NCBI GenBank assembly: GCA_964017235.1 | Contig: OZ024934.1 | Location: 80,876,706 to 80,940,705 of the forward strand | DNA length: 64,000 nucleotides | Direction of reading: 5' to 3' | DNA from: Sabellastarte sp. h YS-2021 | Taxonomy: Eukaryota; Annelida; Polychaeta; Sabellida; Sabellidae | In this document: positions 1-64,000 of the stretch, piece by piece | Layout: each line of letters opens with the position of its first letter | Numbering within the stretch: position 1 is the stretch's first letter | Position numbers and translations under genes: made by a program | The notes under the pieces: model-generated | The model's input: the letters and a program-made list of their open reading frames with translations, nothing else | Told to the model about the DNA's origin: nothing | Database searches by the model: none

Positions 1-1400
1 CCAACTTGTAAGGGCTTCCTAAAATTGATGACTGTCTTCTTGATTTGGTGGTGCATGCATTCTTGAGTGAGGTCAAAAACTCTTGAAAAATTCTGGTAAC
101 TTGGGATATTAATATGTATTAAGTCGGCCAGGAGGTTGCTATAGCATCCTTTTTTCAAGCATATAGTACATGTGTAGTTTCCTGCTTTAAGTTGCAACAG
201 GTGCTGCAGATGGAAGTGATGGTTCCATAAGATTAGCAGTACATACTCAACATGAATCCTCACAATTTATGTTGCATTGTTTTTGTTAGTTTGTTGGTAG
301 GGATTGAGTGTTATCGTGAACATAATGTATGGATAATATCATGACAGGTAGTTTGCGATGATGGAGAGAAACAGTACATAGTTAATGTGTCAAGATTCTG
401 CACTTTTGTAAAAATCCCATTAAGCAATTTCAAACTTTTCCACTTCAGGTTAGGGGATCTGAGAGGTGAGTGATGCCACTGAAGAATAGTGTCGCCCTGA
501 AGCATTAGTCTGATCCATTCATTAATTTTAGTTTTTAAATTTAAATTAAGAATGTGTTATCATATTGTCTTTTAGAACCATATACTTAAAACTTTGCATA
601 GCTTTTTTTAAACAAACTACATTTCACAAGCCAGTTATGTTCATAGTTGATTATATTAATTTTAAAACAATATCACATTAACACGTTACCATATAATAGC
701 TTAAGAAGTGTAACAAATCAGCAGTCTGTCATATCCATATCCAGGTCGCTATCACTTGTTGATCCCCAACATTGTCCACGCCACAGGTATTGAACACATT
801 ACCACTACTTTAGCATAAAATTAATTTATAGCACACGGAGTTGTCATAAGCATTTGTAAATAAATGTATTTCTGTGTACACAACCAGTTGTTTTACATCA
901 GATCTCAGGTAGTTAATTCCAGTGTAGCATATACATCCAGCAAACAGTTTGGATTTTTTAAAAGAAATGTTTTGCAAATGGTTAAAAATGATGGGTAAAA
1001 AATTTTATTATAGAATGTTTTCAAAAATGTTTTATGTCTACCGTTTATTGAACGATTAATGACAAACGTTAGAAAAACGTTATTTAATTAATTTTGCATT
1101 GCTTAGCAATATTAACGTTAATTGGGGTCAGAGGTCAAATTCAATATCTTTTTTAGGTTGCTTACTAATGAAAATATAATTTTTAGGTCTAAAATTGAAA
1201 GATAGTGGCTTGTCAATTGTGTTCCCATTCAGTTCTTACTTTTAGGGACAGCAAATGTTTGAAGGTAAACATTAAATAAGCATGCTGAAAATATGGGTAT
1301 AAAAAACGTTAGCGATAGAACGTTTTCAAAACATTTGATAGAAAACATTTTAAAATGATGGGTTTCAGAGCAAACATTTATAAAACACTGTCAACAAATG
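1..1400. other. AT-rich DNA without a recognisable gene
   Basis: I see no splice-framed coding segment, RNA gene or clear transposon end here. Only short chance reading frames occur. Confidence 0.5.
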
Positions 1401-1406
1401 TTGTTA

Positions 1407-2130
1407 AGTTTGATCAAATTTAAACCATGCATTAGAGGCCCAAGTCACGAAGGCAGATGTCAATTGCTGAACGGGATATCAAAAAGCCACCTTTGAATGT
1501 CAGGTAACCAGTTACCTCCTTTAATTAGTTACATCTAAATACAAGAGTGTGAAAATTATACCAGAAAGTAACATGATTATAAAGACTACAAAGAATATAT
1601 TATTTTTATTACTTAGTACTTTCATTGAAATATGTTTTTATTATCCTACTTCCCCCTGAAAGTTGCCTTTGAAAGACACATTTGGTGAGGCATACAGTGT
1701 GAGAATAATATCAGTGGCCATGCAAAATATGGCCGCCAAAAATACATCCTTGGCTGTAAACATCTTAAACTATTGCTAATATTAATGTAAATTTAGTATG
1801 GATAGATGAATACAAGGTGACATTAAAACCTGGAGTAAGAACCAAATAGTGCAATGTAACTTTGGTATAAAAAGGTGAACCTACTTTTGATTGGGTTATG
1901 CATATGGGAATGAGAGTGGACTTGAGTGGAGTACAAACAACAGTAAATGAACTTGTAACTCTCAGCACCATCTCTGCCCAAATTTAAACCATGAATTGGA
2001 GGCTTATGTCAGGAAGACACAAAAGGGATATGAAACCTCAACTTTGAATTGTAGGTAATCAATTATTTCCTTAAGTAAGTTACTACTAAATGAAAGAGTT
2101 TAAAAATTAGACATGAATCTGTCATAATTA
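1407..2130. repeat. Diverged direct duplication (two ~155 bp copies)
   Basis: The block starting near 1407 (AAATTTAAACCATGCATTAG) recurs near 1978 (AAATTTAAACCATGAATTGG). Both continue through an AAGACA/AAGGCAG segment, a GGTAA-C-AGTTA-like segment and a TAGTTAC-type segment. The copies lie about 570 bp apart and are strongly diverged. Whether this is an old tandem duplication or two copies of a dispersed repeat cannot be decided from the sequence. Confidence 0.5.
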
Positions 2131-2692
2131 TTAACCCTACGTAATTTTGAAGAGAAATGCAAATGTGGATAAATGACATTTTCGAAGGGTTGGAGTTTTT
2201 ACATGAAACAAGATCAAAAGAATCAAATCAGTTATTTCAACTTGTGTATTTGCATTGTTTACGCATATTAGCAATGAAAATGTACATTTTTACATGTCCA
2301 GTTATTACATCAAAGCAAAATTTTTCAGCATTACAAACATAAAGACCTTATCCATTATGCACATTTTTTTTTTAATTCTCAAATACAGTTAGTCACGCTG
2401 ATTATCTGTAACAGTAAATGATATTTATTTGTTACATCTTTACATATTGATTAATCTTGTACAATTTACTGGATTCTCTAATGGGTCAATTTTGTCAGAA
2501 TACAAGTGAGAAGAAATGAATTCTTCTACATGTTCACAACTTGTATTTGGTGGTCCACTTTTTCCTTCAAGTGCTAAATTTGTGACACAGTAATAGCATA
2601 TCCATAATTAAGATAGGTAATAATGGACCTTAATCCCTTAAAATCCTTTTCATATTCAAGCAAGTCTGATTGATTGCTTTAGTCCCTCTGTC

Positions 2693-2777
2693 AAATTAAT
2701 TTAATTTAATTTTAATTAAATTAAATTTAATTTTAATTAAATTAAATTTAATTTAATTTTAATTTAATTTAATTTTT
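2693..2777. repeat. (TTTAA)n low-complexity tract
   Basis: About 85 bp of almost pure A and T made of TTTAATT and AATTAAA units that switch orientation. The tract is therefore strongly self-complementary and could form a cruciform. Confidence 0.9.
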
Positions 2778-3929
2778 GTGCACGTCCACATGTTGCAGTT
2801 GTGAAAACTATGATAATTATTTTAATTAACTTAATAACCTTTTCAGTTAAAAACTTTTGATAGTTTTTGTGGATTTTATTAACTTTTTACACTAAGTTGA
2901 AAATGAAAAGATAGTTTCAATTCACAATTTAACAGAATCCCTGTATTTGACCACAGCCTTTGTTGGTGCTATCTTCAGTGTTCAGTGTATTTTTTGTTGC
3001 TGTAATATGTGTAATAAGAGGACACGTTCAGACATGTCTTCACTTAACTCATTTTTTCCATGAATTTTAATCATTTAGTCCATAGTTTTAACTTATAAAA
3101 CACTTATTTAAAATTTATTGCCTAAGTATATTTGGTAAAAACTAAAAACATCATTTTCAATATTTCCAATCTTACAGATCTGACTGAATCTTAAAAGTTT
3201 GATTTTCTCAAAACAGTCAAAATGTATCTTATCCACTTCTGCATAGAGTATTCTTTTATTGTTTATATATATGTACTTTCATATTGAAATGCGCCTTTAT
3301 TATTCTACTTTCCCTTGTGGGTATATTTGTTTTGTTTGTCTGAATGCATAACTTGAAAATGATAAAACTGGTCAGGGTTTCATTATCCCACAAGGTGGGG
3401 TGTAGCCATGGCTTGTTCCTTAAAAATGTTCTGAATCTGCATTGGGACTCCAGAATTTTTAGGGATTTTGTCAATATCTGGTTCTGGGATCACTGGTCAA
3501 GGTTTTCTGCTCCCCCAGGTACTGCTTTTTTCATGCATACTGGTTCCTGCCATAATTCAGTAAAACCGGATCTTTATCTATTTAAATACTTTATTACTTG
3601 CACTTATTATATGTAAATGATTGTGAGTTTCTTTTTATTATTAAAACATGTATTAACATATGTGCAAGTTTTAAGTATCAATTTACAAAAATATATCACA
3701 CAAATAAAACTTTTAGGTGGCCTTTTTACTTGAAATCCCTGCCCTAAATCATACCGCTGCAAGATGTTTCCACTGAAAAAGTATGGCCATCCTAAAATGC
3801 AACACTGACACAGGACTCCAAGATCAGAGACAATCACATAAAGTTTTAATGATTTTCTATAGATTGTCTCACTTTTTCAAAGCCTTATTAAGAGAAATAT
3901 AAGACATTTGTATCTGACAACCCCTTTTG
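2778..3929. other. AT-rich DNA without a recognisable gene
   Basis: No exon, RNA gene or clear mobile-element end was found. The opposing small frames around 3256-3837 lack splice sites and protein similarity that I recognise. Confidence 0.45.
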
Positions 3930-4420
3930 ATCTAGAAGTAGTATTGAAAGGTCAAATACGATCCTAAAAAACTCACTACCCATGATTTCCTGCAAGTTGA
4001 TTTCACATTTCGAAACCCTGGGACCGATAATCATGGAGATACAAGGAATTTTTTATGTTGAAGGGGTCAAAGGTGAAATCTGAACCATGGAAAATATTAG
4101 TAGAGTATGATTTTGTAGAAGTTAAGTTCCTTTATATTCTGAGCACCCAGGAGCAATATTAAGGGAGATGTAAGGTCATTTTAGTTTGATAGTCCCATTT
4201 AAAATTAAAGGAGGGATCCAAAGTGAAATCCAACTCGTCAAAAAGGTTCTCAGCATATAATTTCTATAATTTGATTTCCATTCCAAACCCCCTGAACTAA
4301 TTATAAGAGAGATACAGGGTCTTTTAGTATGGTAGCCCCATTTCACATTGAAGCAAGGATCGAAGGTCACATCATGGCATTTTGAGCTCAAAGGATTTTC
4401 TGAAGACCAAGCTTTTAAAA
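3930..4420 (-). repeat. Satellite family B (146 bp), about 3 diverged monomers
   Basis: Units contain CCATGATTTC/CATATAATTTC, CCAAACCCC, AATAATCAT/AATTATAAG and an 'AAGG-CAAAGGT-AAATC' segment. They recur roughly every 145 bp. Read on the minus strand they match the array at 63223-64000. Confidence 0.65.
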
Positions 4421-4734
4421 GCTCTCACATTCACAAGAATGTTACATGCCTTCCCTGAAATAAAGATTTAGGTCCTAAGATGTTATACACATAAGGTTTA
4501 ATACAAACATATTGCTCTATAGCAGATATTAATAACTTCAACAAGCTAATCAAAATTACCAATACAAAATATTAGTTAATGAATACATTTTTCTCCACAT
4601 AGTTCATGCCAAAATGGACAATAATTGAAGATACACATCTAGAAAAGTCTAATAATAGCATGTCATTTGACAGTGAGATAATTGTACAAACAAAAACTGT
4701 CTTAAAAGATAATTCTGAGTTCAGTTTACTTTTA

Positions 4735-5490
4735 TTACTTTAAGGTGACCACAACTTCCTATATATGAGGACTCCAGGTAAACAGAACATTGAAACCTTC
4801 ATTTTCGTAACCTTAATAACTTAGTAAGGCAACTTAAATACTACGCTAGTTGAGGGCTAAAACCTGCTTTTTACTGTACGGTGGCCATAATTTCGTTAAT
4901 ACTGGGACTTTAAGGTCACCAAGAAACAAGACTGTCCCCTTTTCCCAACTTTGACATTTGTGCCAAGTTTGATTTTAAAAAGTGAAAAACTCTGTGAGCT
5001 AAAGCTAAAAAGCCAACTGTTTTAATTCAAGATGACTATAACATCATTAATATTTATATTTCAAAGTAGCCAAGGCCTTTGTTTTGGTAAACTTCAGTGT
5101 TAGTGAAAGATTAGATTTTTTCAACATGGAATAGCAAGACTGGAGCAATCCAGCGCCAACATATTACGATGGCTCAGAGAGGGCATTACTCACGCCACAG
5201 GTTTTGACCGGGTATTTTCCATGGGGCCCATCTTCTGTATACTAAAAATTTTTTGAAAACATAATCACCCCCTGTTACCAAAGCTTCAGCAATTCAATCT
5301 ACAATATATTTCTCTTTACCAAGTCAAATTTTTATCCCCAGACAACGGATACAAACCTATAATGAAAATTTTTGTATTTAATACTATTATAACATTTCTT
5401 CCTGCAAAAGATCAGTCTGATCATATTTTTTCGAAGTATTTAAACATATTTAGATATGCCACCTTTAAGTTGGGGTTAAGTATATGTTAT
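4735..5490. repeat. Dispersed repeat related to the 31-35 kb composite element
   Basis: The part at 4740-5130 (AAGGTGACC, GTGGCCATAA, ACTTTAAGGTCACC) resembles the 350 bp repeats at 32465-34640. The part at 5150-5480 (CAGCGCCAACATATTAC, CTCACGCCACAGGTTTTGA) matches the end of that element at 31090-31290. It is a partial, rearranged copy. Confidence 0.65.
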
Positions 5491-5565
5491 ACGCTATACA
5501 CTATGACACTGAACAGTTACAGAAAATTAAGATTCTAATTAACCAAACATTCAATCTTAAAGAGG

Positions 5566-6013
5566 TCATTTTGTATCTTTCTGTCCATTCTGAAAATGGC
5601 CATATGCATACATGTAATTCCCTTCTTTACCAATTTGTTTGATCTTGGCATCTGGATTACAGTCTTCACTATCATAATACTTATTTTCTTCCATTTTCAC
5701 CAATTCATCTGTTGCTGCTTTTCTTTGCTCAAATGTATTAAGGTCAGATTTGGCCCCCTTATCGTTAATACCATCATAATATGGATTGTCCTCCAAAACA
5801 ATATCTTCTTTGGTAGCATGTTCTGCAGTATCCACACTCTGTTGCTTGCTTGAAATATTTTGATATTCACACCCCAATTCATTCAACTTCTTTGTTTTAT
5901 CCACACCAGTGTCATAACATTCATTGGTTGGGGGAGAGCTTTTGAAGCTGTCTGATGTTTTCTGGGGTCCTGGTTGACATTCTTCTGAAGTCCTGCTATT
6001 CCATGTGTAGTAT
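5566..6013 (-). CDS. Lectin-like gene exon 4: cytoplasmic tail
   Basis: Begins after a TTTTTTTTCAG acceptor and runs to the stop at 5566. The tail is polar and rich in Lys, Glu and Asp. Paired tyrosines lie at residues 289/290 and 323/324, with further tyrosines at 344, 346 and 348 in YMYAY. This pattern suits phosphorylation and SH2 docking, but that is inference. Confidence 0.75.
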
Positions 6014-9000
6014 CTGAAAAAAATGTAGATATTTTAGTAATCTGCCTGTCATGTAGCTTACAACTACATAGAAATTGCCATATTAATGTAGTACTTCACC
6101 AATGAGATTAGATTTAGATCACTGATGCAACAATAAAATGTAACATTATTACAAAGCGGCAAACTGACCTCACCAATAATATAAATTGTGCCCATTAATG
6201 CAAACATTAACCAATAATGTATGTAACAAAAATAATAAACACACGATTTACTATGTTTATTCTTGCATTATTTCTGGCTCAATTTGCGGTCACTGATGAT
6301 TATTAAATGAAACTTAAAAGAAGTGGGAAGTGCTTATTGGTTCTCTTTGAAATCACTAGTGCAATTCCAGTCATTCACTTCCCACATTCTAATCTATTTT
6401 TTTTCAGTACAAAAGCAAGTTTCCATTCTCTTTCCCTTGACCCTTCAACTACTAATCGTAATATGACAAGTACAAATGTTGTTTTACTCTAAAACCTGAC
6501 AATATTATGCTGGCAAATGCCAAGAAATATATTTTAATCAGTCTCCATCATAGAAATCTTATATAACACACTTATATTTGTTACGATTTCTATGGTCTGA
6601 ATACCTGAATATCAGTGACAGTTATACAATAAACTAGTAGACGGAACATCAATAACCTTTAACAATAAAGAGACCATTTACTGCAAAGAAAAACGGTCAA
6701 TGCTGCCAGAAAAATGAGCTAGCTCCTGCAGATGGCCTATATATAAATAAAAGGATTTGATAGGCTGGGGTTATACTGGGAACCCACACTCGAAAAGGGC
6801 AATTTCTTTGGCTAGCAGCTACAGACGGACGAACAGACTTTCGCTGTTGCAGTATAAAGTAAACACAGTAAGTATATCTGCTTCACTTCATCAACCCATG
6901 ACTATTATCCCTGGATTTTCTACTGTCCAGCATAAAATTAGAATAATGTCCCATAGCTGTAATGACTGCTGACAACATCAGTTAAACTAAATAAGTTTGA
7001 CTGTAGGGATTCTTGTTATCTATATATACACATTACCTCATTATCAGGAAAGTGGAAACAACTCCAACCAGCAAACATACAGGAACAGTGACTCCCAGCA
7101 CAATAAATATTCCTGTAAATAATTATTGACACACAAACTATTGTTGAATGTTAAATAGCCACAAGTGATTGTCAGGTATTTTTCTGAAGGAAAATTTGGA
7201 GCCTGAGGAAAAAACATCAACTTGCTGTTTGGGGGGAATTTCTGGATTTTCTAGAAGATTCACAATACTGACATATTTTTGTATTCATAAAGCAAGCATA
7301 AAAAATAACAAAAGGTCATAGTGCAACCCTTGTGGCACAAATCAGAATGTTTTGTATACAAGTGACTAAAATATAGAATCTCACTGCATAGTATACATAC
7401 ATATATGGAACACTTCCTGGAAAGCTGATATTTTCATATTTTTAATTAGCTTTAACTTCAGAATAGTGAAACACCCACACTCAAGCCACATGAGTAATGC
7501 ACCCTACTCCACTCCCAATCAAGGATATACTGTTACACATGGGAGAACCAGTGATTCTTCATAGAAGAAGGCAGGGGGACTGGGGCACATCATGTGGCAA
7601 AGAAAGCAGAGCTGTGGCACTGACCCTAGACCAAGAGCTGGACTAGCTCAATGATGCCAACTGTCAACTCATATGCTATTAGGACAATGATGACCTGATA
7701 TAATTGCCAATTTGATAGGGTTGCAACTAAAAGACTGGCCCTACACCAGTTTTATTTCCTTCGTCTTTTTCGTAGATTCGTAAATTGTTCTGCAAATGTT
7801 TATTATCATCACAGGTCTTCTGCAAGGTATTTGGAAACAGAATAAGATCATTCAAAAATGTTGGGGGAACAGTCTAGATAATTTACAAGATATGACCATA
7901 ATTGTCTCTGATATCCTTGCAGAGTCATGAGAGCAGGTTCACATGGTGGTCTAGTGGTTGGAAAGTTTGGCATCTAATCACAGCCTGTCACCTGTGCGTT
8001 GGTTTGACTCCCACAAGTGACAATTTATGAGGACCTGTCCCAATATAACCCTGGCTGTTGACCGGGATGTAAAACCCCTACTTTGAACTTTTGCAGTGTC
8101 ATGAGTATTGGAGACTTGTCCTGGGTCTCATGTGGGATATTTGAGTTAGTTTCGAGGGTAGATTTGAAATGTATCCAAATTTATAGCCATTTGGGGCATT
8201 TTACTCCAGAATATACAGGAATAAGCAAAAGTCTTACTTCATTTATTTGTATGCTGGGTTGGGCCAAAAAATTACTGAAGTGGAACTCAATAATAACTTC
8301 AGCATGGAATATATGATAAAAATAGGAACATCAAATTACCTGTCCTGGATTCACTTGGAAAGTCATCCATATAACTCTCTTCTTTCTGGATAAATTCTGA
8401 ATATTAAGCAAAGTCAGATATTGTTTATGTTTAAATACATAACTTTGACGTTTTAATGTTACAAATTCATAAATATTCACAAAATATCATTGCAATTGCA
8501 TCACTGTACATATTGGACAGATATTATATGACAAAATATTGACCAGATATTCCGTTGTTTGTCTAAAATCTGAGATATTTTTTCTCTCAGAAGAACTAAA
8601 AAAAATTTAGCTGAGAAAATAATCACTTGATGCGACCCTCCCAGCAGCCTTATAATTAAGTTAAAACTTTATTGAAAACTTAGACATGCTTGAGACATAT
8701 CACAGAGTTGTGACTTAACTCGTTATGAATTCGAGTCACTTGTCCTTTCACTTACTCAAATCCAGAAAAAGCAAGCAACAAACAACCAACCCCATTACAC
8801 CGGATTGCCTTCCTTCTTCTAGTAAACTGCCTCTGTCACTAAACTGTCACTAGAAAACACTCGTAGAGTGCAGATCTCTGCCAAAGGATGTGTCCAAAAC
8901 AAACTTCTGGATTTATTTTTTTGTATCCAGAGTTTAATGTGGATATTTGTGCACAATATAATAAGTTCTTCCTTTGGCAGAAACCTACCCGCACAAAAAA

Positions 9001-10516
9001 AGTTTCATGAAGATCTAGTTATTAATTTTGTTGTAGTGCCAACCAGGAAGACAAACTCATTAGAAATACAATAACAATTGTTCTCTGAAAATTTAGTACG
9101 TTTTGTATCCTGAATATGATCTACATCTTTCCCAAAATTTAATCACTTCCTGCTTCAGCCAGGTCCTACCCACTCAAAACAAATTCAAAACTATTTCTTT
9201 TTTTTTTTGAGTAATCACAAACATAGACAAACAATGAAACAGACATACAAGTGAAATTAACCTCCTTAACAGAGTTATGAATTGTGAAATTCAAGTAAAG
9301 TTTGGCAGAGCCAAATTTAGCCTCAAACGTTTACATCTTATTAAGCCTTTTGTCACGGAGTACAATGCCTTCTATAGTTACATAAACTGGAAGAAAAACA
9401 GTAGGGGTTAGACAGTATAGCTTTAACATTTAATCAACTTCATCGACAATGCAACAATGCTAGTACTTATTTTGTAAATGCATTTTTTCATACCTTAGAT
9501 TGCATCCTTTTATATTGTTTAGAAAGTAATTTTTGGGGTAGAAAATTATTAATATGAGGTTAGCACAAATCGAGGACTTGGCACACGCATGTCAGTGTTG
9601 ATATCTTTATCAGTTATTCTCCCATTTTCCTCTAGAAAAATGACAACTACGATATAGCATTCCTAAATGCCTAAGCCTCAAGCATTTCAAACACCTACAT
9701 ATAAGAAGTTTGAGGGGAAAATGCTGGTGACAGGTGTACTTTCCAATGGTATTTTTCTGGAAATATTCAGACCAATTTTACTACTTAATTCTCTCTAAAG
9801 CAAACATATAACATATAACTGTAGCAAACATATAACTGTAGGTTTAAATACAAATATGTTTTTTGTAGACAGGGTCTCTGACAACCATCCTGTTAAGCCA
9901 AATTTCTATCTGTTACCTCATCTTTGAGGTTTAACCTACTCAACAACAGATAAAAAGGGATAAAATTCCAACACAAATCTAGCATGCATAAATACATTTA
10001 ACAGGCTTTTTACTCACCAGATTGTCTGTAACACACATAGGTTACTTTAGCAATTCTACCCCAGCAGGAATCACTACTTCCAAACCTTTCACGGTGACAA
10101 GGACTTGCCATGCTACACTCATCCATATGGAAAGGTTCAAGATTTAAGACACATTTAGTTTCATTCTGGCAACCGCTTGTGGCATTGATAACCCTTGTGT
10201 CATTAGCTTGCATTGATGTCAGGCATATCTCATTAAGATCAAATTTACAACATCTACGGTCTCTTGTTTTTTGACAAAGTATATCACCTCTTCCAGAGGG
10301 CCTCATGTACGTTATCTCCAGTATGTGGACCATATATGGAGTATTACATGACAGAGTCAAGTTGATGTCTTTTGGTTGTGTTCTGTTATTGGTGTAGTCA
10401 CTATAACATCCTTGCACAGATTCAAAAGCAATATGATATCCTGTGATCAGAGAAGTAAAGTATATTTGAAGGTAAATGCCAAATAATACAGATGAACCCA
10501 CCATTTTAAAGCTCAC
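5566..10516 (-). CDS. Four-exon gene: SUEL/RBL-lectin-like type I membrane protein
   Basis: Joined minus-strand exons 10516-10018, 8396-8340, 7112-7037 and 6013-5566 give 1080 nt, or 359 residues plus stop. All junctions are GT-AG and the phases agree. Residues 1 to about 27 look like a signal peptide; a second Met at residue 5 is an alternative start. Residues 30-162 hold 12 cysteines and several N-glycosylation sequons, and end in a V-T-Y-V-C-Y strand typical of SUEL/rhamnose-binding lectin domains. A short acidic stalk follows, then a membrane span (about 186-210) and a hydrophilic tail of about 148 residues with paired-tyrosine motifs NPYYDG and NKYYDS. Topology and exon structure are seen; the lectin family call rests on Cys pattern and end motif; ligand and signalling role are inference. 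A possible poly(A) signal (ATTAAA) lies at 5377-5382. A SINE sits in the intron between exons 2 and 3. Confidence 0.75.
7037..7112 (-). CDS. Lectin-like gene exon 3: transmembrane segment
   Basis: A 76 nt exon between a TTTACAG acceptor and a GTAATG donor. It encodes a single hydrophobic helix (starting GIFIVLGVTV, ending STFLIM) followed by Arg. Confidence 0.75.
7917..8105 (+). mobile_element. tRNA-derived SINE, internally shortened, with TSD
   Basis: The body at 7932-8090 has a GTGGTCTAGTGGTTGG box A, a GGTTTGACTCC box B, and the tail segment CAATATAACCCTGGCTGTTG shared with the SINEs at 40.2 and 43.7 kb. It is flanked by 15 bp target duplications, TTGCAGAGTCATGAG and TTGCAGTGTCATGAG, with one mismatch. 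The middle of the family consensus is missing. Confidence 0.8.
8340..8396 (-). CDS. Lectin-like gene exon 2: acidic stalk
   Basis: A 57 nt exon between a TTCAG acceptor and a GTAATT donor. It keeps phase 1 on both sides, so skipping it would preserve the frame. It encodes a Glu/Asp/Ser-rich juxtamembrane stalk. Confidence 0.65.
10018..10516 (-). CDS. Lectin-like gene exon 1: signal peptide and Cys-rich domain
   Basis: Encodes residues 1-166 and ends in phase 1 before a GTGAGT donor. Cysteines are at 37, 57, 81, 89, 90, 98, 116, 122, 134, 140, 151 and 162. Sequons are NRT, NLT, NDT, NAT and NET. The whole extracellular domain is in one exon. Confidence 0.8.
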
Positions 10517-12984
10517 TCCTGAATATTAGATATTAATAACTCTTACAACATAAACTTAAGTCTATAGATTTAATCCAAACTACTAAGTATGTGATTATGC
10601 TCAACCATATACGTTTTCTTATATTCCTTTCGCTGATGCAGTCCAGTTTTAGCATTTATTTCAGTAGAAATGATAACACATACTCCAATTGAAGTAAACA
10701 TATATAGGTCACACACACTTTCAAAGACAGCAAGTGTTCTTACATCCTGGTTAGAAAATTCTTTTGTACCATTATTGTGGTCTTTGTAGTCTTATACTTC
10801 CTAATGTTAGAAAAGTTTCAAAGATTTTTTTTCTGCATTGTATTATATTCCTTTCTCATGTTTACACATGGTATACTCAAGTGTTCTAGTAGAATGTATA
10901 ATATTTTACAATAATACAGTGACTTGAACTCATACAATGCGAATCACACTCTAAGAACATGAAGACAAACAGTCCAAATTTTAAGGTCAAATATACTTTG
11001 ATTTATTTATACCAGCGCTAAACCGTTTTTCAAATAAGGTAAATATTTTATAGCTTATATTTATACAGGTATAAAGGATTTTTGTATGGGTGGCTGCATG
11101 TTTTGTTTGTATCCAATTTAAATTTAATATTTAACATAGGGTAGCCTCATCAAAGCTCGTACAATGATACAGGTGCTTAAACGTTGTCATTTGTGCGAAA
11201 TTGCACTATTATATCATTGAAGTGTTTAGACGTATTCACTCTTGTGTAAGTTGTGTAAAGTTACTGTAAATCATGTTGCAATCAACCCTCCCCCATCCCT
11301 TCAAGAGGATGGTACCTTTAACCCAGTTCATTGGTCCAGGATACGTGTCAACTTATAATGATCTTTTTCATGTTTCCTATAATAAAAAATAAAAGATACA
11401 AAGCAACATTTACATATTACTTACAGATATAGGATACGTCCAACTTTTTGCTCTTCTAACAATTTGAATTAAACACAAAGTTTGAAATGGGTACAAAAAC
11501 ACTCGTGTTTTAACTTCCTACTTTCTGAACCTGCCAAGAATCATTTCAAATTCACCATTTATCATCCCTAAAGCTCTTCCAATAGGGGGGCTGTTACACT
11601 ATTACAATTGTCCTTTCAATTGCTTTACGATCCAGAGAATTTACTGTTTATGAGGGTTAGGAAAGCATTTTTACATTTGAATACCTGGACCTTAATTTAT
11701 GAATCATTCAGCTTTGATTCAATAGCGTTCGGTAGCCAATCACACACTCTCCTGATGATTTTAAACCATCATATTATCATATTAAGTAGTGGCCACTAAA
11801 CAGCCACCCAGCCTTAACATCAGCTTGCTGAATTTTTAAAGGCCCTTTTCAGGTTTGTCAAATCTTACAAAAAAAAAAAATCTATACAGAGTACAAGTGC
11901 TTAAAAGCCAAAATTTAAAAAATCACGACACAACATATACAAAACATAATTCACTTCCATGCTTCCCGTTGAAAGGTCTATGGTAAATGTGCAAATAGGC
12001 TCTTCAGAATAAAAAATTGTCTCACAAACCAATAAAAATAACATAAGAAAGAAGAACCCCATACCACACCAAATAATATAATCAATGAAACAGGAATGGG
12101 TCAGAACCATGGTATGGTTCAACCCACGTTCCATCCCGATTTCCCCCTAAAAAGAAATCATGCATAAAGAATTGGCCAATCCATCACAGGGCAGGTTTGA
12201 ACCAAGCACCCTGACTCATGAGGATGGTATGAATGCTATGTACAATTAATTCTCAATGGTGAGGAATTCACCCCTTTTTCGTTCACATTTTTGAATATGG
12301 TGGTCTGGGTTGGAGTGTCTCTCATCACACTTGCATATGCCTTCGTTGTACAGGGTTTTAGCATTTATCAATATAACTATTTTTTAATATTTTGCTTTCC
12401 TGTGTTACTTTTATTATTTACTCTTAATCGTGTTTATCTTTTTCCCCTTTTTGACTCATGTCTTTGTTGTTGTTGTTTTTTTCTGGTTTTAGGAATGCTA
12501 TTTTGAAAAGGTGTGGCTAGGCCCATTCTCATTTTTAAGTGAGGTATTTTTTTTTGTCTTGTGGATATCTAAAAATGTCAAGTTTGTTTATTCACACAGC
12601 TCATTTAGAAAAAAAACATTGTCACAGTAAATATAATAGCACCAATTAGTATTCACCCTTTAAAAACTTTGTAGATTTTGTAAAATGGATCGAAATATAC
12701 AGTATAACAAAAGCACAACAGAAAGATTCCAAGGATTCAAGAAATAAAAACATACAATTATGACATTCATTTGAGATACATTTGACATGCGTTTTCACAT
12801 AAAAATACTGATGCTAAACAAATTCTATAAAATTAAGGACAATGAGAATTTAAAAATGCAATACATTTTTACAAAGATTCAAAATGGAAAATAGTTTTTA
12901 CTTATTCTAAAATAAAAGTCTATATCGTGTATATTTGTCATGGCTAGCACCCTCATTTCTAAAATAAGTAGATTGGACATCCCT
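10517..12984. other. 5' flank of the lectin-like gene and AT-rich DNA
   Basis: No further exon or element with clear ends was found. The T-rich, Cys-containing frame near 12291-12506 is low-complexity. Confidence 0.4.
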
Positions 12985-13660
12985 TTATGCCTTGGCTGCT
13001 AGTGTGGGGTTTCTCCCTGAGTAGGGAACCTTTTCCTTGTAGTTTTACACCCTATCCTACCTGTTGCAGGGTTTCAGGATTGACGAGCCCATGGTCATAT
13101 CTCGACTGCAGGATATTTTGGAGTATCATGCATGCCATGACTATCTTAGTCAACACTGGAGCTTCCAGCTGCATAGTTGTCAGCAACACATGCAATATTG
13201 ATGCTAGAATCCCAAATGTCTTCTCTCCACAACCCTCGATGGTCTTATGCTCCTCAGGGCTGGTTGTGCAAAGCATAACCTCATCTCCGTACTCCCTGAT
13301 GATGACATCACAGACTTGCAACATGAATCGGTTGAAAGTTGTATTGAAGGGAGGTGTAGCTTTCTCCAGTAGCCAGATACCACAGTGTGATTGCCAACTT
13401 CAGACCTACACTGAGGAACTCCTGGAACCAGGCCTTTTCCATCTCCAGCGCTGATGTCAACCTCTGCTCCAGCTGATGGAACAACTTTAGAGGCATCCTG
13501 ATAACGTTTCTGTATGTTTTTCGGCCCACAACTCAGCCATAAAGTTCTGGTATTTCTCCAATCATGCCTTCTTCTGAGCCACCACCTGAGCCAATAGTGC
13601 GGAGCCCGTCTCGGAGCTAGCCAGTGTCTCAGTCCCATTAGTAGGTCCTCCATCTCCTCT
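12985..13660 (-). pseudogene. Internally deleted PIF/Harbinger transposase relic
   Basis: A frame at 13529-13308 carries the HARBI1-type N-terminal pattern NVIRMPLKLFHQL, then GLKLAITLWYLATGESYTSL. After a frame change near 13310-13325 the next frame (13324-13052) continues with QVCDVIIREYGDEV and SPEEHKTIEGCG. It then passes directly to KTFGILAS, LLTTMQLE and KIVMACMILQN, which lie at the C-terminal end of Harbinger transposases. The catalytic DDE stretch of roughly 150 residues is missing, so the relic cannot encode an active enzyme. I did not find convincing terminal inverted repeats. Confidence 0.75.
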
Positions 13661-13699
13661 ATCTTTACAACTCCAAAAATAGAGTGTAAATATGAAGGA

Positions 13700-15180
13700 G
13701 TGGATCCATTAAGGCCAAACTTTAAATGAGCAATGAAAATGACCTTTGAACTGACCTCTGCTGTATTATCCAGGTCAGATTAGGAAAGGTTTGGGTCGCA
13801 CAACAGCGGGAATCACTGCAAAATCGCAAAAATCAAGCAATCTTTCAGTCTTTTTGTTCAGCAACCCCTAATTTTTAATTGTATAGCCAATCGTGATGAT
13901 CATATAGACATTCAAAAGGTTCGTAAATATGTGGATCGATTGTGGATCAAGATGACGGTGATTGTTGACACTGTGGATGTAATTGTATATCCGGTCAAGG
14001 ACCTACTTTAGTGGTTGGTAAACCCACTCTTTTATTTGGGAGGCATTCTGGAAGTACTCGTATATCAACTGTCAATATTTATTTTCCCACCCCATTCTCT
14101 ATTTGGCAATAATAACCCAGATCCAACCATTCTTGCAATCAGGGGTAGGTTTATGATCAGATCGCCATGGTGGAACCGCCCCATAAAAAGAGTTTATTCC
14201 ATGTTGGGGCTACACAAAACAAATTGTATTTTTTTCTGGGTTGTTATAGATGCATTATAAAGATCGAGATCTATTTTTGGAATTTATGTAAACTATCCAA
14301 ACTTGGTTCAAAATGTTTTATATTTTGTGTTAGCATTTTTTAGGAATTAGCGCTCGTTTGCCAATAGCCACCGGCCATAAACAAATAAAAACAGGTTGTC
14401 AGATAGTTGATCTAGATATTAGGAAATAGAAGGTAAATAAAATCTGTAGATAAATATTTATAAGAGGAGTATTCATTTTAGAAAAGCCAAAAGTGTGTGA
14501 TGAGGCCTTAAAATGGGTACGAATATCAAAAACATGGAGAACTTTCATAGAATGTAAACAAAGAAAAACTACTTAAGACTGACAGCAAACAGAAAATCAT
14601 TTAAAAGGCCTGTCATTTTAGGCTTAGGCCTAGTTTTTATTTGGAGTCACAGAGACCATTCTTTGAATAATGCGAAGATGTAACATATGTGTATGAAAGT
14701 CTAAAGTAAACAAAAGCTATAGGTGCACCATGTTTAGATCATATGCCTTTTTACAGCACTAGGTTTCATTTTGTGTTATACAAATTTACATGTACAATGT
14801 ATAATCAAAATATTATACTGTGGACATGCCACGTTGAGATAATATTTAGTCGTCCTTTCAAATACCTTACATTGGAAACGTTTGAATTACTGGAGAAAAT
14901 TCAGCTTATACTTCATGTACTTGATTGTGGAAAAACTCACATGTTCTGTCACTTGATTACTAAGTCAACATACGTCGTGTCTGTTATGGCAATTTTGAAG
15001 GCAAACAAATCACACAGAATCTGTTAGCCATGCTGGTAATGCACAAAATAGTGTCGATGATGAACGATATATTTACACTCAGTTGAATTGCACAACTAGC
15101 AAGTAGGATTTTACAGAGTCTATTTAGACTGTGATTTCTATGTACCAAGTTTTGATCATTAGAACAAAACGTGAGCACAA
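13700..15180. other. AT-rich DNA without a recognisable gene
   Basis: Small frames at 14015-14260 and 14743-15027 show no recognisable domain and no convincing splice sites. Confidence 0.4.
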
Positions 15181-15184
15181 CCTA

Positions 15185-15640
15185 TTAAGATCTCATGAAC
15201 ATGAGGATTATTAAGCTCTCACGAGCATGACTTAATTATTGTGTAGTTATCACAAGATGATGTGGTGATCACCATATAATTTTGTTCTCATCTAATAAGC
15301 AACAGATGATGTGGTGATAATTACATGATCTGGTGTTCACCACTTGTCTGGTTGTGATCACCGGATGATCTGGTGCTCACCAGATGAGGTTAACACAAGA
15401 TCATCTGGTGATCATTAGAAAAGAAGTAGTGATTACACATTCAGCTGGTGTTCATGACTAACTTTGTTTATCTGGTAATGTAGTGAGCACCAGACCATCT
15501 AGTGATTGCATTAGAATAAGTTGTGAGCATCAGATGATGTGGTGATCACAACTTATTTTCTGGAAATCTTCTGGTGATCATGAAGTAATAAGTTGAGCTC
15601 ACAAGATGTTATTGTCATGCTTACAAAATCTTCCCATGAC
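15185..15640. repeat. Cluster of interleaved inverted repeats of the type GATCATCTGGTGATCAC
   Basis: About 450 bp in which variants of CATCTGGTGATCAC and its complement GTGATCACCAGATG alternate irregularly, for example CACCGGATGATCTGGTGCTC near 15358-15377 and ACAAGATCATCTGGTGATCA near 15394-15413. Nearly every segment has a nearby inverted partner. Confidence 0.75.
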
Positions 15641-15847
15641 CATTATTTGATGAGTGTAAATTAAAAATTATAAATTCTTAATAAGGTTTCCGTAAGATTG
15701 TGAGAAAAAAGTTTGTTTATGTAACTTGTGCAGTGAATTATGTAACCAGCATATTTCAAACTCAGTGAGCACATTGGTTATGGGGTGTAGGTGTGCAACA
15801 TCATGATGTGACCTTCATTTAACTTTTGCCCATACTGTTGTGCTCCT

Positions 15848-16435
15848 GGGGCGGATTTCATAAAAGGTCTCAGACTTCGCCCAGTCTCAGGCTGAGCCAC
15901 TGGCTCAAATCCGAGCCTTTTGGCTCAGCTAAGTCTTTGTCTCAAATGGTTTTCACAGAAGAGGTCTCAGTTGAGACCAAGCTTATCAAATAACCACAGT
16001 GGTTTTCTGTGTCATGTGACCATTTTTCGTAGTCAAAATATTCTGCTGATGACATATATGTTCCTTGTTTGACACATAGTATCTCTGATCAAATACCATT
16101 TTGCAATGGGAAACCTTGTAAACATGTAAAAACACCCAAAGACTACATCAGGGGGTTGTTTTATATACTTGTACCCTATTTTCAGCCATTTCAAATTTTG
16201 AAGTGAAGAAAGAATTATGGCGGCCATATTTGAGCCTTTGTTTACAAAACTTAAGCCCACTTTCTATCAGTCTCAACATATGAGCCAGTGGCTCAGCCAA
16301 AGCTGAGACTGAGACCTTTGGTGAAATCCACTAAGGCTGAGCCCATGGGCTCAAGTAAAATATTCCAATAATTTGAGACAAAAGTCTCAAGTTTGAGTCT
16401 GAGACCGGGCTAAGACCTTTCGTGAAATCCGCCCC
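15848..16435. mobile_element. 588 bp non-autonomous TIR element (family T1)
   Basis: Ends are GGGGCGGATTTCATAAAAGG and its near complement, CCTTTCGTGAAATCCGCCCC on the plus strand. Inner arms rich in GTCTCAG and TGAGAC extend the pairing well inward. The interior (GGCGGCCAT, CATTTCAAATTTTGAAGTG, AACCACAGTGGTTTT) matches the copy at 30344-30923 in the opposite orientation. There is no coding capacity. I see no clear target duplication. Confidence 0.8.
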
Positions 16436-16572
16436 TGACCTCTAAATTCTTGTTTGGACTATATCAGAAACAATACAGTGTTGGAAGTTGATACTTGCTA
16501 GGTATATTGGTTTGGAGGTGTAGATGTGCAACATTGCGGTATGTAATATCCTCACGTATATCAGTTCTATTA

Positions 16573-16700
16573 ATACCTGGGCTTCCGGGGATTCCCCTTT
16601 AGCTCAGCTGGTTACAGAGCTAGATTTGTGTTTATTTCTGTGTGTAATGAGAAGGCTGTGAGTTCGAGACACAGCAGAACCAATCAATAATTTCTCCCTT
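16573..16700 (+). mobile_element. tRNA-derived SINE fragment
   Basis: TTTAGCTCAGCTGGTTACAG resembles an A box and GTGAGTTCGAGAC a B box, about 50 bp apart, but the cloverleaf cannot be closed. It lies inside family A repeats, which fits a retroposed insertion. The ends are approximate. Confidence 0.5.
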
Positions 16701-17299
16701 CCCACTACAGGTATAACCTTGACACGACGTTTGACCCCTTGCTGGTGTTGACCCTACACTTTAAAATCATGTCCGGGCTATATCTTGAAAACTGTACGGT
16801 GTAGGATTTTGATACTTAGCAGGAATATTGGTTCATGTGTTACACTGTTTTACATTTGTTAAAGTAAGCTGTACCAGTTATGGATTTTGGAAGCCCAGAT
16901 CTCTGTCCTTACTACTTGTCTTTGATCTTGTCCACTTACAACTGTGTTATGACTCATCTTTGCAGTCAACTGGCTGATTTTTTAACTTTTTCATAAAATA
17001 TCTAATCTTGGTGTAAAAATAAACATCTTTACACCCAAATAATATTGTCACCTGAAAAGATAGATGTACAGTTGAGTCTCCCGATTAATCATCTCTGTTA
17101 CAAAGAATCATCAGGATCACTTGACTGTGTGAGAATTAGTTGTACCAACTGGTCAAAAGAAAGGATGGGTCATTTGATACGAAAGATAAGTTGTATTGTA
17201 CAAATGAAATCTTGGGAAAGTAATTGTATCCACTAGATAGCATCCGGTGGATACTATGGTTTTCGCTTTGTTCCGCCGCTGCAGTGTATAGAGAGATTT

Positions 17300-17575
17300 C
17301 ACCATTACCGCTCTAACGAAAAAAATATTATAGCTAGCCTTCTCAAAATTTGCAAGATATATTTATAACCAAAAAATCTTGCCTGGGAATATATTAGTCT
17401 CATTTTGAAAAATAAGATGGCAGCCATAGGTGTTTTTTTCGATTTTCAGCAAGGAGTTTTGTTGGCCCTCTAGAGCAAAGAGTATTATAGGCAGAGATCT
17501 CAAATTCGCAGGATATGTTCACCAATACAAAATCTTGACTGGGAAAATTTTTGGCCTCATGTGATCACCACGTCA
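17300..17575. repeat. Two-copy tandem repeat of about 162 bp
   Basis: AGTATTATAGGCAGAGATCT with following AAATCTTGACTGGGAAAAT near 17470-17550 repeats the block near 17320-17390 (ATATTATAGCTAGCCTTCTC, AAATCTTGCCTGGGAATAT). Confidence 0.6.
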
Positions 17576-17589
17576 TCGGCCTCATTTTG

Positions 17590-17757
17590 CCCAAACTCAG
17601 CTATTACTACTGTCAGCCGTGAAAAGTGCTTATAGCTCCCTTATTATTGGTCCTAGAGGTTTGGTATGTCAAGCCAGCCTATAGGAAATCTTCTGGTGTA
17701 GTCAGATTTGCCCTTGGGCCCCTCCATCAAGGTCAAACGAGGATAGCCAAACTTAAA
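17590..17757 (+). repeat. Satellite family B (146 bp), single monomer
   Basis: AAAAGTGCTTATAGCTCC, TTATTATTGGTCCTAGAGG and ACGAGGATAGCCAAACTTAA match the 63-64 kb array in the same orientation. It directly abuts the element end at 17758. Confidence 0.75.
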
Positions 17758-17836
17758 ATACCATCAGAGATGCTCATACCCCACAGCCTGGGGAAATAGT
17801 TTTCAACACCATGAAATATAGAAGTAGTGAAACAAT
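17758..17836 (-). mobile_element. 3'-end module of the family A tandem-repeat element
   Basis: Contains CATCAGAGATG, CCCCACAGCCTGGGG and GTTTTCAACACCATGA in the same order as the ends at 25163, 48568 and 58171. It is one of four copies in the window and is separated from its presumed array (21986-22930) by the DIRS-like element. Confidence 0.7.
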
Positions 17837-20800
17837 ACAAAGATCTCGATACTTTCAGAGCAAGAGGAGATAGTGGCAGGTGATATGTCTTTGTCGAAAC
17901 CTTTCTTAAAGGAGATAAAAACCAACTCCTTATTCTGCCTGAGGCTGAGGTATTGTCCAAATAGTAGCGCAATGCTCTGAGTGGATAGAGGGACCTGTCA
18001 GACTTGAGGGATCTATCCAGAGTTGGGGCCAGCGCTGGTATAACCACTGGGGCCACACTGTCTGGACCCTCTTGGGGCAGCTGATTCTTGGAGAGAAAGC
18101 TGGGTGATGAGTACAGGGATACCTTTGACCAGTCAGATTGGTGTCTAATATTTCTGTTTTGCCAAGCATGTATCTCACTTCTATGCTTGCCCGACCCCGG
18201 GCCAAGAGGAAAACTGTCTTGAAGGTCAAATGCTTAAAGGAGGCCTCTTTAATTGGTTCAAAAGGAACCTTTGTCAGCTAGTGAAAAACCAGGGAGAGGT
18301 TCCAGGAGAGGATTCCCCTCCGGCCTTTGGGTCTGTCTCTGTGGAAACTATCCAGGAGACGAGTGAGATTTTCATCCTTGCTGATACTGATGGGCGAATT
18401 TCCCAGTTAATCAGCAATGGCTGACCTGTAACCATCAATGGTGCTGGGCTGTAACTTCGTGTCCTCCAATAGGTACATAAGGAAGTCAGCAACTGACTTT
18501 ACAGGGGGTGCCCCGAAGTCCACCTGATGAGTGAAAATGTAAAATGTAAAAATGGCCCACTTTGCCTCATAGACTGATCTGGTTGATCCCCTTTGAGGAG
18601 CCTCAATTCTTGCTGCCACTGCCTCAGAGAAGCCCTGCTCCTTGATTGCTGAGGCTCTAGGAGCCATGCAAGGGGATTTAGATTTGTCAGATTTCTGTGA
18701 GGGATCTGATTGAAGGACTGTGTCAACAGATTGGGCAGATTGCGCATGCTTAGTGGGATTTGGCTGGACATGGCCACTAGATCCCAAAACCAAGGCATGT
18801 TGGGCCACCCCAGAGCAATTAGAATTATTCTCTTGCATGGGGAGTCCTGCAACTTCTCCACCACTTTGCGCAATATGGCTGCTGGTGGGAAGGCGTATGC
18901 ATCCAGATCCTCCCATGGCAGACTGAGTGCATCCACTGCTGTGGTCAGGGGATTCGGTACCGGTGACACAAACAGAGGCAACTTGTTGAACCCCATGGTG
19001 AATAAGCCTATCTTGGCCCGGTGCCACCTGCTGCATATTGATTTGAAGACCTCTGGAAGGGGATATCACTCTGTTTGGATGGTCTGGCCTAGCCTGGATA
19101 GCTTGTCTGCTACCACGTTCAGCCGGCCTGAAATGTGCCAGGCTTTTAGAGTCACTTTGTTTCCTGGTACACCAGGTCAAGATACGCCATAGTAGGACAC
19201 AAAGTGGGTCCGACCTCATGCCGCCTTCCTTGTTTATGTATGACACTACTGTGGTGTTGTCGGTTGCTACAAGAACTATCCTGTCTGCACAGAGGTCCTG
19301 TAATTCTTTTAAGGCTAGAAAAAAGAAACTGCTTTTAGTTCTAGATAATTCATATGCAGCTTGGTTTCTGGAAGGGACCAGGTTCCTCATGCAGTGTGCT
19401 AGTTTAAGTGAGCGCCCCACCCTTATTTTGATGCATCTGTAAAGATGTGCAGAGCATGTTTTATTGGGTGTAATGGTTGACCTGTGAGAACATTGTCTTC
19501 TTTTAGCCACCATTGTAAATGGGGGTGCAGGGACCTGGGAATTGGGATCACCTTTTCTAGTGATTCGGGTACCCTCTAATTGTTTTTGAGATGCTACTGT
19601 ATGGGTCTCATGTGCATTTGACTTAGGTGAACTTGCTTTTCTGTGGCTGTTAATAAACCTATCAAGGACATGAATTCCCAGACCTTACAGGCCGGTAGGG
19701 AAAGCAGTTTCAGTATTTTCTCTTGAAGGTTTTGCCACTGGTCCGGCAAAGGTCGGACCCGACCGGACTTGAGGTCGAACTGGTAACCTACAAAGTTAAG
19801 AACCTGCTTGGGGTCCAGTTCTGATTTTTGTCTAAGTTCACCAGCCAACCCAGTTGTTGACACATTTTTACTAGATCCTGTGTATGCCAGAGACAAACCT
19901 GGTGGGATTCGGCCCTCACCAACCAGTCGTCTAGGTATTGGTATTGGTGGATCCTTATACCCTTGTGTATGGCCATCAGTTTCACATCCTTTGCTACCAC
20001 AGTGAACTCCATGGGTGCTGTGGACAAACCGAATGGCAGTGCCTTGAACTGGTATGTCCGACCCTGTACATGAAATCTCAGATATTTCCTGGACTGTTCC
20101 TGTATTGGTATATGGAAGTAGGCATCCTTGAAAACTATAGAGGTAACCCACTCCCCTTGTTGGAGGGAGGTTCTGATGGTTTCTGGTGTCTCCATTTTTT
20201 TTTCTTTGTCCATAAGCTGATGTAATGTCTGCAACTAGTAGAGATTCCTGTGGGGATTGACATGGAAGCTTATGATGTTCAGGGTCCTTGTAAGCCTGGT
20301 CTGGTCTGGAAAGGGAGGGTATAGCCCTCCTTCAAAATTGTACTACCTAGGGTCCAGCTCCCAATACTCCCAAAGGTGATTTAGTCTGGCCCCTTCAGGT
20401 AAATTTAGTGAAACATTTGGGACATTTGGTAGACTGAAAAAACATTAACAATGAAACCAGTTAACAGCCCATCTGTTCTTGCTGTGGTCCAGTCCAGTGG
20501 GGCTGACACAACTCTTCACATTTTACAGATTCTTGGCCCCGGGCCAGCCACCTGTAAGGTGGAGCATATACACATTATCATTAATATGATGGCTGACCCC
20601 TGACCGGACACAATGAAAACTTGTTTGAGTGTGGACCACCTTTTCTCTTGCTGTTCAAAAGACCCATTTGTTTTCTCTGTAACCAGCAATTTTGGCCACA
20701 GTAATTCTCTGTAGCCTGTTATACTCTGTAACCAGTAAAAACTGGCAGGCTAGGCTGACCATTGAATTTAGTTACTGGTCTACTAACTAGGTTATCCCCA

Positions 20801-21985
20801 GGTGGGTCTGCTGGTAGGCTCCGGTCCTCTGAAACCAGTATTGAAAAGGGGCAAGACAGTAATTGCACCTGATAGCGGCAAGACAGTAATTGCACCTGAT
20901 AGCAGGTTAGTAGTCTCTGTAACCAGCTGGTGTGAAGCAAAACTGCTCAGTGAAAACTGTCTGCAAGGCAGGGACTGGAATAACAGTAGACATGAGTTCT
21001 GAAGAACGCACTTCCGACTTTCCTGGTCGGTGAATCACGTGATCAGCTTCGTGACCAGCTTTGTGACCTGGTCGGTGAATCACATGACCAGCTTCGTGGA
21101 GATGACGTCAGAGGTTGCATTCTTTCGAGCTGGCCGGTTGGTCGACCAGTGCGCTCTGAAGGTGAAAGTCCTGGTCGGTGCCGGTCTGAAGTCGGTTCTT
21201 TTTTCTCAGCCGGCTGTGCACTCAAACCAGTGTCCTGGTCATCCACTGCCCTTATTACCAACACACGTGCCAGGTCCACAAGGGTGGGACTGAGAGTGAC
21301 TGAAGATGAAAATCCTTCTATGTAGATACCAGTGCACTCTGAAGAGGTAGGAAGCTCTGTAGATGAATTTCTTTCTTTCTTTTGTGATAAAACCAGTGAC
21401 CTGGCCATCCACAACCCCCACTACCGACAACAAAGCCGGGTCTGCAAGGGAGGGACTGATATCACAGTAGACGTGAGTTCAAAAGAACGCACTTCATACT
21501 CTTCTGATGGGGATTCCTTCTACGTTGTAAATACTTGAGAAGACTGACGTTTCGTTGGTGAACTGTAGAGGTACATTCAAACAAAAGACACACAAAAATT
21601 ACCTTGTAAGTAGAAAATCCAGTATTTTTCTTATCTTGTTGATCTGCCCCTAACAACAAAATTGTTGAATGGGAAGAAACTAGTAAAATGGCTGCCTTAT
21701 ATTTCTCGTCGATTACTGCCCTATCATCAACACTAAATTGAGTCAGCTAGGGAGCGTTTCCAGCAGATTTCTGTCATAATCCACACTTTTTCTTAAAATA
21801 TCTGGAGATTGTTGAAAACACGTCTGCACAGTACACGTGCCAAATGAAAAGAGATGCTATGACGTCATCTTGTCTAGACAGGAAGGAAGTACGAGGCGCC
21901 ATCTGAGGAGTGCACAGTACTGGGACCAGCCAGCTTGTGAGGGCATTATGCACTCATATAAGATGACTTTTTCCATTGGATAGGA
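17837..21985 (-). mobile_element. DIRS-type tyrosine-recombinase retroelement fossil
   Basis: This GC-richer block reads on the minus strand. In order it shows remains of a reverse transcriptase with the YLDDW catalytic box (about 20230-19750), an RNase H region (about 19400-19150), and a tyrosine-recombinase-like region (about 18650-17930). This domain set is typical of DIRS-group elements, which carry a recombinase instead of an integrase. The part at 20700-21900 is rich in Ser, Pro and Arg codons and holds internal repeats; it may be gag-like sequence. The copy is broken, with at least four breaks. Outer limits are approximate and no terminal repeats were confirmed. Confidence 0.8.
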
Positions 21986-22930
21986 TGTATTAACGCAGTA
22001 AAATTTATTAATTAGGTATAGCTGTCAATAGAAATAGCACAATTATACAAAAGTACATAAACTAATCAGTTGCAGCAATCTATAGATCTTTGTTGTAAGA
22101 GAAACATGTCTCAAATATGGCAGGTGAACACACTTTGGCAAAGTTAAAGTTAAAGGTCACACCATGATGGACACCTACACCCCCTAACCAATGTCCCTAC
22201 CAAGTGTCAACCTTCTACACCTTACCAAATCCAATAAATAGCCCAGACAAGATTTTCAAACTCATGGTCACTACGACTAGGTCATAGATCAAATCAAGAC
22301 TACACCATTACGATGCACACCTACAACCCCCAACCAATATCCCTACCAGGTACCAACTTCCTGCACCTTAGAGTTTCTGTGATATAGCCCAGACAAGATT
22401 TTATAGGTCAAGGTCACTACAGTAAGGTCAAAGGTCAAATCAAGGTCACACCATGATGTGGCACACCTACAACCCCCCAACCAATGTCCCTACACAATAT
22501 CAACTTCCTACACCTTACAGTTTCCAAGATATAGCCTGGACAAGATTTTATAGGTCAAGGTCACTACAGCAAGCTCAAAGGTCAAATCAAGGGCACACCA
22601 TGATGTGGCACACCTACAACCCCCAATGTCCCTACCAGATATCAACAACCTACACCTTACGGTTTCCGAGATATAGCCCGGACAAGATTTTATAGGTAAA
22701 GGTCAGTACAGCAAGGTCAAAGGTCAAATCAAGGTCACACCATGACGTTGCATACCTACTACCCTCAACCAATGTCCCTACCAAGTATCAACTTCCTACA
22801 CCTTACGGTTTCTGAGATATAGCCCGGACAAGATTTCATGGGTCAAGGTCACTAAGGCAAGGTCAAAGGTCAAATCAAGGTCACACCATGATGTTGCACA
22901 CCTACACCCCTTAACCAATGTCCCTACCAA
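21986..22930 (-). repeat. Family A tandem-repeat element: internal flank and ~5 monomers
   Basis: The flank at 21995-22140 (TAGCTGTCAATAGAAATAGC, CAGTTGCAGCAATC) matches the complement of 48190-48320. From about 22145 monomers with AAGGTCAAAGGTCAAATCAA, ACTTCCTACACCTTAC and AGATATAGCCCGGACAAG repeat about every 146 bp. Short frames through this block are an artefact of the repeat. Confidence 0.85.
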
Positions 22931-23513
22931 GATCGTATGTTAGTGTTAAATGTTATTTTCTGAATTGTGGTTCTCAGGTAGAAAATCACATCTTGAGAAC
23001 TCATTTCCAATCAGGACAAACCATGCAATTTGTGTTGAACTCGAACTTCACAGTTTTCCAACCTTTTTGCTAAATTGCTCATAGCAGGCCGCCTACTTAA
23101 ATTTCTCTAAACCTTGTGATCAATTGCAAATTTATGTGTACAAGTGATTGACCAAACCTGCTGTGTGATGTAAAACTGATATAAAATCCACATTTGTACA
23201 CACCAGACCTGCATGTATGCCATTACAATTCCTTTTACTCAGCATGAAGTGCTACACTCAGAATGGTCCCAAATTGCACAAAAGAGATTCAGAAATTCAG
23301 AATTTTTTTAAACTTTAGGAATAATGAACTACAATCTGAAAACAAACATATAACACTACAAAACAAAATGTTGTTTTGTACTCTTATCTTTTATGAAGAA
23401 TGCATTTCATAGTATTTAATTATAAATCCAATAAAATCTTAAAATGTGTAATTGCACTGCACATGCTTTATTTTAAATTCATCCATTTGGGTATAACATC
23501 ATATTGTACAGAT
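22931..23513. other. Unassigned AT-rich DNA upstream of a possible exon
   Basis: No element or exon seen until the acceptor-like ATATTGTACAG ending at 23513. Confidence 0.35.
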
Positions 23514-23765
23514 CACAATACAATGGGTCGCTTTGTAGGACTATTCTATATTGGTCAGCCAATCATATACCTTGTCCCTGACTGGAAAAAGTTGAATGGG
23601 GTCATGATCCATGGACTGGTTACCGAACCCCCCAATTGGTTCCCCAAAACATCCTGTTTGGCTTCAGAATTCTACAGAATGGGTTACAAACCTTATGCCC
23701 ATCTGGTTGATTACAACCGTTTCAAGCTGGAAAAGACTGCTTTACGAATGTTAAGGCAGCTTTAG
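23514..23765 (+). CDS. Possible 3' terminal exon of an unrecognised gene
   Basis: After an acceptor-like ATATTGTACAG the frame reads on to a TAG at 23763-23765. It encodes about 83 residues of balanced composition, including MGRFVGLFYIGQPIIYLVPD, PPNWFPKTSCLASEFYRMGY and LEKTALRMLRQL. An internal Met at 23524 could also start a short product. The sequence is clearly less AT-biased than its surroundings and is followed by about 440 nt of AT-rich DNA with an AATAAA at 24209-24214, as expected for a 3' UTR. I do not recognise the family and found no upstream exon, because 12.9-23 kb is mainly repeats. It may be a terminal exon with a distant partner or an old pseudogene. Confidence 0.35.
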   Translation, partial: HNTMGRFVGLFYIGQPIIYLVPDWKKLNGVMIHGLVTEPPNWFPKTSCLASEFYRMGYKPYAHLVDYNRFKLEKTALRMLRQL

Positions 23766-24208
23766 GATTGAGCTCCAGAATGTAATATCTGATAATTGTC
23801 AGAGGATTGTAGAAAGTTTATGACATATTCCAACAGTTTGAATTTGTAGGGAATACACCTGATTCATTTCCAAACCTTCCTAAAGTTTAAAGGCCAGTCC
23901 CCAAACATCTCCAGAATTTTGCTGAATGTTATGATCATGGTTGACAAACCTCCCCGAATGAACAGATTCACCTCATTAATGCTCCTGAACAGCTGATTTC
24001 CAAGATTGCCATAGTGGTGCAGTCCTATCAATTCTGAAGGAATATATTGATCAATCAAGACTCAAGATTCTGCACTGTAATTACCAAAGACAAAGATTAA
24101 CTTCCCCACTGAAGATTGGGTGTGAGATTCAAGCAATCTCACAACATCCCCATTGTAAATTTTGAGAGAATATGCAACATTTTTAATTTATAACTTCAAC
24201 AAATTACA

Positions 24209-24214
24209 AATAAA
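24209..24214 (+). terminator. Candidate poly(A) signal AATAAA
   Basis: Lies about 445 nt beyond the stop at 23765. It supports the preceding exon only weakly because the area is AT-rich. Confidence 0.25.
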
Positions 24215-24239
24215 AATCTATGGCAAAATATTATTACAA

Positions 24240-25155
24240 AGACTTTAATGTGTAACAATATATCACTGTGCATATTTTAGTCACTGTTTTCTGTATTACA
24301 ACATAATAGTTCAGTTATATGTATATTTTATAAACAAAAAAACTGTCAGAGCTGTGCGACCTGTCATAACATGCTAAAATATACAAATTATTATAAAGAA
24401 GAAAACCCTATTATGAAATCAAAAAGTGACATCACAAAATGCAGGTAAATACTGGCACATAAGATCAATCTTTCCCACTTACTTATTTTGAGTAACACAA
24501 CAATTTTTAATTATCACAAAGACATCAGCTGGCTGCACAGAAATCACTAACTTAAATGTGAAATTCAAATTTCTCTGAATGAACACAACAGTTTTACTCA
24601 GAAAACTCCATCCAATACATGTATATCATTTGCTTGTTCTGAACTTGCAGCATTTTCATATTTGGCTTTCACAGGGAGACAAATTCCACAAAAATTTTAA
24701 TCTTTTTTTAAAAAATATTTGAATCTGAATCACACTACTATTTCAATTAGAATAGCAATTGACCATACAGTAAAATTTTCATCTTTCATTTCCAGCCTGA
24801 AACAGCTCTGAATAACATTTTAACTCTATTGATATTATCCCAAGTTCAAAAATACAAGTGCACCCATACATAAAAGGGGTGATTAACAATTCCTCAGACA
24901 AGTCTTGTACATACATGTACTTCTTAATATGTGCGCTTGATTACATTAACTATTCAGCAATATTTTCATTTCTTCATGATAACAATGAATATGTCTGAAT
25001 GATATAAAAATTTCATTGGTGAGAACTTTATCCTAAGTGGGCCAAAAGCAAGTGAACTTATGTTCGATATGTAAATATACCTGATTTCTCAGATGAACCT
25101 GAAAGACATCTTTAAATAACCATCTTGGCTCTTTGGTATTGCTCTGCATACAGAA
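24240..25155. other. AT-rich DNA without a recognisable gene
   Basis: No exon, RNA gene or element end was found. Confidence 0.4.
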
Positions 25156-25159
25156 AAAA

Positions 25160-26290
25160 ATAGCATCAGAGATGCCCTTAACTCACAGCCCAAGGAAATG
25201 GTTTTCAACACCATGAGACTTAGAAGTAGTGAAACAGTACAAATATCAGGAGACTTTCAGAGCAGTGTCAGTTATATAAAGATCCAAATAATATTTAAGA
25301 AGAGAAAATAACCAAGGTTACCATGACAGGGTCAACAATAAAATCAAGGCCACATCATCACATGTCACTCCTACTTCCTAACCAAGGTCCCCATCAAGTA
25401 TCAACTTCCTACGCCTTACAGTTTCTGAGATACAGCCTAGAAAAGATTTTAAAGGTCAGGGTCACTATGGCAAGGTCAAAGGTCAAATCAAGGCCACACT
25501 ATGACGTTACACACCTACACCCCCAACCAATGTCCCTACCAAATATCAACTTCCTACACCTTACAGGTTCTGAGATACAGGCCATGCCAAGGCCAAATGT
25601 CAAATCAAGGTCACACCATGATGTTGCACACCTACACCCCCAACCAATGTACCGACCAGGTATCAACTTCTTTCCAAGATACAGTCCTTACAAGATTTTA
25701 AGGGTCAAGATCACTACACCAAGTCAAAGGTCAAATCAAGATCACACCAAGATGCTGCACACCTACACCCCCCAACGATTGTCCCTACCAAGTGTCAACC
25801 TTCTACACCTTACAGAATCAGAGAAATAGCCCAAACAAGACTTCAAAAGTTAAGGTCGCTAAAGCAAGGTCAAAGATCAAATGACAGTCACACCATGATG
25901 TTGCACACCTACAATCCCGAAGCAATGTCAATACCAAGCATCAATTTCCTACACCTTGCAGTTTCCGAAATATAGACTGGACAAGATTTTAATGGTCATA
26001 GTCACTACGGCAAGGTCAAAAGTCAAATCAAGGCCACACCATGATATTGGACACCTCCAACCCCAATCAATGTCCCTACCCAGTATCAACTTCCTACACA
26101 TTATGGTTTCTGAGATATAGCCCAGACAACCCCACACACCTACACCCCCATGACAGTTTTAGAGATAAAGCCCGGACAAACTCTTTTTCCCACTCCCTGG
26201 TGCCTGCCCACCCGACTGACTGCCCGCAAGCCCATCGGGACACCATGGGTGAAAACAATACCGGCACAATCTTTAAAGGCTGTGGGATAA
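25160..26290 (-). mobile_element. Family A tandem-repeat element, minus orientation
   Basis: On the plus strand it starts with the end hairpin GCATCAGAGATGC (25163-25175) and the shared end module (GTTTTCAACACCATGAGA). About five to six diverged 146 bp monomers (AGGTCAAAGGTCA, ACTTCCTACACCTTAC) follow. It finishes with CACCATGGGTGAAAACAATA and AAAGGCTGTGGG, the complement of the start of the copy at 56441. It is a nearly full-length non-coding element of about 1.1 kb. Confidence 0.8.
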
Positions 26291-26299
26291 TATATATCT

Positions 26300-27385
26300 A
26301 TTCTCTTCCTGAGGCGGAGGGGCTAATGTATTGTTATCAGGTCTGATTGTCTGTACGTGGTCATAACTCAAAACTATACATTGGATCTAGGTCCTTATTT
26401 TTCATAATATACTTTGTACTTACTGCAACACAAAAGTTGACAACATAGAAGACTCAATGAAAAAAAAAACATGGACGGGGTGCTGTGGGGTCATTTAAGT
26501 GCAAACCAATAAAAGGGGGAGAAATGAGATCAGATGATCATCATTGTGAGAGAGCCTCTTTTTAAATTTCAAACAACTCCAACAAGGATGCATCTGTGGT
26601 CAGACTCATTACATGTCTTTCTCAATACTACCCATGTGTTAGGGACTTTGCATTCTCAGAGACATCTTCTTGAGTCTATAATAATATACACTGTAAGGCA
26701 CTGTTTGCTATTTTTGATTTTCTACCAGCCTGGTCCCATGTTAAACACCTCTTCACTAGCCCACTCCCCCACTCAAGGGGAGGAGTGAAGGTATTGCAAC
26801 TGGGTCAGTTTGCATTACTCCAAAACTATAGATCGGATCTGGGTTATATTTTACACAAGGCGAGGTTCTAACAGTGGCCTGTGTTTCTCAAAGATAGTCT
26901 TGATCTGTATTGCAAATCCAGAAATGTTTTTGTCAGAACTACATGTCAGCAAGGGTTTGTGCAATATCAAGCACTACCTGTTATTACAGCTTAGACTAGT
27001 GAACAGATCTGTATGTGACCATCAAACTGTTTGCATGTATAACTTAGACAGCTCACATTTTAATGTTACACCTAGTTTGATAATTATCTAAGTATTAAAT
27101 TCTAAGACAATGTTGCTATAGAAATCTACACAAGAAAGGGTATAAAAACTGATCACAAAGAAATGGACTTGAATATATACATGTACAGTTTGAAATTGAC
27201 CCGTTATTGGGAATTCCTGGTAAATAGAAGTGTGGGCTAGTCCCTTGTAATTTGAATGAACAAAGTTTAGCTGTAACATTTCAGCTCCACAGTTTCGCTA
27301 TTTGTTGCATTATATACATCAGAATGGCTAGATGTTTAACATAGACATTGCCACTCTCTGAAGGTCCATGTCTTTATTGTAAGTA
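26300..27385. other. Unassigned DNA, downstream side of the ADA2-like gene
   Basis: No exon recognised. A phrase resembling CATAACTCAAAACTATACAT near 26362 recurs in altered form near 26813, hinting at a very diverged duplication. Confidence 0.35.
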
Positions 27386-27387
27386 CC

Positions 27388-27388
<1 letters not shown>

Positions 27389-27426
<38 letters not shown>

Positions 27427-27438
27427 ACCCACCCCCCC
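27389..27438. repeat. Poly(C) tract of 38 residues with C-rich tail
   Basis: An uninterrupted run of C at 27389-27426 is followed by ACCCACCCCCCC. The minus strand is a G tract that can form a G-quadruplex. The exact length may be affected by sequencing. Confidence 0.9.
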
Positions 27439-27812
27439 ATCTGATGTTATCACCCTCATATTGCTAACATGTCGTTCCAGGGTCAATTAATGCCAGTAAA
27501 ACCTGTTATTTGGTCTAATTTTATTCCTTATATCCATTTTCAACACAGTTTTCCTTATGTGAGCTCTCGTAACAAATTGTAGTTTGTGTAGATTTGTTTA
27601 CATCAACCATGGCTTTACTTTTCAGTTTGTGTATACTAAAATGCAAGTAACCAGGTTCGGGTTATTTTTCTTTTGGAATACCTGGCTGGTTTTCATTTTC
27701 ATAACTGCCCAACCCAAACATATGGAAAAATTTTGTCATATCGCCCATGGATGTTTCAGAGTGCAGATCCACCCCACATATCCGTCCTGGGCCTTAATTC
27801 ACCCATTTAGTA

Positions 27813-28038
27813 GAGTAAGAACTGTAAAATTCGCCACATATCTGAAATTCGCCACATGTGGAAACACTAATAAAATTAATGAATTGAGGTGAAATTTGTT
27901 GAATGTATAGTAGATTAAGGCTTTTTGAACTGAAAAATACCAAGTTTAAGACCAAACATTTTTTTTTTTCACAGAATTAAGTAAGGTTTTTAGAGGTGGC
28001 GAAATTAAGCTTTCTGGCAAATTTTAGATTCCTTACTC
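27813..28038 (-). mobile_element. MITE family M, copy 1 (226 bp)
   Basis: Starts GAGTAAGAACTGTAAAATTC and ends TTAGATTCCTTACTC, flanked by TA on both sides (27811-27812, 28039-28040). It is the most diverged of five copies and lies about 530 bp beyond the stop of the ADA2-like gene. Confidence 0.85.
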
Positions 28039-28174
28039 TATATATTTTCACACAGCTGATGATATGTTGTGATGGGTTTTTCAAACATTTTACGGTATAT
28101 AATGAGTAGTAATCATTACAATATCACCATTTCTTTACAAAGATGCCAGAATATCACTACAATTAAAAACCTGA

Positions 28175-28262
28175 GGCTGTATTCATGAATAGCCTTAGTA
28201 AAGTTTCAGGCTTAACTTTTGTATTCAAATAAAACTAACTTAAGACTTCATGAATACCACCC
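28175..28262. mobile_element. Short (~88 bp) palindromic element of the GTATTCATGAA type
   Basis: Ends GGCTGTATTCATGAATAGCC and ACTTCATGAATACCACC pair with each other. They resemble the ends of the 580 bp element at 30344, so this is probably a deleted relative. Confidence 0.55.
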
Positions 28263-28572
28263 CAATGTAATTTCAGTAATATGTAGTATCTATGACCTCA
28301 AATGTTGAGTCTCATTTTTACTGAAGAATTATCCAGCAGTAACAAATTTAAAACTTTTTGAGAAGAACATGTAAACATTTTGCCAGACTTGTAAGTATTT
28401 ATGTACTCTGTCGGTACAGTATTTCCTTAAAATAGTAGATACTTTGAAAATCCATGATTTCGAGATTTTGTAATCAAAATATCTTGATTTCATGAGCCCT
28501 GTGATGACAACATGCCTGTCCAGTGATGATATAACGATATTGCATTGGTGATGATATCACTAGATATCATGC

Positions 28573-28669
28573 TTAGAAGTTTTCAAGCACATAATCCAAG
28601 AATTGATTCCACTTTTCTATCCAAATTCTCATTGTTTTTTCCTTTTCTGATGTAGTCATTGCACTGTAA
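28573..28669 (-). CDS. ADA2: ADA2-like exon 9 with stop
   Basis: After a GTTTTAG acceptor it encodes [20 protein letters not shown] and [12 protein letters not shown] to a TAA at 28575-28573. This parallels the NSIKYS...W..RWDKFI end of ADA2. Confidence 0.88.
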
Positions 28670-31600
28670 CTAAAACATAAACAAATATATTTTTATATTA
28701 TCATTATTTTATAGATATTCGGGTAACATTAACCAAACAACACACATAATAAATCCTAAGACGAAGAAAGCAAGATGAAATTGTTTCCTGTTTTAAAACC
28801 GCTACATATCATCACAATTCATGTAAATATGAACTTTTTTCCTTTTCGTTTTATAATTTTGCTTTTCCTTTTTTAAAACAGGGACACAGCCCTGACCAAA
28901 TTTTCAGTAAAGCACACACACTTTGTAAAGCGAACCCGTCACTGGACTAGGAACAGAGACTACAGAGCTATCAACTTTGGTGTCAACTTTGGCTGATCCG
29001 TGTTACAGAGAATTAGAAGATTTTATGTGTCTTGCTAGATAATGATAAGAATAGATCAGATTGAATGTCAACAGTATTTATTCTATAATCATTGAGATGC
29101 ATATGGAAAGTTGCTATCAAGTTGTAATTTTACTGAAAGTTGATTAGTAAAAAGATAAAACTAGTAAAATGTGAGCCCAAGAAAAAATTTACTTGCTTCA
29201 ACCCCTTTGCCACTATTGAAACAGTATTAAACTGAAAACCAAAGACAAATTCAAGAGTTGAATGGTTTGCAGGGTCAAAACTGATAAACTTACACCGCAA
29301 GTATTCCTTTACATCCATAATGTCTTTATACAGATTATTCTATTCTACAAAAAGGATTCCAATTTAGAAAGAGTTTTAATTACAGAGTGCTGAAACAAAG
29401 AAAATTTTATTATAATCTAAACTGTTAATATATTTAATCAGGGATTCTTTAGTTCTTTTATCCAAAGTGGAAATTTTAGCTGGAAGAAAATTTCACTAAT
29501 TTGTCATTTTTAAGAAATTCAATAGAATTAATTTTCAATGAATGGCCAGTTTCCACTTGAGATATTAATACAGATTTAAAATTTCACTAGGAATTAATTT
29601 TATAGTACCTGATGGAGTTCATTGCTAATTGCTTCAAAAACCCGAGATCGGCCTTATCTCCCCCAAGTCCCATGAAAGCCTCATAGAAGTCGTAGGATAA
29701 TCCTCTGGCTCCCCACAAACCGGGATCATCTGCGCTAATCACCACTGGGTAATTCTGCATCAACAAACTGCTTGCTGGGTGGTTCCGAAGATCATCAACC
29801 AGCTTTAACACCTAAATTTGCAAAAAGTGAAAAATGGGCATTTCACACGTAAGTCTGCTGACACTGCATGAAAACAGAATGAAAAGTTTTGAGATTTTTG
29901 TTTGTCTATGTTATAACTTTCTTACAATAACAATCACTCACAGACAAAAGATGACTAAACATAAGTGAATTTAGAAAGTCCATTGTTGAAACATTTTTTA
30001 TGGACATAAATTTTATAGAGAAACCAAATGAAGGCTATTGTTAAAATGTAAAACTACTTTGCGAAGAAATCTGAGAAACTGTTGTGATTATTTTTTTCCA
30101 CCCATTTTAACATGATAAAGAGCAATTTAATTACAAGATATATACTTTTAAGATCATGCTTTTATGAAGTAAACTGAAATACCTGAGAAATATATATTAT
30201 ACAAATATTCATTACAAACTGTGGACTGTCCCCAACTTTTATTACTCAACAAGGGCATTCGGAGAGCACAGACCCCCACTTAGGCACGTAATAATACAAA
30301 AACAAGAAAAAAAAAACATTTTTTTTATCCAGATGGTGATCCAGGGCCCGTATTCATGAAAGGTCTTAGCCAGGGCTTAGGCTTAAAGTTGAGACTTTTG
30401 TCTTAACTTTCACAGAAAAATTGCTAAGACTTTTGTCTTAGTCTTAACGGTATTTACAAAGAAGTTAAGACCAGTCTTAGGCTTAAATAATGGCTTAACT
30501 TTAAGACTGGTTGGTAGTGGGCTTAAATTTTGTAAAGAAGACTTAAATATGGCCGCCATAAACTTTTCTCCACTTCAAAATTTGAAATGGCTGTCAATAA
30601 AGCATAATTATACAGAACACCTCACTAAAGCAGTCTTTGGGAAGTTTATATGTGGTAACAAGGTTTTCCATTTCAAAACAGCACTTATCCTTAGATAAAA
30701 TACATTAAATGAAGAATATATGTCACCAATAGTATAGTTTGAATAGAAAAGAAAGGTCACATGACACACAAAAACCACTGTGGTTATTTGATAATCTTGG
30801 CTAAGTCACCCTTTGTGAATACGGTTTTAAGACAAAACTTAGCTGAGACAAAAGTCTCAACTTTAAGACCACATTTAAGCCTAAAACCTGGCTAAGTCTA
30901 AGAACCTTTGTGAATACCAGCCCAGATCAGCCTCAAAATTTAGTGTGATCTAAGTTTGATCAAGAACCATCTTTCGATTATTTCATGAAGTTCCAACCAG
31001 TAGTTCTACTAACAAACAAACAGACAGCCATGAAAATAACATCTAATTGGCAGTGATAATAAAGGAAAAAAGTTCCATGTTTCACTTTAGCCATAACTAG
31101 ATTGGGCCAACTCGGCGCCAACATATCCCCAGACAGGTCATCACTCACGCCACAGGTTTTGATCGGGAATTTTTAAAAACATAATTACCCATTATTATAT
31201 GAACTTCAGCACATCAATCTACTCTGTTTATATCTTCCAAGGAAGATGGTGTATCCCCAGACGCCGAATACATAACTCAAATTATATTTTCAATCTTCCT
31301 GCAATGATAACTCTAAACCTATTTTCAAAGTATTTAAATGATTGATGATTGAATGTCCATTCTAAAATAATAATCCCAAAAGAGCATATCTGTTTCTATA
31401 TTTGTTGACAAATAAAATATTATTTTTAACTCAACTCATCATACTTTTCAATCTTCCTTCAAAGTATTTAAATGATTGATGATTCAATGTCCATTCTAAA
31501 ATTCATAATCCCAAAAGTGCATATCTGTTTCTATATTTGTTCACAAATAAAATATTATTTAAAAAAAATTATTTATATTATTATTTTATTATATTATTTT

Positions 31601-34600
31601 TAGAATTTGCAAATTGTTTTCAGTTATTCATTTCCTCTATACCTGTATATGTGGTCCATATATATGCAACCTAAATATGTGACACAATCTCAGTTCTGAC
31701 TCCCCTTTGTGTTATATGTAATGAAGCCCACCACCTCCCACCCCCACCCCCCTCCCATTCTCCACACCTCTCTCACTATTACACAAGATCTGCAACCCCA
31801 TTGAGGTCTTTGTTTCTCATCTGATATCATTAAATACCTTTGTTTATTTAGTGTCACTCAATATAGCTGGAGGTCCCAGAGGTGGGTGGGGGGAATCCGG
31901 GTGGGGGATGTGGGTTGGGACTTAGTTTAGTTTATTAGTTTATTATAGTGACATGTATTATGTTGACAAGGATTATACAAAAACTATTGAAGTAATACCC
32001 AGCCCTATATGGGCTTATAAGTCACTTTAAATAGAGAGTTAATAACAAACAGAGCAAACATATTTTGAGGTAAGATACAGTAAATAAAGACAGCAATTCA
32101 ATACATAAAAATTAACAATATACTTTACTTTTTCTTTCTTGCCACAAATCAAAAATAAAATTAATAACCATATTGACATTCATATGAGTTAATACCCTTG
32201 ATAATTGATCTATTAATAATTCAGATTTATCTATATTTAAAATTTTGAAATATTTCATACGAATCAGCTCTAAAGCTGGACAAACACAAACAAAATGTAT
32301 CTCATCTTCTACTTCTTTTTTACACAGTTTACATGTTCTCTCAAAGAGATGGAGTGCTACAGCATAAATGGTAAACAAACAATCTATATAAAAGGGGTAC
32401 TCAAATACAAAAAGAATTGAGAATTTTAAGTATGTGATTATCAACTGAAATGAGTTCATAACTGTAGGAGCTGTGTCAAAATTAACTGAGGCAAGTTGAA
32501 TAAAACTGGGCTAGTTGAGGGTTAAAAATCCCCTAGTTTTACTACATACGGATATAATTTCATTAATATTGGGACTTAAAGCTCACTTAAAGTGTCCATT
32601 TTGTCTACTTGAATATGTTTAACCGGCGTTTAACCAGTTTCATTTTAAAAAGTTAAAAACTCAGCAAGCAGAGGTATAACACACAAAAATAAGTTCTTAA
32701 AAGACTAAGATAGCCATAACATTATTAATATTCAAAATTTAAATAGACAGGCATTTCCTTTTAAAAATTCAAAGATTTCAGCTCTATAACCCACATAGTT
32801 TGACAGTTACTGGGCTTTAAAGTGGCATAATGTCCATAAATTGGGTTTCTGTGGGCATTTTACAATTGTTAAAGAGACCTTAGCAATTAAACTACAGATC
32901 TGAAACTTTTTGGGGGACATACATAACAAACAAAAATTATATATAATACAGTTTAAGACTTGTCACACTAAGCATTTCCAAATAACAGGGCAAAATACGG
33001 AAAAAATGTCCAAAAAGGCACTTGGGCGAGTGTCTATGGCCCTCATACACAGGTTAAATGTCTACTAAAAACCTTGATTTTCGCCATATGTAAAAAGGAC
33101 ATAATAATGCATTCCCAGATGGGATTTCAGCTCCATCAATCACATAGTTTAACAGTCACAGGGCTTAAAGGTGGCAAAAAGTCCAAATATTGGGTCTCTG
33201 TGGGCCTTTTAGAGATCTCGATGTGGCTTTCAAATTAAAGCTTCAGACTTAAAATTTGTTACATACTAAGATTACACATAGAATATGTATCTAATAAAGT
33301 TTGAAACTTCTCAGACTTACCATTTCCAAGTTACAGAGCAAAATATGTGAAAAATGTCTTAAAAGGGTCACTCAGGTGGGTGTTTAAGGTCCTCATAAAC
33401 AGGTTAAATGTCTACTTGAAGCCTTGATTTTTGGCACATGTAAAAAGAACATAATAATGTATTCCCAGATGAGATTTCAGCTCTATCAGTCACATAGTTT
33501 AACAGTCACAGGCCTTAAAATTGGCAAAAAGTCCAAATACTGGGTCTTTATGGGGCCTTCTAGAGACCTTAATGTGGCCTTCAAATTAAAGCCTCAGACT
33601 TAAAATTTGTCACATACTAAGATTACACATAGAATATGCATCTAATACAGTTTGAAACTTCTTAGACTTACCATTTCCAAGTTACAGGGCAAAATATGTG
33701 AAAAATGTCTAAAAATGGTCACTCGGGTGGGGATTTATGGTCCTCATACACAGGTTAAATGTCTTCTTAAAGCCTTAATTTTTGGCACATATATAAATAA
33801 CATACTAATATCTTCCCAGATAGGATTTGAGCTCTATCAGTCACATAGTTTGACAGTCACAGGGCTTAAAAGTAGCCAAAAGTCCAAATATTGGGTCTTT
33901 GGGAGCCTTTTAGAGACCTCAATTTGACCTTCAAAATTAAAGCTTCAGACTTAAAATCTGTTACATACTAAGATTACACACAGAATATATATCTAATACA
34001 GTTTGAAACTTCTCAGACTTACCATTTCCAAGTTACAGGGAAAAAGATGTGAAAAATGTCTTATAAGGGTCACTCGGGTGGGTGTTTATGGTCCTGATAC
34101 ACAGGTTAACTGTCTATTAAAGGCCTAAATGTTGGGGCACATATAAGAAAACACATAGATATATTCCCAGATGATATTTAACTTAGATGAGAGACATAGT
34201 TTGAAAGCTACAGTGCTTGAAAGTGGCAAAAAGTGCATAAATTGGGTCTCTGTGGGCACTTTTGAGACCTTAAGTCGACCCCTTTGGGTAAACCTACAGC
34301 CCTAAAATTTTCTACAGACAAGGATTACATATCAAAGTTATACCTAGCACAGTTTGAGACTCATCAGAATTACCACTTCCAAATTATAGGGCAAAATATG
34401 TGAAAAGTATAGCAAAAAATCCCTAAGTGGGGGTATTTATGGGCCTCAAAGACAATTTTCTCCTCAACTTAAAGTCGTGATTTTCGGCACATGTACTAAG
34501 AACATATTAATGTGTTGTCAGGTAAAATTTCAGCCAGCTGAGCATCATAGTTTGTGACCTACAGGGCTCTAAGTGGCCAAAAGTCCAATTTCTGACCTTA

Positions 34601-37600
34601 AGGTGGCCATAAGTTCTTTTTTACTGGGAGTTTAAGGTCACCTTAAAATAGGGATCTTCCTTTGGGCACCCTTAACATGTGTACCAAGTTTGAAAAAAAA
34701 ATGTTAATTTGTTTTTGAGTTATCGCGTCCACAAGGAAATTTCTACGGCGGCGGCGGCGGCGGCGGCGGCGGCGCGACGGACCTGAATCCAATATATCCC
34801 CGACTTTCGTCTGGGGATATAATAAGGATCCCACATGAAAATGTAAGACGGAAAAATGTTTTACTTTATGTGGTAAACCCATACTCTTCTGTTTGCAAGG
34901 AAAACGCATACATTATGATCGTAAGTGATGTCACTTCCAGGGATCAATATTTTAAGTTCATGTATTCACTCACAATGAAAGCATCATTATTTAAAAACTC
35001 ACTTGGTTAGATATTGGGCACACCTCAATGGCTATATCTTTTTGTTTAACATATTTCATCACTAAAGGATGCTTGGTAATGGCATATCCATGGCCTATTC
35101 GTGTCGCATTGAGCAGAATGGCATCAATTAAATTCTCATCAATTCCTGAGCCCAGCCAGTCTGTCAATACAACATACAGCAGGACAATCCACTTTTGGAA
35201 GATATGGACTTTATAACTGGAACTTTTCCCAAGGTAATGGACAGTAAAAGTCACTTTCAGTTAAACTTTTAAGTTTACAATTTTAATTTTTGCAAATACT
35301 TTTCAGGGTAAGTCTAAACCAAGGATCAATGATTCTAAGGCAGTGTACAAAGATGAAACAGAAAGGTGGTTTCTATTTTATAACAAGATCAAGATAACAT
35401 TTGATATGTACTATTTCCACAAAAAATAATTTTGATTAAAAAAGACATTGAATATACAAAGCATAATATCAGTAGTTAGGTTCTAAATCGTTTTGAAAGG
35501 ATGTAGATGTAAATCTAAATAAAAATGCCTTGACATTTTTTAAATCCAAATCCTTTTATTTTCTAAAAGGATTTAAATCCAAATCATTTTTTTTTTTGCA
35601 AAAAGGAATCAAAATCCTTTTGAAGTAAATTTATAACTTCTAGCATATAATCATCAGGCACATACATTCATAGATATAAATATTAAGTTAGATAATAGTC
35701 CAAGTATATTGTCCAGAAAAGTGAGTTCTTGTAAAACTTTAAGTTGTGATAATGGAGAAATGAAAAAAAAAAAATAATAAATTGAAAAAAAAAAAAAAAA
35801 AAATTCTTAAAAAATCAGGAAGAGGGCTTCGAAGTTTCAACATGATTTTGAGCAAAAGGAAAAGGATTTAAATCTATATACTTTTTTTTGCAAAAGGAAT
35901 TTAAATCCTTTAAAAAGGATTTAAATCTCTCAAAACCAATCCTTGAAGGCTCTGCCCCTGTCCATTTTGACAAGTCTTTGTAACCAAAGTTATGTCGCCA
36001 AGCATTTACTTAGCAGACAAATTAAGGTGGGCCTCCAACATAACGCCACTGTAAGGCTGTCCTCAATTTGCCAATTAAATGTAATCTTTCAGACTTTTTT
36101 TCTACATTAATTTGAATTTAGATGTGATTCATTTCTTACTCTCTTTAATGATTTAAAATGTATCCTTTGGAACAAAAATCAAAAACAAACCTGTCTCTCC
36201 AGCGTGAAAGAAGTATTTCAGTGACATGTTATGCTGAGAGGGATACAATAACTCATCCAGAAAGTATAAAAGGTCATGGCCTGAATCTTCTTGACCTACA
36301 AGGTCAAAGCCAACAAAATAACCTGGAAATTCCATTTGAAATTTCAAGGAGTCATTCACAGTGCTAGCAACTTCCCTCTTTGAAGATGATCTGAAAATGC
36401 ATTAATGTTATACATTTGTGTTAATATTTTAAGAACCACTGGTTAATATTCACACTAATCAAATTATGTACTCTGTATGAATTTGTAAATAAATAAACTG
36501 AAAAAGATTTACCAAAACTTTTCTTTTTCACAGTCAAAACAATTTTGATCATAGCTGAATGTACATCTGGCTCAGTAGGATGCCACTCTGTTTATATCCT
36601 TTACTCTTTATATTCTCAGAAAAAGATGTTACACATAACAGCACCATTTGTCCAATTAGTTTTGCACATCTACAATTGCATAAAATATTGAGATAGCGGA
36701 TTGAGTTTCAGCTAAATAAATCTGTCTAGATGCTACCGTATAATAAGTGTTATAGCTTAATACAAGGTGGCAATTTTCACAGCTTTTACTCAAAAATACC
36801 TTGAAGTAGAATATATCATCTTTGTTCCTGTAAAGTCAGGATATTTCTGCATAAATTCTTCTGATATTTTCTTGTATGTACCAATCATCCATTCTCTGTC
36901 ATATTGATTTCCTGCTATATCAGTCACCTGCAAATGTTATACCTATATTTTTCAGGGGCAAAAATTTGCAGAACTGCCAACTGACACCTGGCAACTTTAT
37001 TTGATTAACAATAGTAATAATAACTAGAGATTGCACCTCAAAGCACTGTATCCCTGGATAGGGCATGGTGTAATTTAACATGAAGAGAAATTCACATTCT
37101 GAAAATGACTGGTGATGTGCTGAAGACTAATGGGTCCAAAAATAAAGCAAATATAAGGATTTTAAAATGTAAGCTCTGTTTGACCTTGAAGTAGGGGTCA
37201 AAGAATAAAAGATATTTTCTCATTTTACTCACTGATAACTACAGAATTTAGCTATTACTCACTTTCCTATTGAGATAGCAATCTAAAACAGGTTCCAGCT
37301 TGTAGGTGCAGAGAAAGTAACATATTTTGGTCAAATGCCCTAAATGTGCAGTCAATTTTGAATTGTAAGCCATTTACTAAAAGTAGCTACTGGTGCTATT
37401 TCTCACCCAGCAATGGATCCAGACTGCAAAAGCAGCAAATTTATGGAGGACCTTGAAGTAGGGTCAAAGTATCAATCCATCCCTTCTAAGATTCACATCC
37501 CATGATTTTCAATAGGTTGTTTTCACATTCCGAACTCCTGAGACTAATAATAATGAAGATATATGGCCTTTTTAGTACACAAACACAGTTTAGTCTTAAA

Positions 37601-40600
37601 CAGTGGTCAAACATCAAATCTGACCCTTCTGTAAGATTTCCAGCCCATGAGTTTCAATAAGTTGGGTTAACATTCCGAACCCCTAAAACTAGTAATAATA
37701 TAGGAAAAAGGCTGACATGCTGATGTTTTGAGGCTGGGCATGACCTTAAAGAAAGAAGTCGAAGGGTAAATTTCTGCTTGCTTATAGAGGACACATATGT
37801 GTATGTGTTACATATACGGTTTTAGCCATTGGGTAAACTGTCCTTCTGCAAGTAAGTACCAGGCCAAAATGTGAAGAAATACCTTCAATATGACCTTTAG
37901 ATGGCTGCCATTGGTCTTATAGTTGAAGGCTGAGGCAAAAAATAAAACAACAGTAGTCTCTAAGACCTTAAACCCTGTTACGGTCACGGGCAAGCACGGT
38001 AGCAATTACCGGTTGTCTTTAAGTTGTAACAGAAAAAAAACCAAAAAGCTTAACTTAACAAATTTATTTAGCGATTAACAAATGAATAATGATTACAGTC
38101 AACTGGTATGCCCTTAACTAAGCACACTAATACAATAACAAGATCTAGCTGACCTGACCACTGAGATTAAGAATAAGTTTATCCGCCGTATCCCGCAATC
38201 TGTTCTGTAATCCATCCTGTGGTATATTCTGTGTTCTGTCCAATGTCCTGTGGTCTATCCCGTGATCTGTCCAGCGTTCACTCGCACACAGATGTCTATA
38301 TTCTGTGACCTGTCCCACACTCAACAACACAAAAGGTTCTTGTCCTGCTATTCTTTATATATCCAGTCACACAGAATGTCTGTCTGGAGATATTTAGAGA
38401 GTTAACACAACTGTACTGTCTGCTCCAAGATGTGGACAATGTCCAAAATGCAGTAAATTCACTCTCTGTTATATGAATGTACAATATCCAAAATATCCAA
38501 AGTACAATAAATCTGCCCAGATGATGTATCCAGTTCACTCCAGTAAAAGTTCACAGTGATATAAGCATATATTATACTCCAAAACACAATAGCTCTCCTT
38601 ATAGCAAGCGAATACAAAGTTCTCTTGTGGTCAGATGTACATTCCTTATATACCTTCACAGATTCCTCTGGAATTGTACAGAACCAACTCAAAAGAAGCT
38701 TGAACCATCTAGGCCAAATGAGGAAGTTCTAGAAACTACTGGCAATTGGGTTTCCCCAAATCTAACATAACCACTGAGGGGGGGATTTCCCCCAGTCTGT
38801 GAACAGATCAATAAACACTAAAACACAGAAATCAATAACTCCCTTACTTTAAATGTCAGCACACAAAAAGAACCAACAACACAATTATCTTTTATGACAA
38901 TGTATAAACATAAAGCTTAAATTAAACAATGCACTAATATAGTGCCTAATATATGTAATATACAATGTACTAATATAGTGTCCAATATATGTAACAACCC
39001 TCATATATCTGCATTTCCAAAAAAATTTCGAAAGGTCAGTATAAACTATTTTTAAGTTATGACATATGAAAGGAAATCTCATTGGTGGCGTGACCGTGCT
39101 AAAACCTAAGTCCCCTTGACCTTTGTGTGACAAAGCAATAAGCAAGTATTTGTAAAGCACCAAATAAATGCAGACACCATCTAAAGTCACTGATGTGAAA
39201 AAGAGACAGCCTAAGTAGCAGAAAGAGTCTGTGATCATGTTGGAGGGGGACAGGCTGGCCTAACAGGTAAGTCTTTAACGTTTGTCTACAACATGTGACA
39301 CTATGTTAGCTTGTTCCACTCAGTAGATGCAGTTAGTGTCAAACTATGCATTCCCATGCATTTACTTGGTTTGGTAGTGGCAACAGTAAGGCACTTAACA
39401 GCGTGTAGGACCCTAAGTTCGATGAAAGATGAATGAGCCAGTAAACTCTATTTCAATGATAGTGTATCAGTAATGAATTTAAAGTTACCCTCTCATCCAC
39501 TTTAACTTAATATTCTTCAGAAGAAAAAACTCTAAAACTAGTCACTGGCTGGTGTTAGCTCACGGAATGCTATAGATCCACATCTCATTATCTCAACTGA
39601 TCAGCCATGCACACACAAATAATGAACAAATGCTTGGTAGCTTTCCTTATAAGTTCATCATTGAGCTCATTCACACAGGTGGGTTACACACCCCAAACAT
39701 TTGAAACCAATAATAAGCCAGTTATGAGCACTCTTAAGTTTGCTACCCTCATTTGACCCCAAAAGAAGGGTCAAAGTCAAAAGTGACTACATCGAAAGGT
39801 TTCTTCTGATTTCCTATAGGTTGGTTTGAAATTCCACACTTTTAAGACCAATAATAAACGTTATAACCACTTTTGAGTTTAGCTACCCTTATTTGACCCT
39901 GAAGGCGGGGTTTTAGGTCAAATCTAGACTATATAATGAAATCCCACCCCATGATTTTCTATTTGTTGGTTACACACTCCAAAACTCTGGGACCACTAAC
40001 AAGAGAGTTATAAGCACTTTTCAGTTTGGTTACCTTCGTTTGACTTTAAAAGAAGGTTTCAAGGTTAACTTTGACCATATCAAAATAATCCTAGCACATG
40101 ATTACATGACATTCCAAACCTCTGAGACCAATAATAAGGGAGATATAAGCACTTGTAAGTTTGACCAAAATTCGCTAAGTGGGGTACCTTTGGCACTCTG
40201 TGGAAGACCTTGAATGAAGAGCGGGGGACTACGGAGATGCAGTGTAACACACCTGCCTCCCAACTCTGATGTTGGGGAGGTTCAAACCCTGGACCTTTTG
40301 TGGGAAAGTTGGTAATTGCTTACCGATGATCGGTAGCTTACAGTACAGAACCTTGACCAACTGTATGTACTGGTTTCCTCTGCCCACAAAACTACCCGGA
40401 GTGATATGACCTATACCGTATTGAAAACGATGTAGAAAGCCCAAATAAATAAATAAACTGAATGAAGAGCATCCAAGCCAAATGTCCATACGTATATAAA
40501 GGACACATATACCTATATCCCCCATGAAGAGATTCAACTTTCTGCATTAGAGAACTATTCAAATTTAATCTCATGTAATAACTGGGCAATAAACATATTA

Positions 40601-43071
40601 AGACTGTATCTGAATCTAGACAACTGTATGTACTAAATAATTAATATAAACTCACATCTGTCAAAAGGGCCCTGAATTCAAAATACTGCACATTATCTTC
40701 ATAAAATTCCCTGAGTGCTTCTCGGAAATAGGCTTCAAAAACTGGTTTATAAAATATTAGTCCATCTGCTGCTTTGAACAGTGAGGAAAATTTCTTCCAT
40801 GCCGTTTTCGGCTTGGGATATGCTGTTGCTGGATCACTCACAATAAGACTCATATTGTTGTATAACCTGTAATAAATGTCAAAAAGTTCTTGGCATTCAT
40901 AAAAACAAAATCAAATATGTCTACAACATTTTTGCTGAGAAACTCGACAACATCTTACAAAATATTTTTCCCATCAACAATACTGGTTTTTGTTCCCTCA
41001 CCAAATAACATATGTTAATTTTCACCAGAGTTATACTGAGATTTATGTAGTTATTGTGATGTATCTTTTTTCCTTTTTGTAGAGTAATATGTAAAGTCCC
41101 TGTGAGGTGGTTACCACCACTCCCCTCTGTACAGGGTGTCTGAACAAGCTTTAACAGAGGGAACAAAACCTATATACTTTTTTATGTAAGTCACTCAGTT
41201 AAAGAATAAGAAAGACCTTACAAAATTTCCAATTTGAGAAAATGTATATTCTGAAGAACAAATGCCAGGAACCAATAAATAGAACAAAATATTACAAATA
41301 TTGAGACCTATAACTTACATGTCTCATTTATACAACTGTGTAAAAATAATATGTAACTTTTATTGAAATTTACTTGTTCTGATTACATAAGAAGAAAGAG
41401 TAACTAAGTAAACCCAGATTTATGAAATACCACACAATTTCTTTGACAAATTGGTGGACAATATTTTGATCTTTGTTCAATTACAGTTCTGTTACATAAG
41501 TGCATTTTTTCCTGTTAAATAACCATTTTAAGCTGAAAAATTCAAAGGTTATATTTGAATCCCTCAATATATAAATTTTTAATTCAAAACTGTGAGGTGA
41601 ATTACCATAAAGGGGTAAAATAAAGAACCAAAACACTATTTGACGTTCATTGCCTGTAATTAATTGAGAAAACTTATATGAAATTCTCAGACAAAATTGA
41701 CACTTAAACAATATGATGCTCTCCTCTGAGGAGACTGGTGCTGAAGCGGACTTACTCTTGATTTAAAACCTCACAGAATATAAAATTTTACTTTGCCCAG
41801 TTATCATTAAATATATGTGGGCAATAGCACATTCACTTACCACTGATCAAATGTATGTTGGTCATACTGTTTTCTTACATCACTGACCAAAAGCCACTTG
41901 CACTCTATGGTAAGAAGTTAAAAACAAAAAATGTTATCAACCAAAAGTTTTTGAACCATATGGCCTCACTAAGAGACCTTCTAAGTGTAAATATCTGAAT
42001 TGATTGAATGCCGGTTGATATTCAAATGACTGAAATGAGTAGAACAAAATACTTTGCTTAATTATTATTTCCACATAATAGGGTGTGTTATTTAATTTAT
42101 AAGTCCTTGGTATAATTATCGAGTTGGAATCAGATTTGAAAACTTGAAGTGTTTTCAAAATAACCTATGTTCTGTTTCAGCTACACTTACTGTCTGATTT
42201 TGGAGTGGACTTGGAAAACTTAAACTGCAGTTGTCCCTTTTTGTCAACACACATGTAACAGTGATCCATGTAGGTGGCATTTTTAACAAGCCACCAAACA
42301 TCCACAAGAGAACTATCATGCAAATGCAGGGCAGCACCTAAAAACGAATAGGAAATGCATGTCGATATCTAAGATTATTAATATATTTTAGGTGAGTTAT
42401 AGAATATCAAATTGATTACATTGATACCCGTGTTAAATCTTAAGAAGATGCATATCACAGCCATTTCAACACCAAATTAAATAAATTTAAAATATACACA
42501 GAATTACACACTTAGTGTGAAATAATAACATACCGTACTGTAACACTCGATTAAAAGAATTTACCATGCACCTACAACCTCAAGTTTGCTTTCATTATAT
42601 TTATTTTAGTTTAAGATAAGAATTGAGTCAAAAACTAAAGAAAGTTAACTTCATTCATTACATACTGACAAATTTTGATTAAAATGTTGGTATTTCTTTA
42701 CTGTACACTGCACATCAGACTACAATTAATTTGCCCAACATACCCTTTGGCATTTTTTGCAAAATCTTGAATATTGTGCTGTTTTCAATCAAAGCTTTTG
42801 CTTGGAAGAAGTGTGTGGATGGAGGAAATGATCCTGCAGCAAACCCTTGGTTTATTTCAGCAAGTTTCCACGACATTACTGTCTGGTTTACTTTTAGTTC
42901 CTTGTCGCTCAAATACAAAATTTCCCCAGTCCTCCAACTACTTTCAGTTTTCAAAAATTTCTGCCTTGTTTTAATGTAAGATGATCTGTCTTCACAGTGG
43001 CAGACATGATAAAAAACGACCGTCATAATTATTCCCGTTTTAATGAAGTAAAAAAATCCGCAAGAAGCCAT
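28573..43071 (-). CDS. ADA2: Adenosine deaminase, ADGF/ADA2 family, complete 9-exon gene
   Basis: Joined exons 43071-42744, 42337-42191, 41904-41841, 40866-40656, 36927-36800, 36390-36191, 35160-35003, 29811-29609 and 28669-28573 give 1536 nt, or 511 residues, with all GT-AG junctions in phase. The product should convert extracellular adenosine and deoxyadenosine to inosine forms. Residues 1 to about 26 look like a signal peptide, so it is secreted. Zinc and catalytic motifs are complete: H114-L-H116-D, H355-A-G-E358-T, R-I-G-H383-G, and S-A-D440-D441-P. A cysteine-bearing loop after HLHD matches the receptor-binding insertion of this family. Human ADA2 also has 511 residues and its key residues are offset by only one position from known numbering. 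ADGF proteins of molluscs and insects act as growth factors by removing adenosine. An in-frame Met at 43104 is an alternative start, but the 43071 start places the hydrophobic segment at the N-terminus. It lies head to head with the TMEM263-like gene. Confidence 0.93.
29609..29811 (-). CDS. ADA2: ADA2-like exon 8
   Basis: Encodes [12 protein letters not shown], the zinc-binding [13 protein letters not shown], and [20 protein letters not shown]. It is followed by QLAMNSI at the donor. Confidence 0.93.
30344..30923. mobile_element. 580 bp non-autonomous TIR element (family T1), in ADA2 intron
   Basis: Ends GGGCCCGTATTCATGAAAGG and the near complement CCTTTGTGAATACCAGCCC, with long inner arms of GTCTTAG/CTAAGAC type. 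The interior (ATGGCCGCCATAAAC, CACTTCAAAATTTGAAATGG, AACCACTGTGGTTATTTGAT) matches the complement of the 15848-16435 copy. Confidence 0.8.
31922..32459 (-). mobile_element. 5'-truncated LINE 3' end
   Basis: The minus frame ending at 32112 encodes a C-terminal segment with the knuckle C-x2-C-x8-H-x4-C ([18 protein letters not shown]), which closes many LINE ORF2 proteins. A 3' UTR and a tail of AATAAACTAATAAACTAAAC type near 31946-31922 follow. No catalytic reverse-transcriptase core is left, so the copy is dead. The clade cannot be set from this part. Confidence 0.7.
32465..34640. repeat. Tandem array E, period about 350 bp, ~6 diverged copies
   Basis: The marker GATTTCAGCTCTATCAGTCA recurs in variants near 32774, 33124, 33472, 33824, 34175 and 34526. 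Each copy also holds AGTCCAAATA-TGGGTCT and ACTTACCATTTCCAAGTTAC. Short frames through the array are meaningless. Confidence 0.85.
34743..34776. repeat. (CGG)n microsatellite
   Basis: About nine CGG units ending in CGCGACGG. On the minus strand they give a spurious poly-Arg frame. Confidence 0.9.
35003..35160 (-). CDS. ADA2: ADA2-like exon 7
   Basis: Encodes [17 protein letters not shown] and [11 protein letters not shown]. The junction with exon 6 rebuilds HAGETDW, as in the family. Confidence 0.93.
35470..35950. repeat. AT-rich inverted-repeat region (AAAGGATTTAAATCC)
   Basis: AAAAGGATTTAAATCCAAAT, AAAGGATTTAAATCT, GGAATTTAAATCCTTT and A-rich runs recur in both orientations, making several potential hairpins. 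It may be a small decayed TIR element. Confidence 0.5.
36191..36390 (-). CDS. ADA2: ADA2-like exon 6
   Basis: Encodes [18 protein letters not shown] and the catalytic YFFHAGET at its end, phase 1 before GTTTGT. Confidence 0.93.
36800..36927 (-). CDS. ADA2: ADA2-like exon 5
   Basis: Encodes [18 protein letters not shown] and [13 protein letters not shown], matching the HHDEEW and PEFIGIKIIYS segments of ADA2. Confidence 0.88.
37470..37710 (-). repeat. Satellite family B (146 bp), ~2 diverged monomers in ADA2 intron
   Basis: CCCATGATTTTCAATAGG and CCCATGAGTTTCAATAAG, each followed by ACATTCCGAAC and an AATAATA segment, are spaced about 150 bp apart. Confidence 0.6.
37976..38996 (-). mobile_element. 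Solo LTR of about 1.02 kb in ADA2 intron
   Basis: Termini TGTTAC and GTAACA are flanked by an ACCC duplication (37972-37975 and 38997-39000). On the minus strand TATATAAGG near 38650 could be a TATA box and AATAAA near 38066 a poly(A) signal. No internal retroelement genes are present, so this is a solo LTR fossil. The family is unproven; Ty3-like is possible from the 4 bp duplication. Confidence 0.6.
39640..40170 (-). repeat. Satellite family B (146 bp), ~3.5 monomers in ADA2 intron
   Basis: AATAATAAG...GTTATAAGCACTTTT, AGTTTGGCTACC-like segments, TTTGACCC and GATTTTCTATTTGTTGG recur every ~146-150 bp. This is the reverse of the array at 63.2-64 kb. Confidence 0.75.
40211..40470 (+). mobile_element. 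tRNA-derived SINE with 12 bp TSD, in ADA2 intron
   Basis: The body at 40223-40458 has a degenerate tRNA head (GGTTCAAACCC as B box), a body with GTACTGGTTTCCTCTGCCC, and an (AAAT)n tail. Perfect duplications TGAATGAAGAGC flank it at 40211-40222 and 40459-40470. Confidence 0.88.
40656..40866 (-). CDS. ADA2: ADA2-like exon 4
   Basis: Encodes [20 protein letters not shown] and [15 protein letters not shown], characteristic of ADGF proteins. TTATTACAG acceptor, GTGAGT donor, phase 0. Confidence 0.92.
41841..41904 (-). CDS. ADA2: ADA2-like exon 3 (64 nt)
   Basis: Small exon encoding [20 protein letters not shown], aligning with the CSKW-LLEDYRKR region of vertebrate ADA2. Its phases complete both neighbours. 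Confidence 0.85.
42191..42337 (-). CDS. ADA2: ADA2-like exon 2
   Basis: Carries the first zinc motif, ALHLHDSSL, then the [16 protein letters not shown] segment that starts the receptor-binding insertion. TTTTTAG acceptor and GTAAGT donor. Confidence 0.93.
42744..43071 (-). CDS. ADA2: ADA2-like exon 1
   Basis: Signal peptide and N-terminal dimerisation region, residues 1-109, ending NMPKG-type (here KMPKG) before a GTATGT donor in phase 1. The start Met at 43071 begins [10 protein letters not shown]. Confidence 0.85.
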
Positions 43072-43604
43072 GGTACCGGTACAATACACAAAATAAAGTG
43101 ACAAAATTATATAGTGCTATCCTTTTGCACATCAAGGCACTCCTTCCTTGTGACATATAACCACAGCACATGTCATTGTTTAATTGACCTTATTCAAGGC
43201 TGTTGTCTTGAGATGAAACACAATGTTTCATTGGCGCATTGGATAAGTCTTTGCGCAAACTCATTTGTAACATCATCCAATCAAAATTCATCTTACAAAT
43301 GGATTTTCTTGACACGTAAAATGTCAACAATAAAATGCGCTCTTGAATTGCACTTTTTATTTTAGTCCATGAGACATTGTTAATATTGAAACTGTAAAAC
43401 AAGTAAATTGTTACATTGCGGCAAAACTGTCTTTAAAAGGGAATTTTACTGCTACACTGTATTATTGGTTCCCCTGTGCCTGGAATCATTAATTGACATA
43501 CAATATCGTCTGTCTTTTGTTTCTCAAAATCAGAGGGGCCAGCCGCCAGGAAACGTTTGTGTCGTTGGAAATTTTGCATAGCTGTGCTGATTTCAAGCAA
43601 ACCG
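43072..43604. promoter_or_regulatory. Candidate bidirectional promoter between ADA2-like and TMEM263-like genes
   Basis: Only about 530 bp separate the two divergent start codons. CCAAT boxes occur in both orientations: CCAAT at 43277-43281, and ATTGG at 43230-43234 and 43238-43242. The far boundary depends on the tentative first exon at 43605. Confidence 0.4.
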
Positions 43605-43658
43605 ATGGTTCCGGAGAGAACGATGTCCAAAGTGTGTCAGAGTGTTTGTATTCAAAAG
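43605..43658 (+). CDS. TMEM263: Tentative first coding exon of TMEM263-like gene
   Basis: Two in-frame ATGs (43605, 43623) precede a GTATAT donor in phase 0, which fits the next exon. There is no protein similarity to confirm it. Confidence 0.35.
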
Positions 43659-46529
43659 GTATATTCTGACCACATACATGTTTTAAATTGCATCCATACA
43701 AACATGTTCCTCATCTCTATTGGGGGGCTCAGTGGTGTAGCGGTTAGAGTTCTCGTCTCCAACCTCTGAGGCCGCCGGTTCGAATCTCAGGCCGGGCCCT
43801 TCATGTTGGAAAGTTGGTAGTTACTTGCCGATGCCCGGTGGTTTACAGTGCAGTATGCACTGGTTTCCTCCACCTGTAAACTACCCATCGCAATATGACC
43901 CTGACTGTTGAACGCAACGTAAAACAACAAATAAATCTAAATCTCATCTCTGTTTTACATAAAGTACTGATCAAGGTAACAACGTCAAGTTCAGTATACC
44001 AGTACGCGCCCAGGGTATCGTTGATAGTATGAACAGGCATAGATGATCGATATGCATGCAAGAGTCTATCGATCAGGTCCCCCTAGCTTCGTTAAGAAAA
44101 TCCAACTATCGATCGGGTCCCCTCTACAAATTTTACAAGTGAATTCTCTACTACATCCATTATCCAATTACACTATCACTTATTGAATTCACACCATATA
44201 CTATCCCCCTATCCTGATATCTCTCCCAATTATTTATTTATTTAATTTTTTAGCTGGTGCAAAGCTCTGTTGATAATAATTAACCAATGAAATTAAAGGA
44301 CTAGTTAAAACATGCATATATGCAGATCTGTATACAGAATAAAATAGGACCCATTTCATTAGCAATGCCTTCTACTGACCAAATCCCCCTTCGTAAGCCA
44401 CTAGGGATAATCAAACCTATTATCAAATGATACACATGACAGTTAAATTTGGTTTATCTTTTCGATATTTTTTGTTGTTTTATTTCCTGACAAATGAATT
44501 CTGTTATCAGGATTAGTTTTACTGCAAACTATATATACCAGTGAATGTCCTTTTTTACACATGTATAGGCATTTGTTTTTGACATTTAACCAAGAAATAA
44601 AAGATGGGCGTTTACTGGTAAATTCAAACAGACTTGCAAATCCAACCCATGACAGTGGATGTGCAACAATTCTCATTAACAATGCTTCTTCAACACAAGG
44701 GACCCAAATACTAATTCTGACAAAATAAATCAGGCACCCATAATTATTGATGTTAGAATCTGGTTCCCCCATTTCTAACAATGCCTTTTACTGACCAGAT
44801 CCCCCCTTCGTAAGCCACTAGGGATATTCAAACCTATTATCAAATGATACACATGACAGTTAAAGTTGGTTTATCTTTTCAATATTTTTGTATTTATTGC
44901 TCCAAATATTGCGCCTTGTTAATTTCTGTTTTCAATTTGTTGTTGTGTCATTACCAGTGGATTGTATTGACACTTCTGTTATTTGCTGGTGTGGGTCAGT
45001 TTCTGATGTAAAACTCTTTTGTGGATAAGATAAAGGACTTGTGTTGAAACCTGCCAAAAGTATACATCAGTTTATTTATTTTACTTTGTAAGATATGGGT
45101 GTGGATATGGGAAAATTGGATTGTTAATTGTATAGTTTACTCTTTATGTTAAATACATGTTTTATTTCTTTTCAGCCTGAAAATGAAGAGACTGAAGTAA
45201 TAACTGGGGTTGAAGACTTAAAGGAAAATGATGCCCCTGAAATTTATTCAGATAAAAAGACTGATGAAGTTATAGGTAAAAGAAGCTAATTAAGCACTTG
45301 ATGCCTGTCTCTTTATGGTAAAAGTTAGTTTGGTAGCATATCTAAGTGAAAAATACAACAAACATATGTAAGAATACTAGTATCTGTTCCACAGCAACCA
45401 CACAATTATAGAAATTTATTTTGTGTGTACTGCAACCATTTTAGAAGTTCATTAACTGTGCCAAGTTATCACTAAACAAATAGGATATATTTGTCAAGTC
45501 TGAGGGAAACATAAAAACGTTTTATAATGTGTAATATACTCAATTTTGTTTTTCGTGACAAGTCTCCAAAACTTACACCTTTCCTGTTTATTTACAGAGC
45601 CACAGAAGCCAGTAGGTTTGTTGTGGAGAATGTCTAGTGGGCTATATAATACTTCAAAGTCAGCTGTGACTGGTACTGTGGGGTTAGGAGTGACAGGAGT
45701 GAAATGGGTTGCAGGTTAGTCATTGAACTCTGAGTGGAATTATCTTAAATACAATTTCCTTGTACAATATAGATGTGGCTACTTCCCAAAAGCTGATTTT
45801 TTTTTTCAAATCTCTACTCAGTAAATGGGCCCATATTTATAAATAATCCTAAACTTATACTTAAACTCAGACACATAATCTCAATTTTTATATCGCCTGA
45901 AATTATATTAAAATTGGTATTTACAACAGTAATCTCAAATGTGCATAAACTGAACCTCTGAGTTTATATTTAAACTGAAGTGTTTCTCGACAGCGCAGTC
46001 TTTACTATTTTTTTTCAATCCTGGCCATACAGTCGTCTCATTTTCGGGACCAGTGTAAATATACACACATGGAGAACCAAAACAAAGTAAGGAAGGCAGT
46101 CAAGTATTCTCTTTGAGTTTAAGTATAAACTAAAAATAAAAATGAGTTTTTCAGTGAGTTTAACAGAACTTTAAGTTTGAGAATCTATAAATACAGGACA
46201 TTTCATGTCCCTTGAATTTCTTTTGTTATTTTCCCTATAACATGTACATTATAGGAATAACCCCCGACCAAACCATGGTATACGCAAAATTGTACCATGG
46301 TTTGGGGTTACAATTACATTAGTATTTGAGTGTTTTAATTAAACATCATTTGTTATTCATTCTTGCAATCATTGTAAGGTTTTTGTTTAACCTTTCAGGC
46401 AAGTCATATGATGCAGGCTCTGCTGTGGTGACTGGAACCAAAACTGTTGCCACAGGAGTAGCAAGCAGGGTTCCAGTTCCAAAGGCAATCCCTGTACCTT
46501 TTGTGAAACGGAAAGACAAGAAAGAATAA
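43605..46529 (+). CDS. TMEM263: TMEM263-like small membrane protein, 4 exons (first tentative)
   Basis: Exons 45176-45275, 45598-45714 and 46399-46529 are joined by clean GT-AG junctions with matching phases. A candidate first exon at 43605-43658 ends in phase 0 and gives 133 residues in all (human TMEM263 has 116). The N-terminal half is acidic. It is followed by GLLWRMSSGLYNTSKSAV, VGLGVTGVKWVAGKSYDAG, and a Val/Thr/Gly-rich stretch ending in KRKDKKE. TMEM263 has the same layout: G-M-L-S-R-V..G, S-V-T-K-G-A-V, V-A-W-I-G-G-K-S and a basic KKKDK end. The family is described as a small double-pass membrane protein of poorly known function. Introns carry a SINE, a 115 bp direct duplication and a TIR element. 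Confidence 0.6.
43710..43951 (+). mobile_element. tRNA-derived SINE with 9 bp TSD
   Basis: The body at 43719-43942 has box A (TGTAGCGGTTAGAG), box B (GGTTCGAATCTC), a body with CACTGGTTTCCTCCACC and CAATATGACCCTGACTG, and an ACAACAAATAAAT tail. CTCATCTCT flanks it at 43710-43718 and 43943-43951. It is the best-preserved SINE of the window. Confidence 0.92.
44363..44893. repeat. Direct duplication of ~115 bp, copies ~415 bp apart
   Basis: The blocks at 44363-44478 and 44778-44893 share CTTCGTAAGCCACTAGGGAT and CAAATGATACACATGACAGT with few differences. The DNA between them holds a minus frame of 112 codons without recognisable similarity. Confidence 0.85.
45176..45275 (+). CDS. TMEM263: TMEM263-like exon: acidic N-terminal region
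   Basis: TTCTTTTCAG acceptor, GTAAAA donor. Encodes PENEETEVITGVEDLKEND and following acidic residues, phase 1 at the end. Confidence 0.65.
45598..45714 (+). CDS. TMEM263: TMEM263-like exon: first hydrophobic segment
   Basis: TTTACAG acceptor, GTTAGT donor. Encodes the diagnostic GLLWRMSSGLYNTSK and TGVKWVAG. Confidence 0.75.
45828..46196. mobile_element. ~370 bp palindromic TIR element in TMEM263-like intron
   Basis: GGGCCCATATTTATAAATAA at one end pairs imperfectly with TCTATAAATACAGGAC at the other. Inner arms ACTTATACTTAAACTCAG and GAGTTTAAGTATAAACT also pair. The ends resemble family T1. Confidence 0.6.
46399..46529 (+). CDS. TMEM263: TMEM263-like terminal exon with stop
   Basis: CTTTCAG acceptor. 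Encodes KSYDAGSAVVTGTKTVATG and the basic tail KRKDKKE, ending in TAA at 46527-46529. Confidence 0.75.
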
Positions 46530-47460
46530 TGCCCTAAAACTTACAGGATTCTTTCACAATTCAATTGGAGAGTAAGAAAGTAGTTATCATATTGGGACTT
46601 CTAGCGCCACTTGAGATTGAGCATTTAATTACACAGTGTACAGGTTAAATTTATTGGTTTTGAAAGTAAAGCATTGTGTAATTTCAAAACATATCTCGAT
46701 TTTAAGTGATAAGGGTTGAGGTTTGATATTTGGCATGGATATTTATGTGTATGCTATTAATCTTTCCATTGACATGTTAAAGATGTCATTGGTTCTAGAT
46801 TTGTTTCAAAAAGTGCACTTTATGACATTTGAATGTTTATGGGTGTTGGGAACAACATGAATATCAAGTAAGTATGATCTGAAATGAGATTCCAGTTGAT
46901 GTTTGCTTTATGAAATTTAGTTTTATGAAAACATGCATTGTGCAAAAGGAGCCATGTTAATGCTAGTTTTTATTAGAAACTAGATCTGAAGGATTTTACT
47001 GTTGAAGTATATAAAATGTTTCAGTCTTAACACATTTGATAGAATTGTATTTATGCTTTTTTGGAAGTAGTTTAGTTGCAATGTATATAATGCTACTCAA
47101 GATTTGTAATTATTCCTAAAGTGATGTACACTTGGTGCCAGACAAACCTTTGATATTGTCAGACTTCTGTTTATATACTTCTCTTTTTGTCACTCGCATT
47201 TAGATTAGTTTCTGGTTTTAATTTAAATGAAAAAATTAGTACATAGCAATATTTTATCATTATCTGGTTGAAGTAATTGTTCTGGATTGTTGTATCATAT
47301 TAATGTTGTATACAAGTTGGGATGTAATAACTTTTACATCAGCATTCTTTATCCTTTTTTTGTTTGCTCAACACATTTTTGCCTTATCTGTTACAATTAG
47401 GCTTCATTGGAAATATGTATTGTAAATGTGAGAATCTGTGACAAACCCAAGTATTAAGTA
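46530..47460 (+). other. Probable 3' UTR and flank of the TMEM263-like gene
   Basis: AT-rich, no further exon seen. I did not find a clear canonical AATAAA close to the stop, so the transcript end is open. Confidence 0.35.
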
Positions 47461-47464
47461 TAAA

Positions 47465-48570
47465 CATCCCGCAAGGGACGCTTGTTTGTGTATAGGAGGA
47501 AATCAGGCTCCGCCGGCTCCGCATTTCATTTTCCTTATAAATCCTTATATCCTTGTAGGTGTGCAACGTCATGGTGTGACCTTGATTTGACCTTTGACCT
47601 TGCTGCAGTGACCTTGACCTTTAAAATCTTGTCGGGGCTATATATCAGAAATTCTAAGGTGTAGGAAGTTGGTACTTGGTAGGGATATTGGTTGGGGGTT
47701 GTAGGCGTTCATCATCATGGTGTAGTCTTGATTTGACCTATGACCTAGTCGTAGTGACCATGAGTTTGAAAATCTTGCCTGGGCTATTTATTGGATTTGG
47801 TAAGGTGTAGAAGGTTGACACTTGGTAGGAACACTGGTTGTGGGGTGTATGTGTGCAACTTCTTGGTGTGACCTTGATTTGACCTTTGACCTTGCTTTAG
47901 TGACCTTGACCTATAAAATCTTGTCGGGGCTATATCTCAGAAACTCTAAGGTGTAGGAAGTTGGAACTTGGTAGGGATATTGGTTGGGGGTTGTAGGCGT
48001 TCATCATCATGGTGTAGTCTTGATTTGACCTATGACCTAGTCGTAGTGACCATGAGTTTGAAAATCTTGCCTGGGCTATTTATTGGATTTGGTAGGGTGT
48101 AGAAGGTTGACACTTGGTAGGGACATTGGTTAGGGGGTGTAGGTGTTCATCATGGTGTGACCTTTAACTTTGGCTCTGCCAAAGTGTGTTCACCTGCAAG
48201 ATTTGAGACATGTTTCCCTTATGATAATTTTTGATATTTTGATTGCTGCAACTGATTAGTTTGTATACTTTTGTATAATTGTGCTATTTTATCGACAGCT
48301 ATACTCCAATTAATAAAATTTACAGCTTTGTAATTTTTAGTTTACTGATTAATGCTGTGATCGTGTATTGAAATGTCTTGATTTAATACTTTATCTTTAC
48401 ATTTTCTTTCTTTTAGAAGTTATTTTCTCTACTTAAACATTATTTGGAGCTTTATATAACTGACACTGCTCTAAAAGTATCCAGATCTTTGTACTTTTTC
48501 ACCACTTCTGTATTTCATGGTGTTGAAAACTATTTCCCCATACTGTGGGGTACAGGCATCTCTGATGCTA
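47465..48570 (+). mobile_element. Family A tandem-repeat element with GTCCC hairpin end
   Basis: Starts with the hairpin CATCCCGCAAGGGACG and CTTGTTTGTG, then about 4.5 family A monomers of ~146 bp (GACCTTTGACCTTG, GGTGTAGGAAGTTGG). A non-repetitive flank (TTTAACTTTGGCTCTGCC, CAGCTATACTCCAATTAATA) follows, then the shared end module, closing with GCATCTCTGATGC at 48556-48568. It is nearly full length. Confidence 0.8.
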
Positions 48571-48861
48571 TTTTTCTTTTATGTTCATGCATAAACATCC
48601 ACACTGTCTCCTTAACTTTCGCTTCTTCTCTCAGTGCTGCATACTTTTCTTTTCAAAAAGCTTTTTCTACTTTATACTATATTGCATCTAAGCTTTGGGG
48701 ACGCTTTGTTTTTGTTAGCAAAAACATTTTTCCAGTTAACAGTAAAGGAAACAATCAAAGAATGTTTTTCTTCTGAACCAAATGACTGGTAATCGGTTAA
48801 GCATCAGGTGTATGTGCGACAAAAAGAAGTTTAATTGCTATTGAATAATATGACTGTTTTA

Positions 48862-49079
48862 GAGTAAGAAATCTAAAATTCGTCCAGAATCTAAAATTCG
48901 CCACCTCTAAACCTTAGTTAATTTCATGAAGAAAATGATGTTTTGTCTTAAAATTGGTATTTTTCAGTTCAAAAAGCCTTATTTTAAATTCAGCAAATCT
49001 CAAGTCAATTAATTTATTTTATTTGTATTTCAACATGTGGCGAATTTCAGATATGTGGCGAATTTCAAATTTCTTACTC
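48862..49079 (+). mobile_element. MITE family M, copy 2 (218 bp)
   Basis: GAGTAAGAAATCTAAAATTC and its complement at the ends, TA duplications at 48860-48861 and 49080-49081. Confidence 0.9.
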
Positions 49080-49089
49080 TATATGTTTT

Positions 49090-52000
49090 CAAGGTTTTTT
49101 TGAGAAAAAAAAACTGTTCACAAGGTGTAGTAGAAGTAAAAGTCTTAACTCAACCTGTACAAGTTATAGTTGTCTAAAACCCAAAACTGTACCAGGTACA
49201 ACTTTATATAACTTCTATCAAATGGATTTATACAAGGTACATTTGTAAAAAACATCCCAACTTGTACACAACATACATAAACTATATATGTATTCTTGGA
49301 GTTCGTTTTTGTCATAAATGATCTACTGTTGAGTAGATTGAATAAAGCTAACAAAATAACCTGCCTAATTTCTGCTGAATGTTATCAGAAAAAACGTCGC
49401 CAAAAGATATTTTTTCACAGCTTAATAATAAGCGATCTCATAAGGGACCATGGATGTCATGCAGCCGATATTGTTACTTTACTATAAGTCAAATATTAGT
49501 CATTTATTTTACATTATTGCATATATATATATAGTCTTATTATGTTTATTTTATTTTCTGTTTCGCATTTACAAACTGTTAGCTTCTTATCAATTGCTTT
49601 TATGATTATGTTAATGATAATACAGAAGTTTACTTGTAACTAAATTAAGGTGGACTGTAATAGTCGGAATATCTTGTCTCCAGTAAACAGATCACACAAG
49701 GTACTCATATTAGTGACTGTAAAACCTCCTCATAGTTTTTGTAAATTGCACTAATTTGGATAATCAGGTATTTATGGCAGTGTTGGTGTTGAGCCCAAAA
49801 TATATGGATTCCCCAGGACTCCATCAGCAGGAATCAACAGAGTAAAACGAGCAAATTTCTGAGACCTTGCCATTTAAAGCCTTTGAAATATTTGAAATGA
49901 TCTTGTTTCATCTGTAAGCAATGGACATTCATTTTTAGCTTCCCAGTAGAAAACACAGAGTAAATAAGGTACTTGGAAGCCTTAATCGCCATCTCTATAA
50001 GAGTACAAATCAAATGCTGAATGTCTCAGTTCTAGTAGTTCTGTTGAAAATGGGCGAGGTGACCGACAAACCACATAGTTCCTCTGGGGTGAAAATGTAA
50101 GACGTACGAGCAAAAAGATTGACTTTACAACATGCTCCCAACAACTCTGACTCATAAGGATAACTCGTAATAATAAGGCCAGATAATTCTTGTGTAATAC
50201 TTGGGAGATTCCTACAAGAAAAATCCTCCCTTTGGAAAAGATTACTCAGCTCAATGTTTATAGAAGATTGAGTGAGATAAGTTATAAACCATAACACCCT
50301 AAAGATAAACATTCTTAAAAGTAGGAGGAGTGTCAGTGATGACCTTGATTGCACTCACACCTCTATGACCAAAAAGGTAAGTTGTATGACCAATAAGGTT
50401 GCCGTGGGGACTACATTGTTGGGTAAGTTGGAAGGCAAACCCACAACAGTGGCATTGGAGTGTTAATGGTATATAGGATGAAAGAGAGCTTTATGTGTTC
50501 TTCTTTGTTTGTCCTTACAGAAGATGTGTCAGATCAGTAACTATGGATTTTTGGTGATACATACAGTAATTAATATGTTAATCAAATGTAACATAAATAA
50601 CTGAAGTACATGTTATTCAAAAGAGAGCTGTACATTCAAGGAAAATGTGTCACTGTATATTGTGGGAGTACTCTGTGGAAAAACATTATCAGCTGTTGCA
50701 TTCTCAAAATGTGATTTTACGGAATAATCTCAAAAATCAAATTTTAAAACAAACAGTAAACTGAAAAGATCCAATACAATATTAAATGCTGTTTTACAAC
50801 ATAAATAAACTACTTCAACATGGATTTTATTGTCAATTCAGTGGCAAAGTAGCCTTAAATAGGGATCCAGGCCTTTGGTCTTCATCCCTTATTTGAAGCT
50901 ATTCTGTGATTGAACTGCCAATAAAGTCTCACAGGTATAGTTTATTTCTACAGTAAAGTAAATGGTCAACATTTTGTTGGCAATTTTTGGCCTCTGGTTT
51001 CACCTCTATTGTGGTTTTATGCAAAAAATACCCTGTGTTGTGTTCAAACTGTTATATTTTCATAACAAGAAATTGTAATCACCTTATTGACCTTGTGTGT
51101 TGTAAACTTGTAGCAAAAAGCTAATAGATTTCATCAGGTTTGATTGAAACTTGTTTGTGTGGTGGAAGTAAGTATAAAAATTTGAAAGGTTGTAGGATGT
51201 AAACTCGTACAAAAGATAAAATTAATTTCCTGTTGTTCCCTGATACTTAGTTGAAAATAATGAAAAATTGAGGATGTTTTAAATCAGATTTGTAAAATAC
51301 CTGCAGTGATTCTGAGTTAATTAAACTGTGCTTCTTGCTGTATATTTCTAGGTGCTAACTACTGCAAATTGTATTATATTTCTCATTTGCTTCTGTGGGA
51401 AGATATGCCTTTAAAATTGCAAGTAGCTAATTTTTGATCAAGTGAAGAAATTTCAATTTTGCCATTGTCAGGATCAAACTTGTTTCTTGGAACAAGTTAA
51501 AGAATTGAAATAAGTTAATAGCAAAAAAAAAAAAAAATTAAAAAAAAAAAAGTGGGCTTGCAGAAAGATGATATATGTCATGCAAATATTTCTTTTTTTT
51601 TGGAATTTTATTTTGTTTTATATAATTAAAGTACAATTTTTTCTTATAACTCAATTGTCTCCTCCCATGGTCAAAAGACAAGGTCTGACATTTCATTTAT
51701 TGCTGAAAAGATGAGTGTTTGACTGATGTTACTTGCAGATGTTACTGATTTACAGCCATTGAGATATTGGTAAACAATTTTTAAATTTTATTGAATTGCT
51801 TATTTATATCATGCTATATAACTTTGTATCAAGTGTAATGTGTCACCATCCCAACATTGTAAATTCATTTAGATTTAGGCACAAGTGTGACATTTGTTTC
51901 TTGTCATCATAATATTTTCTACAATGATCTATATAACTGCTGTATCCTGAAGTTAAGTTGATCCTTTATCTATTTTTAATACTTGAAGTATTAAGTCAGG

Positions 52001-52215
52001 ATTTATTTCCATGTACTTGTGCTCTAGAAAAATATCCAATTTCTGATAACTTTATTGTCCCACAGATAATTTAATTATAGTAAGGTTATTACTCCAATGA
52101 TTAATATTCCAAAAACTATGCAATGGATTGCATTTAAATTTGGTGTGTGATTGTACTTAGTAGGCTGCAGAATGATATTTACCTTATGATAACCATACAG
52201 TCTAAATATAACTTA
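49090..52215. other. AT-rich DNA; one weak minus-strand frame
   Basis: Apart from the frame at 50010-50354 and homopolymer runs near 51525-51551 and 51593, I see no gene or element end here. Confidence 0.4.
50010..50354 (-). CDS. Uncertain 114-codon frame, secreted-like start
   Basis: A hydrophobic N-terminal stretch (SLTLLLLLRMFIFRVLWF) is followed by four cysteines and GLIITSYPYESELLGACCKV, which faintly recalls the start of a CUB domain (G-x-I-x-S-x-x-YP). There are no convincing splice partners. It may be chance. Confidence 0.18.
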   Translation of the reverse strand: MQSRSSLTLLLLLRMFIFRVLWFITYLTQSSINIELSNLFQREDFSCRNLPSITQELSGLIITSYPYESELLGACCKVNLFARTSYIFTPEELCGLSVTSPIFNRTTRTETFSI

Positions 52216-52220
52216 ATTAA

Positions 52221-53745
52221 GCGTCCCGCGAGGGACGCTTGTTTGTATATGGGAGAAGCGACTCCGCCGGATCTGCATTTTCTTTTTCGCAATAGCTTCG
52301 CAGCCATAAGGCGGATTCTTTTCATTTTTGGCAGGTGTATGCAGTAGCCCTGGGAAATTTTTCGGAATATGCTGCGATGACATTTTCACCAATCAGAGAG
52401 GTCACATGACAAAAAATGCGCTTTTTGGAAGGGCGTCTTGTATGGATGATAACTTACGAAGCATTTTATCTATCCACCTGAATTTAAGAAATACCTTCCT
52501 CATATAAAGATCTGGGCGACATTAAATTTTGGCAGGGATAGGTTAAGAAATAACTGAGGTTTGATGATTAATTAAGCATTAACAATTTCTTAACGAGTAA
52601 AACACAAAACTGCTTGTATCTCCTTAACCGTGTGAGATAGAGCGATTTCGTCAAAATTTTCAAACCAAATGGTATTGAAAGAAACTACTCTTTCCAACTT
52701 TCCAAAAATTTTCTCCTTCCCAAAAATGGGGGTCATATTCAATATTCGAATTTTTCGAAAAAAATGCAAAAAACAAAATTGGAAATATAGGCTCATAAGG
52801 TACACATATAGAACAATACTAAGTGATATGAATACTTTTTGAAAACATTTTCTTCATAAAATAAACATTTACCAGTGGGATTTCGACAAAATTTTTGACC
52901 CACAGGGTATCTGTGAAGACCACCCTTTCCAAGTTTCAACAAATATTTCACTCGCCAAAAATAGCGGCCATTTTGAATTTTCGATTTTTTTTTCAAAAAT
53001 GCAAAACACAAAAATTCTTGTATCTCGAAAAGCATGCTAGGTAGAGCTATTTCAATGAAATTTTTGACATGGAGGGTAACTCTGCTGAGTAGGTGACCCA
53101 ATTTTCAAAAAAAATTTGTCCCGCCAAAAATGGTAGCCTTTTTGAATTTTCTGCAAAAGTCACAAAACACAAAAATGCTTGTATCTCTAAAACCGTGTGA
53201 GATAGAGTGATTTCAGCAAAATTTTTGACCCACAGGGTATCTGTGAAGACTAGCCTTTCCAAGTTTCAACGAATATCTCACTCGCCAAAAATGGCACCCA
53301 TTTTGAATTTTCAAATTATTTTCAAAAATGCTTGAATCTCGAAACCGTGCTACATACAGTGATTTCAACGAAATTTTTGACCCGCAAGGTAACTTCGCTG
53401 AGTAGCTGACCCAGTTTTCAAAAAAAAAATGTGTCCCGTCAAAAATGGTGGCCATTTTGAATTTTCGCAAAAATTGCAAAACACACACACACAAAAAATG
53501 CTTGTATCTCCAAAACAGTTTGACAGAGCAATTTCACCAAAATTTTTGATCCACAGGGGGTCTGTGAAGACTAGCCTTTCCAAGTTTTAAAGAATTTTTC
53601 ACTCTCCAAAAATGGGGGTCATTGTCGATTTTCAAATTTGTGAGAAAAGTGCAAAACACCAAATTGCCTGTCTTCTTAACCGTGCAAGATAGAGCAATTT
53701 CATCAAAATTTTTGAAACTCACTGTATCCAAGATAACTACCCTGC
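52221..53745 (+). mobile_element. Element with GTCCC hairpin end and satellite family D (~165 bp)
   Basis: Begins with the perfect hairpin GCGTCCC-GCGA-GGGACGC (52221-52238) and CTTGTTTGT, as at 47465. Then about seven units follow from 52600 to 53745, marked by AATGCTTGTATCTC, AACCGTG, CAAAATTTTTGACCCACAGG and AAAATGG-GGCCATTTTGAAT. Period is 154-235 bp, mostly near 165. Overlapping minus frames in the array are repeat artefacts. Confidence 0.8.
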
Positions 53746-53979
53746 CTAAGAACCACTTTTCCTATATTCTGGCTTTGTTGAGCTATAAGCAGAACTTTCT
53801 TAAATGATTAAGCTGCCATTAATTCTCCTTTTCAGGACGCTTTGTGTTTGCCATGCAAAAACAATCTCTTTGTTCTGCAAGCGATCCTGTAGTTATAGTG
53901 GCTTTAAGGTTAATCACTCTAATGGCTATTGTTAAAAACTGACTAAATGGATTTCAGTCATGTTTGGTATATCTTTGCC

Positions 53980-54165
53980 CCGGGAATGCGGACTACTCAG
54001 CAGGAGATAACTGCAAGAGGTGTTGTGTACCATAAGATCTGCTTGCCATTGGTCAGCAGTGCACAGTACAGAACCTTGACCAGCTATATGCACAGGTTTC
54101 TTCTGCCCTTCCAACTACCCGTCGCAATATAACCAATAAGTACTAGGTGAGACATAAAACACTAT
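53980..54165 (+). mobile_element. Diverged SINE fragment
   Basis: GTACAGAACCTTGACCAGCT, CACAGGTTTCTTCTGCCC and CCGTCGCAATATAACC match the body of the SINEs at 40.2 and 43.7 kb. The tRNA head is decayed. Confidence 0.65.
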
Positions 54166-54169
54166 GTAA

Positions 54170-56440
54170 ATAATTATATAACCACCTAGCTGCAGTTGTA
54201 CTGATTGTAGATTAATTCAAATAGCTTGGACTTAAGGGGATTTGCCCCTGGCTCAACTTTTTAAAGCATAAGACTTGTTTTTATATCTGTGCCTGCAAAT
54301 TATCAGGATACAGCGTGACATTGAACTATTTTTACAAATGCTTACTTTATTAAGTCGAAGGCTATATTTCATACTTACAAAGTGTTACATTTTGATTATG
54401 TTACTGATGGTGTTGTCTTTCATTACATAAAATAATTTACAATGTACAATGTGGTAAATAAAAAAAAATCTCCGAATTTAAGAAGTTAAAAATTTTTTCT
54501 TTACTTAACTGCTCTTGAATAAAATACCAGACCTTTCTTCATTATGGCATGACCAGTATTCTACTTTGTGTTTATTTACTTGAATCTGATGGTAATATAG
54601 TGCATTTGTAAATTGGAGGATCTGATTCTGTTGCTGCCAAAGATGGCTTGGTATCAGCGTTTGGTGTAAGTGCATGCTGCACTCTTAAACTGGAGTAGAC
54701 TCTGCATTTATATGAGTATCCAGTATATCCTTAGGTTTCAACCTCGTTCTTAAAACATATCCACTGTTCCCCTATTATCACCCTGCATCTCTCTGATGCC
54801 GACATCATTTCTTGTTCCTGGATTATTACCTGCATCAAGGAGGTTGTGTTTTTTGCTGATGTACATTTGTCTGTCTGTTTGCAAAATAACTAAAAAAAGT
54901 TAAGGACAGATTTCGATAAAATTGTCAGAAAATATCAACAATGGCATAAGGAATGGATGTTTTTGATTTAGGTGGTGATCTGGATAACTGTCTGGATCCA
55001 GGAATTTTTTCTAAGGATTTATCATTGCACTTAGAAGCAATACTGGAGCTATTGAGGTTTGGTGAGATATGCACTGTCTGAGTATTCTTGTTGAAATTGA
55101 ATTTGTTCTGGTTTATAGTAATGTAGAGCCTCTTTATGGTGCAGGTTGATGTTATAAGAGTTGGTTAAAAATACTGCATTTTCTGATGCATTGTTTTTTG
55201 CCCTTAAAACTGTCTTTACTTGTGCATGTAATCAACTCAAGCTGGTTCTAGTTAGAGTAAGAAATCTAAAATTCGCCACATATCTGAAATTCGCCACAGG
55301 TGAAAATACTAATAAAATAAATGAATTGTGGTGAGATTTGTTGACTGTATAGTAAATTAAGGCTTTTTGAACTGAAAAATACCAATTTTTAGACAAAAAC
55401 ATCATTTTCTTTATAAAATTAACTAAGGTTTTAGCGGTGGCGAATTTTAGATTCCTGGCGAATTTTAGATTTCTTACTCTACAGCATTTTATTGTATAAA
55501 CTTTTCATATTTATACCAACACATCATACCAGCATCTTAAGTGTTACATGTATTGCTGACAAAGTGTTTCTTTTCAAGTGTTAAAACCCAGAGTATAGAA
55601 ACTCTTCTTAAACAAAGATTCTAACCTGGCATAGTTGTGTCCGCGATTCTGATTGGCTAATCAAGGAAATATTTCATCGGTAAAAGCAGCATAACCCTTG
55701 GCTTTCTATTATCACTCACGATGGCTACCCCTTTTTGTCATTAAACTATAAATAATAACACTATTTTTTGCATTTAAAAACATGTTAGATTTGCCTTTAA
55801 GGTTTATAACCTCACACCATGGTAAAATTCTGTGTGTATCATGGTTTGTCGGGGGGTATTCGTAAATTATATAAAGTCCTCCATAGCCCTTGTCCACTTG
55901 AATTTACCCTGTTGACTTTCCTTCGCAAGTAGAGGTATGCTTCTGGTCCCTTGAAATTTTATGATACGTTCAAAAGGTGTATCAAAATAGTAGTTTTTCT
56001 TTTGACTGATATTGATAAAAAAATAACGAAATTGAAAGAAGAAAGTTGTAGAGAGCAAAAGAGTTTGGATGACTTTTATAATGAAAAAAAGTCTATCAAA
56101 ATAGTTGTTTCTTTTTATTGATAATAATAAAATTTTTTCCAAATTTAAATGAAAAAAAAATTGAATTGTTCAAGCATACATGTGACTTGTATATATACTG
56201 GTGTGATATATTGATGGTATATATGTAAATGTGGCATTTTTGTACATTAGGGTGAAGGAAATAAGTTTCTTGAGCACAGTATTATCATTATTTGGTTGGT
56301 TTTTGATCCAATATGTCTTTCTTAGTATTGCTGTAAACACAGATAATTTTGCTGCTATTTAAACATGTTTATGTATGAAATGATTGGAATACTTGTCTTT
56401 TAGTTCAACCATTATTTTTGTAGTGATAATAATTACCCCA
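54170..56440. other. AT-rich DNA without a recognisable gene, apart from MITE copy 3
   Basis: No exon or RNA gene recognised. The MITE at 55255-55479 is listed separately. Confidence 0.4.
55255..55479 (-). mobile_element. MITE family M, copy 3 (225 bp)
   Basis: Ends GAGTAAGAAATCTAAAATTC and GAATTTTAGATTTCTTACTC, TA duplications at 55253-55254 and 55480-55481. Inverted relative to copies 2, 4 and 5. Confidence 0.92.
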
Positions 56441-58172
56441 CAGCCCTTAAGGGCTGTTAGGGTATTGTTTTCACCCATGGTGTCCGGATGGGCGGGCGGG
56501 CGGCGGGAAATAGTTTGTCCGGGCTGTATCTCAGAAACCGTAAGGTGTAGGAAGTTGATACTTGGTAGGGACATTGGTTGGGGGGTGTAAGTGTGCAACG
56601 TCATGGTCTGACCTTGATTTGACCTTTGACCTTGCCGTAGTTACCTTGAGTTTGAAAATCTTGTCCGGGCTATATCTCGGAAACCGTAAGGTGTAGGAAG
56701 TTGATACTTGGTAGGGACATTGGTTAGGGTGTGTAGTTGTGCAACGTCATGGTCTGACCTTGATTTGACCTTTGACCTTGCTGTAGTGACCTTGACCTAT
56801 AAAATCTTGTCCGGGCTATATCTCGGAAACCGTAAGGTGTAGGAAGTTGATACTTAGTAGGGATATTGGTTAGGGGGTGTAGGTCTGCAACGTCATGGTC
56901 TGACCTTGATTTGACCTTTGACCTTGCCGTAGTGGCCTTGACCTATAAAATCTTGTCCGGGCTATATCTCGGAAACCGTAAGGTGTAGGAAGTTGATATT
57001 TGGTAGGGACATTTGCTAGGGGGTGTACGTGTGCAGTGTCATGGTCTGACCTTGATTTGACCCTTGACCTTGTCGTAGTGGCCTTAACCTATAAAATCTT
57101 GTCCGGGCTATATCTCGGAAACCGTAAGGTGTAGAAAGTTGATACTTGGTAGGGATATTGGTTAGGGGGTGTAGGTGTGCAATGTCATGGTCTGACCTTG
57201 ATTTGACCTTTGACCTTGCCGTAGTGACCTTGACCTATAAAATGTTGTCCGGGCTATATCTCGGAAACCGTAAGGTGTAGGAAGTTGGTTCTTGGTAGGG
57301 ACATTGGTTAGGATGTGTAGGTGTGTAACGTCATGGTCTGATCAAGATTTGACCTTTGACCTTGCCGTAGTGACCTTGCGTTCAAAAATTTTGTCCGGGC
57401 TATATCTCGGAAACCGTAAGGTGTAGGAAGTTGATACTTGGTAGGGACATTGGTTAGGGGATGTAGTTGTGCAACGTCATGATCTGACCTTGATTTGACC
57501 TTTGACCTTGGCGTAGTGACCTTGACATATAAAATCTTGTCCGGGCTATATCTTGTAAACCGTAAGGTTGAGGAAGTTGATACTTGCTAGGGACATTGGT
57601 TAGGGGCTATAGGTGTGTATTATCATGGTGTCACCTTAATTTGATCTTTGACCTTGTCGTAGTGACCTTGACCTATAAAATCTTGTTGTACCTTTGGGTC
57701 TCTCTTTTGATGCAGATTACGCACTATTAAAGTCATATTAGAATTTATTAAGAATTTTACTTTCATAACTTCCCATTGTGTAAGAGATAGAATTTCATCA
57801 AGTGAGCCACAGATTTTGCTCCAACACCACACATAAGCATTCATTAAATGTATTACCACTTCTGTATGCATGGTAATATTCAAACCATCTAAATCATAAT
57901 TCGGGCCTTGCAGATGTAGATAAAGAGGGTTGAATTTTAGTTTGTTGATTAATGCTGTCATCTTGTTATTGAATTATCTTGTTTTAATACTTCATCTTTA
58001 TATGCATGATCTTTCTTTTAAACATTATTTCTCCATTTAAACATTGTTTGGACCTTTATATAACTGACAGTGCTCTGAAAGTATCCTGAAGTTTGTACTG
58101 ATACAGTACTTCTGTATCTCATGGTGTTGAAAATATTTCCCTAGGCTGTGGGGTACGGGCATCTCTGATCCT
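56441..58172 (+). mobile_element. Family A tandem-repeat element, 8 monomers, best copy
   Basis: Starts with the perfect 16 bp palindrome CAGCCCTTAAGGGCTG, then a G-rich stretch (GGGCGGGCGGGCGGCGGG). Eight monomers follow, with TGACCTTTGACC-type marks at 56619, 56766, 56912, 57058, 57204, 57350, 57496 and 57642, an almost exact 146 bp period. A unique flank to 58050 precedes the shared end module with GGCATCTCTGATCC (58158-58171). There is no protein-coding potential. It resembles non-autonomous pearl/Helentron-like elements with central tandem repeats; class is inferred. Confidence 0.85.
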
Positions 58173-58321
58173 ATTTTATTCCTTATACTGTGTCATGTTC
58201 TCTTGGAATAATATATTGAAGTTCTACAAAAATAAATAGCAAGCAAAATATAGGTTTAGTTTACTTACTCAGTGAAATTTGGAAATTAGTTTAGTTGTTA
58301 TTTATCATGAAAGTAGATTTA

Positions 58322-58545
58322 GAGTAAGAAATCTAAAATTCGCCAGCAATCTAAAATTCGCCACCTCTAAAACCTTAGTTAATTTTATGAAGAAAATCAT
58401 GTTTTCGTCTCAAAAGTGGTATTTTCAGTTCAAAAAGCCTTAATTTACTATACATTCAACAAATCTCACCACAATTCATTTATTTTATTAGTATTTTCAC
58501 ATGTGGCGAATTTCAGATATGTGGCGAATTTTACATTTCTTACTC
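58322..58545 (+). mobile_element. MITE family M, copy 4 (224 bp)
   Basis: Complementary ends starting GAGTAAGAAATC, TA duplications at 58320-58321 and 58546-58547. Confidence 0.93.
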
Positions 58546-58913
58546 TACTTTAAAATTAATGTGTTCAGTAGAAATATGATGGACTATCACTTTAGTTTGT
58601 GTTGTGTAATGTTTTGAAGGATTTGAAATGTTTTTTTTTTTACTACGCAACATGCTATGGTGTCTCTACCTATTTGCAGATCTTACCTGGTTTATTAACT
58701 GGGGTGTCAATTTGTACCACAATCAGGTACATTATATACTTGCACGATGTTATCATTGCTTTCAACAGCTGTTACTGCATCTGATTGTGTCTCTCATCTC
58801 ACTAAATGTACATCAGGTCAAGTTCATATTCATAATAAATTTGATGATGGGTTACAGATATGATATTTGACAAAATTTCTCATATTAAAATGAGATATGG
58901 AACTACTCTAATA

Positions 58914-59137
58914 GAGTAAGAAATCTAAAATTCGCCAGGAATCTAAAATTCGCCACCTCTAAAACCTTAGTTAATCTTATGAAGAAAATGATGTTTTTGT
59001 CTAAAAATTGGTATTTTTCAGTTCAAAAAGCCTTATTTACTATACCGTCCACAAATCTCACCACAATTCATTTATTTTATTAGTATTTTCACATGTGGCG
59101 AATTTCAGATATGTGGCGAATTTTAGATTTCTTACTC
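58914..59137 (+). mobile_element. MITE family M, copy 5 (224 bp)
   Basis: Perfect 24 bp terminal inverted repeats (GAGTAAGAAATCTAAAATTC plus GCCA), TA duplications at 58912-58913 and 59138-59139. Same orientation as copy 4, only about 370 bp away. Confidence 0.95.
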
Positions 59138-59355
59138 TACATATCTGCTGGCTGTGAGAAGTTGAATAAATTATTTGATTATTAGACATTTCTGATATTA
59201 AAATTGGAATATAAGTTGTTTTGGATTTCATTAGGTTATATGTTTACACCTTTGAGGATTTGTTAAAGCACCCGTTCAAGCTTTTAAAGAAGAAACTGGT
59301 CAGCTGTATCATGTTTTGTTGAGTTATATTGTGCATATACTGTAGATAGTTTTTA

Positions 59356-59610
59356 TGTCAGCTGACTTGTCAGTCAGCTGACATTATGTCGTCACTCTGC
59401 GGCGTGGGCGTACGCGTACGCGTCCGCGTACGCGTCCGCGTGAACAACTTCTCCTCCAAAACTACAAGGCCTAGAGACGTACTGTTTTTTTTAAAAGATA
59501 CCTTATCTATCGAGGATGAAAAATTGTTCAAGGCATGCAAATCTGTCTGTTCGTCTGTTTGCTAGAGACATTACAAGGGGGGTACCCCCACCAAAAGTGT
59601 AAAAATTTCA
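59356..59610 (+). mobile_element. Hairpin and CG-rich end sequence before the 155 bp satellite array
   Basis: A perfect 11 bp stem, TGTCAGCTGAC (59356-59366) with GTCAGCTGACA (59373-59383), has a 6 nt loop. It is followed by a CGTACGCG/CGTCCGCG tandem at 59408-59441 and a GGGGGTACCCCC palindrome near 59578. It is probably the terminal module of the element carrying the array at 59786-63222. Confidence 0.55.
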
Positions 59611-59785
59611 ACACTTAATCACAATTTTCTCAGTGACTATTGCAGGGATTTCTCTCATATCTTGCATATATGTACTAGGCCACAGGTAGATTCTCTTGTG
59701 TGAGTATGAGACCTGGATCTGTCTTACTTTTTTTTTAATAAATTTTTTTAATAATTTTTAATGCATTAAAATTCATGAAATCATG

Positions 59786-62700
59786 CACAAAATCATTTAT
59801 AACTTGAAAAGTGTTGCATTTAGAGCATTTTGTTAAAATATGTTATTCAGCTACTTTTTGCATAGCTACAATATGGTGAGTAAGTTGGGTGCCTGTCTCA
59901 ATAGCTAAGTGAGTAATAGCTACTTTTGGGCTTTTCAGTAACTTCCATCATGAGTAAAATCACTTGTAACTTAAAAACTATTGCATTTAGAGAATTTCGT
60001 ATAAATATGTTATTCAGCTACTTTTGGGTCAGCTATAACATAGTGAAATTTCAGACCTGTAGCTCATGGCATAGCTGAGTAATAGCTACTTTTAGGTTAT
60101 CACTGTTGAGTAAATCGCTTATAACTTGAAAACTATTGCATTTAGAGAATTTCGTATAAATATGTTATTCAGCTACTTTTGGGTCAGCTATAACATAGTA
60201 AAATTTCAGACCTGTAGCTCATGGCATAGCTGAGTAATAGCTACTTTTAGGTTATCACTGTTGAGTAAATCGCTTATAACTTGGAAACTATTGCATTTAG
60301 AGTATTTTGTTTCAATATGTTATTCACCTATTTTGGGATCAGCTATAACATAGTGAAGTTTCAGATCTGTGGCTCATTGCATAGCTGAGTAATAGCTACT
60401 TTGAAGTTCTCACTATTGAGTAAATTACTTGTAACTTAAAACCTATTGCATTTAGAGAATTTCGTATAAATATGTTATTCAGCTACTTTTGGGCCAGCTA
60501 TAACATAGTGAAATTTCAGATCTGTAGGTCATGGCATAGCCGAGTAATAGCTACTTTGAAGTTCTCACTATTGAGTAAATCAGTTGTAATTGGAAAACTA
60601 TTGCATTTACAGAATTTCGTATAAATATGTTATTCAGCTACTTTTGGGTCAGCTATAACATAGTAAAATTTCAGACCTGTAGCTCATGGCATAGCTGAGT
60701 AATAGCTACTTTTAGGTCATCACTATTGAGTAAATCGGTTGTAACTTGAAAACTATTGCATTTACAGTATTTTGCTTAAATATGTTGTTCACCTACTTTT
60801 GGGTCAGCTATAACATAGTAAAATTTCAGACCTGTAGCTCATTGCATAGCTGAGTAATAACTACTTTGAGGTTCTCACTATTGAGTAAATCAGTTGTAAT
60901 TGCAAAAGTATTGCATTTAGAGAATTTCGTATAAATATGTTATTCAGCTACTTTTGGGCCAGCTATAACATAGTGAAATTTCAGACCTGTAGGTCATGGC
61001 ACAGCTGAGTAATAGCTACTTTGAAGTTCTCACTATTGAGTAAATCAGTTGTAATTGGAAAACTATTGCATTTACAGAATTTCGTATAAATATGTTATTC
61101 AGCTACTTTTGGGTCAGCTATAACATAGTAAAATTTCAGACCTGTAGCTCATGGCATAGCTGAGTAATAGCTACTTTTAGGTCATCACTATTGAGTAAAT
61201 CGGTTGTAATTTGAAAACTATTGCATTTACAGTATTTTGCTTAAATATGTTGTTCACCTACTTTTGGGTCAGCTATAACATAGTAAAATTTCAGACCTGT
61301 AGCTCATTGCATAGCTGAGTAATAACTACTTTGAGGTTCTCACTATTGAGTAAATCAGTTGTAATTGCAAAACTATTGCATTTAGAGAATTTCGTATAAA
61401 TATGTTATTCAGCTACTTTTGGGCCAGCTATAACATAGTGAAATTTCAGATCTGTAGGTCATGGCACAGCTGAGTAATAGCTACTTTGAAGTTCTCACTA
61501 TTGAGTAAATCAGTTGTAATTGGAAAACTATTGCATTTAGAGAATTTAGTATAAATATGTTATTCAGCTACTTTTGGGTCAGCTATAACATAGTAAAATT
61601 TCAGACCTGTAGCTCATGGCATAGCTGAGTAATAGCTACTTTTAGGTCATCACTATTGAGTAAATCGGTTGTAACTTGAAAACTATTGCATTTACAGTAT
61701 TTTGCTTAAATATGTTGTTCACCTACTTTTGGGTCAGCTATAACATAGTAAAATTTCAGACCTGTAGCTCATTGCATAGCTGAGTAATAACTACTTTGAG
61801 GTTCTCACTATTGAGTAAATCAGTTGTAATTGCAAAACTATTGCATTTAGAGAATTTAGTATAAATATGTTATTCAGCTACTTTTGGGTCAGCTATAACA
61901 TAGTAAAATTTCAGACCTGTAGCTCATGGCATAGCTGAGTAATAGCTACTTTTAGGTCATCACTATTGAGTAAATCAGTTGTAACTTGAAAACTATTGCA
62001 TGTACAGTATTTTGCTTAATATGTTGTTCACCTACTTTTGGGTCAGCTATAACATAGTAAAATTTCAGACCTGTAGCTCATGGCATAGCTGAGTAATAGC
62101 TACTTTGAGGTTATCACTGTTGAGTAAATCGCTTATAACTTGGAAATTATTGCATTTAGAGTATTTTGTTTCAATATGTTATTCACCTATTTTGGGGTCA
62201 GCTATAACATAGTGAAGTTCCAGACCTGTGACTCATTGCATAGCTGAGTAATAGCTACTTTGAAGTTCTCAATGTTGAGCAAATCACTTATAATTTGAAA
62301 ACTATTGCATTTAGAGAATTTAGTATAAATATGTTATTCAGCTACTTTTGGGTCAGCTATAACATAGTAAAATTTCACACCTGTAGCTCATGGCATACCT
62401 GAGTAATAGCTACTTTTAGGTTATCACTGTTGAGTAAATCACTTATAACTTGGAAACTATTGCATTTAGAGTATTTTGTTGCAATATGTTATTCACCTAT
62501 TTTGGGGTCAGCTATAACATAGTGAAGTTCCAGACCTGTGGCTCATTGCATAGCTGAGTAATAGCTACTTTGAAGTTCTCACTGTTGAGTAAATCAGTTG
62601 TAATTGGAAAACTATTGCCTTTACAGAATTTTGTTTAAATATGTTATTCAGCTACTTTTGGGTCAGCTATAACATAGTGAAATTACAGACCTGTAGCTCA

Positions 62701-63222
62701 TGGCACAACTGAGCAATAGCTATTCTCAGGCACTGACTGTTGAGTAAATCGGCTATAACTTGAAAAATATTGCATTTGGAGTATTTTGTTAAAATATATT
62801 GTTGACCTACTTTTGGGTTAGCTATAACATAGTGAAATTACAGACCTATAGCTCATGGCATAGCGGAGCAATAGCTATTTTCAGGTTCTCACTATTGAGT
62901 AAATCAGTTGTAACTTGGAAACTATGGCATTTACAGTATTTTGCTTAAATATGTTGTTCACCTACTTTTAGGTCAGCTATAACAGAGCAAAAATTCAGAC
63001 ATGTACCTCATTGCATAGCTGAGTAATAGTTACTTTGAGGTTCTCACTCTTGAGTAAATCAGTAGTAACTTGAAAACTATTACATTTAGAGTATTTTGTT
63101 AAATATGTTATTCACAGACGTTTTGGTCAGCTATAACATAGTGAAATTGCAGACCTCTATGTCATGGCATAGCTGAGCAATAGCTTCTTTCAGGCTCTCA
63201 CTGTTGAGTAAATCATTGTATC
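59786..63222 (+). repeat. Satellite family C, 155 bp monomers, ~22 copies
   Basis: Markers TTGAGTAAATC, CTATTGCATTTA, ATATGTTATTCA, GGTCAGCTATAACATAGT, TTTCAGACCTGTAGCTCAT and GCTGAGTAATAGCTACTTT recur with a steady 155 bp step (for example 60571, 60726, 60881, 61036, 61191, 61346, 61501, 61656, 61811). The central part forms a three-monomer higher-order repeat of 465 bp. Edge monomers are more diverged. Confidence 0.95.
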
Positions 63223-64000
63223 CAACCTGTAGGAAATCATGGGCTGGGAATCTGTTAATATGGTCCGATTTGACCTTGGAACCCTCCTTCAAGGTCAAAT
63301 GAGGATAGCCAAACATAAAAGTGCTTATAACTCGCTTATTATTGGTCCTAGAGGTTTGGAATGAAAACCAACCTATAGAAAATCATGAGCTGGGAATTTT
63401 TTGGTGTGGTCGGATTTCACCTTGGACCCCTCCTTCAAGGTCAAATGAGGATAGCCAAACTTAAAAGTGCTTATAACTCGCTATTATTGGTCCTAGAGGT
63501 TTGGAATGGAAAACCAACCTATAGAAAATCATGGGCTGGGAATCTTTTGGTGTGGTCAGATTTCACCTTAGACCCCTCCTTCCAGGTCAAACGAAGATAG
63601 CCAAACTTAAAGTGCTTATAACTCGCGTATTATTGGTCTTGGAGGTTTGGGATGGTAAACCAACATATAGGAAATCATGGGCTGGGATTCTTTTGGTGTG
63701 GTCAGATTTGACCTGGGACCCCTCCTTCAAGGTCAATTGAGGATAGCCAAACTTACAATTGCTTAGAACTCGCTTATTATTGGTCCTACAGGTTTGGGAT
63801 GGTAAACAAGCTACAGGAAATCATGGGCTGGGAATTTTTTTGTGTGGTCGGATTTCACCTTGGACCCCTCCGTCAAGGTCAAACAAGGATAGCCAAACTT
63901 AAAAAGTGCCTATGACTCACTTATTATTGGTCCGAGAGGTTTGGGATGGTAAACCATCCTAAATTCTTTGGCTGGGAATCTTTTGCTATGGTCAGATTTG
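63223..64000 (+). repeat. Satellite family B, 146 bp monomers, ~5 copies, runs off the window
   Basis: AAATCATGGGCTGGGAAT, TGGACCCCTCCTTCAAGG, GAGGATAGCCAAACTTAA and TTATTATTGGTCCTAGAGG recur every ~146 bp. The array abuts family C inside a monomer near 63214-63230. Confidence 0.92.

Follow-up and report, generated by a model that had tools for sequence, protein, structure and literature searches.

To our knowledge, satellite repeats of different families usually have little in common. The locus described here, a window of 64,000 nucleotides of Sabellastarte sp. DNA, raises the question of why it should be otherwise: a first-pass annotation proposed that five tandem-repeat families in it, A to E, differ in period and sequence and yet contain one and the same module of about 35 bp. 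We asked whether the module is real, what carries it and how it came to be common to the five. All five families are present in the window, and the strings that had been quoted for them were found in the orientation given. Below, L044 denotes the 4 kb directly beyond the window end.

22153-22931, minus strand: A array, 146 bp
25690-26129, minus strand: A array, 146 bp
32773-34406, minus strand: E array, 351 bp
47553-48164, plus strand: A array, 146 bp
52880-53638, plus strand: D array, about 161 bp, with boxes from 52612
56515-57686, plus strand: A array, 146 bp
59790-63220, plus strand: C array, 155-bp units with one box each, starting 5 nt ahead of a box and ending 7 nt inside one; listed as a tandem repeat at 59951-63220
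63222-64000, plus strand: B array, 146-bp units with a box, continuing to 64036 (L044:36)

A short box common to unlike satellite repeats

The box, GnnTnTAACTCGnAAACnnTnnGnnnnAGnnnnTTnnnAC, is about 36-40 bp long and occurs once per monomer, in one orientation, in families A-E. Monomers measure about 144-175 bp and hold one box each. E and a further family, F (302-303 bp where TRF resolved the repeats), are dimers of that spacing; the 351-bp unit of E consists of two monomers of about 175 bp with a box in each. We searched the genome (1.79 Gb, 647 contigs) with an 18-nt core, TTRTAWCTYRRAAACYRT, a pattern written from the window families that the usual form of A does not fit. The core gave 79,096 + 80,174 = 159,270 exact matches, and its reversed-pattern control gave 15 + 11 = 26. 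The annotation had looked to conservation in a single orientation, with an unalignable rest, for support, and these counts together with the profile tests below provide it.

In a leave-one-family-out test, each of nine groups was scored with a profile made from the other families only and compared with 1000 dinucleotide shuffles of the held-out stretch. Seven groups passed. The score was reached by none of the shuffles for A, D, the C repeat, the E repeat and another family, G, by two for B, and by one for the single copy that follows the C microsatellite. The best match lay at the box in all seven, and the reverse strand scored lower, the narrowest gap being that of C (21.7 versus 18.2 on the reverse strand). 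The E copy next to the microsatellite (52/1000) and F (171/1000, with the best match away from the box) did not pass. The claim of a module of about 35 bp common to the five families thus stands, at 0-2/1000 shuffles for the A-E repeats.

Along the unit, offsets 0-40 were significant in A, B, C, D, E1 and G (0-2/500 shuffles) and weaker in E2 (13/500) and in the two F boxes (F1 90/500, F2 49/500). Offsets 30-75 were not common to the families (G 8/500, all others at least 51/500), nor were offsets 70-142, for which the lowest of 18 tests was 23/500, in E1. The remainder of the unit thus does not align. The annotation had also allowed that other repeats of the same genome might align to the module equally well. 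Seven such tandem repeats, six from 130 kb elsewhere in the genome and one from the window, scored at most 14.6 on the profile; the F array is one of the seven. Scores of 18 or more were obtained in 2/800 mononucleotide-shuffled chunks versus 91/2568 real chunks, nearly all of the latter within these arrays or dispersed B-type units, and a few of them (L003 twice, L004, window 23901-24100) probably due to chance. These data confirm that one short box, in fixed orientation, is common to several very different satellite repeats.

Two other approaches did not clearly single the box out. Whole-unit pairwise alignment of the five consensuses with lenient gaps did not distinguish it, and a search for ungapped motifs in five stretches that follow a microsatellite gave weak results (5/40, 1/40 and 1/40 shuffles). 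Both would favour the view that AT-rich repeats, selected by eye, happen to resemble one another. That view is refuted by the genome counts, 159,270 versus 26 for the core and 1,796 versus 0 and 0 for the box behind a microsatellite (below), and seven of the nine groups were significant in the leave-one-out profile tests; we assign it practically no probability. A scan of the window with Rfam at gathering thresholds gave no match.

The arrays lie in elements of Helentron-type build

The elements that hold arrays A, C+B, D, E and F have the build of Helentron-type non-autonomous elements (HINE; DINE-1/pearl-like). The plan comprises a 5' hairpin, usually a GC-rich microsatellite, the tandem repeats and, on the 3' side, the 5' repeat in inverse form with a stem-loop after it.

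25163-26289, minus strand: second A element, degenerate at both its 5' and its 3' end
31232-34821, minus strand: E element, with 5' hairpin 34821-34793 (z -4.82)
34782-34746, minus strand: GTCC/CCG microsatellite of the E element, with the first box-like copy from about 34726
31262-31250, minus strand: 3' inverse of the E element, with stem-loop 31247-31232
47466-48725, plus strand: D-type ends around a 5'-truncated A element, with 5' hairpin 47466-47483
48697-48706, plus strand: 3' inverse of this D-type copy, with stem-loop 48708-48725
52219-53864, plus strand: D element, with 5' hairpin 52219-52240 (z -4.96)
53834-53842, plus strand: partial 3' inverse of the D element, with an imperfect stem-loop to 53864
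56434-58171, plus strand: A element, with 5' hairpin 56434-56464 (z -4.05)
56490-56507, plus strand: GGGC microsatellite of the A element, seen by eye and absent from the TRF list
58144-58155, plus strand: 3' inverse of the A element, with a stem-loop imperfect in this copy
59355-64000 and about 310 bp beyond the window (L044:1-308), plus strand: C+B element, two consecutive arrays
59355-59366, plus strand: 5' repeat of the C+B element, with its inverse at 59373-59384 (fold z -6.91)
59408-59439, plus strand: GC-rich GCGTAC/GCGTCC microsatellite of the C+B element
59444-59503, plus strand: single-copy box after the C microsatellite (60 nt, the box being the first 40 nt or so)
L044:277-288: 3' inverse of the C+B element, one mismatch, with stem-loop L044:289-308

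The right end of the C element is not visible in the window because the B array runs to the window end. Before the next 4 kb were fetched, an inverse, GTCAGCTGACAT, and a stem-loop were predicted to lie 3' of the B array. The sequence beyond the window contained GTCAGCTGACAC, with one mismatch, and then AGTGCCCG-TTCA-CGGGCACT at L044:289-308. The element's 3' end was therefore found beyond the B array, and C and B are two arrays of one element. An inverse followed by a stem, at no more than one mismatch, occurred in 0/200 shuffles each for C+B and E. By energy, the 3' stem-loop of E is weak (z -1.46; 26/200 shuffles fold as well). The same inverse-plus-stem scan gave no match for A, D or the D-type copy, whose stems are shorter than 6 bp or imperfect and, in D, whose inverse is partial; their ends were placed by eye. 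In A, the stem-loop GCATC-TCT-GATGC is present in two sister copies, at 25163-25175 on the minus strand and 48556-48568 on the plus strand. No clear microsatellite was seen in the D element.

The Rep domain profile Helitron_like_N matched the genome 24 times (best E 2.2e-31) and none of 14 control genomes. Two of the matches belong to long open frames, 2245 and 1783 aa in length. An autonomous Helentron would encode Rep, helicase and endonuclease and have ends that match those of its non-autonomous partners. A mobilising enzyme for these elements is therefore plausible from sequence, with the caveat that Helitron_like_N cannot separate Helentrons from Helitrons.

The box follows the microsatellite

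A pattern of microsatellite and then box within 4-34 nt gave 981 + 815 = 1,796 genome matches, some places being counted twice through overlapping starts. The reversed control of the microsatellite-gap-box pattern gave no match in the genome, and neither did the microsatellite with a reverse-complemented box. Sorting by eye distinguished four or more element types among the 100 microsatellite-box places listed.

(GTCC)n was also searched independently of the box, with 118 + 100 matches; 30 loci were cut out, 24 of them distinct and 6 duplicates. Eighteen of the 24 were of type F, with a hairpin upstream in 17, and two of the F loci, L031 and L033, have common flanking sequence. Since the F box is not significant alone, these 18 loci carry a weak version. 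Three further loci were of type F2, a relative of F, all with the hairpin. The box was clearly present in the two loci of type G, neither of which had a hairpin within 110 nt of the microsatellite, and G is therefore not established as a HINE. At the remaining locus, L021, both hairpin and box are lost. HINEs insert between T and T; the left ends of F often lie within T-rich sequence. The 3' inverse and stem-loop of F were placed by eye in L015, L036 and L008. C-like arrays also occur behind F2 ends (L024, L041), and B arrays were found both behind C and behind F.

In viral contigs, the strict microsatellite-box pattern gave no match. Two looser patterns returned 6 and 41 stretches there (42 distinct), five of which have an arm pair of 7-9 bp upstream; these stretches were judged by eye to be chance. 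Contigs of prokaryote genomes gave seven matches of the microsatellite-box pattern, and these, too, were taken to be chance occurrences in bacterial DNA.

Divergence of the box within families

One explanation offered by the annotation was a protein-binding box comparable to the CENP-B box; that is, the host would select the site in satellite DNA and keep it for a chromosomal function. Strong conservation between families, the fixed orientation and the unalignable remainder are what such a site would lead one to expect, and the monomer length is nucleosome-like. Like the CENP-B box of alpha satellite, the box is a short piece within a satellite monomer. However, of the nine essential bases of the CENP-B box, which we take to be NTTCGNNNNANNCGGGN, the seven monomers have 5-6, no more than shuffled boxes yield (means 4.8-5.5, maxima 6-8), and we rejected the identity. 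Also unlike the alpha-satellite box, the copies are dispersed and element-borne. Of 13 stretches of 10 kb chosen by hand on 12 contigs, 4 contained matches with a profile score of at least 20, and the first 2.8 Mb of contig C1 hold about 36 plus-strand core matches per Mb versus a genome mean of 44.

Nor does the box diverge less than the remaining unit in any consistent way. Among resident copies, divergence of box and rest is close in A (.103/.108), B (.136/.148), D (.144/.130) and G (.098/.100), higher in the box in C (.206/.132) and F (.201/.177), and lower in the box only in E (.104/.156). A slow-evolving site within families is not supported, except perhaps in E. Resident-copy divergence thus speaks against a binding site maintained by the host in these copies and leaves constraint on active masters; a binding role of the box in the transposition of active elements is possible. 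In oyster, Cg170, a related kind of repeat, has been reported from primary constrictions and as coinciding for the most part with CenH3 signals, which would favour a host site; as described in the sections of PMC7348941 drawn on here, it is also dispersed and missed the enrichment criteria in CenH3 ChIP. Taken together, we regard a host-selected site as improbable, and the likening of the module to a CENP-B box had to be given up. A satellite-wide box should not be read as a centromere or host-protein site before its carrier has been checked.

The same values bear on the annotation's other explanation, descent from one ancestral repeat. In its plain form, all families would derive by divergence from one repeat of about 150 bp, of which the box would be the slowest part. 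The occurrence of one box per 144-175 bp monomer, with E and F as dimers of the same spacing, argues for this. In contrast, the box is not the slow part within families, except perhaps in E; a lower substitution rate in resident copies is therefore no explanation, and constraint would be needed in active masters only. Plain divergence is a possibility that we rate as somewhat doubtful. Common descent is supported in a modified form: the box, its orientation and the spacing of one box per monomer are common to the families, and the box also occurs outside arrays.

Joins between families and array ends

Eight joins between families were examined. In three loci (L028, L039 and L034) the F-to-B join lies at unit positions 24/17, whereas L036 has it at 7/12 and L015 at 0/17. 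The C-to-B join in the window lies at 7/46; L008 adds a join at 14/0 in only one of two junction analyses. The B array of the window sits inside a split C box, the right half of which, by eye, lies directly 3' of the B array end at L044:36. From the box start, the A array at 56515-57686 ends at -7 and -3, and the C array at 59790-63220 at -5 and +7. Single junctions such as these look like exchange at the box.

The box might accordingly be a hot spot of recombination or template switching that persists through exchange there, as has been proposed for Box 1 of Meloidogyne. The position of the B array within the split C box argues for this, as do several loci in which an F-to-B join falls at corresponding points of the two boxes. 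However, a single event, copied, probably accounts for several of the F-to-B joins, and two joins lie away from a box-to-box position (L026 at 119/141, L005 at 16/115). When array ends were counted with 40-unit queries and record edges excluded, neither starts (12/24 in near-box bins, expected 0.40, P 0.22) nor ends (12/28, P 0.45) were enriched at the box. We therefore claim no hot spot. For the bivalve BIV160/Cg170 repeats, too, the sections of PMC5139131 used here report no statistical support. A hot spot is, in our view, unlikely.

Proposed origin of the arrays

We think it likely that the box is an inherited, element-oriented piece of HINEs from which arrays were repeatedly built. The observations behind this proposal are the ends of A, C+B, D, E and F, the position and orientation that the box takes after GTCY microsatellites, the presence of one box per monomer, its abundance, and the Rep-domain genes. 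The order in such a HINE would be 5' hairpin, usually a GC-rich microsatellite, box, central repeats, 3' inverse and stem-loop, the central repeats being tandem units of about 144-175 bp with one box each in the element's orientation. Units may have been built more than once from the stretch that starts at the box behind the microsatellite, and the box would be common to the families because of this. The remainder of each unit would later have been replaced or have diverged, and whole arrays would have moved between elements. Tandem growth may have proceeded through rolling-circle slippage or unequal exchange, replacement of the remainder may have involved captured DNA or exchange, and the box may have a role in the replication of active master copies.

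A broader proposal makes the box an ancient cis-element of Helentron-type elements that, in animals from molluscs to insects, follows the GTCY microsatellite; active masters would need it for replication, and new satellites would grow from it as their seed. The stretch after the GTCY microsatellite of Drosophila DINE-1 presumably resembles the box; DINE-1 also has a core of about 90 bp that is conserved across 12 Drosophila species. We put this forward tentatively, as somewhat less than an even prospect; if true, many unrelated-looking animal satellites would have a common root. Because one box occurs across six or more repeat families and again after the microsatellite in elements that carry such repeats, the origin of new satellites becomes testable.

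Relation to described repeats

Boxes common to unlike satellites are already known, from BIV160/Cg170 (PMC5139131), Cg_HINE (PMC7492417) and Box 1 (PMC3694981); our comparisons concern those sections of the papers that describe repeat structure. Cg_HINE of Crassostrea gigas has a microsatellite in the left flank, a subTIR with an inverted repeat, and a 3' subTIR and palindrome. Its central satellite-like repeats are mostly 140-180 bp long, sometimes in two consecutive arrays, and CL1/2/10/13 and CL4 have two conserved segments in common and are dissimilar in the rest (PMC7492417). The present elements have the same features, as compared by description only. In Cg_HINE, the segments lie within one related group, whereas here the box is found in six or more repeat families and adjoins the microsatellite as well. 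The plan and order of the present elements also match the HINE and DINE-1 descriptions in PMC4067079 and PMC2374699. The central repeats of DINE-1/INE-1 and of mite HINEs are unrelated between species (PMC4067079, PMC2374699); in contrast to the present elements, a box common to unlike central repeats is not mentioned in the sections of these two papers considered here.

The BIV160/Cg170 repeats of bivalves consist of divergent monomers with two well-conserved motifs, are related to pearl (CvA) repeats, and have junctions loosely near a motif (PMC5139131). They are like the present families in combining divergent monomers with a common conserved motif, a likeness of description and not of compared motif sequences. 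Box 1 of Meloidogyne is a 17-bp box found in satellites with as little as 32% identity, in which monomers switch exactly at the box (PMC3694981). It thus resembles our case in being a short box across otherwise unlike satellites. Box 1 is reported as CENP-B-box-like and, in the sections of PMC3694981 considered, is not tied to Helentrons, whereas the present box has no CENP-B likeness beyond chance; and monomers switch exactly at Box 1, whereas array ends are not enriched at the present box. Within the open-licence literature searched, outside which the original BIV160 and pearl papers lie, three features appear to be new: the breadth of at least six families, the fixed polarity and the position after the microsatellite. 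Five 14-16-mers were not found printed in open-licence papers.

Other features of the window and its flank

Exons of adenosine deaminase lie on the minus strand of the window (PF08451 at 42715-43116, PF00962 at 35003-35161). The E element starts (34821) about 180 bp past the second of these exons, apparently within its intron.

The A units (56515-57686, 47553-48164, 22153-22931) contain several AGGTCA half-sites, TGACCTTTGACCT and TGACCTTGA, and the B units (63222-64000) carry TCAAGGTCA. We take both to be like nuclear-receptor sites, many of which A and B elements would then spread.

By eye, an inverted-repeat element of about 230 bp, with ends like AGAGTAAGAAATCTAAAATTCGCCA, occurs at about 48862-49080, 55258-55482, 58324-58552 and 58912-59142, and a relative of it lies just beyond the window at L044:350-545. 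Adjacent long frames at 18407-20331 on the minus strand look by eye like a degraded retroelement or tyrosine-recombinase element; they had no Pfam match at E 1. Further beyond the window are an inverted B array (L044:1140-1990), another element hairpin (L044:2317-2342) and a short A element (L044:2571-2870) in which the box comes soon after the 5' hairpin.
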